Shown piece after piece: positions 1-64,000 of a stretch of 64,000 nt of DNA (the first letter of the stretch is position 1; every line of letters starts with the position of its first letter). The notes below the pieces were generated by a model. It was not told where the DNA came from, did not search any database, and was given only the letters and a program-made list of their open reading frames with translations. Source of the stretch: Bdellovibrio bacteriovorus (GTDB lineage Bacteria > Bdellovibrionota > Bdellovibrionia > Bdellovibrionales > Bdellovibrionaceae); the NCBI RefSeq assembly GCF_002208115.1, contig NZ_CP020946.1, positions 2,232,001 to 2,296,000 on the forward strand, in the 5' to 3' direction. Made by a program: the position numbers and the translations under genes.

Positions 1-2
1 CC

Positions 3-3000
3 TATAATAAAGACACCCAAGCTCCGACCGGAACTTTGAGCATTAATTCCGGAGCGGCTTCGACGAATGATCTTGCGGTTTCACTTGGACTGACCAGTGC
101 AGATGCCGCAGACATGTATATCACCAACACCGCGGGCTGCACCACAGGTGGAGCGTGGGAAGCTTTTGCCACTGGCAAAGCGTGGACTCTGACCACGGCG
201 GATGCCGTGAACACGGTGTATGTTAAATTCAGAGACGCCGCCGGAAACTCTTCCAGTTGCTATGACGACAGCATCACTCACAACAGCACGGTGCCGTCAC
301 TGTCACTGGCCTCTCCGGCCGATGGAAGTTACGTCAATCTTTCCAATGTGTCCGCTTTTGTGATTTCCGGAGCGTGTTCTGAAGACGGCCGTCCGGTGCA
401 GATCTCTGTCACAGGCCAAGCTGCCACAACGGCCACATGCTCTGGCAGCTCTTGGACAAAAACTCTGGATCTGAGTGCAGCAGCCCAAGGCAATCTGACC
501 TTCACCCTGGATCATTCACGCGCCAGTGGTGCGGTAGCGCCGACAGTCACAAAGGTCTTTGCCAAAGACACTGTTGTTCCGACTGTGAACAGCTTTGTTA
601 TTAACAACAATGATGCCTACACCACTAGCTTAAGCGCCAACTTAAGCAGCACGACCACGGACGGCGTACAGATGTATGTTACCAACACCGCGCTTTGTCT
701 GAGTGGTGGCGCATGGGAAACTTTCAATGCCAGCAAAGCCTGGACACTGCCGACGGCCAACAACACCAATACGGTCTATTTCAAAGTTCGTGATGTTGCC
801 GGAAATGAATCCGACTGCGCTTTTGATTCGATCATTCATGATTCCGTTTCCCCGACTGTCACCCTGACATCACCAGTGGCCGGAACATTCATCAATTCAT
901 TGAATCAGACGGCCTTTAATCTTTCCGGCGCTTGCTCTGAAAACGGTCAAGCTGTCAATTTGACCGTCACCGGTCACGCCGGGATCACTGGTACTGCGAC
1001 CTGTACAACCGGTGCCTGGAGCAGTTCTTTGGATCTGAGCTCTTTGGCCGACACGGCTGGCACACCCTACACCGTGGTGGCTTCTCACAGTCGCGTCAGC
1101 GGAAACAATGCCACAGCGTCATCAACCTATCCGAAAGACTCCCAATCCCCGGGTGCCGCGACTATTACAGGCGCACCGACAGGAACCAACACCACAGGCA
1201 CTCTGAATGTGACTGTCGGTGGTACGGACATCACGCACTATCGTTACTTTATTGTGGCTCCGGGTGGCACTGAGGTCTGCACAAACAGTGCGGCCTACAC
1301 CGGAAGTGACATCGTCGTTGCGACTAAAATCACGGACTCTCTGGCAGCGCAAGGAGCTTACAAGCTTTGCGTTTTCGGCCGCGATTCTGCCGGCAACTGG
1401 TCCACAGCAAGCTCTCAGGCGACATGGACACGGGACTCGCAAGGTCCGGTGATTCTAACGGTGGATGCGACAACGGCGGATGGCACGTATGGCCCAGGCC
1501 AGTCCGTACAGGTTCGTGTGACGTTTGACGAAAATGTGACTGTCACCGGAACTCCGCAACTGACTCTTGAAACCGGCGCCACCGACCGTGTGGTCAACTA
1601 TACAAGTGGCTCGGGCTCGGCTCAGCTATTGTTTAACTACACCATTCAAACCGGCGATGAAAATCCGGATCTGGATTACACCAGCACAACAGCCCTTGCT
1701 TTGAACGGCGGGACCATCCGGGATATTCTTAGCAACAATGCCACGCTGACACTTCCCGCCCCGGGAACTGCGAATTCTTTGGCTGGAACAAAGAATATCG
1801 TGGTGGAGGCTTATTCAAGCCCGCTGGCGAAAGCCATCTTGAGCAATACTCCGATGGGAGCTGATTCAAGCAATGTTCTTGATATCACCGTATCGGGTCT
1901 GGATGTTGTTGCCTACAAGTACAAACTGGGTTTATCTGGATCTGTCGACTGTTCAACGTCCACGGGCTATTCAGCTGAAATTCCTGCAGCGACGCACATC
2001 ACTGATGATATCAGCGTGCATCCGAAGTATTCATTCCTGAAGATCTGTGTGCTGGGTAAAGACAGCGCCGGCAACTGGCAAAAAGCCTTTGCTGTGACTC
2101 AGGCGCAATGGCATTACGTTGAAAATCTGCCATCCTTCAATCTGTGCGGAACCGTCAAGTCCACGACTGCCCCCAAAGGCCGCCTGTATGATTCTGGCGG
2201 ACCTACAGCAAATTATGGCGACAACGAAACCATTGCCAACTGTTACTTCTCGATCACGACGGGAGCCGCAATCTCTGCCACAGTCACTTATGACACTGAA
2301 AATAATATCTCTTACGACTTCCTGAGACTGCGTGAAACAGGTGCGGCAGGAACGGTGATTTTGGGACCGGTGGCAGGGACCGTTTACAACACAGCGGTCA
2401 ATTCAACATCAGGCACTCTGTTCGCCGAATTTAAAAGTGATGGGTCTGTGACCGGGACCGGGGTTGCCCTGATTTGGGGTGGAGCTCCGAACCTGTCCCC
2501 GATCCTGACCATGACCAATGTCAGCAATGCCAACGTGAACACGGTTTACACGCGCACCTCTGCCGTCACGGGGCTGACCACAGCCACAGTCATCTCGGTT
2601 TCTGGCTATGATGCCGAAATCCGCAACATCACGACCTCTTCGGGATTCGCAAGCTCTATCGTGGCCAACCCCGGCGACGCCATCGAAGTCCGCATGACTT
2701 CACCGAATGCCACTGACCAATACCGCCTGGCCCATGTTCGTGCTGGCGATGCCAGTTACTACTGGATGATATCAACGCCCCTGCTGCCAACAACAGTCAC
2801 CCACGTCACAGCGACAAACCCGGATGGCACTTATAAGCCGGGTGATAACATTGATATTCAGGTTGTCTTCACAAAACCAGTCACGGTTATAAGCCCGAAC
2901 CCGGTGATGACGGTGGCTGCCGGTTCCGGTGTGACGGCGACTTATCTTAGCGGCAGTGGCACCACGGAACTGACGTTCCGTTACACCGTGGCCTATGAAC

Positions 3001-6000
3001 ACAGTGCTGCGGATCTGGACTATTCTTCAACAGCTTTGACCAACGCCACCTCGATCAAGGATGCCGGGGGTGCCAATGCCACGGCCACCCTTCCGGCCAT
3101 TGGATCTGCAAACTCTTTAGCGGGCAGAAAAAACCTGGTTATCGAAGGTTACCCGTTCGTTGTGGCAACAGCCAGCAACGTGCCTGCTTCCAACAACAGC
3201 ACAAATACCCTGGACGCTACGGTTGGCGGCACCAATGTTGTGTCTTATAGATATAAACTTGGAACATCTGCAACCACGGACTGTGCCGTCAGCACAGGTT
3301 ATGGATCAGAAACTGCCATTTCAACCAACATCACCGCAGACCTTAGCGCCTTTGCAAATGAACGACTGAAGCTTTGTCTCCTGGGCAAACACACCAATGG
3401 AACCTGGCAGGCCAACTGGCACCCAACGGAATATCAATGGGACCGTTACAATGTACAAAACTTTTACTCAATGTGTTCGGCGACCGCCGCGACCGCAACG
3501 GATGGATTTATTTACGACTCCGGCGGCGCCAATGGCCAGTATCAGAACAACGAAAACTGCCAGTTTGAGATCAACACTGGGGCCCCAATCAACCTGACCT
3601 TCATAGCCTTCAACACCGAAGCCGCCTGGGACAAGGTCAGTGTTTACGACGGGACGACCGCCGGGACTCTGCTGCTGAATCAGGTCAGCGGAACCACAAT
3701 CCCGGCAACCCAAACGGCCAACTCGGGAAAAATGACGATCAAGTTCACCAGCGACGGCAGTGCCGTGCGTGATGGCTGGGTTGCTTACTGGGGAAATCCG
3801 GGTCCGATCCTGTCAAGTCCACCCACTTTTGCAAAAATTCATAATGCCGCCTTGAACACTCGATACACGACATCGAACACCACCGTTGGCTCTCTTAACC
3901 AGACAGCTATTGCCACTGTCAGTGGATCCGATGCCCAGATTCGCAATATCACCACGGGAAGTTATTGGGGCAGCTCCGTTCCGGTTTCTACCGGACAGGT
4001 CATCCAGTTGCGCATGACGTCCCCTGCCGCCAATGCGCAGACAAACACCGCCACCGTCACCATCGGTAACGCAGTCAGCACTTGGGAGATCAGCACACCA
4101 TATCCACCTCCGACTCCAAGTCTGGCCGGATACCCGGTCGGCACTTCCACGACTTCCACGTTGAATGTCACGGTGTCGGGCTTCCGCGTGTCACAATATA
4201 AAAAAGCAATCATCACTTCCGGCACCTGCGCTGCTGCCACCTACTCGGCTGCATACAACGTCTCAACAAACATTACAGACAATATCTCTGCTTTACCCAA
4301 CGGTCCGGTGACTTTGTGTGTGCTGGGAGGCGATGCCACCGGAGCATTCCAGGCTGCGACTGATGCGGTGTCTGTCAGCTGGACCAAGGATTCTATTTCA
4401 ACTGTCAACATCACCAGCGCAAGAATGAACCGTGTGCAGGAAGGATCAGGCTCAAGAACCATCAACATCAGCCTGTCCCCGGCGAAAAGCTATGATGTGA
4501 CCGCCTACTATCGAATTACAGGTGATGCTGTGAATCCGGATCACCATGACCTGAGCTCTGGCTTTATCACGATCCCAGCGGGATCGACCTCCGCCACGAT
4601 CTCCGTCAACTTCCCGGATAACAGCCTGGTCGAAGGTGAAAAATTGATGAGCCTGCATTTCACCCACACCGACACTTTGCTTGCAACCCTGGGTAATGAC
4701 TATCAGACCCAGTTCTTTATTGCCGATGACGAAAAAGATCTTAAAGCTTCGCAGCTTTCCATGGCCCGGGGTCACCAGTGTGCGATCATGGAAGATTCTT
4801 CGCTGCGATGCTGGGGTACAAACATGTACCGCCAAATTGATGGCACGGTCAGTGACTTCAAGGCTTCTCCGTTCGTTATCACTATTGCAGGCGTGACGGG
4901 GTATAGAAGTATTTCTACAGGTGAATACCACACCTGCACCGTTACTCTGGACAACCGCCTATTCTGCTGGGGCGACAGCGCCGACGGTCAGGCCGGTGGC
5001 GGAGTGACCGGCTCGCAGCAAACACCACTGCACGTCGACAACACGACGACTTATCTTACGGTGTCTTCCGGCGACTATCATTCGTGCGCCATCACCACAG
5101 ACAACAAGCTGAAATGCTGGGGCAAAAACGACTATGGCCAACTAGGCTTGAATGATACCACCAGACGCCTGTCGCCTACAGACGTCGACAACGCCAATTC
5201 CTACAAATTTGTCCATGCCGGATCCAGATCAACCTGCGCTATTCGCAGTGACGACAAACTGTTCTGCTGGGGATCCAACGTCAACTATCAACTGGGTGAT
5301 GGCTCGGCCACATCTAAAAGCGTTCCTACCGCCATTGATGCCGCAGAATCCTACAAGTCTGTTTCGATTGGTTCAAAACACGCCTGTGGCATCACGCTGA
5401 CGAACAATCTGAAGTGCTGGGGCACGAACAACTATGGTCAGGTTGGCGACAACGGTGTCACCACACGCTCCACTCCCGTTGCAGTCACCAGTGCTGAAAC
5501 TTATAAAACTGTGGCCGTGAATGATGACGGGAATATCGCAACGGCACGCGGATTCACCTGTGCCATCACATCCAATGACGTCTTGCAATGCTGGGGTGTG
5601 AATTCACTGATCCAGCTTGGAAATGGCACCTCCAATATTCAATACGTTCCAGCGGCATCTGACGCCGGAACCGCTTATGCTGCCATTCAAGTTACTGGCG
5701 CCCGCGCTTGCGGCATCACCCTAGCCGGAGCCTTCAAATGCTGGGGCAATCTGCTGGGCGACAATTCGCCACAAAATGCTTACAGTTACGGAAGTGGTAA
5801 CAACCGCCACATCTATGCAGAAAAAATGACCAAAGCTTTGGAATGGACCTTTGATACACTTTCGGTCTTTGGTGCTGATGCCATTGACGATCATTATTCA
5901 GGAACTTGCGGACTGTCTTCGAATAAACTTTATTGCTGGGGATCCATGCGATCGACAGAAGGGCCGTTTGGTGACGGCTCGCAAACAGATGCGCGCAGAC

Positions 6001-6992
6001 CGGCCCCGGTGATGATTGATCCGGGCACAAACTACAGCTACATCCATTCCAAGCGCACGCATGATTTCTGCGCCATTACCAGCACAGGACAAATGAAGTG
6101 CTGGGGCATAAATAGTTCCGGAGAGCTCGGGGAAGCTGGCGCCATCGGGGCGACTGTTTATTCTCCGACAGTGGCCGATACCACCGACACTTACACGAAA
6201 GTGGTTTCCTATTACAACGCCACCTGCGGCATCACCACAACAGGCGTTCTGAAGTGTGCTGGATACAACAATAATGGCAGACTGGGGCTGGGAGATACGA
6301 ATTCCCGAACCAGCTTCACGGTTGTTGACAGTGGCGTCAGCTACAGCGACATCGAACTGGGCATGTCCCACGCCTGCGGTCGCACAACTACGGGAGTTAT
6401 TAAGTGCTGGGGCTCTAACTCCCATGGACAGATCGCAAAACCAAGTGGCACATCGTCCTCTTATCTTCCGGAAGAGGTGGATTCTGGCGTCACTTACACG
6501 AAGATTTCCACGGGCCCCTACAACAGTTGCGGCATCACTTCTGCCAACAAGCTTAAATGCTGGGGTTCTAACTTCAATGGCTTACTGGGGGATAGCACAA
6601 GCACAAACCGGTACACACCGACCGCGATTGATTCGACGGCCGATTATACAGATATTTCCATGGCCTCGGGACATACCTGCGGCATCACCGCAAGTAAGAT
6701 CAAATGCTGGGGTAATGCCACGTTCTCGGGCCTGTACATGCCGCACTATACAGGAAGCCACAGTCTCTTCATGGTCCCACTGGCGGTGGATGGCGCCAAC
6801 ACGTACACCAAAGTGTGGGCCGCGAATTCATCCACGTGCGCCAAGGCCACCTCGGGCGAAGTACGCTGCGTGGGCCGGGCTTACGGAGGCAACTTTGGTT
6901 ATGTCGATTCCGCCGTCCTGATGAACATCGGTGGCAGTATTACCAAATCGGTTCACCACCCGACCTTCATACACAAGTGGCAAGGGTATTGA
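3..6992 (+). CDS. Giant surface protein with Ig-like, CUB-like, Calx-beta and RCC1 repeats (5' truncated by window)
   Basis: The frame is open to the left edge and the residues before the first possible start (TTG at 36) continue the KDTQAP-type repeat linker, so the true start lies upstream; 2329 residues are visible. In order: Ig-like repeats (about 1-700, linkers such as KDSQSP), a CUB-like domain (about 700-830), further Ig-like/adhesin repeats, a second CUB-like domain (about 1140-1260), a Calx-beta-like domain (about 1470-1570), then 14 RCC1-type repeats to the C-terminus. Each RCC1 repeat carries a Cys about 11-12 residues before a Cys-Trp-Gly motif (CWG; CAG or CVG in two). Such architecture is typical of large secreted or surface-anchored adhesins. 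No C-terminal membrane anchor is visible. An extracellular binding role is inferred; substrate and partner are unknown. Confidence 0.85.
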   Translation, partial: YNKDTQAPTGTLSINSGAASTNDLAVSLGLTSADAADMYITNTAGCTTGGAWEAFATGKAWTLTTADAVNTVYVKFRDAAGNSSSCYDDSITHNSTVPSLSLASPADGSYVNLSNVSAFVISGACSEDGRPVQISVTGQAATTATCSGSSWTKTLDLSAAAQGNLTFTLDHSRASGAVAPTVTKVFAKDTVVPTVNSFVINNNDAYTTSLSANLSSTTTDGVQMYVTNTALCLSGGAWETFNASKAWTLPTANNTNTVYFKVRDVAGNESDCAFDSIIHDSVSPTVTLTSPVAGTFINSLNQTAFNLSGACSENGQAVNLTVTGHAGITGTATCTTGAWSSSLDLSSLADTAGTPYTVVASHSRVSGNNATASSTYPKDSQSPGAATITGAPTGTNTTGTLNVTVGGTDITHYRYFIVAPGGTEVCTNSAAYTGSDIVVATKITDSLAAQGAYKLCVFGRDSAGNWSTASSQATWTRDSQGPVILTVDATTADGTYGPGQSVQVRVTFDENVTVTGTPQLTLETGATDRVVNYTSGSGSAQLLFNYTIQTGDENPDLDYTSTTALALNGGTIRDILSNNATLTLPAPGTANSLAGTKNIVVEAYSSPLAKAILSNTPMGADSSNVLDITVSGLDVVAYKYKLGLSGSVDCSTSTGYSAEIPAATHITDDISVHPKYSFLKICVLGKDSAGNWQKAFAVTQAQWHYVENLPSFNLCGTVKSTTAPKGRLYDSGGPTANYGDNETIANCYFSITTGAAISATVTYDTENNISYDFLRLRETGAAGTVILGPVAGTVYNTAVNSTSGTLFAEFKSDGSVTGTGVALIWGGAPNLSPILTMTNVSNANVNTVYTRTSAVTGLTTATVISVSGYDAEIRNITTSSGFASSIVANPGDAIEVRMTSPNATDQYRLAHVRAGDASYYWMISTPLLPTTVTHVTATNPDGTYKPGDNIDIQVVFTKPVTVISPNPVMTVAAGSGVTATYLSGSGTTELTFRYTVAYEHSAADLDYSSTALTNATSIKDAGGANATATLPAIGSANSLAGRKNLVIEGYPFVVATASNVPASNNSTNTLDATVGGTNVVSYRYKLGTSATTDCAVSTGYGSETAISTNITADLSAFANERLKLCLLGKHTNGTWQANWHPTEYQWDRYNVQNFYSMCSATAATATDGFIYDSGGANGQYQNNENCQFEINTGAPINLTFIAFNTEAAWDKVSVYDGTTAGTLLLNQVSGTTIPATQTANSGKMTIKFTSDGSAVRDGWVAYWGNPGPILSSPPTFAKIHNAALNTRYTTSNTTVGSLNQTAIATVSGSDAQIRNITTGSYWGSSVPVSTGQVIQLRMTSPAANAQTNTATVTIGNAVSTWEISTPYPPPTPSLAGYPVGTSTTSTLNVTVSGFRVSQYKKAIITSGTCAAATYSAAYNVSTNITDNISALPNGPVTLCVLGGDATGAFQAATDAVSVSWTKDSISTVNITSARMNRVQEGSGSRTINISLSPAKSYDVTAYYRITGDAVNPDHHDLSSGFITIPAGSTSATISVNFPDNSLVEGEKLMSLHFTHTDTLLATLGNDYQTQFFIADDEKDLKASQLSMARGHQCAIMEDSSLRCWGTNMYRQIDGTVSDFKASPFVITIAGVTGYRSISTGEYHTCTVTLDNRLFCWGDSADGQAGGGVTGSQQTPLHVDNTTTYLTVSSGDYHSCAITTDNKLKCWGKNDYGQLGLNDTTRRLSPTDVDNANSYKFVHAGSRSTCAIRSDDKLFCWGSNVNYQLGDGSATSKSVPTAIDAAESYKSVSIGSKHACGITLTNNLKCWGTNNYGQVGDNGVTTRSTPVAVTSAETYKTVAVNDDGNIATARGFTCAITSNDVLQCWGVNSLIQLGNGTSNIQYVPAASDAGTAYAAIQVTGARACGITLAGAFKCWGNLLGDNSPQNAYSYGSGNNRHIYAEKMTKALEWTFDTLSVFGADAIDDHYSGTCGLSSNKLYCWGSMRSTEGPFGDGSQTDARRPAPVMIDPGTNYSYIHSKRTHDFCAITSTGQMKCWGINSSGELGEAGAIGATVYSPTVADTTDTYTKVVSYYNATCGITTTGVLKCAGYNNNGRLGLGDTNSRTSFTVVDSGVSYSDIELGMSHACGRTTTGVIKCWGSNSHGQIAKPSGTSSSYLPEEVDSGVTYTKISTGPYNSCGITSANKLKCWGSNFNGLLGDSTSTNRYTPTAIDSTADYTDISMASGHTCGITASKIKCWGNATFSGLYMPHYTGSHSLFMVPLAVDGANTYTKVWAANSSTCAKATSGEVRCVGRAYGGNFGYVDSAVLMNIGGSITKSVHHPTFIHKWQGY

Positions 6993-7023
6993 CCTGACCG
7001 GTGAACGTGGCAGAATTTCAGCC

Positions 7024-8046
7024 ATGATAAACCATGAAGTTCTGCCCAACTATCGCTCTTATGAAACCCCGCAATTCAAGGTTGAGACTCTGAAAATCGA
7101 GTCCTCGGTTTTGAAATCAAACCCTCTGCAAGATTCCCCGACTCGTTTTAATCCCCTGCTGGTCCCGCATGGGACGGGTCCGTGGCCGGTGGTGGTGGTC
7201 CTGAGCGGTTTCACCAGCAACGCACCATTCAACTTTAATGGCAAATTCAATGAAAAGAATCCGGTGCAGGTTATCAATGAAGCCGCTGCCAAAGGCGAAG
7301 CCCCGCAGGCGCTTTATGTCTTTGTGGATGCGCTAAGCACCTGGGGCGGTTCGCAGTTCATCAATTCAAGTGCTGTGGGAAATTACGAAGACTATATCAT
7401 GACTGAGCTGATCCCGGCGGTGAAGTCCCAGTTCCCGGTTTCTGAAAATCCTTCCCACTGGTGCGTGACCGGTGGTTCCAGCGGCGGATACGGCGCGCTT
7501 CATCTGGGGTCAAAATACTCTGAGGTGTTTGGTGTGATCGCAGCGATTGCGCCGGATTCATTCTTTGAAGCAAGTTTGCTGTCAGAGTTTTATCAAACGG
7601 CCCCTCTGTGGGAAAAGTATCAGTCCGGTCTGAAAGCGCTGGAAGAACTGCGCAACGGCAGACTTACTAAAATGCGCAACTGGCACACTCTATTAAATGC
7701 ATTCGGGATGGCGGCTTGTTATGCGCCGAAGGGCGATCACGGCGACTTCCACTTCCCACTGGAAAAAGACGGCACCCGCAACGAAACCGTATGGGCCACG
7801 ATCCTGGAAAAAGATCCGCTGCACTTTTTACCCCAGCGCCTGAACGCTTTGAAAAACACCGCGATCTATCTGGATGTGGGAAACAAAGACAACTTCCATT
7901 TGCAGTACGGCTGTCGCCAGATTTCCGGAATGTTTAAAAAGAACGGGATCAATCACGACTATGTGGAATTTGACGGCAACCACTTTGATATCGGTGAACG
8001 CCGGGTGGAAGTGTGGCGCTGGCTGTCCACCCAGTGGAGAACCTAA
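7024..8046 (+). CDS. Putative esterase, alpha/beta hydrolase (esterase D-like)
   Basis: A 340-residue protein with the alpha/beta-hydrolase nucleophile elbow GGSSGGYG around residue 160, an Asp candidate in DVGNKDN and a C-terminal His in FDGNHF, giving a plausible Ser-Asp-His triad. The early VVVVLSGFTSN stretch fits the oxyanion-hole strand. The family hydrolyses esters, often of small acyl groups; the substrate is not evident. The frame is open further upstream, but the ATG at 7024, 31 bases after the previous stop, gives a normal N-terminus. No signal peptide is seen, so it is probably cytoplasmic. It converges with dtd with no base between the stop codons. Confidence 0.8.
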   Translation: MINHEVLPNYRSYETPQFKVETLKIESSVLKSNPLQDSPTRFNPLLVPHGTGPWPVVVVLSGFTSNAPFNFNGKFNEKNPVQVINEAAAKGEAPQALYVFVDALSTWGGSQFINSSAVGNYEDYIMTELIPAVKSQFPVSENPSHWCVTGGSSGGYGALHLGSKYSEVFGVIAAIAPDSFFEASLLSEFYQTAPLWEKYQSGLKALEELRNGRLTKMRNWHTLLNAFGMAACYAPKGDHGDFHFPLEKDGTRNETVWATILEKDPLHFLPQRLNALKNTAIYLDVGNKDNFHLQYGCRQISGMFKKNGINHDYVEFDGNHFDIGERRVEVWRWLSTQWRT

Positions 8047-8484
8047 TCAGACTTCCAGAATCAAAGTCACCGGGCCGTCATTCAAAAGACTGACCTTCAT
8101 GTCGGCTCCGAACTGACCGCCTTGGGTTTTCACCCCTTGTGATTCGCTGAACGCCAGGGCTTTTTCATACAGGGCATTCGCGCGCTCGGGCGCTTCAGCA
8201 CCGACAAAACTGGGACGATTGCCCTTGGAGGCATCCCCCAGCAAAGTGAACTGGGACACAATCAGATGCTCCCCGCCCACATCTTTTAACGACAGATTCA
8301 TCTTGCCGGCTTCGTCCGGAAAAATTCGCAGTGCCAGAATTTTTGTCATCAGCTTCTGCAGCTGTTCGTCGGTGTCACCCTTGGCAACCCCCAACAACGT
8401 CAAATAGCCTTTGCCGATACTGGAGATGGTTTTTCCGTCGACCACGACCGAGGCATTTTGAACTCTTTGCACGACTGCTTTCAT
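8047..8484 (-). CDS. dtd: D-aminoacyl-tRNA deacylase
   Basis: A 145-residue protein, the usual DTD length, starting MKAVVQRV and carrying both family signatures: SQFTL (about residue 77) and the C-terminal NDGPVT motif. DTD hydrolyses the ester of D-amino acids (and glycine mischarged on tRNA-Ala) from tRNA in the cytoplasm, a proofreading step. The start is supported by an AGGAGGT ribosome binding site about 6 bases upstream. It lies downstream of infC on the same strand, separated by a terminator-like hairpin, in a neighbourhood of translation genes (thrS, infC). Confidence 0.95.
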
Positions 8485-8503
8485 TTGCGACCTCCTAAAA
8501 CAA

Positions 8504-8531
8504 CAAAACCCACATTTTCATGTGGGTTTTG
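8504..8531 (-). terminator. Rho-independent terminator after infC
   Basis: A perfect 12-base inverted repeat (8504-8515 with 8520-8531, loop 8516-8519), followed on the minus strand by a T-rich stretch. It lies between the infC stop and the dtd ribosome binding site, so it would end or attenuate the infC transcript before dtd. Confidence 0.75.
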
Positions 8532-8550
8532 CATTTGCCGACGGTGGTTT

Positions 8551-9219
8551 TTATTCCTCGTCTTCGCCTTCAACTTCTTCAAGCTCAGCAAGTTCTTTAG
8601 TGTCCTGCTTGGACTTGTTCGGGTGAAGCTTCTGGTATTCCTTGATCTTAAGTGGGTCTGGACCCAGCATCAAGAACATGTTCTTACCTTCCATTTTCGG
8701 CTGAGATTCAACCAAAGCCAGATCATCAACGAAAGCGATACATTTCTTCATCACTTCCATACCCAGCTCTTGGTGGGCCATCTCACGACCCATGAAACGC
8801 AAAGACACTTTCACTTTGTCGCCTTCCAGAAGGAAGCGGCGGGCGTGATTCATCTTGGTTTCAAAGTCATGCTGGTCCGTACGAGGACGCATCTGGATTT
8901 CTTTGATCGTCACAACAGTCTGTTTTTTACGGGCTGCAGTGGCTTTTTTCTTATTCTCGTACTTCCACTTGCCGTAATCCATGATTTTACAAGTAGGAGG
9001 AGTTGCTGTTGGAGCAATCTCAAGAAGATCGAGGCCTCTATCTTCAGCAATACGTAACGCCTCAGGAACGGTCATCACACCCAGCATGTTACCTTCATCA
9101 TCGATAACACGAATCTGTTGAGCGCGAATCTCGCGGTTGACTCTCAATGAGTCTTTAGAGTCTTTCTTGTTGCGATCGAAGCGACCGCCACCTCTAAAAT
9201 TACCTTCAAACTTGCTAAT
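8551..9219 (-). CDS. infC: Translation initiation factor IF-3, ATT start codon
   Basis: A 222-residue protein with the N-terminal domain (VNREIRA, DYGKWKYE) and C-terminal domain (EIQMRPRTDQHD, VKVSLRFMGREM) of IF-3, which binds the 30S subunit, monitors initiator tRNA and start codon, and prevents premature 50S joining. The first conventional start would be TTG at 9147. However, a GGAGG ribosome binding site (9226-9230) stands 6 bases upstream of an in-frame ATT at 9219, giving a 24-residue Gly/Arg-rich extension beginning SKFEGNF. A rare AUU start is the classic autoregulatory feature of infC in E. coli, because IF-3 discriminates against it. It has an acidic C-terminal tail. It follows thrS, as in many bacteria. 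Confidence 0.95.
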   Translation of the reverse strand: MSKFEGNFRGGGRFDRNKKDSKDSLRVNREIRAQQIRVIDDEGNMLGVMTVPEALRIAEDRGLDLLEIAPTATPPTCKIMDYGKWKYENKKKATAARKKQTVVTIKEIQMRPRTDQHDFETKMNHARRFLLEGDKVKVSLRFMGREMAHQELGMEVMKKCIAFVDDLALVESQPKMEGKNMFLMLGPDPLKIKEYQKLHPNKSKQDTKELAELEEVEGEDEE

Positions 9220-9225
9220 GGCAAA

Positions 9226-9230
9226 CCTCC
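9226..9230 (-). promoter_or_regulatory. Ribosome binding site that defines the infC ATT start
   Basis: GGAGG on the minus strand, followed by TTTGCC and then ATT. It is the only good Shine-Dalgarno sequence near the infC 5' end and fixes the start at 9219. Confidence 0.8.
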
Positions 9231-9246
9231 GGGGTTTAGTTAAATC

Positions 9247-9273
9247 CTAGCGTCGCGTAAGTGCGACGTCTAG
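9247..9273 (-). other. Hairpin over the thrS stop codon
   Basis: Inverted repeat with CTAG (9247-9250) plus CGTCGC (9251-9256) pairing with GCGACG (9263-9268) and CTAG (9270-9273). It covers the thrS stop codon and lies just upstream of the infC ribosome binding site. No T-run follows on the minus strand, so it looks more like an RNA-stability or processing structure than a terminator. Confidence 0.4.
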
Positions 9274-11234
9274 TTTGTCGTTGCAGACTTCGCAAGAGAG
9301 CTCTGCAAACTTCTTGTTTTAATATCAGTCGTAATCAAATTCATCACCTGATCCACAGTCAGACCTTTGTGTTCTGAACCGTCTCGCAGACGCAATGAAA
9401 CCGTTCTGGATTCAGCCTCTTTATCCCCCACGATAATCATGTATGGGATTTTTTGCAGCTGAGACTCACGGATTTTATAATTCAACTTCTCGTTACGGCG
9501 GTCAAACTCAACGCGAACGTTATGTCCTTTCAAAGAGTTTTGTAACTCTTCACAGAACGTATTCACACGGTCCGTCACGTTCAGGATCGCCACTTGCACC
9601 GGCATCATCCATGGTGGCAGGTGACCTGCGGTGTGTTCCAGGTAAACGCCGATAAAGCGCTCCAAAGAACCCAGGATCGCACGGTGAAGCATTACTGGAC
9701 GGTGTTCCTTGTTGTCCTCGCCCGTGTATTTCAGATCAAACGCCTGCGGAAGATTCGGATCCACTTGCAGTGTACCCAACTGCCAAGGACGATTCAACGC
9801 ATCCACGAACATGATATCCAACTTTGGTCCATAGAAGGCCCCGTCGCCGGGATTCAGTTCAAATGGCAAATTCAGGGAATTCAGCGCTTCGGCCAAAGCA
9901 CCCTCTGCCATATCCCAGTACTCTTCACTGCCCATACGGTTGTCCGGACGAGTGGAAAGGAAGATCTTGTAGTTGCTCATGCCCAGCTTGTCGTAAACAC
10001 GATTCAGCAGGTTCATGAACTTGGCGATTTCTTCCTGCAACTGGTCCATACGGCAGAAGATGTGCGCGTCGTCCTGACAGAACGTACGAACACGGGTCAA
10101 ACCGTGCATGGCACCGGATTTTTCATAACGGTGCAAACGACCAAAGTCCGCCATTTTGATTGGCAGATCACGGTAAGAATACTTCTCAGAGTTATAAAGC
10201 AAACAGTGAGAAGGACAGTTCATTGGTTTGGACGCAAAATCACGCTCATCCACCTTGGTGAAGAACATGTTTTCTTTGTAGTTCTGATAGTGCCCGGAAG
10301 TATGGAACAGGTTCACGTCAAAGATTTGCGGCGTGATCACTTCCTGATACCCGGTTTCGAAATACAGCTCACGCAGATAAGTCTGCAAAGAGTTATAAAC
10401 CGTCGCGCCCTTGCCCGTGAAGAACGGAGAACCCGGAGCCAGTTCGTTGAAATAGAACATGCCCAGTTCTTTACCCAGTTTACGGTGATCGCGTTTTTTC
10501 GCTTCTTCGATGTTGTGAAGATACGTTTCCAGATCCTTCTTGTCGTTGAACGCAGTTGCGTACACGCGCTGAAGCTGGGCGTTTTTCTCGTCACCTCTCC
10601 AGTACGCACCCGCCACACTCAAAAGTTTGAACGCCTTGATTTGGCCGGTGGATTGGATATGAGGACCACGGCACAGGTCAAACCAGCTGGTGCCGTTGAA
10701 GTAGATACCCACAGTGGTCTCGCCCTTTTTAGCCAGGTCTTCGATCAACTCGACCTTAAAGCGCTCGTTCATACCCTTGAAGGTGTCGATCGCTTTTTGA
10801 ATCGGCCAGTTTTCACGGTGGATGGGCAGATCCTTGGAAACGATGTCGGTCATTTTCTTTTCGATTTTCTCGAAATGCTCTTCAGTGAAAGCAAACGGAG
10901 AATCAAAGTCGTAATAGAAACCATTGTCGATCACCGGACCGATGGTCACTTTCACTTCAGGCCAGATGTCCTGAATTGCCTGCGCCATGATGTGCGCGCA
11001 AGAGTGACGAACAACCTCAACTGATTCAGGAGATTTTGTAGTGACCAGAGCCACCTTCGTTTGATCTTTCAAAACGGTGCGAAGATCAGAAATTTCAGTA
11101 GATCCGTTGATTTTTACACCCAGAGTTTCCTTGGCCAAGCGAGGGCCAATGGACGACGCCACTTCCAGCGCTGTCGGTTCATGGTCAAAAACCTTCGTAG
11201 AGTTATCCGGCAGAATGATTGTAATTTGTGACAT
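9270..11234 (-). CDS. thrS: Threonyl-tRNA synthetase
   Basis: A 654-residue class II synthetase that charges tRNA-Thr with threonine in the cytoplasm. Domain order: TGS (about 1-62), editing domain (about 65-225) with its metal-site motif HSCAH (residues 77-81) plus Cys188 and His192, catalytic core, and C-terminal anticodon-binding domain (about 545-640). The zinc ligands are visible as Cys340 (MNCPSHC), His391 (QDDAHIF) and His517 (MLHRAILGS). All known functional positions are present, so it should be active in both charging and editing. The ATG at 11234 gives a normal N-terminus. It lies upstream of infC, probably in one transcript. Confidence 0.97.
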   Translation of the reverse strand: MSQITIILPDNSTKVFDHEPTALEVASSIGPRLAKETLGVKINGSTEISDLRTVLKDQTKVALVTTKSPESVEVVRHSCAHIMAQAIQDIWPEVKVTIGPVIDNGFYYDFDSPFAFTEEHFEKIEKKMTDIVSKDLPIHRENWPIQKAIDTFKGMNERFKVELIEDLAKKGETTVGIYFNGTSWFDLCRGPHIQSTGQIKAFKLLSVAGAYWRGDEKNAQLQRVYATAFNDKKDLETYLHNIEEAKKRDHRKLGKELGMFYFNELAPGSPFFTGKGATVYNSLQTYLRELYFETGYQEVITPQIFDVNLFHTSGHYQNYKENMFFTKVDERDFASKPMNCPSHCLLYNSEKYSYRDLPIKMADFGRLHRYEKSGAMHGLTRVRTFCQDDAHIFCRMDQLQEEIAKFMNLLNRVYDKLGMSNYKIFLSTRPDNRMGSEEYWDMAEGALAEALNSLNLPFELNPGDGAFYGPKLDIMFVDALNRPWQLGTLQVDPNLPQAFDLKYTGEDNKEHRPVMLHRAILGSLERFIGVYLEHTAGHLPPWMMPVQVAILNVTDRVNTFCEELQNSLKGHNVRVEFDRRNEKLNYKIRESQLQKIPYMIIVGDKEAESRTVSLRLRDGSEHKGLTVDQVMNLITTDIKTRSLQSSLAKSATTN

Positions 11235-11246
11235 TAGAATGCTTGC

Positions 11247-11265
11247 ACTCCGGTTGTACCGGAGT
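11247..11265 (-). promoter_or_regulatory. Leader hairpin containing the thrS ribosome binding site
   Basis: A 7-bp stem (11247-11253 with 11259-11265, loop 11254-11258) lies just upstream of thrS. The only GGAG-like ribosome binding sequence lies in this stem, 13 bases before the ATG (7 bases before an in-frame ATT). Folding would hide it, which suggests translational control; this is inference. Confidence 0.4.
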
Positions 11266-11364
11266 CAGAAAGGGTCGTCGCAGAATGCGCCGTACTGGTT
11301 TGAAAATGTGATGAATAATTATGCATTTGCATCACATTAGTAGTAATCCCCCACCCTCAAGGGG

Positions 11365-12057
11365 TCAAGCACTCACCGCAAGAAATTGCACACCAATAAT
11401 CTGTTCTCCTTCGGGCGAACAGGCGACCCAGCGGACCTGAGATTCCACAGACACCCAGACACCGTGCTGGTTCTTGTACATCAAACTAATGAAGTCCTTT
11501 TTCTGGACAGGTTCCTGCCCCAGGGAGATCTGCGCCCCGCCTTGGGAAAAGTCTACCATATGCCCTTCACGCAGGAACTGCACCCACGCCCCGGTCGGCG
11601 AACTTTCGGCCATCACGGACTTCTTTAACATCACCGGCGAACTGACGATCATGCGATCCTGCTTGCGGCTTTTTAAGCTCTCACCATTTAGGCGACGCGT
11701 CACAAGCTGTTCTATGCGTTCGCGTTCAGACTCCCTCAGGACAAGGATGTCCGGGCGATTCAGAATAAGTTGATGTACAGAGTTTTCAATATGTTGGGCG
11801 ATAAAAATAAACGACGCCTTTACTTGTGAATGGCTCCAGCTAAGAAAGGCCTGAACAGCACGCAGACTGAGGTTTTCGGTGCGAATAATCACGTGAAGAT
11901 CCCCTTTTGAAGATTGAAGTGTTTCCTTAAGTTCAGCCGCACTTCGCGACCGATACCAGCGCACACCCCGCAGTCTTTGCAGATACAGTGGCAGATGCTG
12001 GCTCGAACTGAGATAAATAAGGTCCTTAAAACGCTCATTGGGCATAAGGGACTTCAT
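11365..12057 (-). CDS. PilZ-domain protein (probable cyclic-di-GMP receptor)
   Basis: A 230-residue protein. The C-terminal half has the two PilZ signatures that bind cyclic di-GMP: an RxxxR motif (RKQDR, about residue 131-135) and DFSQGG (about residue 168-173) in the D/N-x-S-x-x-G pattern, followed by beta strands ending near the C-terminus. The N-terminal 120 residues have alternating strands and helices like a degenerate receiver domain; I see no clear phosphoacceptor motif, so this part is uncertain. It would act as a cytoplasmic effector of cyclic di-GMP signalling; its output partner is unknown. It is separated from thrS by about 130 bases and faces a divergent gene at 12238. Confidence 0.75.
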   Translation of the reverse strand: MKSLMPNERFKDLIYLSSSQHLPLYLQRLRGVRWYRSRSAAELKETLQSSKGDLHVIIRTENLSLRAVQAFLSWSHSQVKASFIFIAQHIENSVHQLILNRPDILVLRESERERIEQLVTRRLNGESLKSRKQDRMIVSSPVMLKKSVMAESSPTGAWVQFLREGHMVDFSQGGAQISLGQEPVQKKDFISLMYKNQHGVWVSVESQVRWVACSPEGEQIIGVQFLAVSA

Positions 12058-12237
12058 TGCAAAACGGAAGCCCGCGGATCAGCCCCGTCTATATTTGAGA
12101 TCACCGTATAGCCCGTGGACAGTCGTATAGAATGCTTTAAACAACATTGTTAAATTACTGATTTACCTCAGCAAAAATACAAATGAACATCTTTGAATAT
12201 TGCTCATAAAAACCCAACCCTTTTCAAGGAGAAGCAC

Positions 12238-12603
12238 GTGAAATCGATCCTTATGGCAAGCGCCGCATTCCTGGCAATGACCTCTTTTGCAATCGCGGAA
12301 GAACCCAGCATGGCCGACAAAGCCGGTGCCCAAATGGAAAAAGCCGGCGAAGCCACCAAAGACGCCATGAACAAGGCCGGAGACAAAACCAAAGAGATGT
12401 ATAAAGACGCCGAAGTCGGCACAAAAAAAGCCGCCCGCAAAGCCAAACGAACCGCGAAGAAAACCATGAACCGCGCCGAAGAAGCCGTATGCATGGATGG
12501 CGACATGAAGTGCGCGGCCAAGAAAGCCGGCAATCGTATGGAAGAAGGCAAAGACGCCACCGTCGACGCCGTGAAGGATGCTTCCGACACACTGAAGAAG
12601 TAA
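12238..12603 (+). CDS. Small exported Lys/Ala-rich helical protein
   Basis: A 121-residue protein. The start is GTG at 12238, set by AAGGAGAAGCAC directly upstream and by the signal peptide (KSILMASAAF...SFAIA, cleavage before EEPS). The mature part is dominated by Lys, Ala, Asp and Met, with repeated amphipathic helix segments (AGAQMEKAGE, ATKDAMNKAG, DKTKEMYKDA) that resemble LEA-like or apolipoprotein-like repeats. It has two Cys about 9 residues apart (VCMDGDMKCAA). It probably acts in the periplasm or outside the cell; I do not recognise a function. A terminator follows. Confidence 0.75.
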   Translation: MKSILMASAAFLAMTSFAIAEEPSMADKAGAQMEKAGEATKDAMNKAGDKTKEMYKDAEVGTKKAARKAKRTAKKTMNRAEEAVCMDGDMKCAAKKAGNRMEEGKDATVDAVKDASDTLKK

Positions 12604-12625
12604 TCCCCCGAAGTCCTGAAAAAGA

Positions 12626-12656
12626 AAACGACCGGCTTTCAAACCGGTCGTTTATT
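12626..12656. terminator. Bidirectional terminator between convergent genes
   Basis: A 10-bp stem (12626-12635 with 12644-12653) with T-rich sequence on the plus-strand side and A-rich sequence before it, serving the 12238 gene and probably the convergent cysteine-repeat gene. Confidence 0.8.
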
Positions 12657-12682
12657 TTATTCAGATTAGGGAAGCCCGCGAA

Positions 12683-13246
12683 CTATCGACATTGCTGAGC
12701 CACTTCCCGCAGCTCTGAAATCTCGTCGCACTCAAACCTCGACAGACGCGAACACACGTAATCAATACAGGACACATCCACCACACCCCGACAAAGCCCG
12801 GCAACTTCAAAGACCTCGACCTTTTCATCGCAGGCAAAACGCGACATGCGACTGCAAATGCTGGTCACACAAGGCCCACTGACATTGCGACAAGCCCGGG
12901 TGACTTCATACATGTCATCCTTGTCGTCACAATCAAAGCGACTAAGCTGCTTGCACACAGCCTCAACACACCGACCAGGAAATCCCCCACCCCCACCACT
13001 GTCCGGAGGACAATTCGGAGGCCGGTTCGGCGGCGGATTGCCAGGGTTGTTAGGAGAATCCGGCGGATACTGTTCCGGCGGTAAAGGCCGAGGCGGATTC
13101 CCCAGCACAGAGACCCACAGGTCTTTAGCAGCATAATACTGGTCCACTAGCTGCTGAGTTTTGTCGCCAGTTTTAGGCGAAGCCGCCAGCGAATCCACGG
13201 TCGTTAAGAGCAACAAGATCACAAGCACAGAGAGCAAGTTTCCCAT
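12683..13246 (-). CDS. Exported protein with three cysteine repeats after a Pro-rich linker
   Basis: A 187-residue protein. The ATG at 13246 is supported by GGAGGACGT directly upstream and by a signal peptide (hydrophobic LLSVLVILLLLTTV, cleavage near LAA-S). After a short domain comes a Pro/Gly/Asn-rich linker (about residues 50-85), then three tandem repeats of about 30-33 residues with the pattern C-x3-5-C-x2-4-SRF-x-CD-...-EV-x2-4-C. The four Cys per repeat could form two disulfides each after export. I know no family that matches. It is the first gene on the far side of the long-hairpin repeat at 13384-13660. Confidence 0.7.
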   Translation of the reverse strand: MGNLLSVLVILLLLTTVDSLAASPKTGDKTQQLVDQYYAAKDLWVSVLGNPPRPLPPEQYPPDSPNNPGNPPPNRPPNCPPDSGGGGGFPGRCVEAVCKQLSRFDCDDKDDMYEVTRACRNVSGPCVTSICSRMSRFACDEKVEVFEVAGLCRGVVDVSCIDYVCSRLSRFECDEISELREVAQQCR

Positions 13247-13383
13247 ACGTCCTCCACACAGCCCAAGCATCTGCCAACACAAATCAGAAACAACTAAAGA
13301 CACCAAATAAGGCCAAAATACAGATCCAGCCCCCAACGATTGACACACCGTAGGTGTAAAAAATCACCAGGCACCTTCTCTCC

Positions 13384-13660
13384 CCCGCCCCCGAGCGGGC
13401 GCCTTTCACCAAAGGTGAAACAGCCAGAAGGTATTCGAGGCGGCAATGAAGCACCACGATGCTGGATAAGAGCACGAGGCTGGCGGAGTGGGGGCCTTGG
13501 CCCTCAAAACCGAGTTCCGCAGCACCTGAAAAAAACTGCCGTAGTAATCAGAAGAGTAAAAAGAATAAAAAAAGGGAGCCAAGATAGGCTCCCTTTGTGC
13601 GAGGACTGCCTGAGCGTTTTGAGGGCCAAGGCCCCCACTCCGTCAGCCGACCACGTGCTA
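13384..13660. repeat. Long-hairpin intergenic repeat, copy A
   Basis: This fills most of the 415-base gene-free stretch 13247-13661. Visible parts: a C-rich tract (13381-13392); a small hairpin with a 7-bp stem and AAA loop (13404-13420) followed by CAGCC; then a long inverted repeat with 27 identical complementary bases (13484-13510 and 13616-13642). The complementarity continues outward, less perfectly, to about 13471 and 13659. Inside the arms are CCGAGTTCCGCAG (13510-13522), GCGAGGACTG (13599-13608) and, at the centre, the actF terminator. The right arm ends at the actF stop codon. The two inner motifs recur in copy B (37328-37460). Confidence 0.75.
13571..13596 (-). terminator. Terminator of the act operon
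   Basis: A perfect 10-bp stem (13571-13580 with 13587-13596, loop of 6) followed on the minus strand by a T-rich tail (complement of 13561-13570). It is positioned to end transcription after actF and sits inside the loop of repeat copy A. Confidence 0.85.
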
Positions 13661-13661
13661 C

Positions 13662-14864
13662 TTAGTAAGCAACGTGGTGGTTCAGCGCTTCGTGCATTCT
13701 TGGGTCTTTCAACGGAACCAAAGAGTGCTTAGACCAGAAGGACATGATTGTCAGAAGGAACGCACCCGCGAAACCAGCGAAGATGCCGATTTCCCAGAAT
13801 CCGAAGGTCACGTGACCGTCGAAGAAGTTCGGGTAAACCATCCAGTAGATGTCCACGTATTGCATTACCAATACCAAGACAGAGATCAACAACACGTTGT
13901 TGTCGTTGCGTTTCATTCCACGAGGCAAAAGTGCCAGGAACGGAACCACGAAACGGAAGATCAGAAGAGCCATGGAGATGCTCATCCAGCCGCCTTGAGC
14001 GCGCGCGATGTAGTACTCAGTTTCCTCAGGGATGTTAGCGTACCAGATCAACATGAACTGAGAGAACGCAATGTAAGCCCAGAAAATGGAGAAACCTTTA
14101 AGGTATTTCACCACGTCGTGCTGGTGCTCTTCAGTCACATAACCTTTAACCAAACCAGAGCGTCTCATCAAAACGATAACGATCGCCAGGAATGCCATGC
14201 CCGCCTGGAACATACCAGAGAAGCCATAGATACCAAAGATGGTGGAATACCAGGTTGGCAGCAAGGACATCAACAGATCCACGCAGAACAAAGAGAACAT
14301 CAAAGCGTAGAACACGATGAAACCAACAGACGGAGCCACAGACTTCGTCGTCAAAGACTCGTCACCGGACTTGTCTTGTTTCAAAGAGTTGCCCACGATC
14401 ACATGACGGAAGATCATGCAGCCGACCGCAAAGATGAACAGACGAATCACGAAGCCACCCATGTTCAGGTAGCCGGTTTTCGCCGCGATCACCGGATTTG
14501 CAGCCACCACCTCTGGGTTCGCCCAAGGGTAAAGGTGCTTGAAACCAACCAACAGAACCAAACCACCGATTAGAATCGCCGGAAGGAAGGACGTAGTTGC
14601 TTCAGCATAACGACGGATGGACACGGACCAGCCGGCTTTAGCCACGTTGTTGATTACGATCCAGAACAAACCACTCAAGGCCAGGCAAGAGAAGTAGAAA
14701 TAGGACACCAGATAAGAAGTCCACAATCTGTCCTGATTTTTCATAAGACCGATCACGAAAGTCAAAAGACCGATCGCGATCAGGGCGAAGCTCAGCGTTT
14801 TCAATTTCGCTGGAGCTTCAAATTTCGATACATGCAGATTCACATGATGATTGCTTGCGCCCAT
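13662..14864 (-). CDS. actF: Alternative complex III subunit ActF (NrfD-like membrane protein)
   Basis: A 400-residue, very hydrophobic protein with about ten membrane helices and a cytoplasmic C-terminus, the second NrfD-family subunit of the operon. In alternative complex III, ActC and ActF are the membrane cores involved in quinol oxidation and possibly proton movement; ActF is the shorter one and the last gene, as here. It starts 7 bases after actE. A strong terminator follows about 65 bases downstream, and no cytochrome oxidase genes follow in this window. Confidence 0.85.
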   Translation of the reverse strand: MGASNHHVNLHVSKFEAPAKLKTLSFALIAIGLLTFVIGLMKNQDRLWTSYLVSYFYFSCLALSGLFWIVINNVAKAGWSVSIRRYAEATTSFLPAILIGGLVLLVGFKHLYPWANPEVVAANPVIAAKTGYLNMGGFVIRLFIFAVGCMIFRHVIVGNSLKQDKSGDESLTTKSVAPSVGFIVFYALMFSLFCVDLLMSLLPTWYSTIFGIYGFSGMFQAGMAFLAIVIVLMRRSGLVKGYVTEEHQHDVVKYLKGFSIFWAYIAFSQFMLIWYANIPEETEYYIARAQGGWMSISMALLIFRFVVPFLALLPRGMKRNDNNVLLISVLVLVMQYVDIYWMVYPNFFDGHVTFGFWEIGIFAGFAGAFLLTIMSFWSKHSLVPLKDPRMHEALNHHVAY

Positions 14865-14871
14865 TTACAAC

Positions 14872-15453
14872 CTACTTAGCTTCTTGCTTCTCTAGGAAGC
14901 GGATATAGTTAACAACCTGCCAGCGGTACTGCTGAGGAATGTGGGAAGCATAAGGACCCATCACACCCTGACCCACTGTGATCACATGATAAAGGTGACC
15001 ATCGGTCCAGCCTTTAACCTTGTCGCTCACAACTGCAGGCGGCTTCAAAGCCATTTTTGCAGAGATGGTGGACTTCGCAGCCTCACCGCCTTCACCTTTG
15101 TAACCATGACAAAGAGCACAGTTGGTCTCGTAGAATTTCTGACCTACGATCAAAGTCTCTTCGTCCATTTTACCAGCCAGTGGATTTTTCAGATTCTTGG
15201 AAGCTGCTTCCACGTCGGTAGCATACTGGTACGGTTCAAAACCAACCGGAGCTGTCCCTTCCGGAGGAACACGCATACCACGGTGATGAGGAGCATCCGC
15301 ATCGTAGGACTGAGCCTTCACGGCCGGAGTCACCATCATATCCTGGATCAATTCCACATTCGGCTTGTTGCCACGAGGACCGCAGCTGGACAACGCCAGA
15401 ACAGCCAATCCCGCTGCTGCAACACCCATTGAAATATTCACGATGTTTCTCAT
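14872..15453 (-). CDS. actE: Alternative complex III subunit ActE (mono-heme cytochrome c lipoprotein)
   Basis: A 193-residue protein with an N-terminal signal ending in a lipobox (LSSC, Cys about residue 24) and one heme c site, CALCHG (about residue 118), within a cytochrome c domain that extends to a distal Met candidate (GVMGPY). ActE accepts electrons in the periplasm and passes them to downstream carriers or an oxidase. It lies between actD and actF in the standard order and depends on the ResB/CcsA pathway encoded just upstream for heme attachment. Confidence 0.88.
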   Translation of the reverse strand: MRNIVNISMGVAAAGLAVLALSSCGPRGNKPNVELIQDMMVTPAVKAQSYDADAPHHRGMRVPPEGTAPVGFEPYQYATDVEAASKNLKNPLAGKMDEETLIVGQKFYETNCALCHGYKGEGGEAAKSTISAKMALKPPAVVSDKVKGWTDGHLYHVITVGQGVMGPYASHIPQQYRWQVVNYIRFLEKQEAK

Positions 15454-15457
15454 CTTA

Positions 15458-15981
15458 CTAGTACTCCGTCTTCTTCACTTCAGTTGCGCCAAGCTCTTTG
15501 AACATAGATTCAATTTTAGCTTCGTCGTAACCGTTGTCATTGTGCGGGATAAAGATAGCGAACTTGTGGCAGCTTAGATCCGGATCGATCACCGGTGGAT
15601 CCATGCGCGGAATACCGCAGGCATAGAACAAAGCCCCTACTGAAGAAAGCGCCGACAACAAAATCGTCAATTCGAACATGATAGGTACAAACGCAGGCAA
15701 GCTGAAGAACGGCTTACCACCCACGTTCACCGCCCAGTTCACAGCAGATGTCCAGTAAGTCAATGCAAGACCACCAGCCAAACCAGCCAGACCCATAGTG
15801 AATGCCACGTAAGGAATCCAGGAGCGTTTGATACCCGCTGCTTCTTCCATTCCGTGAATAGGATAAGCAGAGATCGCTTCAAACTTCGTGAAACCGGACT
15901 CACGCACTTTGCGGGTCGCTTTCAGAATTTGAGCCTCTTCCAACCAGATACCAGCAATACCTTTTGTATATTTAGCCGCCA

Positions 15982-15982
<1 letters not shown>
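15458..15982 (-). CDS. actD: Alternative complex III subunit ActD (DUF3341)
   Basis: A 174-residue protein with a soluble N-terminal part, two membrane helices in the middle (about residues 58-80 and 98-125), and a short C-terminal soluble part. This matches ActD, a structural membrane subunit of alternative complex III with no redox centre. Its start overlaps the actC stop by one base (TAATG), indicating translational coupling. Confidence 0.85.
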
Positions 15983-17339
<1,357 letters not shown>

Positions 17340-17343
<4 letters not shown>

Positions 17344-20300
17344 GAGTGCTCACCTTGTTTTGCAGTACCGTGACCTTTTTGATCACCAGTTGATTCTTTA
17401 TCATTGTTACGGATCTTGGAAAGATAGCGAACGGACGGAGCCGCATGCCACTCTTCAAGAAGTGCGTAACCACGTTCTTCAGTTTTGAAGATTTTGGCTA
17501 CCGCACTGTTTGGATCGTTCAGGTCGCCGAATACGATACCGCCTGCAGGACATGCAGTCTGACACGCAACCTTAACATCCCCGTCTTTCAACTGACGTTT
17601 TTCATTGCGAGCCACTGTTTTGGCATCCTGGATTCTTTGAACGCAGAATGTACATTTCTCCATCACCCCGCGGGTACGAACACCCACAGAAGGATTCAGA
17701 GCCATGTGCATCGGCTTCTCGATCAGTTTCGCATAGTTGAACCAGTTGAAACGACGTACTTTGTACGGGCAGTTATTCGCGCAATAACGAGTACCAACGC
17801 AACGGTTGTAAACCATGTCGTTCAGACCCTCGTCAGAGTGAACCGTCGCCAGAACCGGACACACCGTTTCGCACGGAGCATTGTCACAGTGTTGGCACAT
17901 CACCGGCTGGAAGACCGCTTCTGCGTTTTCCGGATTGCCGATGTAGTAACGGTCGATACGCAACCAGTGCATTTCACGACCTTCGATCACATAGCGCTTA
18001 CCCACAACCGGGATGTTGTTCTCGGATTGACATGCAATCACGCAGGAAGAACAGCCTGTGCAGGAGTGAAGATCAACCGCCATGCCCCATTTGTGACCAC
18101 TGTATTCGTGGCCGGACCAGATGGACCAAACGTGTGGGTGCGGGATGCCTGTGGATTTCTTTTTGTTGTAATCAGCCAATGTCGCTTCAACGGCGATCGT
18201 ACGGCCTTCCATTGTGTGGTGACCTTGCGTGATCGCAAGTTCATACTTTTTGGAAGTTTTCTTGAAAGTCGCTGAAGAACCAGCGGCAACAGTTTTACCG
18301 TCTTTAGCAGTCACAAAGACAAAGGCGTTTTGACCGATGCCATTACCCACTTTACCAGCGCGCGTGCGACCGAAGCCGACAGCCACTGCCAAAACGTCAT
18401 CATGCAGACCCGGCTGGATCAACACTGGAAGTTCCAGAGTTTTACCGCCCACAGTCAGTTCAACCACAGTCGCTTGTTTCAGGCCGTGCTTTTCAGCCGT
18501 CGCCAAAGAAACCATCACATAGTTGTCCCAAACTGCTTTGGTCACTGGATCTGGAAGCTCATGCAACCAGGAAACGTTCGCAAGCGATCCGTCACCGTGT
18601 TGAGAAGTGGAATAAAGAGCCAGCTCAAAGCCTTCTTTAACCGCTGCAGGTTTGATGGATGTGAATGCATCCACTTTGAAGGAACGAGAAGAAGAACCAG
18701 AGTTGATCTCCCCGACATAACCTTTTTGCAGAGCCGTCTGCCAGAAGTCCTCGAAGGACTGACCTTTTCCGTATTTAGGGAAGATGTCAGATTTCCAGAA
18801 GACGCGCAGGTAATCATAGAAGGTCTCGTAGTCACGAAGACGGGATGGACCCATGTTCGCAAGGTACGCCCAAGTCATCAATGACAACTGGAAGGAACGA
18901 GTGTCGTACATTGGACGGATGGACGGCTGGCAGATGCTGTAAACACCGGAAGCCAGTTCCATATCGCTCCAGGATTCCAACGCGTGGTTGTCCGGAGTGA
19001 TGTAGTCAGCAAAGACGCCTGTTTCGTCGATACGGTCACCTGTGTAAACAACCAGGTCGACTTTTTTGATAGCCTCAGCAAAGCCCATGTCCGCGCCCAG
19101 AACGAAGCCTGGATTCACACGGTGGATGATCAAAGTTTTCACTTTGCCATCTTTCATGTCTTTGATCAAAGCAGCCATATCCGCCTGAGAAGCTTTGTCA
19201 CCTTTGTTTCCACCGTTGTGGTCAACTGTCTTGCCGTCGTTACCCAGGATGGAGTTCAGGAAGTTCACTGCCACCTGAAGTTCTTTGGATTTTTCAGTCA
19301 GAGTGGTGATACCACCTGCAACCACCAGGGAAGTGCCCTGATTAGCCCAAAGATCTGCCGCCACTTTCGCGAACAAAGCAGGTTCCACATTCAGTTTTTT
19401 AGCTACGTCAGCAAACGGAGCCAAAGCCGCTTTCACCGCGCTGTTGCCAGCGTGAGAGGAAGCACCTTTCTTCACGATGATTTCGTGAAGAAGACCCATC
19501 ACAACATCCAGTTGCTGGGAAGGCTTGATTTTCATGCGGATGTCCGCATTGGCGCCAGTCAAAGAGTAATTAGAATCGAAGGACACCAAACGGTTCATGT
19601 TTTTGATGTCTTTACGGCCTTCAACGAACTGATTCGTGAACGCTGTAGGAGAAATCCATGTACCCAGGAAGTCAGCGTCGATGGAAACGATCATTTTCGC
19701 TTTATCGAAGCGGAACGCCGGAACCACGTCGTCGCCGTAAGAGGCTTTTTGACCTTCACGAACGTCGTCATTGGAAAGAGCTTCCCAAACCACGTGTTTG
19801 GCTTTGAAACCTTGAGCGAAATCACCGATCACCGCGCGGGTTGCCGGAGAAGCCACGTTGCCGGAAAGGATGACAACGTCACCTTTTTTCAGCTGCTCGG
19901 CAACTTTTTTATCCAGGTCTTCCCACTTAACGTCGATAACCTGACTGTTGGATTTCTTTTCGTTGAACAGGTTGCGCTGAGGACCTTTCAGTCTTTCAGG
20001 ATCATACATGGACAACAAAGAAGCCTGGGAACGGATGCTCAAACCGCTGATGCTGAATGGATGACCAGGGTTTGCTTCAATTTTAATAGGACGGCCTTCG
20101 CGTGTTTTAACCAAAACACCCAAAGCGTCAGAACCATCGAAGTAAGCAGAGGTATAGTAGTTCGCCATACCCAGAGTCACTTCTTCTGGTTGTTTATTGT
20201 AAGGAACGATTTTCTGAACCGGACGACGGATGCAACCTGCAGAAGCCATCGCAAGGGATGCACCCATCAGCTTCAGGAATTCACGGCGTGCCCAGCCGCC

Positions 20301-20477
20301 TTCATCGTCGCTCTCACGCAGTGGAGAGGACTGGAATTCAGTGGAAGCAATTTTGTTGAACTCTGGATCGTTGCTCCATTGTTCAAGACTGTTCCAGTAT
20401 TTTGTGTCGCGCTCCACTTTCGGGCGAAGCGCTTTTTTCATTTCTAAATCGTGATCGTGATCATGATGTTCAGACAT
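17340..20477 (-). CDS. actB: Alternative complex III subunit ActB (molybdopterin-like/iron-sulfur fusion)
   Basis: A 1045-residue fusion. The N-terminus is His/Asp-rich, then a Tat motif (RREFLK, residues 64-69) leads into a lipobox-like ASAGC (Cys82), so it is probably exported folded and perhaps lipid-anchored. Residues of about 100-720 resemble a molybdopterin oxidoreductase; in ActB this part is known to lack the cofactor. The C-terminal 250 residues hold four Cys groups ([27 protein letters not shown] plus CQTAC) for iron-sulfur clusters. These carry electrons from quinol at ActC to the heme subunits. It is preceded by actA with about 12 bases between them. Confidence 0.92.
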
Positions 20478-20489
20478 TTTACCAAACCC

Positions 20490-21029
20490 TTAGTAGTGGC
20501 AAGTTGAGCAGTTAAGTGGAGCTTTGTTCTCTGGCTGACGGTGACAGTTCACGCACCAACCCATAGAGAGATCAGAGAACTGTTGAACGGTTTTCATGGT
20601 CTCGATTGGACCGTGGCACGTCTGACAGTTCACGCCTTTGGCAATGTGGGCGTTGTGGTTGAAGTGAACGAAGTCCGGAAGCATGTGAACGCGAGTCCAT
20701 TCAATGGAGTCCCCGTTATCATAAGCTTCACGCAGCTTTTGGATTGCCGGCTTGTCGGTGGCAACCTGCAAGTGACAGTTCATGCACGTTGAAAGCGCAG
20801 GAATGTTTGCGTGTTTTGTTCTCTCGATTTGATTGTGGCAGTACTGACACTGCATTTTGTGCGTACCCACATGTAGAGAGTGATCAAAAGGAATCGGCTG
20901 CTCTGGAGCGTATCCTTTATTATATCCCCAACCCGGCTGGAATTTACAGCCTGTCAGAAGTGTTGTAACCATGAGCGCGCCAATAAACGCCATTGCGCCC
21001 GCCGCTGTTCTTTTGAATACCCGATGCAT
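20490..21029 (-). CDS. actA: Alternative complex III subunit ActA (penta-heme cytochrome c)
   Basis: A 179-residue protein with an N-terminal hydrophobic segment ending in LLTGC, a lipobox, and five heme c motifs: CQYCH, CMNCH, CQTCH, CVNCH and CSTCH. Five hemes and this size match ActA. It transfers electrons in the periplasm. Two ATGs lie six bases apart (21035, 21029); AAGG followed by six bases favours 21029. It is the first act gene. About 170 bases separate it from ccsA, so it may have its own promoter, which I could not identify with confidence. Confidence 0.88.
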   Translation of the reverse strand: MHRVFKRTAAGAMAFIGALMVTTLLTGCKFQPGWGYNKGYAPEQPIPFDHSLHVGTHKMQCQYCHNQIERTKHANIPALSTCMNCHLQVATDKPAIQKLREAYDNGDSIEWTRVHMLPDFVHFNHNAHIAKGVNCQTCHGPIETMKTVQQFSDLSMGWCVNCHRQPENKAPLNCSTCHY

Positions 21030-21203
21030 AATCATCCTTCGCTAACTCATTACGATGTGGGCCAAAGACAAACGAATGCTGTCCTAATTTTAGTTTGCTC
21101 CTATTTAATGGTGGAAAAGTCCAGTTGTCCATATTCTTTTTGCAAGCATATTGAAAAAGAGAGAAACTCGGACCCGTCCGCTCAAAAAGTGTGCACACCA
21201 AAT

Positions 21204-22844
21204 TTAAGACTCTTTCGTCGCCTTCTTCCCTCTGCCTTGTCTAATCACACTCACATAAACCACTAACAGCATGTGCGCTGCCACGAAAGCAGACACATAC
21301 TCAACCCCACCAGCACCGAAGCCGTAGGAATGGAGCCCCGCGCCAAGTACGAAGTTCACTCCGTACCACGCCATGATCACCAACGAGAAAGTGATAACCG
21401 CTGTCACTACCATTCCGAAATGCTTCAACATGCCTGCGTAGCGCGCATGCAACACCGCCAGATAACCCAGCAGCGCGATCAAAGCCCAAGTTTCTTTTGG
21501 GTCCCAACCCCAGAAACGGCCCCAAGAGTAATCCGCCCAGATACCACCAAGGATGATCCCCGGAGCCAGGAACGCGACACCAATCTGCATAGCGCGATAG
21601 ATGCTGGTGGTGATGGCTTTGATCTGCGCCTGGTGCTTTTCTTCCCCACGCAGATAATAGATCAATCCCAAATCACCCAACCCGAACGCCAGGAAGAAGG
21701 CCGCATAACTGATAGTGATTGTCATCACGTGGATCGTCAGCCAGTAGTTGCTGCGCAAAACCGGCTCCAGCGGCTGCAAGGAAGGATCCAAAACTGCCGG
21801 CGCAAAGTCCGCGATCACCAGACCAAAGGCAGCCACCAAAGTCCCGGCCACCAGAATCAACCGGTACTTGTAAATGATTTCCAAAATCGCCGCAAACAAC
21901 ACAGTTCCCCAGGCAACCCAGACAACTGTTTCATACATATTGGATACCGGCGCACGGTCCATGATGTACATGCGCAAACCAAATCCATAAGTGTTCAGCG
22001 CAAAACCAATGCCCAACAGCACCCACGCCGCCGTCATCAGGGACTCTTTGCTCAAAGCCCACACCAGCAACAACACAAGGAATGCCAGGAAATAGAACAC
22101 ATACGCCCAACGGAACGGATGGAAGGAGTTATAGTGAACCTCTGCCGTGATTTTACCACCCAGGCTGTACAATGCCGGATTTTCCGCCTGCGCCGCCGTT
22201 TCAAAGGCCGCCACGGCTTCATCCAGAGCTTTGCCGGAAACAGAAGAGTCCCCTTTTTCCGCGATCACACCCAGATAAGTCACAAAGGCTTTGGTCACAT
22301 CCAGGAATTTCGCCTGAAGATGCTCTGGCAAATCCGCCACCGCCAGCCACGTGTCCCCTTCTTTAGGAGGAGCGACCTTCAGCATACGGCCGGCTGCGAT
22401 TTCCTGAAATACAAAGAACTGGTTTTCCAAACGCTGCAAAGCCTGGAAGTACGGATCCAGCTTTTCTTTGGTTTCACGCTTGGCCTGAAGTTCCTGACGA
22501 AGCAGGGTGAATCTTTCGTTGGCAAAAAGCTCTTCACCGTTGAAATAGCGCTGGTCTTTCGGAAGATTCATCGCCTGCAGAACCTGGTGGTTGCGCACTT
22601 CAAAGATTTTTTTGCCTTCCCACGCCTGCGGAGACAGCATCCAGGTCAAAACGATTTCGGTGGCATTGCGGCCCTCGAATTTGGTTTTGCCATAGACGAT
22701 TTCCAGCATTTCTTTGGCAAAGCTGTCGTAAGGCTTGATACGACCGCCGTCCTGAACCGGCATGGATTTCAGCAGATCACCGGGCTTGGCCACAGCGGCA
22801 CAAGTCACCAACAATGAAGCAATGATGAGAAATATTTTTTTCAT
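21204..22844 (-). CDS. ccsA: Cytochrome c biogenesis protein CcsA (system II, with N-terminal periplasmic domain)
   Basis: A 546-residue protein: a signal sequence at the N-terminus, about 220 residues of periplasmic domain, then a membrane region with about eight helices. The heme-handling tryptophan-rich motif is visible (RFWGWDPKETWAL, about residue 440). With ResB it exports heme and attaches it to CxxCH apocytochromes. As I recall the family, the N-terminal part (MPVQDGGRIKP) resembles the linker domain of fused CcsBA proteins; here the two halves are separate genes overlapping by four bases (ATGA). Its likely clients include ActA and ActE encoded downstream. Confidence 0.85.
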   Translation of the reverse strand: MKKIFLIIASLLVTCAAVAKPGDLLKSMPVQDGGRIKPYDSFAKEMLEIVYGKTKFEGRNATEIVLTWMLSPQAWEGKKIFEVRNHQVLQAMNLPKDQRYFNGEELFANERFTLLRQELQAKRETKEKLDPYFQALQRLENQFFVFQEIAAGRMLKVAPPKEGDTWLAVADLPEHLQAKFLDVTKAFVTYLGVIAEKGDSSVSGKALDEAVAAFETAAQAENPALYSLGGKITAEVHYNSFHPFRWAYVFYFLAFLVLLLVWALSKESLMTAAWVLLGIGFALNTYGFGLRMYIMDRAPVSNMYETVVWVAWGTVLFAAILEIIYKYRLILVAGTLVAAFGLVIADFAPAVLDPSLQPLEPVLRSNYWLTIHVMTITISYAAFFLAFGLGDLGLIYYLRGEEKHQAQIKAITTSIYRAMQIGVAFLAPGIILGGIWADYSWGRFWGWDPKETWALIALLGYLAVLHARYAGMLKHFGMVVTAVITFSLVIMAWYGVNFVLGAGLHSYGFGAGGVEYVSAFVAAHMLLVVYVSVIRQGRGKKATKES

Positions 22845-24256
22845 GATTCTTTCGTCCCTGCTCCCGTTTTACGGGCAAGTTTGAAGTCCAGATGTTTAAA
22901 CCACATTAACAGCACGATACCCAATGAAAGCACCAATGAGCCCAGATATTTCAGGAATCTTCCCGGGTCATGATTGATGGAGAAGATGGAGGCCACCGGA
23001 CGCCCGTCTTCCTCCTGGAAGCTCGCCTGATAGATGGTCAAACCCTTATATTTCAAAGGCTCGTTCATCGAAATCAGATATTCGCCAAAGTCCGGAACTT
23101 CCACCAGACTTTCGTAGGCGGCCGCACGCATGGTTCCCTGATAGCGCGCCACCTCGAATTTTTTAAGCTTCAGGTTGAAACCCAGATCGATACGGCGGTT
23201 GCCGTAGGTCAGCAGATAGACTGAATTCGTGGTGAACAGCTTCACCATGTCATTCAGCAGAACCCAGTTTTCTTTACCATCAAAGATGATCTTCACTGCG
23301 GAAGTGGTCAGCGGGGTTGGACGGCTGGAATCCTGCAGATCCCAATCTTCACGCGCCGCCGGCAGGAAGCGCAGCACACGGAAATTCAGGGCCATTTTAA
23401 AGCCCGGATCAAACACGTCGCCCTCTTTCACAAAGCCTTTCTTCAAGGGCTTGTCAGAGTCTTTCTGGAAAACAACATAACGAAGACCGTCTTTTTCCGG
23501 AGTCAGGAAGATTTCATTGGCACCACGAGGCTTTTCCGGAGCCGGACCCATAAAGATTTGTGCCGGACCGAAATTGTGACTGACCAGATTGCCTGGTTTT
23601 TTCTGAACCAGCCATTCGATCACATTCACGTTGTCATTCTGAAGCTGGAAGCGCAGGCCCGAACCGGCCTTCCCCACTTCGCCTTCGATCACCTTCTTTG
23701 AAGGAACAACGTATTTTTTGTAATCAACAATTCTGATTTCGCCTTCATACGCAGGAATGATGAAGGGCTTTTCGACAGTCGGCGGATTCTTGAAGAAGTC
23801 CACTTCTTGTTCCAGAGTTTTTGTGTAGCGGTCACCGTCAAAGGACGTGTACACGACGATGTCAGTTTCTGCGGTTTGCACGAAGTTGTTGGCTTCACCG
23901 ATGCCCACACGCATGGATCCATCCAACCCCCACTTCCAGGTCAGAAGCGAGCCTGCCAGCAGAATGATAATCCCGATGTGAGCCAGAACGAAGGCGGCAT
24001 GACGTTTTTTCCAAGGCCAACGATCCGCCATCACGGCGGTCAGATTGATCACCAACAGACCCATGATTCCGTACATGTACCAGGTGTCGTAAACCAGCTT
24101 TTTTGCCGCATAAGCATCATAGCGGGCTTCAACAAATGTCCCCACCGCAGTGATCACAGCCAGAGCCACGATGATGAAAACCGCGAGCTTCAAGGACGCC
24201 AATGGCTTGTTGATTCTTTTAAACAGGGATTTTTGGGGCGCAGAGGTCTTATCCAA
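22841..24256 (-). CDS. resB: Cytochrome c biogenesis protein ResB/Ccs1 (TTG start)
   Basis: A 471-residue protein with three membrane helices near the N-terminus (about residues 22-42, 62-80, 88-107), a large periplasmic domain, and a last helix near residue 440. This is the ResB/Ccs1 layout: it presents reduced apocytochrome to CcsA for heme attachment. The start is TTG at 24256, set by AAGGA six bases upstream and by the typical N-terminus (DKTSAPQKSLF). It is the first gene of the reverse-strand respiratory block. The start region lies in an inverted repeat (24255-24318). Confidence 0.85.
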   Translation of the reverse strand: MDKTSAPQKSLFKRINKPLASLKLAVFIIVALAVITAVGTFVEARYDAYAAKKLVYDTWYMYGIMGLLVINLTAVMADRWPWKKRHAAFVLAHIGIIILLAGSLLTWKWGLDGSMRVGIGEANNFVQTAETDIVVYTSFDGDRYTKTLEQEVDFFKNPPTVEKPFIIPAYEGEIRIVDYKKYVVPSKKVIEGEVGKAGSGLRFQLQNDNVNVIEWLVQKKPGNLVSHNFGPAQIFMGPAPEKPRGANEIFLTPEKDGLRYVVFQKDSDKPLKKGFVKEGDVFDPGFKMALNFRVLRFLPAAREDWDLQDSSRPTPLTTSAVKIIFDGKENWVLLNDMVKLFTTNSVYLLTYGNRRIDLGFNLKLKKFEVARYQGTMRAAAYESLVEVPDFGEYLISMNEPLKYKGLTIYQASFQEEDGRPVASIFSINHDPGRFLKYLGSLVLSLGIVLLMWFKHLDFKLARKTGAGTKES

Positions 24257-24318
24257 AGCCGATCCTTATTGAGAGCTTATTAATTTTGGTATAGCTATCA
24301 ATAGTTTAGATCGGCTTT
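24255..24318 (-). promoter_or_regulatory. Inverted repeat pairing the resB leader with its start region
   Basis: AAAGCCGATC (24255-24264) is exactly complementary to GATCGGCTTT (24309-24318) with a 44-base loop. On the mRNA the downstream arm covers part of the ribosome binding site and touches the TTG start codon of resB, so folding could reduce translation. Regulation is inference. Confidence 0.45.
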
Positions 24319-24348
24319 TATGACCACGCTTTTTGCCTTTACGACGCC

Positions 24349-25164
24349 CTACATTATATGCAGCAAATTGTTGCGGACATAACTGACGGCGAACAACAGC
24401 TTCTCTTGAACCTTTTTCGCTTCTTCAGGTTTGAGCTTTTTGGTCTTTTCATCCATATACAATGAGCGGTTCAGCTCCACCTGAAGTGTATGTTGCTCGC
24501 GTTTAGGATCACCGTATTGCTCCGTGACGCGCCCGCCAAAATACGGCCAGTTGTAACCGACTTTGAATCCGGCAGAGGCATAGGCCGCAATCACCAGATC
24601 TTTAAAGCGCGGGTCACAGCTTTTGCCTTTGCTGTCGCTGACAACGATATCGGCTCTCAATTCGCCCGGATCGCGGTGCTCGCTGGTCCCCAAAGAGGGC
24701 ATGCTGTGGGCATCAATGTGATAAGTTTTCTTGAAACCTTTTTCATGCAGGTCCGCATACAGCTTGCGAACGCCGGCATGGAAGGGCTCATAAACCAGCT
24801 TCACCAGTTCGTTGTGCGCATCCAGTGACATTGGCTCTTTCATCAGCTGATGTTTGTAAGTCGTGATCACCCAGTGAAAGCCACGGTTGTGCATGCCGGC
24901 CGGGTTGCTGTTGCCGATAACGGACGTTGCGTCCACGTCTTCAGGCACCCGGTTCAAGTCGGCCGCATAACGATGCCATTCGGTTTTCACATAGGGAATG
25001 TGCAGCTTGTGCAAAGTCGGTTCATACAGAAAGTCGACAAAACGATCCACGTCGCACATCAAAACTTCCTCGGGCAAAGACTTCAACCACGGCGTTTGAT
25101 CCGGAACTTTTTCACCGGAATGGGGGATCGTCACAATCAAGGGTACTTCATTTGCATTAGCCAT
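24349..25164 (-). CDS. N-formylglutamate amidohydrolase family protein
   Basis: A 271-residue protein starting at ATG 25164 (GAGAGTGAT upstream; the frame is open further but poorly conserved in character). It has the family's features: an early IPHSG motif (about residue 13), DVDRF (about residue 39), YAADLNR (about residue 65), a DAHSMPS motif (about residue 153) and a C-terminal VELNRSLYMDE. In the HutG-type family these residues bind the metal and hydrolyse N-formylglutamate to formate and glutamate. No other histidine-degradation genes are nearby, so the true substrate is open. It is divergent from the adenosyltransferase gene. Confidence 0.8.
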   Translation of the reverse strand: MANANEVPLIVTIPHSGEKVPDQTPWLKSLPEEVLMCDVDRFVDFLYEPTLHKLHIPYVKTEWHRYAADLNRVPEDVDATSVIGNSNPAGMHNRGFHWVITTYKHQLMKEPMSLDAHNELVKLVYEPFHAGVRKLYADLHEKGFKKTYHIDAHSMPSLGTSEHRDPGELRADIVVSDSKGKSCDPRFKDLVIAAYASAGFKVGYNWPYFGGRVTEQYGDPKREQHTLQVELNRSLYMDEKTKKLKPEEAKKVQEKLLFAVSYVRNNLLHIM

Positions 25165-25229
25165 ATCACTCTCACTTCTTGACCTGATAGACCTTAACCG
25201 TGACACTAAATACAAGAAGGGTCAAATCT

Positions 25230-25805
25230 ATGACGAATGCTCCCAAAGCCAAAATTTATACGCGCACTGGCGACAAAGGCAGCACCCGCCTTGTGGACGG
25301 CTCCTGTGTTGAAAAATTCAATCCACGCGTCGAGGCTTATGGGACCGTGGACGAACTGAACAGCTATCTGGGGGTGGTGCGTTCGACATTGGCCCCCTTC
25401 CCCGAGATGTCAGATCTCAATCATTCCCTGGAAAAAGTCCAAAACGAGCTTTTCAACATCGGAAGCCTGCTGGCCACCGAAAAAGATGAGGTCTTCAAAC
25501 TTTTGCCACCCATTACGGAAGAACAAATCCGTTATCTGGAGCTGCAAATCGATGAACTGACCACAACCCTGCCGGAACTGCGCAACTTTATTCTGCCGGC
25601 CGGCCACCCGACATCCGCGCACCTGCATGTGGCGCGCACTTTGTGCCGTCGCAGCGAGCGTCGTTCTGCCGAAATCGCCGTGAAAGACGAACGCTATTCC
25701 ATGACTTTGCAGTATTTGAACCGACTGAGCGACTATCTGTTCGTAGCGGCCCGCTGGGCCAACATGAAACACGGGGTTGCCGACGTTCTTTGGAAGAAAA
25801 CCTAG
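25230..25805 (+). CDS. Corrinoid (cob(I)alamin) adenosyltransferase, PduO type
   Basis: A 191-residue protein. The N-terminus has the ATP-binding motif IYTRTGDKGST, and the C-terminal half has the conserved Arg/Glu helix (RTLCRRSERR) and the LNRLSDYLFVAAR motif. It transfers adenosine from ATP to cob(I)alamin to make coenzyme B12 in the cytoplasm. The ATG at 25230 has AGAAGGG upstream. It is followed after 10 bases by the 25816 gene. No cobalamin synthesis genes are visible nearby. Confidence 0.92.
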   Translation: MTNAPKAKIYTRTGDKGSTRLVDGSCVEKFNPRVEAYGTVDELNSYLGVVRSTLAPFPEMSDLNHSLEKVQNELFNIGSLLATEKDEVFKLLPPITEEQIRYLELQIDELTTTLPELRNFILPAGHPTSAHLHVARTLCRRSERRSAEIAVKDERYSMTLQYLNRLSDYLFVAARWANMKHGVADVLWKKT

Positions 25806-25815
25806 GAAAAACTTA

Positions 25816-26946
25816 ATGAGATTAGAGATCGCAAAACCTGAGGACTCCAAAGCCCTTGTTGAGTTTTACAAAAGCTTCCCGCTGAACGGCCCGGTTGAAA
25901 TCCGCATTGATCGCGAAAAGGATTTTTTCGCGCCCTATTCCGTACAATCCGACCAGCATCTGACTTATCAGCTTAAAACCGATGAAAATAAAATCGAGGG
26001 CATGGCAAGTTTCGTCGTGCGCGATGTGTGGCTGGATGGGAAAGTTTCCACCGTCGCCTTTGGCCGGGATCTGCGTATTTCTTCCAACCGCCGTGCGATT
26101 CTGGAATGGTCCCAGCACTTTTTACCCGTCATGGACGAAGTGTCCCAAACTCTGGGGAACAAGTACCTCTTCTCAGTGATGAGCATGGCGGATGTGCAGG
26201 CTTTAAATGCCTTTGTCCGCCCCCGCTCGATGAAACGTCCTTTGCCGAACTATCATCTGTTCCGACGCTTTAACATGGTTTCAGTGCACGGACGCCTGCC
26301 GTGGGCTTCCAATCCATTGCCCCATTTGCGCCTGCGCCGCGGAAGCGCGCAGAACGTCGATGCGTTGATTTACTATATCACGCAAAAATCCCGTCAGCGC
26401 GATCTGGCCACGACCTGGGATGAAACCAGCTTTATGGAAAAACTCGAACGCTGGAAGGGTTTGAAGCTGGAAGATTTCATCATCGCTTTTGACAAGAATG
26501 AAAACATCGTGGGCTGCGTGGCCCCGTGGTCTGCCGGAGGCATGCAGGAATTCATTCCGATGCAGTATTCTTTGCGCGGGCACAACTTCCGTCAGTTCCT
26601 GAAATTCGGAAAAATGCTGGGTTGGACCCGCACTTTGACGAAGCCTTATTCCCGTCTGAAAATTGAAGCCGGTTTGAATTTCAAGTATTTGAATTTCCTG
26701 TTTGCCGACAACGGCGACATCTTTGAAAGTCTGCTTTGGAAGGCCTTTGATGATGCCAAGGAAAATGAGTTCCTGGTGTACACCCAGACACGGTCGGAGT
26801 TCATCTATCGCCGTCCGCGCAACTGGATTTCTGCGAAGATGCCCTTTGGGATTTACCTGCTGATTCCACCGGATTCCGAGGTGCCATCCTTCATGCATCC
26901 CAACAACGAAAAACCCGCAGAAATCGAGCCCTTCTTTGCCCTGTAG
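25816..26946 (+). CDS. Putative acyltransferase (GNAT-like), unknown substrate
   Basis: A 376-residue protein starting at ATG 25816 with AGGAAAAAC upstream. The N-terminus (RLEIAKPEDSKALVEFY) and the strand-helix pattern over residues 1-150 resemble an acyl-CoA N-acyltransferase fold, but I see no clear acetyl-CoA binding loop. The second half (about 180-370) may be a second, degenerate copy. No signal peptide or membrane segment. It lies 10 bases after the adenosyltransferase, so the two are probably co-transcribed; a functional link is not evident. Confidence 0.5.
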   Translation: MRLEIAKPEDSKALVEFYKSFPLNGPVEIRIDREKDFFAPYSVQSDQHLTYQLKTDENKIEGMASFVVRDVWLDGKVSTVAFGRDLRISSNRRAILEWSQHFLPVMDEVSQTLGNKYLFSVMSMADVQALNAFVRPRSMKRPLPNYHLFRRFNMVSVHGRLPWASNPLPHLRLRRGSAQNVDALIYYITQKSRQRDLATTWDETSFMEKLERWKGLKLEDFIIAFDKNENIVGCVAPWSAGGMQEFIPMQYSLRGHNFRQFLKFGKMLGWTRTLTKPYSRLKIEAGLNFKYLNFLFADNGDIFESLLWKAFDDAKENEFLVYTQTRSEFIYRRPRNWISAKMPFGIYLLIPPDSEVPSFMHPNNEKPAEIEPFFAL

Positions 26947-27057
26947 ACGGTAACCATTTTGGGCACTTTCGACAGTGCTTAGGGGCTTAAATCAGCCCTG
27001 CTTTATCCCATGCAGGCTCTGGTTTTGCTTGTGTTTTCCTGTATGGGAAAGTCACAA

Positions 27058-28530
27058 ATGCGCCGTCTCAAAATGAAACATCTCTCCAAAGCCCTGGTTA
27101 CCGGGTTTTTGGGCCTTTCTTTGACCGCTCAAGCCAACGACTTGGGGACGGATGTAAACAACATCTCTTCCGCCAACAAAATCGCCCTGACCCTGATCAG
27201 CAAACTTCCCAATTCCGGTGTTAAAGACGGCCTGGAACGCTATTACAACATTCTTTCCCTGAAGTCCTACACCTATGACAACCAAGTGGCCAACGCCAAC
27301 ACGGGCGTGGCTTTGTTCTTTGAACAACAGTTCCAGCAAAATGCCTGTTTCGCGGAAAAAGCTTATCTGTTCTATCGTGATTTGAAACTAAATACGAAGC
27401 AAAGGCAGGCCGCCGAAGGCGACAAGTCCCGCCACGCCCGCCCGTCTTTGGGGGATGTTGCCGGAAAAAACCGCAAGGACCTGAAGCCGGGCTGGTTGTA
27501 TGAAAAAGCCCTGAAATATGCCGACGGAAACCCCAACGTGGCGATGAGCCTGATTGGTCTTTGCGGGCACGATGATAAAAATCAGGGTGAATTCACCAAT
27601 CAGGATGTTGAAATCAAACTGACCAACAGCGGTATTTCCTCTGACGAACTGTACTCCCCAACCGATGGGAACTCGGAAATAAACACCGTCTGCCCGTCAC
27701 AGTATGCGGATTTCTATGTGGCGGGCGGCCTTTCCAAAGCCTCGGACATCAGTGATGACTTAAAAAAGAAAGTTCTGAGCATTCAGTACCCCGGCAAAAA
27801 AGACGTTCAAATCGCCTCTAAAAACTATCATGTGATGGGTGCCGCGTTTATGACCTGTCAGATGATTGAGGCCGGCTTAAGTCCGCTTTTGGCCATTCAG
27901 GTTGAATCCATGGCGGCCCACCTTTATCGCGGCATTCGCCTTTGTCAGCAGATCGAAACCCCGGCCCATCTGTTCTGGTCCCTGCAGCGAACCAAAGAGG
28001 TCGCTTTGCGCGGCATGGGCCGCACCTTTGAAGAAACCGTGATTGAAACCACTCTGAAACGTGGCCGCGAAAAACAATGTGGTTACGACAAAGTCGCGAA
28101 GGATCCGTTCTGTAACTTCCTGAAAACCGTCGGTGCGCCGTTTGATCTGTCCGTGCCACGCATTGAAGAGCGCGCCCGCAAGATGCTTGAAAAGTACATG
28201 GATAACATGGTTGCCAGCGGGATCTATTCCTCGTGGCATGTCAGCGGCGAAGTGGCTGGCATCAGCCTGCCTTGTTCGCGCGATCAACTTTGGGGTCCGC
28301 ACCCGTTCCTGCAATGGCTGATCGCCAAAACAGAAGTCAGCCTGAATATCTGCGGCAATGGATTGACGATGGATTCCTGCCGCAAAGCTGTGCGCACGGT
28401 GAAATCCTGGGAAACTGATTTTGACTGGACGGTTTCCCAACACGCTGCGGGCGCACGTTTTGCCGCCCGTGTCTGCAAGCCCTATCCAAAGGGCACGAAC
28501 TCATTTGATGGTATGTGTGCTCAGAAATAA
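27058..28530 (+). CDS. Exported protein of unknown function
   Basis: A 490-residue protein. The start at ATG 27058 (GGGAAAG upstream) gives a signal peptide (basic MRRLKMKHLSK, hydrophobic ALVTGFLGLSL, cleavage near AQA-ND). The mature protein contains about ten Cys, notably in the second half (MTCQM, RLCQQ, KQCGYD, DPFCNFLK, LPCSRD, NICGNG, DSCRK, RVCKPY), suggesting disulfides in the periplasm or outside the cell. The middle (residues 280-320) is helical with AGLSPLLAIQVES. I do not recognise a family. A terminator follows immediately. Confidence 0.65.
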   Translation: MRRLKMKHLSKALVTGFLGLSLTAQANDLGTDVNNISSANKIALTLISKLPNSGVKDGLERYYNILSLKSYTYDNQVANANTGVALFFEQQFQQNACFAEKAYLFYRDLKLNTKQRQAAEGDKSRHARPSLGDVAGKNRKDLKPGWLYEKALKYADGNPNVAMSLIGLCGHDDKNQGEFTNQDVEIKLTNSGISSDELYSPTDGNSEINTVCPSQYADFYVAGGLSKASDISDDLKKKVLSIQYPGKKDVQIASKNYHVMGAAFMTCQMIEAGLSPLLAIQVESMAAHLYRGIRLCQQIETPAHLFWSLQRTKEVALRGMGRTFEETVIETTLKRGREKQCGYDKVAKDPFCNFLKTVGAPFDLSVPRIEERARKMLEKYMDNMVASGIYSSWHVSGEVAGISLPCSRDQLWGPHPFLQWLIAKTEVSLNICGNGLTMDSCRKAVRTVKSWETDFDWTVSQHAAGARFAARVCKPYPKGTNSFDGMCAQK

Positions 28531-28560
28531 AAAAAGCCCGGTGCAACCAGGCTTTTTTTT
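28531..28560. terminator. Bidirectional terminator between convergent genes
   Basis: A stem pairing 28531-28538 with 28551-28558 and an inner GGT/ACC pair, with a run of T on the plus-strand side and a run of A before it. It directly follows the 27058 gene's stop and overlaps the stop of the convergent gene at 28559. Confidence 0.85.
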
Positions 28561-29128
28561 AGTTGGCAATGCCTTCTGTCGGCAGCACTGACTCTGCGAC
28601 GTGCGGCCAGAACCAGTCAAGTTGTGGATCCGATGCGATCACGTCTTTAATCAGCACTTTCACATCGCTGCGAGTGGAGATTTCGCGTCTCAGCCACATC
28701 TCAATTTCGTCGTAGCCGGGGCCAATAATGGTGATCTCAATTGAACTTAAGAAATGCAGCAGGTGCAGGTCTTTTGTCGCCACGGGGCGACCTTCCAGCT
28801 TGCCGTGGATGAAGTTCAAAACTTCCGCTTTGATTTCCGCAAAGTTACGATGGTTGATGCGACGAAGGATCAAGTCAGCACGGTGATCGCGATTGATCCA
28901 GCGCTGATGCAGTCCCCGTTGAACCAAATTGATCAGGTAGTTTCTCAATACAGAAGGGACCAGACGAAAATCTTCGTCCGGCAACGACATCACCTGCATC
29001 AAATCTACGTATCGTGCCTGTTCCTGGCCTCGACGTAGAGAGGTGAGCACCTCCGGGATACGCAGTAAAGACTCGCGAATACCCAAGAGATCGATTCCTG
29101 CTCCATCCGTGAAGTAGAGAATTCTCAT
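28559..29128 (-). CDS. Cytoplasmic protein of unknown function
   Basis: A 189-residue soluble protein with no signal peptide and no membrane segment. It starts MRILYFTDG and is rich in Arg, Leu and His, with mostly helical segments (LHLLHFLSSIEITII, EIEMWLRREI). I do not recognise a family or catalytic motif. It is divergent from gspC, sharing an intergenic region of 175 bases that contains a small hairpin (29175-29192). Confidence 0.6.
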   Translation of the reverse strand: MRILYFTDGAGIDLLGIRESLLRIPEVLTSLRRGQEQARYVDLMQVMSLPDEDFRLVPSVLRNYLINLVQRGLHQRWINRDHRADLILRRINHRNFAEIKAEVLNFIHGKLEGRPVATKDLHLLHFLSSIEITIIGPGYDEIEMWLRREISTRSDVKVLIKDVIASDPQLDWFWPHVAESVLPTEGIAN

Positions 29129-29303
29129 ATCACTATCATGACCTATCTTTACGAAATGTGTGCAGAAAAATGCAGGACCCAGACCAGGGTCCAGTATGTA
29201 TTTTTTAGTGCAGTCACCTCGCCTTTTTGATAGGCTAAACAGAGGCCCAAGGACTAGGAGCTGTCAGCAGCAATGCTGGTTAATTACAAAGGATTGTACA
29301 ACC

Positions 29304-30221
29304 GTGACTTCACGCAACTCGAAGAATCAAAGACCACCACTTGAAAAGTGGTATCCCTATATTCTCTTTGCATTTATTGGTTACTGCGTGGCCGATCTGG
29401 GCATTCTCGCCTATCGCGACAAAATGCTTCCGCAATCTGCTCCCCCGTCCCATCCGAAATCCAGTCAGTTTGAGGCCGGCGTCAGCCGTGGCGCTTACAA
29501 CTCCATCACCAGCCGGAACATTTTCGCCTCCAGCGGCGTGATTCCTGATGCTTTGGTGGATAAATCCAAAGGTGCCGAGGCCCAGCGTGAAGCGGATCCG
29601 GTTCCGTCCCAGTTGCCTTTGAATCTGATCGGAACTTTGGTGCACTCCAATCCGGAAAAATCCCTGGCCGCCATTGAAGTTCGCGGCAAGCAAGGCGTGG
29701 TTTCTTACAGCCCCGGCAAGCAGATCGACGGCATGGCTGAAATCATGAAGGTGGAACGCCAAAAGGTCGTTTTCCGCAACCTCAACTCCAACCGCCTTGA
29801 ATACATCGAGATGAAAAAAGAAGGCGGAAAAGTCGCCTTCGGCGCCGGTAAATCTTCCGGCGGGGATTCCGGCAAAGACGTGCAAAAAGTTGGCGACAAC
29901 AACTTCATGATCAAACGCGCCGATCTATTGAAGTACACCAACGATCTTTCCAGTATTTTGATGCAAGCCCGCGCCGTTCCGAACCGCGAACCCGGCACCG
30001 GCAACATCAATGGCTTCCGCATTTTGGACATGCAACCCGGCAGTATTTACGAACAACTTGGCATCCAAAGAATGGACGTCATTAAGTCTGTCGACGGCAC
30101 TCCTGTCGACAGCCCGGCCAAAGCCATGGAGCTTTACAACACCCTGAAGAACTCACCGAAAGTGACTCTTCAAGTAGAGCGCAACGGTAAAACCGAAACC
30201 ATGACTTATAACATTCAGTAG
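29304..30221 (+). CDS. gspC: Type II secretion inner-membrane protein GspC with PDZ domain
   Basis: A 305-residue protein starting at GTG 29304 (AAAGGA about 10 bases upstream; the frame is open further but without a ribosome binding site). It has a short cytoplasmic tail, one membrane helix (WYPYILFAFIGYCVADLGIL), a homology region with LPLNLIGTLV (about residue 105), and a C-terminal PDZ domain (about 215-305, with GSIYEQLGIQRMDVI). GspC links the inner-membrane platform to the secretin GspD and may help choose substrates. It opens the gspCDEF segment. Confidence 0.88.
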   Translation: MTSRNSKNQRPPLEKWYPYILFAFIGYCVADLGILAYRDKMLPQSAPPSHPKSSQFEAGVSRGAYNSITSRNIFASSGVIPDALVDKSKGAEAQREADPVPSQLPLNLIGTLVHSNPEKSLAAIEVRGKQGVVSYSPGKQIDGMAEIMKVERQKVVFRNLNSNRLEYIEMKKEGGKVAFGAGKSSGGDSGKDVQKVGDNNFMIKRADLLKYTNDLSSILMQARAVPNREPGTGNINGFRILDMQPGSIYEQLGIQRMDVIKSVDGTPVDSPAKAMELYNTLKNSPKVTLQVERNGKTETMTYNIQ

Positions 30222-30224
30222 TCG

Positions 30225-30291
30225 GCCTGGCCGGCAGAGCCGCAGCGCCGGAGGCGCGTAGGCTGAAGCAGCTTTAGAAGAACTTAAAAGG
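30225..30291 (+). repeat. GC-rich hairpin leader between gspC and gspD (copy 1)
   Basis: A GC-rich stretch with the hairpin GCGCC-GGA-GGCGC (30245-30257), followed by a motif of about 30 bases starting GCTGAAGCAGCTT (30262-30291). A similar arrangement precedes gspF (34324-34394). Confidence 0.5.
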
Positions 30292-30324
30292 ATTTTAAGA
30301 CAACTCCTCAGGAGGAGAAGCAAA

Positions 30325-32622
30325 ATGAAAAAGAACGTCAGCATAGGACTTGCTTCATTGATGACGGCCCAACTTGTGGGCCCGGCAGCAAAGGCTCAGT
30401 TTGAGGACTTCCCTCCTCCACCGCCGCCACCGGATTTCGGTGACATGGGTGGTGGTGATTCCGCTCCTTCTGATTTTGGCGGCAGCAACTCCGGCGGCCC
30501 TTCAGGCATGGCTCCACGCGGTGGATCTGACGCACCAGCAGGCTCTTCCCCTTTGAACAAGGCGGAAAAAGACAAGTTCGCCAAAGCCCCGATTGAAGAC
30601 ATCAACAACAAGAACTTCCCGGAAACCATCGAATCCTTCGATTTCCCGAATGTTGAGATTTCTGATATCATTCGCGCGATCAGTGAATTGACCGGCAAGA
30701 ACTTCATCATCGATCCGGGCGTTCGTGGTAAAATCACGATCATCGCGCCAACCAAGATCACCGTTTCTGAAGCTTACAAGGCCTTCTTGTCCGCTTTGGC
30801 GATCAATGGCTTCACGGTGGTTCCTTCCGGAAGCTTCCTGAAGGTCAAATCCGCAAGAAATGCCCAGCGTGATAATATCGAAACCTTCTCTGGCGCTTAC
30901 TACCCTAACGCCGATCAGATGATCACACGTATCATCCACTTGAAACACATCTCGGCTTCTCAAGTGAACCGTGACCTGCGCATCCTGCCGTCCAAAGACG
31001 GCGAAATGAACATCTACGAGCCAACAAACTCCATCATCATCTCGGACTACGGTTCCAATATCGACCGCGTGATGAAAATCATCAGCCAGTTGGACGTTCC
31101 AGGATTTGAAGAACAACTTGAAGTGATCCCTATCAAGTACGCGAAAGCCAAGGACCTTGCTGACCTCGTTGATAAAATCGTCAATAAAGGCAATAAAACT
31201 CAAGGTTCTGCTCCGGGCACCTTTACCGCCGGCGTGCCAAGATTCTCCCGCTCTGCGGGGGCGACGTCCCAACAGGGCGCCAGCTTCTTTATGGCGATTC
31301 CTGATGACCGTACCAACTCCATCATCGTTGTGGGTAATAAATCCGGTATCGTGCGTATCAAAAAGCTGATCTCTCAGTTGGACTTCAAGATCCGCGCTGA
31401 AGAATCCGGTGGCGTTTACGTTTATAACGTTCGTCACGGCGATGCTGAAAAGATCGCGCAAACACTTCAAGGTGTGACCAAAGATGCCGCTCCAAAACCG
31501 GCAACTGGTGGCAGTCTGCTGTCCCCGCTGGGTTCCCAAGGGATGCAAGCTCCTCAGGAAATCTTCGGTGGCGATGTTAAAATCACGGCCGATAAAACCA
31601 CAAACAGCCTGATCGTGACTGCCAGCAAGCAGGATTACGACGTGGTTCTGAATATCCTTTCCAAGATCGACACACCTCGTGACCAGGTGTTTGTGGAAGC
31701 CATCATCATGGAAATGTCTGTGAATGACGGTAATTCCTGGGGTATTGGTTACTACCAGTACGGCGACAGCGGTTATGGCAAGGTTGGTTTCAACGGTCTT
31801 TCCAATATCAATGACTTCCTGTCCCCGACAGGTGGCTCTGGTGCCGTGATCGGTTTCGGTCAGGGTAAAACAGTGGAAGTGACTGATCCGGTTTCCAAAA
31901 CGACTTTGAAGATTCCTAGTCTTTTGGGTTTCATCAACTTCCTGAAAACCGCGAAAAAAGCCAACATCCTGTCCACTCCTCAATTGATGACTTTGGACAA
32001 TCAAGAGGGTGAATTGGAAGTGGGTGACAAGGTTGTTGTCGGTGAAAACGTGCAGAACGTTGGAACCAGCGGCACGACGGTAAGAACACCGCAGTTTGAA
32101 GACGCAACGATCAAACTTGCGATCAAACCGTTCATCAGCCCGGCTTCCAATCAGATCCGCATGGAAATCAAACAACAGGTGGCGCAGCTTTCTACAGCTT
32201 CCACACCGAAAGCATTCCAGGATTCCACACAGCCTTTGGCAAAACGTTCCCTGAAAACAGTGATCAACGTGAATAACGGCGACACGGTGGTTCTGGGCGG
32301 TTTGATGAAAGAACAAGATCAAGAGTCCGTCACGAAAGTGCCTCTGCTGGGCGATATTCCAATTATTGGATGGTTGTTCAAGTCCCGCACGATCGTAAAG
32401 GACAAAACGAACATGGTTGTGTTCCTGACTCCGAAAATCGTGCGCAACAACATCGAAGCCAACGCCATCGTTTCCAAAAAACTTGATGAACGCGTTGATT
32501 TCGTAAAAGCTCAGGGCGGCGTGGATCCATACGGTGCAAAACTGGATGAAATCCGTCGCAAAGCAGAGGCACCTTCCGCTGCTGATGTGCCTGCGACTGC
32601 TGAACCTATTATTGAGGAGTAA
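30325..32622 (+). CDS. gspD: Type II secretion secretin GspD
   Basis: A 765-residue outer-membrane secretin. It has a signal peptide (to about residue 29), then an unusual Pro/Gly-rich, Asp-containing segment (about residues 33-75), the periplasmic N domains (N0 about 90-165, N1-N3 to about 440), and the secretin core with motifs such as VPLLGDIPIIGWLF (about residue 670). It forms the channel through which folded proteins leave the periplasm. A strong AGGAGGAG site precedes the ATG. No lipobox is seen; the pilotin dependence is unknown. Confidence 0.95.
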   Translation: MKKNVSIGLASLMTAQLVGPAAKAQFEDFPPPPPPPDFGDMGGGDSAPSDFGGSNSGGPSGMAPRGGSDAPAGSSPLNKAEKDKFAKAPIEDINNKNFPETIESFDFPNVEISDIIRAISELTGKNFIIDPGVRGKITIIAPTKITVSEAYKAFLSALAINGFTVVPSGSFLKVKSARNAQRDNIETFSGAYYPNADQMITRIIHLKHISASQVNRDLRILPSKDGEMNIYEPTNSIIISDYGSNIDRVMKIISQLDVPGFEEQLEVIPIKYAKAKDLADLVDKIVNKGNKTQGSAPGTFTAGVPRFSRSAGATSQQGASFFMAIPDDRTNSIIVVGNKSGIVRIKKLISQLDFKIRAEESGGVYVYNVRHGDAEKIAQTLQGVTKDAAPKPATGGSLLSPLGSQGMQAPQEIFGGDVKITADKTTNSLIVTASKQDYDVVLNILSKIDTPRDQVFVEAIIMEMSVNDGNSWGIGYYQYGDSGYGKVGFNGLSNINDFLSPTGGSGAVIGFGQGKTVEVTDPVSKTTLKIPSLLGFINFLKTAKKANILSTPQLMTLDNQEGELEVGDKVVVGENVQNVGTSGTTVRTPQFEDATIKLAIKPFISPASNQIRMEIKQQVAQLSTASTPKAFQDSTQPLAKRSLKTVINVNNGDTVVLGGLMKEQDQESVTKVPLLGDIPIIGWLFKSRTIVKDKTNMVVFLTPKIVRNNIEANAIVSKKLDERVDFVKAQGGVDPYGAKLDEIRRKAEAPSAADVPATAEPIIEE

Positions 32623-32627
32623 TTCTG

Positions 32628-34322
32628 ATGGCCTCCGTGGATGTTTCAACGATACTTGCCAAATCAACCTCTTTAACACAGGACCAAATCCGTTCTGTGT
32701 TAAACAACCCTTCGGTGGTGAGACCCGTCACCGTTGGTGAGGCTTTGGCTGCGAAGGAATTTTCCACGGCGGATGAAGTGGTCTCCGATCTGTGCAAAGA
32801 ACTGGGCTTGGATTTTATCCGCGACATCCCGGTCAGCGAGATCGCCGTCGACTTGATTCGTGACCTTCCAATCAACTACGCAAAACAACACAACGTCCTT
32901 CCCTACAAGGAAGATGCGGACCTGCTAGTGGTACTGACCAGCAATCCGGTGAACCTCAAAGCCCTGGATGACATGAAGGTACTGTTCGGAAAGCGCGTGC
33001 GCCCTCTGATCACCACTTCCAGCCGTGTTCAGGATGCAATCAATAAAGTTTACGAAAAAAGCACCGCGAATCTTTCCGGTTTGGATGAAATCGCCGAAGA
33101 AGATTACGATTTAGATGATCCTATCGTGGATTTGCTTGAGGCCGGCGAAGACGACGCTCCGGTGATCAAGATGGTGAATAGTCTGCTATTCCGTGCGGTG
33201 AAAGAAAAAGCGTCCGATATCCACATCGAACCCTATGAAAAAGACATGGCCGTGCGCTTCCGTACGGACGGTATTTTGTTCGACGTGTTCAAACCACCTA
33301 AAAAGCTTCAAAACGCCATCACGTCTCGTATCAAAGTTATGGCCAACCTGAACATCGCCGAAAAACGTTTGCCTCAGGACGGTCGTATTCCTTTGAAAGT
33401 CGGCGGTAAAGACATCGATATCCGTCTGTCCTGCGTCCCGACCACGTTCGGTGAGCGTCTGGTTATGCGTATTCAAGACAGATCCTCTGTCGTGCGCGAA
33501 CTGGCGGCCTTGGGCTTTTCTCAGGAAAACCTGTCCCGCATGGAAGAAGACATCCTGACTCGTTCTTATGGCATCTTCCTGGTCACGGGTCCGACGGGTT
33601 CTGGTAAGTCCACGACTCTTTACGGGGCCCTTTCCAAACTGAACCAGCCTGACGTGAATATCCTGACAGTTGAAGATCCGGTGGAGCAACGTATCCACGG
33701 CATCGGTCAGGTGCAAGTGAACTCGAAGATCGGCCTGACCTTCGCAGCCGGCCTTCGTTCCTTCCTTCGTCAGGACCCTGACATCATCATGGTCGGTGAG
33801 ATTCGTGACTTGGAAACCGCCGAACTGGCGATCCAGGCTTCTTTGACGGGTCACTTGGTTCTTTCCACGCTGCACACGAATGACTCGGCCGGGGCCTTCC
33901 CCCGTCTGATCGACTTCGGGGTGGAACCGTTCCTGATTGCAACCTCGATCACAGGTGTTATCGCCCAGCGTTTGGTGCGCGTTCTTTGCCCACACTGCAA
34001 AGCCCCGCATGAAGCGACGGATTTTGAAATCCAGCTTTTGGGTATCACCCGTGAAGAGGCGAACAAAGCCAACATCTGCAAAGCCATGGGTTGCAACCAC
34101 TGCTCGCAGAAAGGCTACTCCGGTCGTACCAATATCGGAGAGCTTTTGATCGTAACGGATGACATCCGTTCATTGATCATGCAGCGTAAAGACGGTAATA
34201 CAATTAAAAGACAAGCAGTTGCCAACGGAATGAAGACCTTCCGTGACCACGGGATCCAAAAAGTCCTTGCGGGCATCACGACAATTGAAGAACTGACTTC
34301 CAATACGCAGCTGGATATTTAG
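32628..34322 (+). CDS. gspE: Type II secretion ATPase GspE
   Basis: A 564-residue cytoplasmic ATPase that powers pseudopilus assembly. It has an N-terminal GspE/PilB domain (to about 150), a Walker A GPTGSGKST (about residue 320), the Asp box and Walker B region (DPDIIMVGEIRD), and a tetracysteine zinc site (CPHC at about 453 and CxxxxCNHC near 490). All key motifs are intact. It starts five bases after gspD. Confidence 0.95.
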   Translation: MASVDVSTILAKSTSLTQDQIRSVLNNPSVVRPVTVGEALAAKEFSTADEVVSDLCKELGLDFIRDIPVSEIAVDLIRDLPINYAKQHNVLPYKEDADLLVVLTSNPVNLKALDDMKVLFGKRVRPLITTSSRVQDAINKVYEKSTANLSGLDEIAEEDYDLDDPIVDLLEAGEDDAPVIKMVNSLLFRAVKEKASDIHIEPYEKDMAVRFRTDGILFDVFKPPKKLQNAITSRIKVMANLNIAEKRLPQDGRIPLKVGGKDIDIRLSCVPTTFGERLVMRIQDRSSVVRELAALGFSQENLSRMEEDILTRSYGIFLVTGPTGSGKSTTLYGALSKLNQPDVNILTVEDPVEQRIHGIGQVQVNSKIGLTFAAGLRSFLRQDPDIIMVGEIRDLETAELAIQASLTGHLVLSTLHTNDSAGAFPRLIDFGVEPFLIATSITGVIAQRLVRVLCPHCKAPHEATDFEIQLLGITREEANKANICKAMGCNHCSQKGYSGRTNIGELLIVTDDIRSLIMQRKDGNTIKRQAVANGMKTFRDHGIQKVLAGITTIEELTSNTQLDI

Positions 34323-34323
34323 G

Positions 34324-34394
34324 GCGGCGGCAGCCGCGGAGAGCGCAGGGGCCTCGCCCCTGCAGCTGAACCAGCTTAGAAACGACTTATAAGG
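34324..34394 (+). repeat. GC-rich hairpin leader between gspE and gspF (copy 2)
   Basis: Contains a perfect 8-bp hairpin (34345-34352 with 34356-34363) followed by the motif starting GCTGAACCAGCTT (34365-34394), matching the leader of gspD at most positions. Both copies end a short distance before the next gene's ribosome binding site. Confidence 0.5.
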
Positions 34395-34402
34395 TAACCA
34401 CA

Positions 34403-35620
34403 ATGCCTATTTTTGAGTACAAAGGCCTGTCGAAAGACGGAAGAAATGTTAAAGGGACCATCGACGCTGAAAACCAGCGAGCGGCCCGCACCAAGCTCAA
34501 AAAAGACAATATCTTTGTCATCGACATCAAAGACAAAAAGAAGATAGATCCAAAAAAGAAAACCGGTCCCCGCGCCACTAAAAACGTGGGCGTAAAAGAC
34601 CTTTCTTTGATGACCCGTCAGTTGGCGACTTTGATCAAAGCCAACATCCCCCTGGTGGACGCGTTGACGGCCGTTTCTGAACAGGTGGAAAACCCGACCC
34701 TGGCGGAAGCTTTGGCCGACTGTAAGAACATGGTCAACGAAGGTTCCACCCTGCATAAAGCCATGCTGAAATACCCAAACGTCTTCACCACGATCTATGT
34801 GTCGATGGTGGAAGCCGGTGAAATGTCAGGCAGCTTGGATGTGATCCTGATGCGTCTGGCGGAATTCACCGAGGCTCAGGCCGATTTGCGCGCCAAAGTC
34901 AGCAGTGCCATGACTTATCCGGTGATCATGCTGGTTGTGACGTTTGGTTTGATGGGCTTTTTGTTCATCTTCCTGATTCCTAAAATGGTGACCGTGTTTG
35001 AGTCCGCTCCGCAGTTGCAGCTTCCGTGGTACACGGTGGCTTTGATTGATGCGTCCCAGTTTGCGGTGAACTATTGGTATCTGATTTTGGGAAGCATGCT
35101 GATTGTGTATCTGCTCTTCCGTAACTGGAGAAACACCCCGGCCGGCAAAAACCAATGGGATGCGATTTCTTTGAAATTGCCGCTGATTGGCCCGACGGTT
35201 CGCATGGTTGCTGTATCCCGCTTCACCCGCACCCTGGCGACACTTCTAAACGGTGGTGTTCCGATGCTGGCCGCGATGGATATCGTCAGAAACGTTGTCG
35301 ACAACCACGTACTGGCTAAAGCGATTGATGAAGCCCGCAGCAATATCTCTGAGGGTGAATCCATCGCCGGTCCTTTGAAAAAATCCGGCCAGTTCCCGCC
35401 TATCGTGATTCACATGGTGAACATCGGCGAAAAAACCGGCGAGCTGGAAAACATGCTAAGTCAGGTCTCTGATGCTTATGACTTCCAGGTAAAAACCAAA
35501 TTGGAAGGTCTGACCAGCATCATGGGTCCGATCGTCATCGTTATTATGGGTGCCGCGATCGGTATGATCGTTATGGCGGTCATGGTCCCAATGTTCGAAA
35601 TGGCGAACGTTGCGGGGTAG
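34403..35620 (+). CDS. gspF: Type II secretion inner-membrane platform protein GspF
   Basis: A 405-residue protein with two repeated GspF domains (about 70-190 and 270-395) and three membrane helices (about 170-190, 220-240, 375-395). GspF is the polytopic core of the inner-membrane platform and contacts the ATPase GspE. The start at ATG 34403 has AAGG upstream. It ends the gspCDEF segment and is followed by a strong terminator. Confidence 0.95.
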   Translation: MPIFEYKGLSKDGRNVKGTIDAENQRAARTKLKKDNIFVIDIKDKKKIDPKKKTGPRATKNVGVKDLSLMTRQLATLIKANIPLVDALTAVSEQVENPTLAEALADCKNMVNEGSTLHKAMLKYPNVFTTIYVSMVEAGEMSGSLDVILMRLAEFTEAQADLRAKVSSAMTYPVIMLVVTFGLMGFLFIFLIPKMVTVFESAPQLQLPWYTVALIDASQFAVNYWYLILGSMLIVYLLFRNWRNTPAGKNQWDAISLKLPLIGPTVRMVAVSRFTRTLATLLNGGVPMLAAMDIVRNVVDNHVLAKAIDEARSNISEGESIAGPLKKSGQFPPIVIHMVNIGEKTGELENMLSQVSDAYDFQVKTKLEGLTSIMGPIVIVIMGAAIGMIVMAVMVPMFEMANVAG

Positions 35621-35643
35621 AATTTAGAGCAAAAGTAGAAATG

Positions 35644-35672
35644 AAAAAGGAGCCCTTGGGGCTCCTTTTTTT
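35644..35672. terminator. Terminator after gspF
   Basis: A 12-bp perfect stem (35644-35655 with 35659-35670) ending in a long T-run on the plus strand, with A-rich sequence on the other side that would also serve the convergent lipoprotein gene. Confidence 0.9.
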
Positions 35673-36097
35673 TATTCGGAGAATTGCAGATCGTAGGTGG
35701 AGCATTGCGAGACTGGATACGTCCCCTTCTTAATGCCCTCGATCAGGTGGCGGGCTTCGCGGCCCACGGACGAAACGTATTTTGGTCCATGGCACATCAC
35801 CGCGCTGGACGGACGATACACCGGAGCTGACGGAGTTGTATCATCCACATACTTTTGCAGTTCTGCGATCTCGGCTTCACCCCAGAAAGTGACAGCCGTT
35901 TTTTCAATCATCACGCCATTGCAGCAATGACTCTTCAATCCTTGCAACAGATTCACGGGACCCCAGGTTTTCAGTTCCTGACTGGTCACAGAAGCATTAT
36001 CAGGCTTGCGCACAGGCGCAGCCTCAGGCCCCTTCCATACAGACCCACAGCCCGCCAAAACAAATCCTGCCAACAACATCAACAATGCATTTTTCAT
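35672..36097 (-). CDS. Lipoprotein of unknown function
   Basis: A 141-residue protein with a signal peptide and a clear lipobox (LAGC, Cys17), so it is lipid-anchored. It has five more Cys (including a CC pair and MCHGPKY) and no motif I recognise. Its start overlaps the stop of the gene at 36097-37158 by one base (TAATG), so the two are co-translated. The pair lies in reverse orientation between gspF and gspG. Confidence 0.65.
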   Translation of the reverse strand: MKNALLMLLAGFVLAGCGSVWKGPEAAPVRKPDNASVTSQELKTWGPVNLLQGLKSHCCNGVMIEKTAVTFWGEAEIAELQKYVDDTTPSAPVYRPSSAVMCHGPKYVSSVGREARHLIEGIKKGTYPVSQCSTYDLQFSE

Positions 36098-37158
36098 TAG
36101 CGAGCTCCTTTTCTAAGCTGCTTTGCAGAGGCCTGTAACATCTCGGCCACGTATTTCAATTCACCCGCAGTCTTAAAGGTGTCACGATCCTGTCTTTCCA
36201 TTGCCACGAACTGCAGTTGCTCTCCCAAAGCGGCAAGGCGCAGTTGCAAACTTCCCAGCAGGAAATCACGTTCTTCAGACTTCATTTTGGCAACTTCTGG
36301 CTTGTTCTTGGCGTCTTGCAGATACTCAACAAGAGCAACCCCGGTATCACGCAAATTCTTGCGGGCCTCAGCGCTTAAAGCATCCCCCTTGAACATGGCT
36401 TCCTGCACGCAGTTTTCAGCCGCATCCATATTCTTGAAGGACTCACGCACCTGATCCGGCACATTCTGATTCTTTTGCAGATAACTTTCCATGGAATCAC
36501 AACGATAGAAGGCCACCGCCTGACCACACTGGGAGCTCTTGGAGTTGATCACATTTTGGCGACATCCCGGTTTATCCGGGACTTCGTAGGTCCTGTAAAC
36601 CTTGTCCAGGGTTTGCAGCTCATAAGGGGCCATGCTACTGAAACCATTTTTTGAATAAGCGATCTTTTCGTCGATATAAATGAAACCGTGATATTCCGTG
36701 GTCTTGGCAACACCCGCGATCTGACGAATGGCACCGACATCCCCCGGCTCTTTCTTTTCACCGTCTTTTAAAGCGCGGCAAAGAGGCGGACGCATATAGA
36801 AATTCATTTCTTCCGGCGTAGAATAACGCATGGCTGGCAAAATTTTACTCATCACCAAAGACAGATTCCAACAGTTTGGCCCATCCACTTCCGGCGTGGC
36901 CCCATGATATTTGACCACATGTTCAGGCACACAATCCGTGATATCCAAATTACAGGAACCACCGGACTCCCCAGCCACAGCCGCAGGATCACAAGTCTTC
37001 CCGGTCTTAGCATTCGTGCTCCACCGCGCCAAAGAAGAGTAAATACTTTTCCCCTCTTCACACGCCCCAGACAAAATAAGCTTGCCCGATTGCTTCGAAA
37101 TTTCGAAAGCCTGCGCCTGCATCAAAAACAAGAACACGACACCAAATATACTTCTCAT
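36097..37158 (-). CDS. Exported Cys-containing protein of unknown function
   Basis: A 353-residue protein. The ATG at 37158 gives a signal peptide (RSIFGVVFLFLMQAQA, cleavage before FEIS); a TTG at 37188 is the only earlier option. It has about ten Cys. A GPNCWNLSL segment (about residue 95) followed by EYHGFIYID (about residue 155) has the Cys-then-His spacing of papain-like or NlpC/P60-like peptidases; this is only a suggestion. The C-terminal third is helical. It is the first gene of a two-gene reverse unit that splits the type II secretion cluster. Confidence 0.6.
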   Translation of the reverse strand: MRSIFGVVFLFLMQAQAFEISKQSGKLILSGACEEGKSIYSSLARWSTNAKTGKTCDPAAVAGESGGSCNLDITDCVPEHVVKYHGATPEVDGPNCWNLSLVMSKILPAMRYSTPEEMNFYMRPPLCRALKDGEKKEPGDVGAIRQIAGVAKTTEYHGFIYIDEKIAYSKNGFSSMAPYELQTLDKVYRTYEVPDKPGCRQNVINSKSSQCGQAVAFYRCDSMESYLQKNQNVPDQVRESFKNMDAAENCVQEAMFKGDALSAEARKNLRDTGVALVEYLQDAKNKPEVAKMKSEERDFLLGSLQLRLAALGEQLQFVAMERQDRDTFKTAGELKYVAEMLQASAKQLRKGAR

Positions 37159-37327
37159 TCCAAACTTATCGGCAGCTTCCTTACTCAAAACAAGACAGAC
37201 AAACGTCCACCCAAAAACCTAAAGTAACCCATAAACTCCCCACCCCAAACTATCCCAACACCTTCACAACCCAGCAAAGGCAGTCCCGACCAATGTCCCA
37301 TACAATCTCACTGTGATGCACATACGA

Positions 37328-37460
37328 GCTTTGAGGGGATTGCTTTGGAGCCTGCGCGCCGAGTTCCGCAGTCGAGGCAAAGTAAAACGCGAAACAGTAG
37401 GGACAAACACGAGCGAGGACTGTCCGAGGCGAGAAGGCTCCAAAGCAATCCCCTCAAAGC
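37328..37460. repeat. Long-hairpin intergenic repeat, copy B
   Basis: This lies in the 421-base gene-free stretch 37159-37579. A perfect 26-base inverted repeat (37328-37353 with 37435-37460) encloses 81 bases. Inside the arms are CCGAGTTCCGCAG (37359-37371) and GCGAGGACTG (37413-37422), identical to motifs at the same places in copy A, while the arms themselves differ in sequence. The rest of the stretch holds a C-rich tract (about 37236-37257) and, at its right end, the gspG promoter. Confidence 0.75.
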
Positions 37461-37527
37461 GTCGCAAAACCGAGCCCACAGAGCGAAGAATTATTATGTG
37501 ACATTAGTCCGGCTGCCGCTCTGTCCT

Positions 37528-37555
37528 TTGATTTTGGGCTAGGTTTTGCTATCCT
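37528..37555 (+). promoter_or_regulatory. Candidate promoter of gspGHIJK
   Basis: TTGATT (37528-37533) and TATCCT (37550-37555) are separated by 16 bases, about 25 bases before the gspG ribosome binding site. A vegetative-type promoter is expected here because the segment is cut off from gspCDEF by reverse-strand genes. Confidence 0.45.
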
Positions 37556-37579
37556 CAATGTCTGTAAAAAGGAGTAAGT

Positions 37580-37990
37580 ATGTCTCTTCTCAAAAACCGC
37601 AAGGGTATGACTCTGATTGAAATCATGATCGTCCTTGCCATCATCGGTGGTATCGCAGCTCTTCTTCTTCCTAACATCACGGGACAATTGGATAAATCCA
37701 AAGCCAAAGAGGCTAAGATCCAACTGACACAAATCGTGAATGCCCTTTCCATGTACTACACGGATTGCGGTAAATATCCTCAGACTTTGGAAGGTTTGAC
37801 GACTGCTGATCCAAACTGCTCCAACTGGGGTCCTCAGCCTTACTACACCAAGAAACTTCAAGATCCATTCGGTCACGATCTGGTTTACGAACTGGAAGGT
37901 GGCGAATACTCTTTGAAATCTTTGGGTAAAGACGGCCGCGAAGGTGGTTCTGGCTTTGACAAAGACATCACACTGGATGATCTGAACTAA
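37580..37990 (+). CDS. gspG: Type II secretion major pseudopilin GspG
   Basis: A 136-residue pseudopilin. It has a short basic leader, the prepilin peptidase site G|MTLIE with Glu at +5, a hydrophobic helix (IMIVLAIIGGIAALLL), and the GspG globular domain with the calcium-binding C-terminal loop region (DPFGHDLVYE, GKDGREGGSG). It forms the periplasmic pseudopilus. A good ribosome binding site (AAAGGAG) precedes the ATG. Confidence 0.95.
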   Translation: MSLLKNRKGMTLIEIMIVLAIIGGIAALLLPNITGQLDKSKAKEAKIQLTQIVNALSMYYTDCGKYPQTLEGLTTADPNCSNWGPQPYYTKKLQDPFGHDLVYELEGGEYSLKSLGKDGREGGSGFDKDITLDDLN

Positions 37991-37995
37991 TTCAG

Positions 37996-38580
37996 ATGCC
38001 TGGTAATCAGCGGGGATTCACTCTCATTGAAATCATGATCGTGCTGGCCATTATGGCCGCTCTGATCACAGTGGGAGCTCCCCGACTTCTCAAAAAAGAC
38101 GGCAATATCAAAGCCGTTGCCCGCAACTTCATCGTTCTTTCCAAAGAAATCCGCAATAAAGCCCGTTTGACCAACTCTACTTACCGCCTGGCCATCAGCA
38201 TGGAACCGGGAGAGGAAAAGTATTGGCTGGAACGCGCCAGCGGCCCTCAGGCGGTCGATCCTGACGCTGCAGAAAAAGAAAAAGACCGTGACGAGGAAAA
38301 TGCACCTCCCCCTTTGTTTCAGATGGATAAATCCCTGCTGAAGAAAGAAAAAGAGCTTCCCGAGGGCTTGCGTTTTGCCTCGGTAGAGACTGTGAATATG
38401 AAATCCCCTATGACTTCCGGGGTGGCCTATATCCATTTCTTCCCAGAGGGCTTTGTGGAAGCCTCTGCTGTGCAGATCACGAATGGAAATAATTTAACTT
38501 GGACTCTTGTTTTTAATCCTTTAACGGGTCAAGCTGATATCATTGAGAAAGCTTCTTCGTTAAAGGAAGTCCAGCGGTGA
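37996..38580 (+). CDS. gspH: Type II secretion minor pseudopilin GspH
   Basis: A 194-residue protein with the prepilin motif G|FTLIE, a hydrophobic helix and a GspH-like globular part. A charged insertion (about residues 90-120, rich in Glu, Lys and Asp) is unusual. It starts five bases after gspG and has no strong ribosome binding site, so it is probably translated by coupling. It belongs to the pseudopilus. Confidence 0.85.
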   Translation: MPGNQRGFTLIEIMIVLAIMAALITVGAPRLLKKDGNIKAVARNFIVLSKEIRNKARLTNSTYRLAISMEPGEEKYWLERASGPQAVDPDAAEKEKDRDEENAPPPLFQMDKSLLKKEKELPEGLRFASVETVNMKSPMTSGVAYIHFFPEGFVEASAVQITNGNNLTWTLVFNPLTGQADIIEKASSLKEVQR

Positions 38581-39077
38581 AAAAAAACGGATTCACATTG
38601 ATTGAAACCATCATGGCGATGGTGATCCTGTCCTCAGGGATTATGCTTTTGGCAAATTCCTGGAGCGGTTCTTTCATGCGTGTCCGCAAGACCCAGTTGT
38701 CCACCGAAGTCACCGCCTTACTTGAACGAAAAATGGTCGAAGTCGAAATGGAGTATGCCGGAAAACCACTGGACTCGATCCCGGAAGAAACTGAAGACGA
38801 CTTTGGCTCTGAGTACCCGCAATACACCTGGAAAATGACCTCCAAAGAATTTGAAGTCCCGGATATTTCCGCGACCCTCACCGCCCAGTCTGGTGGTGCG
38901 GATGAAATGGCTTTGACCGTGATGAAGACACTGACAGAGCATCTTTCCAAGTCCGTGAAGGAAGTGAAAGTGACCGTCATCTATAAAGGTGCCAAAAAAC
39001 CTATGGAGTTTTCTGCCACCCAGTACTTTGTCGACTATGACAAGGAACTGCCACTGCCTTCGATGCCGGGGATGTGA
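38577..39077 (+). CDS. gspI: Type II secretion minor pseudopilin GspI
   Basis: A 166-residue pseudopilin with the motif G|FTLIE and hydrophobic helix, in the order expected for GspI, part of the pseudopilus tip (with J and K). It starts with GTG overlapping the gspH stop by four bases (GTGA). Confidence 0.82.
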   Translation: MKKNGFTLIETIMAMVILSSGIMLLANSWSGSFMRVRKTQLSTEVTALLERKMVEVEMEYAGKPLDSIPEETEDDFGSEYPQYTWKMTSKEFEVPDISATLTAQSGGADEMALTVMKTLTEHLSKSVKEVKVTVIYKGAKKPMEFSATQYFVDYDKELPLPSMPGM

Positions 39078-39955
39078 TGATGAAACACAACCGCGGCTTT
39101 ACCATGATTGAGCTTATGATCACGATCACCATCCTGGGGACACTCACGATGCTGACAGCGCAAGCCATTCAACAGGCTGTGAAGGCCAAGGTCAAACTGC
39201 AAGATCAGATCGATGATGTGTCCCGCATGCGCGATGGTTTGCGCCTGCTGGAAAGAGACATCAATCTGGCTTACCACTATCGCGACGTTGAAAAAGAGCT
39301 GGAACAACTGATGAAGAAGAAAAATAACAATTCTTCAAACCAGAACGGCACAATCCCCGATAGCAGCATCCCCGGCGTAATCCCCGGCGGCCAAATCACC
39401 AACGATATGCATGAGCAGCCTGAGCAACGCGAAGTTCCCCGCCGCGATCCCGAGACTCACTTCGTAGGCAACAACGAGTCCATCAATTTTGTGACCATGA
39501 ACAACGCCCGCACCGTCAGAAACACCAAGCAGGCGGACTTTATCGAAGTGGGCTATGCCCTGCGCGATTGTAAATCGTTGCGCGAAGGTGGCGGCAGTTC
39601 CAAATGCCTGTGGCGCCGAAGCTCCCCGTATGTGGATCTGGATGTCACCAAAGGTGGCGACGAGGTCGCTTTGCTTGAAAACGTCAGCGAATTCAAACTG
39701 CGCTATATGGGTAAAGGCAAACAGGATTGGGCCAATGACTGGCGCACGGACGCCCAAGGCGACGCGGCCACCAAGGGCAAATTCCCACAAGCTGTCGAGA
39801 TCTCTTTGACCGTGGAAAAGAAAACCGCCGGCAAAAGCAAAAAATACTCAATGCAACTGATCGTCCCGATTCACTTCCCCAACAATCCAGAGGAGGGTGC
39901 AAATGCTCAAGGCAATCAAAGCTCTTGGCCGCGAAGTACACCGTCCACTCAATAA
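39077..39955 (+). CDS. gspJ: Type II secretion minor pseudopilin GspJ
   Basis: A 292-residue pseudopilin with the motif G|FTMIE and a long globular domain containing an Asn/Ser/Gly-rich insertion (about residues 78-115). Starts at 39074 (GTG), 39077 and 39080 (ATG) are all in frame; 39077 overlaps the gspI stop (TGATG). It is part of the tip complex. Its 3' end overlaps gspK by 53 bases. Confidence 0.82.
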   Translation: MMKHNRGFTMIELMITITILGTLTMLTAQAIQQAVKAKVKLQDQIDDVSRMRDGLRLLERDINLAYHYRDVEKELEQLMKKKNNNSSNQNGTIPDSSIPGVIPGGQITNDMHEQPEQREVPRRDPETHFVGNNESINFVTMNNARTVRNTKQADFIEVGYALRDCKSLREGGGSSKCLWRRSSPYVDLDVTKGGDEVALLENVSEFKLRYMGKGKQDWANDWRTDAQGDAATKGKFPQAVEISLTVEKKTAGKSKKYSMQLIVPIHFPNNPEEGANAQGNQSSWPRSTPSTQ

Positions 39956-41186
39956 CGCCAAAGGCATCGCGCTGATGATCGCGATCGCCTGTATCATGCT
40001 GATCATGTGGATTGCAATGGAAGTGTCCTATGATTCCAACGTCGAATACCTGGTGAATTCACAGGGTTTAAACCGTGTGAAGGCCTACTATGCCGCGAAG
40101 TCCGGCATGCAGCTCAGCCTGCTGCGTATCAAGATCTATCAACAGGCCCAAAGCAAATTGGGCGACAAACTGGGTGACACCAAAATGCTGGATCAAATCT
40201 GGCAGTTCCCGTTTGCATGGCCATTGCCAATTCCAGATGAATTAAGCGCCATCGATAAAGATGCCTTTAAAAAAGCCGTCGCCGATTCCACGATGGACAC
40301 AAGTTACATTGTGACGATCGAGGATGAAGGCTCCAAGATCGATCTGAATGACCTGGCCTCCCCGTCAAAGTCTTTGCAGGAACTGACAAAAAAACAACTG
40401 GTCACGATCTTTGCGCAAAAAATCAAAGAAGACGAAAACTTCCAGCGTGAATACAGCAATGTCCGATTTGACGAACTGGTGAACAACATCGCCGACTGGA
40501 TGAGCCCGAAATCTGCCTCCCTAAACGGCGGCGATAAACGCGCCAACTATGCCGAACTGAACCAAGCTTCGCAAAGCGACCACTATCCCCCAAACCGCCC
40601 GTTCCGCTCTGTCGCCGAGCTACACATGGTCCCTGGGATGAACGATGATTTCTATGACTTGCTGGCCCCACGAGTGACCATCTATGGAATGAAAGGGATC
40701 AACCCGAACATCGCCACCCGCGAAGTTCTAAAGTCCCTGGACCCAGCGATGACTGATGAAGTGGTGACCGAAATCATCAAACGCCGCGATTCCGAAGAAG
40801 AAGGCGGTCCGTTTAAATGCGATCAAGGCGGCGGCAGCAGCGACTTCTGGCAGTTCGTTCAAGGCAAAGGCATCCGTACCGAAGGAAATCCCGAAGATGT
40901 GCCGCTGATCTGCGACAGCGTGATGAACTTCAAAATCCGCAGCACCGGAGAATTCGCCGGCGCCACCCGCGAAATTGTTGCAGTGGTGATGGACCTGCAA
41001 AAAACCGCAAACAAAGTGAAAACCTACGTCGACAAAGACAAAAAAAACAACGGCGGCGAAAGCAAGTCTGACCCAGGCGGTGGAGGCAATCAAGGCACCA
41101 CACCCGGTGGAAATGCCGGCAACAACGCCAACGCCACGCAAATCCCGAAAGGCCCGCCAAGAGTTGTGTACTGGAACGAAAGATAA
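39903..41186 (+). CDS. gspK: Type II secretion minor pseudopilin GspK
   Basis: A 427-residue protein starting at ATG 39903, set by GAGGAGGG directly upstream. After a long basic leader the cleavage site is G|IALMI, without Glu at +5, as is typical of GspK, the tip subunit. The large globular domain (with DEGSKIDLND and the helix-hairpin region GINPNIATREVL) matches GspK. The C-terminus has a Gly/Asn-rich tail. It ends the gspGHIJK segment. Confidence 0.88.
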   Translation: MLKAIKALGREVHRPLNNAKGIALMIAIACIMLIMWIAMEVSYDSNVEYLVNSQGLNRVKAYYAAKSGMQLSLLRIKIYQQAQSKLGDKLGDTKMLDQIWQFPFAWPLPIPDELSAIDKDAFKKAVADSTMDTSYIVTIEDEGSKIDLNDLASPSKSLQELTKKQLVTIFAQKIKEDENFQREYSNVRFDELVNNIADWMSPKSASLNGGDKRANYAELNQASQSDHYPPNRPFRSVAELHMVPGMNDDFYDLLAPRVTIYGMKGINPNIATREVLKSLDPAMTDEVVTEIIKRRDSEEEGGPFKCDQGGGSSDFWQFVQGKGIRTEGNPEDVPLICDSVMNFKIRSTGEFAGATREIVAVVMDLQKTANKVKTYVDKDKKNNGGESKSDPGGGGNQGTTPGGNAGNNANATQIPKGPPRVVYWNER

Positions 41187-41191
41187 AAAGA

Positions 41192-41219
41192 AACCCCGGC
41201 GATGAACCGGGGTTTTTAA
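41192..41219. terminator. Terminator after gspK
   Basis: A 9-bp stem (41192-41200 with 41208-41216) with a T-run on the plus strand and A-rich sequence on the other side; serves gspK and probably the convergent gene at 41241. Confidence 0.88.
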
Positions 41220-41240
41220 TTTTTAGGACCTAAGATTTTC

Positions 41241-42446
41241 TTAATTAGTAATTATATTCTGTGCAACATTATATTCTGTGCAACTTCCACGAATGGTTTG
41301 TTTGGCAGATTCAACAGCCTCACGCACCTGTGCCACTTCGGCAGTTTTGTACGGGCAACTGGCCTCCAGCAAGTTGGCATAGAACTCATAAAGTTTCGCC
41401 GTCGCCTTGGCATTGTCACAGATCCCAACGCCTTCATTAATAGTTGCAGAATGTTTGTCCATCTCAAGACCCAGAGCATAGTCATCACAAGCCACTTTCG
41501 GAGCTTTGTACTTGCCGATACCATATCCGCCACCAGAAGGATTCGGACGAGGATTGGGATCAAATGCCGGAGGGCGATCCCCACCCCCACGAGTATCAGC
41601 AACAGGAGGCATGAAATCCGACACCGGAGCCATTCCTTCAGGATTCTTCCCACCCAAAGCCTTCGCCGCCATCAACTCTTTACAAGGCTTGATAGATGCG
41701 CAGGGCTTAATGCTTTCAATATGAATCGGAGTCAATGCAGGCCCAACCTGATAGATAATTGACGACTTCGAACCATTAATATCCGCATCCCATGAATAGT
41801 AGCTTCCAACGATTCTCTTACCTTGATGATAGCGAATCAAATAGACCATCTTGCCAATAACAGCGTCCTTATCGTTCAAAGCAGGCGCTTTAATAAAGCC
41901 ATATCCTTCAGCAAATCCATTCTCGCACTTCCCACTCCATGTCACCTGAGGTCCTCGAAGAAAAATACTTGGCTGCTGAAGTTTACATCCATCAGACGTA
42001 AGGATTTGTTCGTATGGTGGGTTTGTTGCGACAAAAGATTCTATGCGCGCGCACTCCTGCAAATTGCTCTTTCTGTCTTTGCAATCATGACCACCCAACG
42101 TGCTCTGGTAGTATTCAGGAGATCCAGCGTACCAATAGCTGCTAGGGATAATTCGACCCCCTCGCATCTGAACTGCAAAGGCTTTATATGAAACTCCATT
42201 GGCTTGTTGAACAGAGACCCAACCAATCCCCTCCGCATAACCGCCAGGGCAGGCTCCGCTCCAAGAATGTTTATTTTTAGGGTTGATATAAAGATCTGAC
42301 AAATTCAAGCTGCACCCGTCAGCAGTTTTAATTGTATGTCCCTTTGAATACTCGGAAACAGGAGTGTTTTTTTTCTTCTTCCCAAATAAAGCATGAGAAT
42401 TAAACGACACAAGACAGACCAGGACAAAAACGCCAAAAGAACGCAT
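41241..42446 (-). CDS. Exported Cys-rich protein with two MORN-like repeats
   Basis: A 401-residue protein starting at ATG 42446 (TTGAGGT upstream) with a signal peptide (RSFGVFVLVCLVSFNSHA). Two repeats of about 130 residues share the core W-S-G-x-C-x2-G-[YF]-A-E-G-x-G (at about residues 62 and 170), reminiscent of MORN motifs. A Pro/Gly-rich linker (about 270-310) is followed by a helical, Cys-containing C-terminal domain. Function unknown; probably periplasmic or secreted. It lies reversed between gspK and gspL. A 17-base tandem duplication at its 3' end changes the last residues. Confidence 0.65.
   Translation of the reverse strand: MRSFGVFVLVCLVSFNSHALFGKKKKNTPVSEYSKGHTIKTADGCSLNLSDLYINPKNKHSWSGACPGGYAEGIGWVSVQQANGVSYKAFAVQMRGGRIIPSSYWYAGSPEYYQSTLGGHDCKDRKSNLQECARIESFVATNPPYEQILTSDGCKLQQPSIFLRGPQVTWSGKCENGFAEGYGFIKAPALNDKDAVIGKMVYLIRYHQGKRIVGSYYSWDADINGSKSSIIYQVGPALTPIHIESIKPCASIKPCKELMAAKALGGKNPEGMAPVSDFMPPVADTRGGGDRPPAFDPNPRPNPSGGGYGIGKYKAPKVACDDYALGLEMDKHSATINEGVGICDNAKATAKLYEFYANLLEASCPYKTAEVAQVREAVESAKQTIRGSCTEYNVAQNIITN
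41256..41289. repeat. 17-base tandem duplication at a gene 3' end
   Basis: Two abutting copies of the 17-base unit GTTGCACAGAATATAAT (read on the minus strand) lie in the last codons of the 41241 gene. Since 17 is not a multiple of three, the second copy is read in another frame. Confidence 0.85.
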
Positions 42447-42610
42447 GAAAACCTCAAAAGATTTGAATTTGATCCGCGTTTCTACCACTAAATACGTTTC
42501 TGTATGATTACATCGAAGAAACCAGCAAAAATTCCCCAACCGTCCACCCCATAGACACCCACACTCGATCAAGGTCCAGTCAAAACATATCCCCCATCCC
42601 CCACCGCGCC

Positions 42611-42793
42611 TTCCCCAAAGGGGAACAGCCTACATCCCCAGCGCCAAGATGCAGGTCTTCTGTGCAAGGAGCCTTGGTGTATAGCCCTAAGTTCGCGGCC
42701 TTCGGTGGCGCATGGATGCGCGAACCGCAGCGAAGCTGCGGCACCGACCGAGCCCGGACGGCGTGCCGCTAACTTAGGGCTATACACCAAGGC
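42611..42793. repeat. Long-hairpin intergenic repeat, copy C (looser relative)
   Basis: This fills most of the 394-base gene-free stretch 42447-42840. It has a C-rich tract (42587-42604), a small hairpin with AAA loop (42611-42625) followed by CAGCC, and a perfect 23-base inverted repeat (42671-42693 with 42771-42793) extended by five more pairs after one mismatch. The loop contains its own 7-bp hairpin (42725-42731 with 42735-42741). The small hairpin matches that of copy A in layout; the inner motifs CCGAGTTCCGCAG and GCGAGGACTG are not conserved here. Confidence 0.65.
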
Positions 42794-42826
42794 GATCCTC
42801 GCATAGACTTAGACCAAAGCCAGTTC

Positions 42827-42844
42827 ATGGAGGAATTGCTTTGA
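42827..42844 (+). promoter_or_regulatory. gspL ribosome binding site and five-codon leader ORF
   Basis: GGAGG (42829-42833) is seven bases upstream of the TTG start of gspL at 42841. An ATG at 42827 opens a five-codon frame (MEELL) whose TGA stop overlaps that TTG. Whether it is translated is unknown. Confidence 0.4.
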
Positions 42845-44508
42845 AATCTCTCGGCATTGACATCGGATCCAGCAGCATCAAGGTTGTTGAAGTGCAGTCC
42901 ACTTCAAAGGGCTTTCAAGTCACTCAGTTCATGGAGCATCCACTCGGAATTTCTCCAGGCGCTGATCAGGAGCTTGAAATCCTTGAGTATTTGCGTGACC
43001 TCTCCAGTCTTTATGACCCGTCACAAACTCGTTTTAACTTTGCATTGCCACAAAATCGCGTGGCGATCCGAAACAAGTTCTTCCCGTTCAATGACCGTAT
43101 CAAGATCTCCAAATCTCTGGCCTTTGAGCTTGAAGAAGACCTGCCGTTTTCATCTGACAATGCCATCTTTGATGCCAAAATCATCCGCACGGTAGGTTCT
43201 GGCGCGGAAGTTCTGGCCTGTGCGGCTCCGAAAATCCATGTGCAAAATCTGATTCAGCGCGCGCAGGATTCCAACATGGATCCATTCATCATTTCCTCTG
43301 AAGGCACGTCCTTTGCGAACGTGTTCGAACGCTGGAATGAAGCCCCACCCGCTTTGGCGGCCCCGGCGCTGGGTTTGGATGAAGAGGTAAAACCGGTTCG
43401 TCAGATCAGCATCACTTTGAATATCGGCCACAGCCGCACCCTGGTGTGCGCTTTTGAAGGCAGTTCTTTGATTCAAGTGGGTTCTATCCTTTGGGGTGGT
43501 AAAAATATCGCCGATGCCATCGCCAAGAAATACGAAATTCCGTACATCGAAGCGATCAAAGAGCTTCAGACCAAAGCTTTCATTCTGACCAACAAACAGG
43601 GTGCCACTTTCGATCAAGTCACATTCTCGGACACAATTGCCAAGTGCGTCCGCGAAATGGCGCGTGATCTGCAACTGGCGATTCTGGAACTGAAGAGTGA
43701 ATTCAACGCCCAGATCAACAACATTCACCTGACCGGTGGTGTTTCCCAGATTCAGAACCTGGGCCCGTTCCTGACTCAAGTTCTGGAAGTTCCGGTGAAC
43801 CGCGTGTCGGTTCTGGATCAGATCCCGAATGTGAATTTTGAACGCTCGGCTTACCATGGCGCTGTTTGCGGTGTGGCTTTGGGTCTGGCGATTGAAGGCT
43901 TCAAAAAACCAAGAAATCCGCCTTTGAACTTCCTGCGTGGTGAATTCGCCAAAGAAAATCACCAACTGAAAATGTTCTGGGAAAAATGGGGCTCCACGAT
44001 CAAAGTGGCGACGGCGGCTTTGGTGGTTCTGTTTGTGTATTCCTCCCTGCGTGAAAGCTTTGCTTTAAGCCTTGCCGACCGCACTCAGGAAGTGCTGAAG
44101 TCCCAGGCCAAGTCCGTGGCGGGACTGAAAGGCCGTGCGGCTTCTGAAAACGGCATTCGCAAGTACATCCGTGACAACAAAAAACGCGCCGCTGATCTTA
44201 AGACTCTGGCCAGCGTTGCCAATATGAATTCCGCCCTGGATATCGCCAAAAAGATCAACGATGCGGCTCCGCCGAAATCCTCGATCACTTTGGACATCCA
44301 CCAGATGGCGATTCAGGATGCACAGGTGACCTTGCAGGGTTATGTGAACTCTCCGCGCGAGATGAGCCTGCTGCAACAAGCCCTGACCAACGTTTCCACA
44401 GACGGTCAGGTGAAAAGCGGCCAAAGCACTTTGGGTACTCTGCCCGGCCGCACCGCTTTTTCATTCAGCTTCAATGTCGATCGCAATGTTGAGAAGGTGA
44501 CAAGATGA
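42841..44508 (+). CDS. gspL: Type II secretion protein GspL (PilM/PilN-like fusion, TTG start)
   Basis: A 555-residue protein. The N-terminal 370 residues have an actin-like fold typical of PilM and cytoplasmic GspL (GIDIGSSSIKVVE at the start, LNIGHSRTLV, IHLTGGVSQI); a membrane helix follows (about 380-400), then a periplasmic PilN-like domain. GspL recruits the ATPase GspE to the membrane. The TTG start is set by GGAGG seven bases upstream and by the family's usual N-terminus. It opens the third segment, gspLMN. Confidence 0.85.
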   Translation: MKSLGIDIGSSSIKVVEVQSTSKGFQVTQFMEHPLGISPGADQELEILEYLRDLSSLYDPSQTRFNFALPQNRVAIRNKFFPFNDRIKISKSLAFELEEDLPFSSDNAIFDAKIIRTVGSGAEVLACAAPKIHVQNLIQRAQDSNMDPFIISSEGTSFANVFERWNEAPPALAAPALGLDEEVKPVRQISITLNIGHSRTLVCAFEGSSLIQVGSILWGGKNIADAIAKKYEIPYIEAIKELQTKAFILTNKQGATFDQVTFSDTIAKCVREMARDLQLAILELKSEFNAQINNIHLTGGVSQIQNLGPFLTQVLEVPVNRVSVLDQIPNVNFERSAYHGAVCGVALGLAIEGFKKPRNPPLNFLRGEFAKENHQLKMFWEKWGSTIKVATAALVVLFVYSSLRESFALSLADRTQEVLKSQAKSVAGLKGRAASENGIRKYIRDNKKRAADLKTLASVANMNSALDIAKKINDAAPPKSSITLDIHQMAIQDAQVTLQGYVNSPREMSLLQQALTNVSTDGQVKSGQSTLGTLPGRTAFSFSFNVDRNVEKVTR

Positions 44509-45200
44509 GCAGTTTTGATGATTTGAAAGAAAAACTTGTCAGCGACGCCCGTGTGACCTGGGAACGCATCCAGGAAAGTGGTGCTTACAACCAACTGCGC
44601 GACCGCTATGAAAACATGACTCCGGCCATGCAAAAGCTCACGCTGGTGGGTGGCGTGGCGCTGGTTTCTTTGATCATCCTGTCCATTCCCTACGGCAAGT
44701 ACACTCAGTCCAATGAATACGTCAGCGAATTTGAAAGCAAACGCATGACCATTCGCGAGTTGCTGAAAGTCAGCCGCGAATCTTCGGAAGTTCCGCAAAT
44801 TCCGCAGGCACCCAGCATGGACATGATCCGCAACAATATCGACAACCAGATCAAAGCGGCGAATCTGCTGCCGGAACAAATCAAAGGCACCGAGATTCAG
44901 GAAAACAACTCCAATCTGGTTCCTAAGAATCTGACCGAAGGTCTTTTGCAGGTCAGCCTTGCAAAGCTGAACATCCGTCAGGTGCTGGATCTGGGTTATC
45001 AGTTCCAAAGCATCAATCCCAGCGTGAAAATGAAAGACATGGTGATGACCGCCAACCGCGAGGACAACCGCTATTTTGACGTGGTTTACAAGCTGGTGGC
45101 CCTGGCCGTCCCGGCGGCTCCGGCACCGGAAGCCCCAGAGCCGCCTTCCCGCGGCAACCGCTTTAAACGCAATAACAACAATGACAGCGGGGACGAATAA
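44505..45200 (+). CDS. gspM: Type II secretion protein GspM
   Basis: A 231-residue protein with a cytoplasmic N-terminus, one membrane helix (about residues 47-65) and a periplasmic domain with a coiled segment, ending in a Pro-rich then Arg/Asn/Asp-rich tail. Size, topology and position after gspL identify GspM, the partner that stabilises GspL in the inner-membrane platform. It overlaps gspL by four bases (ATGA). Confidence 0.78.
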   Translation: MSSFDDLKEKLVSDARVTWERIQESGAYNQLRDRYENMTPAMQKLTLVGGVALVSLIILSIPYGKYTQSNEYVSEFESKRMTIRELLKVSRESSEVPQIPQAPSMDMIRNNIDNQIKAANLLPEQIKGTEIQENNSNLVPKNLTEGLLQVSLAKLNIRQVLDLGYQFQSINPSVKMKDMVMTANREDNRYFDVVYKLVALAVPAAPAPEAPEPPSRGNRFKRNNNNDSGDE

Positions 45201-46165
45201 TGGAGCAGTTTCGTCAGTTGCTGAAATTGATCCGCGAAAGCAAAGGCAAGATCTTTGTCATGGTGGTTTCCGCCCTGGTGTTTGCTTTCCTGCTGTTCCC
45301 GTTTGATGACCTGAGTGATTTGATTTCATCCCAGGTGTCCCGTCTTTCCAACAACTCCGTTTACGTGCAGTTCGAAAAGCTGAAAATGAGCCTGTTCCCG
45401 CAACCGGGTGTAAAAATGGATCAAGTCTATATTGAATCCATCAGAACTCCGGCGATCTCGGCGACGGAGCTTGTGATCACCCCGTCTGTTCGCGGCCTGA
45501 TTCAACAAAAACCTTACGGCCATGTGTCTGCGAAGGGTTTGTTGAAAGGGGACGTCGATGTTCAGGTGGGTAAAGGCAGCAAAACCGAAAACGGTGCCGA
45601 ACGCCACAAGATCGAAGTCAGCGCGAAGAAGATTTCCCTGCATGATCTGCGCGAAATGGCGAACCTGCCAATTCTGCTCAAAGGTCAGTTGAATCTTGAG
45701 TCGACGGCTTTGGCTGATCTGACTTTCCAGGAACAGCCTGATATCGAGATGAATCTTTCCATCAATCAGTTTGAACTTCCCCCTTCCAACGTGAACACCC
45801 CGATGGGGCCATTGACGTTGCCGGATCTGAAACTGAGCACGGTGGAACTGAAAGGCCGTCTGGCCGCCGGACAATTTGTGATCGAAACTGGTACGATCGG
45901 AAAACCAGGTGATGAGCTTTACGGCACTATCAAGGGCAAGATCGGCCTGACGATTGTGAATCGTGGAAACTCTTTCGGTCATCAGATCGGCGCTTACAAT
46001 ATCGAAGTGGACCTTAAAACCAAACGCAGCTTCCAAGAGCGCGCGGCTTTGTTTTTGACGTTCATCGATGGTTACAAAACACCGACCTCCGAAGGCTCTC
46101 AGTACAAATTCAAGGTTTCCGCCAGCAACCCTATGATGCCGCCAAGCATCGGAGCTGTGCGTTAG
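45200..46165 (+). CDS. gspN: Type II secretion protein GspN
   Basis: A 321-residue protein with one N-terminal membrane helix (about 20-38) and a long beta-rich periplasmic region. This matches GspN, a subunit found only in some type II systems and dispensable in several. Its start overlaps the gspM stop by one base (TAATG). It is the last gene of the cluster; no prepilin peptidase (gspO) is in this window. Confidence 0.78.
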   Translation: MEQFRQLLKLIRESKGKIFVMVVSALVFAFLLFPFDDLSDLISSQVSRLSNNSVYVQFEKLKMSLFPQPGVKMDQVYIESIRTPAISATELVITPSVRGLIQQKPYGHVSAKGLLKGDVDVQVGKGSKTENGAERHKIEVSAKKISLHDLREMANLPILLKGQLNLESTALADLTFQEQPDIEMNLSINQFELPPSNVNTPMGPLTLPDLKLSTVELKGRLAAGQFVIETGTIGKPGDELYGTIKGKIGLTIVNRGNSFGHQIGAYNIEVDLKTKRSFQERAALFLTFIDGYKTPTSEGSQYKFKVSASNPMMPPSIGAVR

Positions 46166-46187
46166 TCCGATTTTTAGATCCCCCACC

Positions 46188-46218
46188 AGCCCCGCTTAAA
46201 TTAACTTGATGCGGGGCT
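46188..46218 (+). other. Hairpin after gspN
   Basis: AGCCCCGC (46188-46195) pairs with GCGGGGCT (46211-46218), loop 15 bases. No T-run follows, so it may protect the 3' end or act as a weak terminator. Confidence 0.4.
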
Positions 46219-46327
46219 CTGCCTAAATATTGCTCACCCTCTTCACAATACAAATCAAGAGCGAAGTCCTTATTGACTTCAACCCGGTTCTGACAAAAAA
46301 CGGACTGGTAAATTAAGTGGAGGGAAT

Positions 46328-46759
46328 ATGTCCGGAGTAAATAAAGTTATCCTTGTAGGCCGTTTGGGCGCTGATCCTGAAGTTAAAGCTATCGGCAGTG
46401 GCAGCACTGTGGCGCGTTTGAACCTGGCTACAAGTGAGTCATGGGTAAAAGACGGTCAACGCCAAGAGCGCACTGAATGGCACCGTATCACTGTATGGGG
46501 CAAATTGGCTGAGATCTGCGGCAAACACCTTTCCAAAGGCCGTCAGGTTTACGTAGAAGGCAAATTGCAAACTCGTCAGTGGGAAGACCAACAAGGTCAA
46601 AAACGCTACACGACTGAAATCGTGGCTTCCACAGTTCAGTTCCTGGGCGCAGCTGGTGGCGAAAAATCCTCTGGCAACTCTATGGGTAACGACGATTTCA
46701 ACTTCCAAGATTTCGGTCCGGAGCCTAGCTTCAACTCTAACGACGAAATTCCTTTCTAA
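46328..46759 (+). CDS. ssb: Single-stranded DNA-binding protein
   Basis: A 143-residue protein with the OB fold typical of SSB ([39 protein letters not shown]) over residues 1-107, a short linker, and the conserved acidic tail ending DEIPF that recruits repair and replication partners. It coats single-stranded DNA in replication and repair. GGAGGG stands a few bases before the ATG. A hairpin element and a terminator follow. Confidence 0.97.
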
Positions 46760-46880
46760 GGGATGAAAACGGCCCGCCTGCTGCGTTGAATGAGCTTCGT
46801 CCTCATCCAGCGTAGCGTAGGCTACGCCTCCTTGCGGGCGAAACTCATCCGCCTTGCATTCAGACCATTTTGATCCCTTA
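46757..46880. repeat. Long imperfect hairpin element after ssb
   Basis: The ends TAAGGGAT (46757-46764) and ATCCCTTA (46873-46880) are exactly complementary, and pairing continues imperfectly inward over about 40 bases. The centre has a perfect hairpin GCGTAGC-GTAG-GCTACGC (46810-46827). It begins at the ssb stop codon. Its layout resembles the long-hairpin repeats elsewhere in the window, but I see no shared sequence. Confidence 0.6.
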
Positions 46881-46900
46881 GTGATTTTTGGGATTAGCCT

Positions 46901-46932
46901 AAAGCCCTGAAGTAATTCGGGGCTTTTTTTTT
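46901..46932 (+). terminator. Terminator after ssb
   Basis: An 11-bp stem with one G-T pair (46901-46911 with 46916-46926) followed by eight or more T. Confidence 0.9.
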
Positions 46933-46961
46933 GCCTTTTAAGTTCTTATAATTAAAGGGCT

Positions 46962-47351
46962 ATGAAAAGTTTCATGCTTTCCTCCCTTTTTGTGGTTTTA
47001 CTCAGCGGTTGTACAATCTACCGCTCGGAGGGTCGTAAGCAGTTTGAATCCGAAGCTCCGGGTAAAGTCGCTGCCGCCTCTTTCCAGTTGGTCAGCTGCA
47101 AAAAAGAGGGCAAACTTGAAACCTGGTTCAACGAGGAATTCCCTTCTCACACCTACGAACTTGTTCTTTCGGAAACAGATCTGGAGATCTGGCGCACTCA
47201 CCGCGGTGAAGTGGTTGAAGTCAAAGCTTTGCAAAAAAGCGAAAAGGCCACGCAGTCCTGCATCTATCAGTTCGCCAATGAAACCGTCTGGACACTGTAC
47301 AAAGATCAATTCATCCGTGAACTTGAAAACAACCTGATGACTCTGGAATAG
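46962..47351 (+). CDS. Small lipoprotein of unknown function
   Basis: A 129-residue protein with a signal peptide and lipobox LLSGC (Cys17), so it is lipid-anchored in the cell envelope. Two further Cys (VSCKK, QSCIY) may form a disulfide. No recognised motif. It is followed after 13 bases by a beta-barrel protein gene, so the two may act together at the outer membrane. Confidence 0.7.
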   Translation: MKSFMLSSLFVVLLSGCTIYRSEGRKQFESEAPGKVAAASFQLVSCKKEGKLETWFNEEFPSHTYELVLSETDLEIWRTHRGEVVEVKALQKSEKATQSCIYQFANETVWTLYKDQFIRELENNLMTLE

Positions 47352-47364
47352 AAGAGGTCCCCGA

Positions 47365-48276
47365 GTGAATTTCAAAAACCAGCTGTGCGCATTGAGTCTT
47401 CTGCTTTGTTTTTCCTCGACAGGCCTTGCCGCATCGGTTTCTGCAGTCAAAGGGCAAAAAGTTCTGATCAACCTGGATGGCGATACCACCGAGGTGGGTG
47501 AAGAGTTCTATCTGATCAACCCGTCCACGCAAAAACGGTCGGCCATCATTCGCATCAAACAAGTCAAAGGCACCAAAGCTCTGGGCGAAATCGTCCGCGG
47601 CAAGGCTGCCGACGGCTTTACCTTGCAGGCCAAAGCTCCATCCGCCATGTCGGCTGACGCCCCTCCAGAAACGCCTGAAGAGGCTGCCCCTAGGCAAACC
47701 AATGCCACCGGCTATTTGCGTGTCCTGAAGGATTCCTGGGGCGTTTTGGGCGGCTATATGATGAACTCCATGGACGCCGAGATCACCTATCGTGACAGCT
47801 TCGGCATCAGCCAGAAGGCCTCCGCCAGCATGTCCGGCACCGGCTTTGGCTTCGGCGGCTTTTATGACTATGCCCTGAACAACAGCCTGGTGGGCCGCGG
47901 GTATGCGGCGATGGAACAATTCAACGTCACAGGCAGCACCACCGAAGCAGCTTGTAACAGCAGCACCACGTGTGATGCGAAAATCAATTATTTGTCTTTG
48001 TATGGTCTTTTGAAATGGTACCCAATTCAGGACAAGTACCGTGTGTGGCTTGGTGGTGGCATGGGCTATCTGCTGGCGCTTTCCAAGTCCTCCACTGCGT
48101 TGAATGAATCAGAAATCTCCACCAATCAGGTCTTCACTTTCGGAGGCGGTTTGGACTGGCAGATGGATCGTAAAAACTACATTCCGGTCAGTATCGAATA
48201 CAACATGTTCCCGGCTTCCGACACTGTGAAAGCCAGCATGATTGTGATCAAAGCCGGATGGGCCTGGAATCTGTAA
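47365..48276 (+). CDS. Probable outer-membrane beta-barrel protein
   Basis: A 303-residue protein starting at GTG 47365 (AGAGG upstream) with a signal peptide (LCALSLLLCFSSTGLAA). Residues of about 20-100 form a small beta-rich periplasmic domain, then an Ala/Pro-rich linker, then about 190 residues of alternating strands with Gly and aromatic residues (GYMMNS, GFGFGGFYDYAL, VWLGGGMGYLLAL) ending in WAWNL, as in eight-stranded OmpA/OmpW-like barrels. Function unknown. Confidence 0.7.
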   Translation: MNFKNQLCALSLLLCFSSTGLAASVSAVKGQKVLINLDGDTTEVGEEFYLINPSTQKRSAIIRIKQVKGTKALGEIVRGKAADGFTLQAKAPSAMSADAPPETPEEAAPRQTNATGYLRVLKDSWGVLGGYMMNSMDAEITYRDSFGISQKASASMSGTGFGFGGFYDYALNNSLVGRGYAAMEQFNVTGSTTEAACNSSTTCDAKINYLSLYGLLKWYPIQDKYRVWLGGGMGYLLALSKSSTALNESEISTNQVFTFGGGLDWQMDRKNYIPVSIEYNMFPASDTVKASMIVIKAGWAWNL

Positions 48277-48310
48277 AAATACATCTTATTTCGGAGTCAG
48301 TAATTCCTGA

Positions 48311-48331
48311 ATTGATAACCCGTTTATCAAT
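48311..48331. promoter_or_regulatory. Candidate operator: perfect palindrome upstream of the 48422 gene
   Basis: ATTGATAA (48311-48318) and TTATCAAT (48324-48331) are perfect inverted copies separated by five bases. On the minus strand it abuts AATGAGAATC, which resembles a Fur half-site. It lies about 25 bases upstream of a candidate -35 sequence. The regulator is not known. Confidence 0.4.
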
Positions 48332-48354
48332 AGATTCTCATTAGATTTCAAAAG

Positions 48355-48383
48355 TTGACCCCTGCCCGCTTTAATTTTAGAAA
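48355..48383 (+). promoter_or_regulatory. Candidate promoter of the 48422 gene
   Basis: TTGACC (48355-48360) and TAGAAA (48378-48383) with 17 bases between them, about 39 bases before the ATG. The -10 match is only fair. Confidence 0.35.
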
Positions 48384-48421
48384 CCACGCCAGTTCATTAA
48401 AACCTCAATTTAGGAGAAAAC

Positions 48422-48922
48422 ATGAAAAAATTCGTACTGGCACTAATGATGGTTCTTCCGTTCTCTGCACAAGCCAACCAAGACCTGGTTCTTGATGGCG
48501 AAAGATGGTTGGCAAAATTCACAGCTTACGTTTGTGACGATGGCAACACTCAAACAGCCACTCCGGTTGATATCTCTTCCCGCAACATCATCTTCACCAC
48601 TGCATCTGCAGACTACTCTTTGGACAACATCCTTCTTAAGGCGACTTACACAGAAGGTGACTCCACTTGCAACTACAGCACTTTGATGTTGGCAGACAAC
48701 GCTCTTTGGACAGTTTCTTTGGTTAACTCCAAAGCTTATGCAACTTCCGGCACCTCTGACTGCTCTGCTGGTAAAGCTTACCTTGATCAATTGCTGGCGA
48801 AAAACGACTACAAATACCTTCACGGTCGCGTCGCGGTTTACGTTCCAGTTTCTGACGCTCAAGACCTGTGCGATTCTGACAAAGTGGGTATCCACATCCA
48901 GGTTACTGGCCGCGTAAAGTAA
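48422..48922 (+). CDS. Small exported protein of unknown function
   Basis: A 166-residue protein with a signal peptide (KKFVLALMMVLPFSAQA, cleavage before NQDL) and a strong ribosome binding site (TAGGAG). The mature part is beta-rich with four Cys (YVCDD, STCNY, SDCSA, DLCDS), likely two disulfides. It has no recognised family. Its codons look like those of highly expressed genes (GCT, GTT, TTC). A palindrome and candidate promoter precede it and a terminator follows, so it is probably transcribed alone. Confidence 0.7.
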   Translation: MKKFVLALMMVLPFSAQANQDLVLDGERWLAKFTAYVCDDGNTQTATPVDISSRNIIFTTASADYSLDNILLKATYTEGDSTCNYSTLMLADNALWTVSLVNSKAYATSGTSDCSAGKAYLDQLLAKNDYKYLHGRVAVYVPVSDAQDLCDSDKVGIHIQVTGRVK

Positions 48923-48951
48923 TTTTACCGTCACCCTGACTGGTAAACCTC

Positions 48952-48987
48952 AAAAACTCCCATACCTAAACGGATGGGAGTTTTTTT
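48952..48987 (+). terminator. Terminator after the 48422 gene
   Basis: An 8-bp stem (48956-48963 with 48974-48981) with preceding A-run and following T-run. Confidence 0.88.
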
Positions 48988-49122
48988 ATTCCCAAGCCTC
49001 CCTCACAAAGACCCTCCAATATTTTCTCAATACGCTTACATCCACTCTGAAAACTTGCCCCCTCTGTCGCCCCATATTAAAACCAACCGATCCTAAATGA
49101 CTCTTATTTGCAGGAAGACTTT

Positions 49123-50427
49123 GTGAACGGACGGCTTTTTAAAATTCTCTATAAAATCCACATATATGTGGGCATTTTCGTGGCCGTACATCTGTTCGTT
49201 CTGATCCTGACCGGAACCGTGCTGATTCTGAAGGACGAAATTGAAGGCAATGCAGGTCACGGCGAAGAACACCACGCCGAGGTGATTCCTGCCATGGACG
49301 TCCACCTGGAAAAAATCCTGCAAAAGTACCCTGGGGACCGCCCGCAATCCTTCAACATCGAAGAGGCCGACCACGATGTCGCGCAACTTCGCATGGGTTA
49401 TAACGGCGCAAAACTTTTCCGTGAATCCCACCGCGTGTATTTCAACGTGCACACAGGTGAAGAGGTCTCTGCCCCGAAAAAATCTGACGGCGTGATGGAC
49501 TTCATCCTGCGCCTGCACCGGGAGTTCCTGCTGGGTTCCAACGGCAAACTGTATGTCGGCTTGATCGGCGTGCTTTATGCCTTCACTTTGCTTTCCGGAT
49601 TCTTTATCTACGGAAACTTTGCGCGCAAAACAAATTTCGGCGAAGTTCGTCGCGGTTCCACCCGCGCCACCATGGGTGATCTGCACCGCTTTATCGGCAT
49701 GACCGCCTTTGCGTGGAGCTTGATGATCGGCGTGACCGGATCGTTCCTGGGCTTTTCCTCCACCCTGATCAAAGTCTTTCAGTACAGTGAACTGCAAAAG
49801 CTGAACGTTCAGTATCCAACAGCTCCGCAGGCGCCGCTGGCGTCTGTGGACAAGGTGATCGCTTCGGCGCAAAAAGCGCTGCCGGAATCCACCTTCGACT
49901 TCATGGTGTTCCCGGACACGCAGTTCTCGCCTCCAGGCCACTTCATGGTGCTGATGCATGGAAACACGCCGATGACCGAGCGTCTGGTGGAACTGGTCAT
50001 CATTGATGGCGTCACCGGTGAACTGACCGAAGTGCGTCAGCTTCCGTGGTATCTGAAAGTGGCGATGCTGTCAGAGCCTCTGCATTTCGGAAACTATGGC
50101 GGTCTGTTCCTGAAAATTTTGTGGGTGATTCTGTCTGTGGCCTCCTTAGTGATGCCGGTGTCTGGAATTTACATCTGGTGGAACCGTCGTCGCAAAAAAG
50201 CACCCGCCCCTGCTGCCAAAGCCACTTCCGTGCAGCCATGGAAAGGGGCCCTGTTTAAAAAAATCTACACCGTGCCGGTGATCCTGTCCGTGTTTTCGAC
50301 TGCGGCGGTGATCGGAAGCTTCCTGATTCAGGGGGCTCTGAACACGGTATTCGTGGCCGCTCTTGTCGTTCCCGTATCCATCGTCGTTTACTTCCTGATC
50401 TCGTGGTTGAAAAAGGGAGCTCAATGA
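49123..50427 (+). CDS. PepSY-associated membrane protein (probable siderophore-iron reductase)
   Basis: A 434-residue membrane protein starting at GTG 49123 (CAGGAAG upstream). It has the PepSY-TM layout: a first helix with IHIYVGIFVAVHLFVLILTG, a periplasmic domain with PepSY repeats (residues 50-135 and 235-320), further helices with HRFIGM and a C-terminal helix pair (VLSVASLVMPVSGIYIWW). Conserved His residues in the helices could bind heme. In iron clusters, PiuB-like proteins of this family are thought to reduce ferric siderophores. It is the first gene of the siderophore operon and overlaps the next by four bases. Confidence 0.75.
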   Translation: MNGRLFKILYKIHIYVGIFVAVHLFVLILTGTVLILKDEIEGNAGHGEEHHAEVIPAMDVHLEKILQKYPGDRPQSFNIEEADHDVAQLRMGYNGAKLFRESHRVYFNVHTGEEVSAPKKSDGVMDFILRLHREFLLGSNGKLYVGLIGVLYAFTLLSGFFIYGNFARKTNFGEVRRGSTRATMGDLHRFIGMTAFAWSLMIGVTGSFLGFSSTLIKVFQYSELQKLNVQYPTAPQAPLASVDKVIASAQKALPESTFDFMVFPDTQFSPPGHFMVLMHGNTPMTERLVELVIIDGVTGELTEVRQLPWYLKVAMLSEPLHFGNYGGLFLKILWVILSVASLVMPVSGIYIWWNRRRKKAPAPAAKATSVQPWKGALFKKIYTVPVILSVFSTAAVIGSFLIQGALNTVFVAALVVPVSIVVYFLISWLKKGAQ

Positions 50428-51611
50428 AGAAACTGAGCGCCCTGGGACATTTAAACACCACCACTTTCAGCGCCATCCAGATGATGACCTTCACCTTGAT
50501 TCCGTTCATCGCGGAAAAAGGGAGTTTGAGTTTATCTTCTGTGGTGCTGAGTTTCAGCGTGGGCAGTTTTTTGTTCCTGTGGTCCAGCCCCTTCTGGGCA
50601 TCTCGCAGTGACAACTGGGGCCGCTTGAAGGTTTTGTCTGTCGGCATGCTGGGACTTTTCATTTCCACCGCTATTCTGACCGCTGTGCTGATGTCACCGG
50701 GGGCTCACTGGGTGAATGAGCTGGCCGTATGGGGCAGTCGCCTGCTTTACGGTCTGACCGCCGCTGCGATCGTGCCGGTGTCCCAGGCTTTGCAGATTGA
50801 TCAGCACCCGGAACAAACTCCATTAAAATCCATGCTGTCCAATTCCATGAGCCTGAATGTCGGCCGCGCTTTGGGGCCGTTGTACCTGCTTTTGGGTGGT
50901 GGCTCCAACATGCTTCTGGTTTTGCAAAGCACGACGGCGTGGGCGTTGGTGGTATTTGGCTTAAATTTACTTGGCATCACACAATCCGAAGCTCCGAAGG
51001 CCACAAAAACTGAGCGCATTTCTTTGGTTGAGTGGAAGTCCGCTTTGCACCACATCGCCGATATTTTTTCCCTGGCAATCTTGTTCACAAGCTTTGTGGG
51101 CATCTTGAATTTCTCTTTGGCTTCCATCTTGAAAAAATCTTTCGATCTGACTTCGGTGGATTCCAGTGTCCTGATGGCAAAATTGCTTTTGGTCAGTGCG
51201 ATTCTGGCTGTGGTTACCCAAGCCCTGGGTAAAGTTCTTTTCAAAAATCCATGGCAAGGCGCCATGATCGTGGGCGTAGCCACCTTGTTCGGTGCAAGTC
51301 TGATCTTGGGTCACTTGGGTGGCTGGCCACAACTGTGGGTGGCGATTGTTCTGTTGTCTGTGGGGCTTTCCCTGATTCCACCGTGCTACATGGCTTTGAT
51401 GGCCACACGCGGACCTGAAATGCAGTTTGGCCGTCGTGCCGGGCTGGCAGCAGCTGCCAACACTTTGGGTTACACCTTGGGTGGCGGCTTGGCGGCTTTG
51501 ACTTTTAAAATGGATCTTTTCGGCATTGAAAGTGTGATGACCGCGTTGGTTGTGGTCATGGCCCTGAACATTGCCCTTCTTTACAGACGTCGCGAGGCGG
51601 TCTATGCATAA
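50424..51611 (+). CDS. MFS transporter (probable siderophore exporter, ShiF-like position)
   Basis: A 395-residue protein with about twelve membrane helices and a Major Facilitator loop motif (WASRSDNWGRLK, about residue 60). It starts at ATG 50424 overlapping the previous stop (ATGA) and ends 8 bases inside iucA. In enterobacterial aerobactin islands an MFS gene (shiF) sits just upstream of iucA, so export of the siderophore is the likely role; this rests on position. Confidence 0.75.
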   Translation: MKKLSALGHLNTTTFSAIQMMTFTLIPFIAEKGSLSLSSVVLSFSVGSFLFLWSSPFWASRSDNWGRLKVLSVGMLGLFISTAILTAVLMSPGAHWVNELAVWGSRLLYGLTAAAIVPVSQALQIDQHPEQTPLKSMLSNSMSLNVGRALGPLYLLLGGGSNMLLVLQSTTAWALVVFGLNLLGITQSEAPKATKTERISLVEWKSALHHIADIFSLAILFTSFVGILNFSLASILKKSFDLTSVDSSVLMAKLLLVSAILAVVTQALGKVLFKNPWQGAMIVGVATLFGASLILGHLGGWPQLWVAIVLLSVGLSLIPPCYMALMATRGPEMQFGRRAGLAAAANTLGYTLGGGLAALTFKMDLFGIESVMTALVVVMALNIALLYRRREAVYA

Positions 51612-53355
51612 CTTCAAAGAACTTTCCCTGAAACACACGGTCTCTTGCTTTATGAATTCCCTGTTCCGGGAATATCAGAATTTTTCTTTTGAAGCAGGAA
51701 CCACCCCGGAAAAAACCGCTGTCATTTCGGTGGATCTGGAAAATGGCATGGAGGTTCTGATCCCGTTAAGCAAAAAATCCCTGTTGGGGCGCCACGAATA
51801 TGTCGGCACCTTCTATCTGCGCCAGGGTGCTGAACTGAAATCCGTGGACTTCAATCAGGCCGTGAATGAGCTTTTGACCTTCCTGTGCAAACACTGGGAA
51901 CAGGATCTTTCCAAAAAAGACCTGTTCATGGGGCGCCTGGAAAACAGTCTGCACAACATGGAGCTTTCCCTGAAAGCCCGTGAAAAAGACATCGAACACA
52001 TCTATTCCGGCAAAGTCAGCTTTATCGAAGCCGAACAGGGCCTGATGGTCGGTCACAACTTCCACCCCTATCCAAAAATGCGCGAAGGTTTTGATGACCG
52101 CGATTTTAAGATTTACTCGCCAGAAATGGGCGGCCACTTCCCGCTGCACTGGTTCTTTGTAAAGCCCGAAGTTCTGCATGTGCAAACCGCGGAAGCCTTT
52201 GCCACCAAGAACTGGACTGAGAAGCTGTTCCAGGCCGAAGGCGCGGGCCGCATCCCTGAGGGCTTCATCGCATTCCCCGTTCACCCCTGGCAGCGTCAGC
52301 ACCTGCTGAAAAATGCCACTGTTCAGTCCTATTTTGAAAAGGGTCTGATTGTGGACGCCGGCGCGCCTTCCACAAAAAGCTGGCACCCGACGTCTTCGCT
52401 GCGTTCGATCTATGGTGCTCACAGCCCGTACATGCTGAAGTTTTCTTTGACCGTGCGACTGACAAACTCCATCCGTCATCTGACCGATGTGGAAGTCGTG
52501 CGCGGCCTGCAAGTGTACGATGTGATGTCGACCACCGTCGGAAAGAAATTCCTGAACGAAAATCCGCAGTTTGAAGTGATCTTTGAACCAGCCTTCGCCG
52601 CACTGAAAACCGCCGATGGCAAAGTCATCAACGAAAGCATCGTGGTCTGCCGGGAAAATCCGTTCCAGCAGGAAATCCCGGGCGAAGAAAATATCGTGGT
52701 TTCCACACTGGCCCAGGACAATCCGTTGGGTGGCGAGACCCTGATCTGGAAACAGGTGCAGAAGCTTGCGAAAGACTCCGGTAAAAACCTGAAAGACGCC
52801 AGCCGCGAATGGTTTAAGCACTATATGCAAGTGGCACTGCAGCCGTTTATCACAGCCCAAAGCGAATACGGTATTTTGCTGGGCGCGCATCAGCAGAACA
52901 TGATTTTGCGTATTTCCAGAAACCTCCCAGTCAAAGCGTACTTCCGTGATTGTCAGGGTACGGGCTACAGTGAACACGGCTACAATCTTTATCACCAAGA
53001 CGTGGCAAGCCTGACCCGTGAAAACGGCAATATTCTGGATAACAAGGGCAATATTCTTTTTGCTTACTATCTGCTGGTGAATTCAACCTGGAATATTCTG
53101 GCGGCCCTTTCACACCCTGAAGGAGCCAGCGAAGCTCAATTGACTGCCGACATGAATGATTTCATCAGAGGTCTGTACAAACCAAATCTGCCGGATACAA
53201 GTTTCCTGGATTATGTGACCAAAGATGCGCGCATCTGGCAAAAAGGTAATTTCATCTGCAGTCTGCAAAGCCTGAATGAAAACACCGTGGCCAACCCCTT
53301 AGCTATTTATAATTTGATCGACAACCCTATTTCTTTCTCTGGAGCCCTGTCATGA
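51604..53355 (+). CDS. iucA: NIS siderophore synthetase IucA-like
   Basis: A 583-residue IucA/IucC-family synthetase (about 574 in E. coli). Visible family motifs include GHNFHPYPKMREGF (about residue 150), FPVHPWQ (about residue 220), SLRSIYG (about residue 260), KFSLTVRLTNSIR (about residue 280) and the C-terminal HQQNMIL and YFRDCQG. IucA joins citrate to the first N6-acetyl-N6-hydroxylysine using ATP in the cytoplasm. The ATG at 51604 overlaps the MFS gene. It is followed by iucB with a four-base overlap. Confidence 0.88.
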   Translation: MHNFKELSLKHTVSCFMNSLFREYQNFSFEAGTTPEKTAVISVDLENGMEVLIPLSKKSLLGRHEYVGTFYLRQGAELKSVDFNQAVNELLTFLCKHWEQDLSKKDLFMGRLENSLHNMELSLKAREKDIEHIYSGKVSFIEAEQGLMVGHNFHPYPKMREGFDDRDFKIYSPEMGGHFPLHWFFVKPEVLHVQTAEAFATKNWTEKLFQAEGAGRIPEGFIAFPVHPWQRQHLLKNATVQSYFEKGLIVDAGAPSTKSWHPTSSLRSIYGAHSPYMLKFSLTVRLTNSIRHLTDVEVVRGLQVYDVMSTTVGKKFLNENPQFEVIFEPAFAALKTADGKVINESIVVCRENPFQQEIPGEENIVVSTLAQDNPLGGETLIWKQVQKLAKDSGKNLKDASREWFKHYMQVALQPFITAQSEYGILLGAHQQNMILRISRNLPVKAYFRDCQGTGYSEHGYNLYHQDVASLTRENGNILDNKGNILFAYYLLVNSTWNILAALSHPEGASEAQLTADMNDFIRGLYKPNLPDTSFLDYVTKDARIWQKGNFICSLQSLNENTVANPLAIYNLIDNPISFSGALS

Positions 53356-54329
53356 ACATCCAATTCTCCACTTATGCCTGCGCCACTGGCCAGGCGTTTA
53401 ACGTACAAATCGAAAGCACAACGGGCCTTCTGAAAACGGACAAAGTTCAAGTCCCTTTCAAAGTTTCTGTCGACGGCGACAATGCCACCCTGACTGCTGA
53501 AACCGCTTCAGGTGTTGAGTCTTTGGCGATTCTGGAAGCACTCTTTAACAAAAACACTTCGTTGCAGTCTGTGACAGTCACCAACTCCAACCCGGAACTG
53601 CAAACCCTGGTGGGTGCGAAAGCGTCTCCGTTTGCCGTGTCCCGTGATGAATTTTTCCAACTGCGCCCTCTCTGGGTTCACAGTGGATTGACGGCGTTGA
53701 CTCCGGAAAAATGGACCGTCACCAAAGAAGTGGCCCACCCGGTTCGCCCGGCAATCACTGAAGGTCAGATTCTTTACCGCCGCACACTGGCTGACGGCAA
53801 AGTTTTGACTTTCCGTGTGGCGCATATCGAAAAAGACCTGGATATTTTCCACGAATGGCACAATCAGCCGCGCGTGTTGAAGTTCTGGGAGCTGGACAAA
53901 CCCAAAGAAGAACTGCGTGATTACCTTGCAAAGGGTCTGAAAGACGGCCACCAGTTCCCTACGATTCTGGAATTCGACGGCGTCCCAGTCGGATACTTTG
54001 AGATGTACTGGACCAAAGAGGATCGCCTGGGACCTTACTATGATTCCGAGGCCTTTGACCGTGGTTTCCACTTCCTGATCGGCGACGTCAGCGTGCTGGG
54101 CTTTGCCAACACCGACGCGATCTTGAAGTCCGTGTGCCATTACCTGTTCCTGGAAGAGCCTCGCACCCGTAAAATCATGGCCGAGCCACGCTCGGACAAC
54201 GTGAATGTTCTGAAGTATCTGGAAACTTTCACAGCGTGGAAGAAACTCAAAGAATTCGATTTCCCTCACAAGCGTGCGGCGTTGCTGGAATGCCGTCGTG
54301 AAGCCTTCTTCGGGGGTCGTTACCTATGA
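53352..54329 (+). CDS. iucB: N-hydroxy-amine acetyltransferase IucB-like
   Basis: A 325-residue GNAT protein of the IucB/RhbD/AlcB type: a divergent N-terminal half, then the family motif FHEWHNQPRVLKFWEL (about residue 175), GVPVGYFEMYW (about 215) and GFHFLIGDV-like core ending in EPRSDNVNVLKYLE. In aerobactin synthesis it acetylates N6-hydroxylysine from acetyl-CoA. It overlaps both neighbours by four bases (ATGA), showing tight coupling. Confidence 0.88.
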   Translation: MNIQFSTYACATGQAFNVQIESTTGLLKTDKVQVPFKVSVDGDNATLTAETASGVESLAILEALFNKNTSLQSVTVTNSNPELQTLVGAKASPFAVSRDEFFQLRPLWVHSGLTALTPEKWTVTKEVAHPVRPAITEGQILYRRTLADGKVLTFRVAHIEKDLDIFHEWHNQPRVLKFWELDKPKEELRDYLAKGLKDGHQFPTILEFDGVPVGYFEMYWTKEDRLGPYYDSEAFDRGFHFLIGDVSVLGFANTDAILKSVCHYLFLEEPRTRKIMAEPRSDNVNVLKYLETFTAWKKLKEFDFPHKRAALLECRREAFFGGRYL

Positions 54330-56074
54330 GTTCGCAGGCCGACTGGAAAAACATCAATCTGCAGATGATTGCAAAAAGTCTGCAGGAACTCACCTATGAA
54401 CAGGTGATCAGCCCCGTGGCCACCACCACGCGGGATGAATCCGTCGTCGGCCCTTATGAACTGACTTTGGCCAATCAGGCTGTTTACAAATTCAACGCGT
54501 GGCGCGGCCTTTGGACGGATCTGAAAGTCGATCCGGCGTCCATCACGCGCAATGGTGTTCCTGCTGAAAGTGCGGGCCAGTTCTTTATCGACAGCCAAAA
54601 AGAAACCGGCATGGATGACATTATCCTCGCTAATTTCCTGGAAGAAATGCACAACACTCTTTATGCGGACTTGCGTGTTCTTGAGCTGAACCGCCGGGTT
54701 TCTTCAGACGACATGACCAAATTCAGCGGCGAAAAAGTTCAGACCTTTCTAAAGGGGCATCCGAAAATCCTGCTGAATAAAGGCCGCATCGGCTGGAGTG
54801 CCGCAGATCAGGATCTTTACGGACCTGAAAACGCCAAACCGGTTCAGTTTTACTGGTTGGCGGTGCGCAAAACCCAAACTCTGGAAGGACTGGATGCCCG
54901 CCTTTCCTGGGATGACGTTTTGAACGAATGCCTTTCGGACAAAACGGCATTTGAAAAAGAGCTGGCCGCAAAAAACATCGCAAAAACCGAATACCACTTT
55001 GTCCCGGTTCATCCGTGGCAGTGGGACCGCTATATCAAAATTCAGTATGGAACGGATCTGGCCTGCGGTCACATTCACCTCCTGGGTGCGTTCGGAGATG
55101 AATACCTGCCGCAGATCAGTCTGCGCACGTTCAGCAATATCACCCGCCCCGGCAAGCTTGATATCAAACTTCCGATCACGATTCTGAACACTTCCGCCAT
55201 TCGTGGGATTCCGGGCAAGTACATGCAGCAAGGTCCTTCCTTGAGCACTGCCCTGACCGAGCTTTGCCAAAAAGATGACATCCTTCAAGGGGTCACCGTG
55301 CTGGAGGAAAAAGCCGGGCTGTCGGTCAGCCATGGCCTGTACAGCCAGATCGGCCAAGCCCCTTACCGCTATAACGAACTTTTGGGAGTGTTGTGGCGCC
55401 AAAGCTCGGACTTCCACCTTGCTGAAGGCGAAACCGCCATTATCGCTGGCAGTCTATTTCATCGCGACACCATGGGTAAGTCGCTGCTGGGCGCTTACGC
55501 CAAAGCGTCAGGGCTTGATATTGGCCAGTGGCTTTCCCAGTACTTTGAAAAAGTCTTTATCCCGCTTTACCACCTGCAGGCCCGTTATGGGATCGGCTTG
55601 GTGGCCCATGGGCAGAACGTGGTCATCCGTCTGAAAAACTCCACACCGGTGGGGGTCTTCCTGAAAGATTTTCAGGGGGATCTGCGCCTGAGTGATGACT
55701 CTGGCTCTCTTTCCGGCTTCGATCTGACCCGATTACCGAGACATTATCTGATTCATGATCTTTTGACTGGTCATTTAGTAACGGTATTACGTTTTATCTC
55801 TGAAACTTTGCAAGAATGCGATACATATCCCGAGATTGAATTCTATGCCGTTTTGGGTAGGACCCTGGAGTCCTATCTGGCGAAAAATCCGGAGATCAGA
55901 GCTTTGAACTATTTTGGCAAAATCGACCTTCTTCAGAACACCTTCCACCGCGTTTTGGTGAACAAAGTCCGCTTCAAAATCGGCTATGCGGATTCTGCCG
56001 AGCGCCCGCTGCCGATCCTGGGTGAAGATCTGAAAAACCCCGTGGCATTAGCTCTGAAAAAGGGGCGCGTATGA
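54326..56074 (+). CDS. iucC: NIS siderophore synthetase IucC-like
   Basis: A 582-residue IucA/IucC-family synthetase, matching IucC (580 in E. coli). Motifs: FVPVHPWQWDRY (about residue 230), LPQISLRTFSNI (about residue 265), KLDIKLPITILNTSAIRG (about residue 280), and AHGQNVVIRL followed by FLKDFQGDLRL near residue 430. It would add the second acylated hydroxylysine to the citrate half-product and complete the siderophore. The second synthetase type, next to IucA, argues for a citrate core. Confidence 0.88.
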   Translation: MSSQADWKNINLQMIAKSLQELTYEQVISPVATTTRDESVVGPYELTLANQAVYKFNAWRGLWTDLKVDPASITRNGVPAESAGQFFIDSQKETGMDDIILANFLEEMHNTLYADLRVLELNRRVSSDDMTKFSGEKVQTFLKGHPKILLNKGRIGWSAADQDLYGPENAKPVQFYWLAVRKTQTLEGLDARLSWDDVLNECLSDKTAFEKELAAKNIAKTEYHFVPVHPWQWDRYIKIQYGTDLACGHIHLLGAFGDEYLPQISLRTFSNITRPGKLDIKLPITILNTSAIRGIPGKYMQQGPSLSTALTELCQKDDILQGVTVLEEKAGLSVSHGLYSQIGQAPYRYNELLGVLWRQSSDFHLAEGETAIIAGSLFHRDTMGKSLLGAYAKASGLDIGQWLSQYFEKVFIPLYHLQARYGIGLVAHGQNVVIRLKNSTPVGVFLKDFQGDLRLSDDSGSLSGFDLTRLPRHYLIHDLLTGHLVTVLRFISETLQECDTYPEIEFYAVLGRTLESYLAKNPEIRALNYFGKIDLLQNTFHRVLVNKVRFKIGYADSAERPLPILGEDLKNPVALALKKGRV

Positions 56075-57348
56075 GTGAAAACAAACACTACGACCTGATC
56101 GGTATCGGCATTGGTTTGTTCAACCTGAGTCTGGCGGCCTTGCTAAGCAAGACTCCGGATGTGAAATTCCGCTTCTTTGATCGCAAGCACCGCTTTGACT
56201 GGCACTCTGAAATCATGTTCGCGGATTCTGAAATGCAGACGTCCTACATGAAGGATCTGGTAACGGCCGCTGATCCGACGAACCCATTCAGCTTCATGAA
56301 CTTCCTGGTTCAAAAGGGTTTGTTCTATGCGTTCCTGAACACCGGACGCCAGACGATCACCCGTCGTGAATTTGAAATGTACTGCCAGTGGGTCAGCCAG
56401 AACATGCCTGATCATCTGAGCTTTGACAGCGACATCGAGTCCGTCAACTATGACGGCAGCAAATTCATTCTGACCATCAATGGTGAAACTTTCACCGCCA
56501 CCAACATCTGCATCGGTACGGGCCTGGTCCCGCACCTGCCGGAATTTGCTGAAGCTCTGGAAGGACCGGACGTCTTTCACGCCAAATCCAGTTATCTGAA
56601 ACTGCTTGATGCCACCAACAAAGATGTTGTTGTCGTGGGCGGTGGTCAGACCGGTCTTGAAATCTTCCGCAACTGCCTGCAGGGCAAATGGGGAAATCCT
56701 AAAAGTTTGAAACTGATTGCCAGCCGTCCGAATCTGGAGCCGCTGGACAATTCTCCGTTTGTGAATGAATACTTCACCCCGGCTTATGTGAAGGAATTCC
56801 TGCAGTTGGGCCAGGATCAGAAAGATCCTATCGTGAAATATCAAAAACTGGCCAGTGACGGGAACACTCCGGAGTATCTGGAGACCTTGTACCGTGAGCT
56901 TTACCAGTTGAAACACGTCTGGGGTGACAAACGCGAGATCGAGATTCTGCCGTTCCGCCGCGTGACGGAGATGGCAAAAATCGGCGACCGCTACAAGCTG
57001 CACATCCAAAACGGCTTCAACGGGCAGTCCGAAACAGCCGCGGCTGACGCTGTGGTGCTAAGCACAGGCTTCCGCGTGAACATCCCGGCTTTGATTGATC
57101 CTTTGCGTCCGATGATCAATTTTGATCAGGACGGTCGCTTCCAGATGAATCAGGACTTCCAGGTTTCCTGGAATGGATCTGAAAACAATAAAATCTTTGC
57201 GCTGAACTTCAGCCGCCATGGTCACGGGATTTCTGAGCCCCAAACCAGTCTGATGGCATGGCGTTCAGCCCGTATCATTAACAACCTGACTAAAAAGAGC
57301 ATCTTTCCTATCGAGAAGGCTGTGCCCAACTTTATTACTTACATCTAG
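56071..57348 (+). CDS. iucD: L-lysine N6-monooxygenase IucD-like
   Basis: A 425-residue flavoprotein, the length of E. coli IucD. It has the FAD loop GIGIGLFNLS (residues 11-20), the substrate-region motif MQTSYMKDLV (about residue 52), the NADPH loop VVGGGQTGLE (about residue 190), DNSPFVNEYFTP and the C-terminal HGISEPQTSLMAWRSA. It hydroxylates the side-chain amine of lysine (or a related amine such as ornithine; sequence alone does not settle it) as the first committed step. No diaminopropane genes are nearby, which disfavours rhizobactin/schizokinen-type substrates. Confidence 0.88.
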   Translation: MSENKHYDLIGIGIGLFNLSLAALLSKTPDVKFRFFDRKHRFDWHSEIMFADSEMQTSYMKDLVTAADPTNPFSFMNFLVQKGLFYAFLNTGRQTITRREFEMYCQWVSQNMPDHLSFDSDIESVNYDGSKFILTINGETFTATNICIGTGLVPHLPEFAEALEGPDVFHAKSSYLKLLDATNKDVVVVGGGQTGLEIFRNCLQGKWGNPKSLKLIASRPNLEPLDNSPFVNEYFTPAYVKEFLQLGQDQKDPIVKYQKLASDGNTPEYLETLYRELYQLKHVWGDKREIEILPFRRVTEMAKIGDRYKLHIQNGFNGQSETAAADAVVLSTGFRVNIPALIDPLRPMINFDQDGRFQMNQDFQVSWNGSENNKIFALNFSRHGHGISEPQTSLMAWRSARIINNLTKKSIFPIEKAVPNFITYI

Positions 57349-57357
57349 AGAGAAACA

Positions 57358-59487
57358 ATGAAACGCATCATCACACTTCTGACTGTCTTCCCGCTGATTC
57401 TGAACGCCCAGACTCCGGCCAATGAAGGGACCTCAACAGAGGAATCCTCCACTCTGGAGGCCGTGCAGGTTCAAGGGACTAAAGAAAACAAATCCTATCA
57501 GGAAAGCACCGAAAGTATTTCTGTGGTTCCCGGTCGCGAACTGGATTCCCCGATTCAGTCTGATTCCATCCAGGCCCTGAATGCGGTTCCCAACGTTTCC
57601 ATCAACAAAAACGATGACAGCTTCAGTATCCGTGGTGTGAACAACACGGGTGTGACCGGATTCCAGAAAGACAACCTGTCCTCTATTTTGGTGGATGATG
57701 TTTTCCAGACGGATCTGGCGGTGAAAGCCGGCAGCTTCGATTTGTGGGATGTCCAGCAGGCGGAAGTGTACCGCGGCCCTCAGTCCACCACCCAAGGGGT
57801 AAACTCTTTGGCTGGCAGCATTTTGCTTTTCCATAACAAGCCAGCAGATCAGACCGAAGGCGCGGCAAAGCTGGGTTATGGAAGCTTCAACCGCATCGAA
57901 GCGGGTGTGATGACCAACAACGTATGGCTGGATGGAAAACTGCTAAGCCGCGTGTCAGTGAATCACGAGCAGGGTGATGGTTTCATCAAGAACATCAAAA
58001 CTGACAACAACAAATGGGGCAAAAAGTCCAAAGACCATCTGGGTCTGGATCTGACCTACAAAATCAACGAAACTGACTATGTTCGCTGGAACACCAAGAT
58101 CATGCAGAATGAAACTGGTGGCAACTATGTGCAAAGCGCCAACCCGTTTGACTATGAAGTTAACGAGGACGTGGACTTTGACAGCAAAACCACCAACCAA
58201 CAGACCAGCCTGCGCTATTTCGTTAAGCTGAACGACAACTGGACGAATGAAGTCATCGGCGCCTATTCTCAGGCGAAAAACGATGAAACCAGCGATGCCG
58301 ATGGCACTGCCAACCCGACTGCGGGTGTTCGTACGGAAGAACACAACGACCGTTTCGTCAGCGTGGAAAACCTATTGAAATTCCAGAACGAAAAAGTGAA
58401 AAACGTCCTGGGCTTCCATGCGCATGATTACTATTTGAAGGACAACGCCAGATTCGACATCCTGTACCCCCTTTCCGCGTCCGTTTACACTCCAATTGCT
58501 TCAAGTCAGGTGACGGACAAGTATCGCACCGTATTCGCCCTGTTTGATTCATACCTGTGGAAATTCACTGAAAACCAGTCCATTAATCTGGGCCTGCGCT
58601 ATGAATTTGTAAAAAACAAATACGGCGCGGACGTCTCTGCCACCCGCAAACAGAATCTTGGTGCCGGCACCAATGCCGCGGTCGATGCTTATCTGGACAG
58701 CGTGACTGGCAGCTATGAAGACGAAGAAAACAACTCGATTGTGCTTCCTAAGGTGGCGTACATGCTGACTCAGGATCAGCACAGCTACGGCATCTCTTAC
58801 ACCGAAGGTTATCGCACCGGTGGTTTGTCCATCAACCGCAAGCGCGTTCGTGTTGACAGCTACGACCCGGAAAAAACCGGCAACTATGAGCTGTCTTACA
58901 AGTATGCGGCCTCCAACTGGAACTTCAGCTCCGCGGCTTTCTACACGGACTGGAAAGACCAGCAGGTCATGGTTCAGTTGTCGAACGACCCGTTTGACAC
59001 TCAAGTGGTCAATGCGGCGAGCTCGGAACTTTATGGTGCCGAAGCTGAAATAAACTGGAAGCCGGCGTCCCGTCATGAATTCAATCTGGGCGGGGGTTAT
59101 GTAAAAACACGCTTCAAAGACTTTGTGAACGGCAGCAAGGATTACACGGACAATGAATTCCCATTTGCGCCCAACTGGACCGGACGCCTGTCTTACGGTT
59201 ATCAAATCAGCCAGGACTGGAATGCTGCAGGTATCTTCAGATATTTGAGCAAATCCTATGGTAATGCGGAAAACACGATGGATTCACCGGAACAGTTCTA
59301 TCTGGATCTGCTGGGGCAGTATTCATTGGCTGCCTGGAGCATGAACGTGGATCTTTACGTGCGCAACGTCCTTGATACCCGCTATGTGATCTATGATCGC
59401 ACAAGCTCTATTGGCGGCCAGTCCGTCAGCTACAATCAGGTCAACTCACCACGTGAGCTGGGTCTGCGTCTGAATTATTTCTGGTAG
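57358..59487 (+). CDS. TonB-dependent siderophore receptor
   Basis: A 709-residue outer-membrane receptor: signal peptide (cleavage near LNAQ), a TonB box region (STLEAVQVQG), the plug domain (about 50-170, with SIRGVNNTG and EVYRGPQSTTQG), then a 22-strand barrel ending in an aromatic residue (LNYFW). It sits where iutA lies in aerobactin clusters, nine bases after iucD. By eye its plug and C-terminal motifs look closer to the FyuA-like group than to IutA, so I give no symbol. It should import the ferric siderophore made by the upstream genes. Confidence 0.85.
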   Translation: MKRIITLLTVFPLILNAQTPANEGTSTEESSTLEAVQVQGTKENKSYQESTESISVVPGRELDSPIQSDSIQALNAVPNVSINKNDDSFSIRGVNNTGVTGFQKDNLSSILVDDVFQTDLAVKAGSFDLWDVQQAEVYRGPQSTTQGVNSLAGSILLFHNKPADQTEGAAKLGYGSFNRIEAGVMTNNVWLDGKLLSRVSVNHEQGDGFIKNIKTDNNKWGKKSKDHLGLDLTYKINETDYVRWNTKIMQNETGGNYVQSANPFDYEVNEDVDFDSKTTNQQTSLRYFVKLNDNWTNEVIGAYSQAKNDETSDADGTANPTAGVRTEEHNDRFVSVENLLKFQNEKVKNVLGFHAHDYYLKDNARFDILYPLSASVYTPIASSQVTDKYRTVFALFDSYLWKFTENQSINLGLRYEFVKNKYGADVSATRKQNLGAGTNAAVDAYLDSVTGSYEDEENNSIVLPKVAYMLTQDQHSYGISYTEGYRTGGLSINRKRVRVDSYDPEKTGNYELSYKYAASNWNFSSAAFYTDWKDQQVMVQLSNDPFDTQVVNAASSELYGAEAEINWKPASRHEFNLGGGYVKTRFKDFVNGSKDYTDNEFPFAPNWTGRLSYGYQISQDWNAAGIFRYLSKSYGNAENTMDSPEQFYLDLLGQYSLAAWSMNVDLYVRNVLDTRYVIYDRTSSIGGQSVSYNQVNSPRELGLRLNYFW

Positions 59488-62082
59488 TTATTGTTTAACC
59501 GGAAGCCAGACAACAAAACGTGTTTGTTTGGCTTCTGTATCCAGATAGAATTTCCCATCATGGGATCTGACGATCCCCTCCGAGATACTCAATCCCAGCC
59601 CCACGCCCTTGCCGACTTCCTTGGTCGTAAAGAACGGCTCCATGATCTTTTCACGCAGGAATGCCGGCACACCCGGACCGGAATCAGAGACTGAAATCTC
59701 GACACCATCACTAACGGCTTTGGCTTCCACCACCACTTTGCGGGTGCCGACAGACTGAACTGCGTCTGCCGCATTATTCAAAAGATTCAAAAGCACCTGG
59801 GAAATCTGATAAGGCCGTACGAACACTTTCAGGTTCGGCTCAAGCCGTGCAATCAGATCCACCCCTTCATGGCGGAACTTATCTGAACAAAATGCCAGGG
59901 TGTCATCAATGATCGCATCCACGGTCACCCATTCCATGTCCCCGTGGTCTGATTCACGAGCGTAATAGCGCAGGCCTTTGACAATCTTGGCAATACGCTG
60001 AGTGGTGCTTTCAACCACCTCCACACGCTTTTGCACCTCAAGATCTGCGGCAAGCCCGCGAGCCCCCAGCAAACGGCGCAACACGCCCACGTGACCATTA
60101 ATGATGGTCAATGGATTGTTGATCTCGTGCGCGATTCCAGCGGCCATTTCACCCAGTGAAGCCAGGCGGGCGCTGGCAATGATCTTGTCTTCTTGTTCTT
60201 TGATCTGCTTTTCGCGCTGACGTTTTTGCGTGACGTCTTCCACCACCGCCAGATAGCCCGTGGTGTGCCCGTTTTCATTGATGACTTTTCCGATAAACAG
60301 CTGCCCCAGGAAGCGGCTGCCCGAACGATGCACATACACCCACTCGGAAGCGGCATTAAAGCCAGCATCAAACATGGCGTCGATAAATTCGACTCCCATT
60401 CCGACCGGACGACTCAAGGCCCCTTCCAGTTTCAAGCGCATTAGTTCCACATCCTGACGGTCATGGAAAATAAAGGGATGCTCTTTGCCGGCAAGTTCTT
60501 CGGCTTTCCAGCCGGTCATTTCTTCTGCGGATCGATTCATTTCGCGCACGATGCCGTTTTCATCAAACGAGATCATCATCAATGGCGTGGCATCCATCGC
60601 GGCGGACTTCCAATCCACCATGGCGCGGGCGCGACGACGAAGCTCTTCAGCGCGACCAAAGAAACTTAGCGCCAAGCCCAGCAACACAAACAATCCCACG
60701 GCGAAAACCAGAACGACCGAAGGCACCGCGGATGTGTTGCTGCGGATAACCCCGCTGGATGGAGTGAAAGCGATCTCCCAGTCCACACCCATGTTGCTAT
60801 AACGAATGCGAGTCACCCAGTCGCGGGACAAAACAGGGTCCCACTCGGTGCTGCGATAGATTTCCTGCCCGTCTTCATAAAGGGCCACATGATAACCTTC
60901 AATGCGCGCAAAACGATCCAAAAATGCGCGGATATCAATCCCGGCACTCAGCATTCCAATAAAGACCGAATTTTTATAAACCGGAACCAACATGCCAAAA
61001 CCGCGGCCACCGGATTTCATCTCGATCACGCGGGAAATTCGCGATTCATGGGTCTGGCGGGCCAGATCCAGACTGCGGCGGATTTCTTCAGAACGCCCCA
61101 TCGCTGTGTTACGAATGTCCCGACTGAATTTATCCATCGGGTACAACCAGCGCAGCATCAGGTTCTGATCAGCCCAGGCGATACGGCGGATGCCTTTGAA
61201 TTCTTCATAGTAAAACTGGGCATCCATGGACCACACGTGTTCGTCACGATAAGCCCCGACCGCCATACGGCGAGCCATCTGTTGCAGGGCTTTTTCCAGC
61301 GGAATGAAAGTCCCGTCAAGTTTGGCGCGGAAGCTTTCTGCACGGGATTGCGTGACACTGCGATTGCGTTCAATGTCTTTCAGAAGCAACAGCTGCCAGA
61401 TTCCCACCGCGATCAGAACACCAATCATCACCACGTACATCGGCACCACGGCCGACTGTGCGTTGTCTTCTTCCTTGATCACACGCCCCAGGCGCACAAT
61501 CTTGGCCCCTGCCAAAAGCATAAAGCACAGTGACGTATGAATCGCCATGCGGGAATGAGTCCCCCAGCCATATTCAGAACTGAAATTCAGGAAGTACCCC
61601 AAAAAACCCAGGATCGCAAAACCCAGCACCAACGAACTGCCGGTGATGCGCACCATGCGGCGAGCATAGGACTTTCCGGACACCAGCCCCATCACACCCA
61701 TCAGCAGCATGCACACGGAAGTACTGACTGACATGCGCCCCGGCGAACTGACCCCAAGGTTATAGAATGGCTGCACCAGCGCCTGATCTATTCCCAGATC
61801 AACACCGGTCAGAAACTGGGTCAGATTCACCGCCGCCAGAGCGACGACGAAGATCGAAGCATAGACCGAGATGCCCCTAAAACGGCTGTCCGAGAAAAGA
61901 ATAGAGATCGCCAATGCCGCAAGCCCCAGCGCGGTGTTGATCACCATCGGGGCAAAATCAGAGCGAATTTGAATGATTGCCGGGTCCCGCAGAATCCATC
62001 CGAAAATCACGGTGGAAGCGATACCCAGCACTGTCAGAGCCATCAGGAAATGAAGATTCTTCCTGATGTTAGTGAATAACAC
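59488..62082 (-). CDS. Membrane sensor histidine kinase (CHASE-PAS-HisKA-HATPase)
   Basis: An 864-residue kinase. About seven membrane helices (residues 10-215) are followed by a CHASE-like periplasmic sensor (about 225-440), another helix, a PAS domain (about 485-600), the phosphoacceptor domain with AHEINNPL (His about residue 650), and the ATPase domain with NLLNNAADAV, DSGPGVP and GVGLGLSISEGI. All catalytic boxes are intact. There is no receiver domain or adjacent response regulator. The GTG at 62082 lies inside the end of rel; a TTG at 62121 is also in frame. Its stop abuts the siderophore receptor's stop, and the ligand is unknown. Confidence 0.85.
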   Translation of the reverse strand: MLFTNIRKNLHFLMALTVLGIASTVIFGWILRDPAIIQIRSDFAPMVINTALGLAALAISILFSDSRFRGISVYASIFVVALAAVNLTQFLTGVDLGIDQALVQPFYNLGVSSPGRMSVSTSVCMLLMGVMGLVSGKSYARRMVRITGSSLVLGFAILGFLGYFLNFSSEYGWGTHSRMAIHTSLCFMLLAGAKIVRLGRVIKEEDNAQSAVVPMYVVMIGVLIAVGIWQLLLLKDIERNRSVTQSRAESFRAKLDGTFIPLEKALQQMARRMAVGAYRDEHVWSMDAQFYYEEFKGIRRIAWADQNLMLRWLYPMDKFSRDIRNTAMGRSEEIRRSLDLARQTHESRISRVIEMKSGGRGFGMLVPVYKNSVFIGMLSAGIDIRAFLDRFARIEGYHVALYEDGQEIYRSTEWDPVLSRDWVTRIRYSNMGVDWEIAFTPSSGVIRSNTSAVPSVVLVFAVGLFVLLGLALSFFGRAEELRRRARAMVDWKSAAMDATPLMMISFDENGIVREMNRSAEEMTGWKAEELAGKEHPFIFHDRQDVELMRLKLEGALSRPVGMGVEFIDAMFDAGFNAASEWVYVHRSGSRFLGQLFIGKVINENGHTTGYLAVVEDVTQKRQREKQIKEQEDKIIASARLASLGEMAAGIAHEINNPLTIINGHVGVLRRLLGARGLAADLEVQKRVEVVESTTQRIAKIVKGLRYYARESDHGDMEWVTVDAIIDDTLAFCSDKFRHEGVDLIARLEPNLKVFVRPYQISQVLLNLLNNAADAVQSVGTRKVVVEAKAVSDGVEISVSDSGPGVPAFLREKIMEPFFTTKEVGKGVGLGLSISEGIVRSHDGKFYLDTEAKQTRFVVWLPVKQ

Positions 62083-64000
62083 GGGTGACCCCAATGATCC
62101 CCTTGATCTTCTGAATTTCAAAGACCGCCTGATTCAACTGGCTGGCGTTCTGAACGCTGACCTCGAAGTTACACACGGCTTTTTTATCCTTGGTCGTACG
62201 AATTTGGGCTGACTGAATGTTGATCCCCTGCTGGGCAAAGGCCTCTGACATCAGTTTTAGCAATCCCGGCACGTCTTGGGAGATGATCTTCAGGCGCACG
62301 ATGCGCTCCTGACCTTCTCCGGCTTGTTTCACGTTCCAGGTCACATCGACTTTGCGAAGTTGATCGAATTCAAAAGCTTTGCGGCAATCGCTGCGATGAA
62401 TGGAGATACCCCGGCCACGGCTGATAAAGCCCACGATCGGATCCCCTGGAATCGGATGACAGCACTTCGCATAGTGCACCAGCACGTCATCCATGCCATC
62501 AACGCTGATAAGAGAATTGGTCTTGCGCGTTTTTTGAGTCGCGGCACGCATGACTCTTTCCATAAAGGTGGAGTCTTCGGTTTTCGCCGCTTCTTTGGCG
62601 ATGTTTTCCGGGGAAAGTCTTTCCACCAGAATGCGCGTTTCAAGTTTTCCGTAACCGACGGTCACGTACAACTCATCCAGATCTGCCAGGCCGTGATCTT
62701 TCAGGTACGCCTCAAAGGCCGGACCTTTCAGATATTTTACGGCAGCCATGCCGAACTTGCGGAATTCTTTTTCCACCAGTTCTTTACCCAGCATGATCGC
62801 ACGACGGCGCTGTTCTTCTTTGACGAAGGCGCGGATTTTGGATTTGGCTTTATTGGTAACTACAAACTTCAACCAGTCCTTGGAAGGCACCTGGGTTTTG
62901 GAAGTAACCACTTCCACGGTGTCCCCGTTTTGAAGCTGGTATTTCAAAGGCACCATCTTGCCGTTCACGCGGGCGCCGACGATGCGATTGCCAAGCTCCG
63001 TGTGAACCGCGAAAGCAAAGTCCACCGGTGTGGCACCTTCCGGGAACTCACGCACATCCCCTGTCGGAGTGAAAACGTAAATTTCCGTTTCGAACAAATC
63101 TGTTTTAACCGTATCCAGGAACTCATCAGGATTGCGCACGTTCTGATGCCACGACACCAGATCACGCAGCCAGTTGGCCTGTTGCAGATCGCCGTCATCC
63201 ATCATTTTGCCGCGCTCTTTGTACTTCCAGTGAGCGGCGATACCTTTTTCCGCAACCAGATGCATTTCACTGGTACGGATTTGAATCTCGATACGTTCCC
63301 CGCCCGGGCCCATGACGGTCGTGTGCAGGGACTGATAGTTATTGGCCTTAGGCATGGCGATGAAGTCTTTAAAACGACCCGGGATGGGCTTCCACAAAGA
63401 GTGGACCAAACCCAGAGCGGCATAACATTCCGCCACAGATTCCACCAAAACACGGAATGCCAGAACATCGTAAACCTGATCGTAATCGATGTTACGGGAT
63501 TGCATCTTGCGGTAGATGGACCACAAGTGCTTGGAACGTCCATACACTTCATAGCGGAAACCGGCTTTGTTAAGCTCTTTACCGATAAGCTGTTTTACTT
63601 CCTCGATATAGCGGTTTTGCTCGGCTTCCGTCTTTTTTATCTGCTGAACAAGTTCATAGTACATGTCCGGGCGATAGTAGCGGAAGCAAAGGTCTTCCAG
63701 TTCGATCTTCAGCGCACTGATACCCATGCGCCCCGCCAGCGGACAGTAGATTTCCAAAGTTTCAAGCGCGATACGCTCTTGCTTTTCAAACGGCATGAAA
63801 TTCAGGGTGCGCATGTTGTGCAGTCGATCGGCCAGCTTGACCAGAACGACCCGCACGTCTTTCCCCATGGCCACAATCATCTTGCGGATGTTTTCACCCT
63901 GCTTTTCGTGGCTGTTTTTGAATTTCATCTGACCGATCTTGGTCACCCCGTCCACCAGATGCGCGATCACATCCCCGAACTCGCGGCGAATGTCTTCCAA
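62069..64000 (-). CDS. Bifunctional (p)ppGpp synthetase/hydrolase Rel/SpoT (N-terminus beyond window)
   Basis: The gene runs off the right edge; 644 residues are visible. What remains: the end of the HD hydrolase domain (KLADRLHNMRTL), the synthetase domain with RFKDFIAMPK and YQSLHTTV, TGS (EIYVFTPTGDVREFP), the helical and zinc-finger region (KCCHPIPGD), and a C-terminal ACT domain (about 565-643). The RFKD motif is the RxKD form of bifunctional Rel/SpoT enzymes rather than the ExDD form of RelA. It makes and degrades the stringent-response alarmone. It overlaps the start of the histidine kinase gene by 14 bases. Confidence 0.92.
   Translation of the reverse strand: MEDIRREFGDVIAHLVDGVTKIGQMKFKNSHEKQGENIRKMIVAMGKDVRVVLVKLADRLHNMRTLNFMPFEKQERIALETLEIYCPLAGRMGISALKIELEDLCFRYYRPDMYYELVQQIKKTEAEQNRYIEEVKQLIGKELNKAGFRYEVYGRSKHLWSIYRKMQSRNIDYDQVYDVLAFRVLVESVAECYAALGLVHSLWKPIPGRFKDFIAMPKANNYQSLHTTVMGPGGERIEIQIRTSEMHLVAEKGIAAHWKYKERGKMMDDGDLQQANWLRDLVSWHQNVRNPDEFLDTVKTDLFETEIYVFTPTGDVREFPEGATPVDFAFAVHTELGNRIVGARVNGKMVPLKYQLQNGDTVEVVTSKTQVPSKDWLKFVVTNKAKSKIRAFVKEEQRRRAIMLGKELVEKEFRKFGMAAVKYLKGPAFEAYLKDHGLADLDELYVTVGYGKLETRILVERLSPENIAKEAAKTEDSTFMERVMRAATQKTRKTNSLISVDGMDDVLVHYAKCCHPIPGDPIVGFISRGRGISIHRSDCRKAFEFDQLRKVDVTWNVKQAGEGQERIVRLKIISQDVPGLLKLMSEAFAQQGINIQSAQIRTTKDKKAVCNFEVSVQNASQLNQAVFEIQKIKGIIGVTRVIH

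What the first reader, a model, noticed from the sequence alone, without database searches (positions are those of the whole stretch)
49123..59487. Complete aerobactin-type siderophore operon in a presumed predatory bacterium
Seven plus-strand genes, with the first six overlapping by 4-8 bases, encode a PepSY reductase-like protein, an MFS exporter, IucA, IucB, IucC, IucD and a TonB receptor. From the MFS gene on, this is the gene order of enterobacterial aerobactin islands (shiF-iucABCD-iutA). Lengths (583, 325, 582, 425) match the E. coli proteins closely. A predator that feeds inside other bacteria making its own citrate-hydroxamate siderophore would be notable, and it could also matter for competition with prey for iron. 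Codon use looks like the neighbours, so any transfer is not recent.
Basis: partly seen in the sequence, partly recalled or inferred. Interest (0 to 1): 0.75.

Follow-up and report, generated by a model that had tools for sequence, protein, structure and literature searches.

The report
Aerobactin-type siderophore operon in Bdellovibrio
A predatory bacterium that lives inside other bacteria carries a complete set of genes to make an aerobactin-like iron-scavenging molecule, paired with a different uptake route (iron stripped off between the two membranes) from the one E. coli uses; the gene set is widespread in its phylum and siderophore genes had already been flagged in passing, but not analysed, in papers on the genus.

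Summary
49123-59487 is a seven-gene operon: PepSY-MFS-IucA-IucB-IucC-IucD-TonB receptor. IucA and IucC best match the solved Klebsiella aerobactin synthetases. IucD groups with enzymes of iucABCD clusters, 100/100 apart from diamine hydroxylases, and has the residues that hold an amino acid's carboxylate (K61, N232). No diamine-making gene is nearby. The product is therefore predicted to be aerobactin or an N-acyl variant. The import half differs from the enterobacterial system: the receptor is not IutA, the genome has no FecCD-type siderophore permease, and the operon opens with a FoxB-like PepSY reductase. I infer periplasmic reduction, then Fe2+ entry through FeoB. The operon occurs in 12 of 24 species of the genus; IucC-profile matches occur in 51 of 369 Bdellovibrionota genomes. 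At this chromosomal site the 11.2-kb block is present only in the window strain and two genomes of the sizes of HD100 and Tiberius; 15 other species examined lack it there, including seven that carry it elsewhere. Siderophore genes were already mentioned for this strain (RAST) and a cluster for strain LR3. This is a variant of a known system; production by the predator is untested.

The parts
49123..50427 (+). PepSY_TM inner-membrane ferric-siderophore reductase (FoxB-like), first gene of the operon
   Evidence: Pfam PF03929 3e-51; AlphaFold model (mean pLDDT 68) has FoxB 7abw as top Foldseek hit, E 5e-13, next unrelated entry 1e-2; His13, 132, 188 and 321 invariant in 25 homologues
50424..51611 (+). 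MFS transporter, probable siderophore exporter (distantly ShiF-like)
   Evidence: MFS_1 1e-21; about 25% identity, E about 1e-7, to the MFS gene beside enterobacterial iuc genes; no match in the rhizobactin locus
51604..53355 (+). IucA, type A NIS synthetase
   Evidence: Best solved structure is K. pneumoniae IucA 5jm7, E 2e-78 over residues 9-576, next 2e-20
53352..54329 (+). IucB, N6-hydroxylysine acyltransferase (GNAT)
   Evidence: Acetyltransf_8 6e-48; GNAT domain 38-43% identical to enterobacterial IucB and about 50-56% to alphaproteobacterial ones
54326..56074 (+). IucC, type C NIS synthetase
   Evidence: Best solved structure is K. pneumoniae IucC 6cn7, E 3e-116, next DesD 5e-69
56071..57348 (+). 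IucD, L-lysine N6-hydroxylase
   Evidence: Lys_Orn_oxgnase 2e-111; tree position; K61/N232 amino-acid signature
57358..59487 (+). TonB-dependent siderophore receptor, not IutA
   Evidence: TIGR01783 5e-39, below its curated cut-off; only background similarity to IutA, 30 bits; present in all 12 genus carriers
48277..59487 (.). Block (u48422 gene plus operon) present between u47365 and the histidine-kinase gene only in the window strain and the HD100- and Tiberius-sized genomes
   Evidence: The two flanking genes lie next to or near each other, without the operon, in all 15 other species of the genus examined
48422..48922 (+). Protein of 166 aa with signal-peptide-like start and no Pfam match, next to the operon in several species

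Best explanation
The operon makes, exports and recovers an aerobactin-type citrate-hydroxamate siderophore. IucD hydroxylates lysine at N6. IucB acylates the hydroxylamine, most simply with acetyl. IucA joins the first hydroxamate arm to citrate and IucC the second. The MFS protein probably exports the product and the TonB-dependent receptor brings the ferric complex into the periplasm. There, because the genome has no FecCD-type permease, the PepSY protein (FoxB-like, probably haem-bearing) reduces the iron. Fe2+ would then enter the cytoplasm through FeoB and the empty siderophore would be re-exported. Shown here by sequence: the enzyme families, the amino-acid-type active site of IucD, operon structure, lack of the ABC permease, presence of FeoB and the FoxB-like fold. 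Inferred: the exact acyl group, transport directions, the reductive route, expression, and use by the predator, most likely in the free attack phase or in host-independent growth.
For: IucA and IucC are far closer to the solved aerobactin synthetases than to any other NIS enzyme. IucD lies with iucABCD-type enzymes, separated 100/100 from the diaminopropane/cadaverine type. The substrate-carboxylate residues (SidA Lys107 and Asn293, roles in PMC7347517) are K and N in all 12 genus members and A and L in all 52 clusters with a diamine-making decarboxylase plus the one diamine-type cluster of the same phylum. There is no diaminobutyrate aminotransferase or decarboxylase near the operon. The PepSY protein is FoxB-like by family and fold; the operon-type PepSY occurs in 12 of 12 carriers, while the full-length PepSY proteins checked in non-carriers (G016, G013, G005) are only 21-25% identical. 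FecCD is absent from the genome while the same search finds it in 13 of 14 control genomes, and it is absent above cut-off in 11 of 12 carriers. FeoB is present. PepSY proteins reduce ferric siderophores in the periplasm in Pseudomonas and are required for hydroxamate use in Burkholderia (PMC10866019).
Against: No chemistry or expression data. IucB's acyl donor is not determined and its GNAT domain is nearer to alphaproteobacterial clusters than to enterobacterial IucB. K61/N232 shows an amino-acid substrate but does not by itself separate lysine from ornithine. No canonical Fur box was found upstream. Absence of FecCD does not exclude a single-subunit importer, including the MFS protein itself.
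Confidence: 0.72

Rival explanations
1. The product has the aerobactin skeleton but IucB adds a longer or different acyl group, giving an acyl-aerobactin instead of aerobactin.
For: The GNAT domain is about 50-56% identical to those of Ochrobactrum/Methylobacterium clusters but 38-43% to enterobacterial IucB; acyl variants of aerobactin-type siderophores are known from established work.
Against: No residue-level test of acyl specificity was made; the long form of the protein (325 aa) is like enterobacterial IucB (315 aa).
Confidence: 0.22
2. The MFS protein is an inner-membrane importer (RhtX/FptX-like) and the ferric siderophore is taken whole into the cytoplasm; the PepSY protein is accessory.
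For: MFS-type single-subunit siderophore importers exist (RhtX, FptX; cited in PMC10866019).
Against: The MFS protein has no match at 1e-5 in the S. meliloti rhizobactin locus, which holds an MFS-like gene upstream of the biosynthesis genes, but does match the MFS gene beside enterobacterial iuc genes; a FoxB-like reductase is the first gene of every genus operon.
Confidence: 0.12
3. A different hydroxamate: a diamine-based siderophore of the rhizobactin/schizokinen kind, with the diamine made elsewhere in the genome.
For: Pfam-level families are shared; the best solved-structure hit of IucD by score is a putrescine hydroxylase, probably because no enterobacterial IucD structure is among the hits.
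Against: IucD tree position and the K61/N232 signature; A-B-C-D gene order and no decarboxylase or aminotransferase nearby.
Confidence: 0.04

Closest known systems
Enterobacterial aerobactin cluster (iucABCD-iutA with a divergent MFS/shiF-like gene)
   Same: iucA-iucB-iucC-iucD order and overlaps, enzyme families and lengths; lysine-type IucD; receptor gene follows iucD; a distantly related MFS gene upstream of iucA
   Different: MFS gene co-directional inside the operon; receptor not IutA; FoxB-like PepSY reductase instead of the siderophore-interacting (SIP) reductase present in many of those clusters; no FecCD (FhuB-type) permease in the genome; about 34-40% protein identity
Rhizobactin 1021 / schizokinen clusters (rhb type)
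   Same: Two NIS synthetases, GNAT acyltransferase and monooxygenase
   Different: Those have diaminobutyrate aminotransferase and decarboxylase genes, the monooxygenase before the type C synthetase, and A/L instead of K/N in the monooxygenase; one such cluster exists in another Bdellovibrionota genome (L174)
FoxA-FoxB of Pseudomonas and FhuA-FhuB of Burkholderia (TonB receptor plus PepSY reductase)
   Same: Receptor and PepSY_TM reductase encoded together; hydroxamate ligands
   Different: Those serve foreign siderophores; here the reductase is in one operon with biosynthesis and an MFS transporter
Siderophore genes already reported in Bdellovibrio (RAST list for SSB218315, PMC5941755; siderophore cluster of strain LR3, PMC12843806)
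   Different: The main texts give no enzyme-level analysis, substrate prediction or distribution; supplementary tables could not be read

Membership tests
Aerobactin biosynthesis cluster (iucABCD) | Type A (IucA) and type C (IucC) NIS synthetases closest to the aerobactin enzymes | tested here: met
   Best solved structures IucA 5jm7 (2e-78) and IucC 6cn7 (3e-116), clearly ahead of the next
Aerobactin biosynthesis cluster (iucABCD) | IucD-type lysine N6-hydroxylase | tested here: met
   Tree and carboxylate-binding K61/N232; lysine against ornithine not separated by residues alone
Aerobactin biosynthesis cluster (iucABCD) | IucB acetyltransferase using acetyl-CoA | tested here: inconclusive
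   GNAT family and length fit; acyl donor not predictable; nearest GNAT domains outside the phylum by identity are alphaproteobacterial
Aerobactin biosynthesis cluster (iucABCD) | Gene order A-B-C-D without diamine-making genes | tested here: met
   compared with 80 loci from the genome collection
Aerobactin biosynthesis cluster (iucABCD) | Product is aerobactin | not testable with these tools
   Needs mass spectrometry
Enterobacterial aerobactin uptake (IutA with FhuBCD) | IutA receptor | tested here: not met
   Only background similarity, 30 bits in a direct comparison; no tblastn hit at 1e-5
Enterobacterial aerobactin uptake (IutA with FhuBCD) | FecCD-type (FhuB) permease | tested here: not met
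   No PF01032 match in the genome, found in 13 of 14 control genomes
FoxB/PiuB-type PepSY ferric-siderophore reductase | PepSY_TM region, two PepSY domains, conserved histidines, FoxB fold | tested here: met
   PF03929; two strand-bearing segments between helices in the model; four invariant His; FoxB top fold hit (moderate-confidence model)
FoxB/PiuB-type PepSY ferric-siderophore reductase | Ferric-siderophore reduction | not testable with these tools
   Needs biochemistry
Rhizobactin/schizokinen cluster | Diaminobutyrate aminotransferase and decarboxylase; diamine hydroxylase | tested here: not met

The most novel reading that the evidence does not exclude
Bdellovibrionota have their own long-established aerobactin lineage whose uptake half was rebuilt for a cell without siderophore ABC permeases: the ferric siderophore never crosses the inner membrane, iron is stripped by a dedicated PepSY reductase in the periplasm and the siderophore recycled, and the predator uses it in the attack phase or inside prey.
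Probability: 0.4. Interest if true: 0.6.

Novelty: new variant of a known kind. Interest (0 to 1): 0.4.

Why it matters
If the prediction holds, an intraperiplasmic predator makes and recycles its own aerobactin-type siderophore. That would let the finding that siderophore competition decides myxobacterial predation (PMC11388931) be tested in Bdellovibrio. It would also give a genetically simple case of aerobactin use without an ABC importer. Presence of the operon in only half of the species gives natural pairs of producers and non-producers.

Tried and rejected
Fur box: best 19-mer matches upstream of all 12 genus operons are no better than in shuffled sequence. A motif shared upstream, CAATASGYTTNCANC, is not enriched in the genome against a reversed control and its second perfect site is not beside recognisable iron genes. 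Recent transfer from enterobacteria: rejected, since proteins are only about 34-40% identical and the Bdellovibrionota IucD proteins form one branch (100/100) apart from the one diamine-type cluster. PepSY protein of G016 as a remnant of a lost operon: rejected, 25% identity and different surroundings. Diamine-type siderophore: rejected. A virulence plasmid was not needed as a yardstick; Pantoea and Cronobacter condimenti loci were used.

Full report
What is there. Overlaps are 4, 8, 4, 4 and 4 nt between the first six genes and the receptor begins 9 nt after IucD, so the seven genes read as one transcription unit. Pfam places every gene with strong support. GC and third-position GC are like those of the flanking genes.

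Which organism. The genome is one contig of 3,769,537 bp, the length published for Bdellovibrio bacteriovorus SSB218315, isolated from soil (PMC5941755). Two genus genomes carrying the same operon at the same site have the lengths that I know for HD100 (3,782,950) and Tiberius (3,988,594); these two names rest on length alone.

What it makes. IucA and IucC match the solved Klebsiella aerobactin synthetases far better than any other NIS synthetase. For the monooxygenase I built a tree of 71 sequences. All Bdellovibrio IucD proteins fall with enterobacterial, alphaproteobacterial and marine gammaproteobacterial enzymes from iucABCD clusters, apart (100/100) from those of clusters that contain a decarboxylase, which include the rhizobactin and desferrioxamine types. 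The tree contains only these two kinds of enzyme, so it says which kind and not more. Active-site residues agree. SidA Lys107 binds the substrate carboxylate and Asn293 also binds the substrate (PMC7347517). By alignment with the PDB relatives the matching positions in the window's IucD are K61 and N232; this mapping is mine. Over the aligned loci the first is K in every cluster without a decarboxylase and A in every cluster with one; the second is N (rarely D) against L. One Bdellovibrionota genome (L174) has a cluster of the diamine kind and shows A and L, a control within the phylum. The predicted product is therefore aerobactin or an acyl variant. The acyl group is open: the GNAT domain of IucB is closer by identity to alphaproteobacterial than to enterobacterial IucB.

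How iron is recovered. Here the operon departs from the enterobacterial model. The receptor is not IutA. No FecCD permease is found in the genome, although the same search rings in 13 of 14 control genomes, and 11 of the 12 operon carriers in the genus have none over the cut-off (the twelfth, G011, has two weak matches just over it). The first gene encodes a PepSY_TM protein; its AlphaFold model, of moderate confidence, finds FoxB first in the PDB (E 5e-13, next unrelated entry 1e-2), and four histidines are invariant in 25 homologues. FoxB-type proteins are ferric-siderophore reductases acting in the periplasm (PMC10866019; PMC8891985). FeoB is present. The simplest account is receptor, periplasmic reduction, Fe2+ import by FeoB and re-export of the siderophore. 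This route is inferred.

Distribution. Within the genus 12 of 24 species have the operon, always with the same seven genes. In the phylum 51 of 369 genomes match the IucC profile; this count includes some weak matches to other NIS synthetases. The IucD branches inside the genus agree with a RelA tree where the latter is resolved. Presence and absence need at least four changes on that tree as drawn (two forced by well-supported branches), so there have been repeated losses or gains.

The chromosomal site. In the window the block 48277-59487 (a gene for a 166-aa protein plus the operon) lies between u47365 and a histidine-kinase gene. In all 15 other species examined those two genes have no operon between them: the gap between the aligned ends is 1-35 bp in eleven, about 1 kb in three and 4.3 kb in one. 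These include seven species that carry the operon elsewhere. The block therefore most likely reached this site in the B. bacteriovorus lineage; its proteins are nevertheless those of the genus.

What was known. A RAST survey of this strain lists siderophores (PMC5941755) and a siderophore cluster is given for strain LR3 (PMC12843806). I found no functional study of a Bdellovibrio siderophore in the held library; most subscription papers are not held. Predator siderophores are known to matter in Myxococcus (PMC11388931).

Verdict. A real, complete, conserved operon; an aerobactin-type system with a replaced import half. Notable for the lifestyle, but not a new kind of system, and siderophore genes in this organism were already flagged in annotations.

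Noticed in passing
L174 (G061, same phylum), about 8960-17000: A diamine-type (schizokinen/rhizobactin-like) cluster with diaminobutyrate aminotransferase and decarboxylase, unlike the other Bdellovibrionota clusters examined.
   Followed up: partly
window 48422-48922: A 166-aa protein with a signal-peptide-like start and no Pfam match lies beside the operon in the B. bacteriovorus group and in G009, G019 and G001 at other chromosomal sites, so it seems to travel with the operon.
   Followed up: partly
window 49028-49042: A motif (CAATACGCTTACATC) recurs upstream of most genus operons (CAATASGYTTNCANC), apparently twice in some; not enriched genome-wide; role unknown.
   Followed up: partly
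L211 and L212 (G013): The RelA/SpoT-like protein is split over two reading frames in one small-genome relative.
   Followed up: no
L253 (G016) and L254 (G007): Full-length PepSY_TM proteins that are not orthologues of the operon's (25% in G016, no hit in G007), in genomes without iuc genes.
   Followed up: partly
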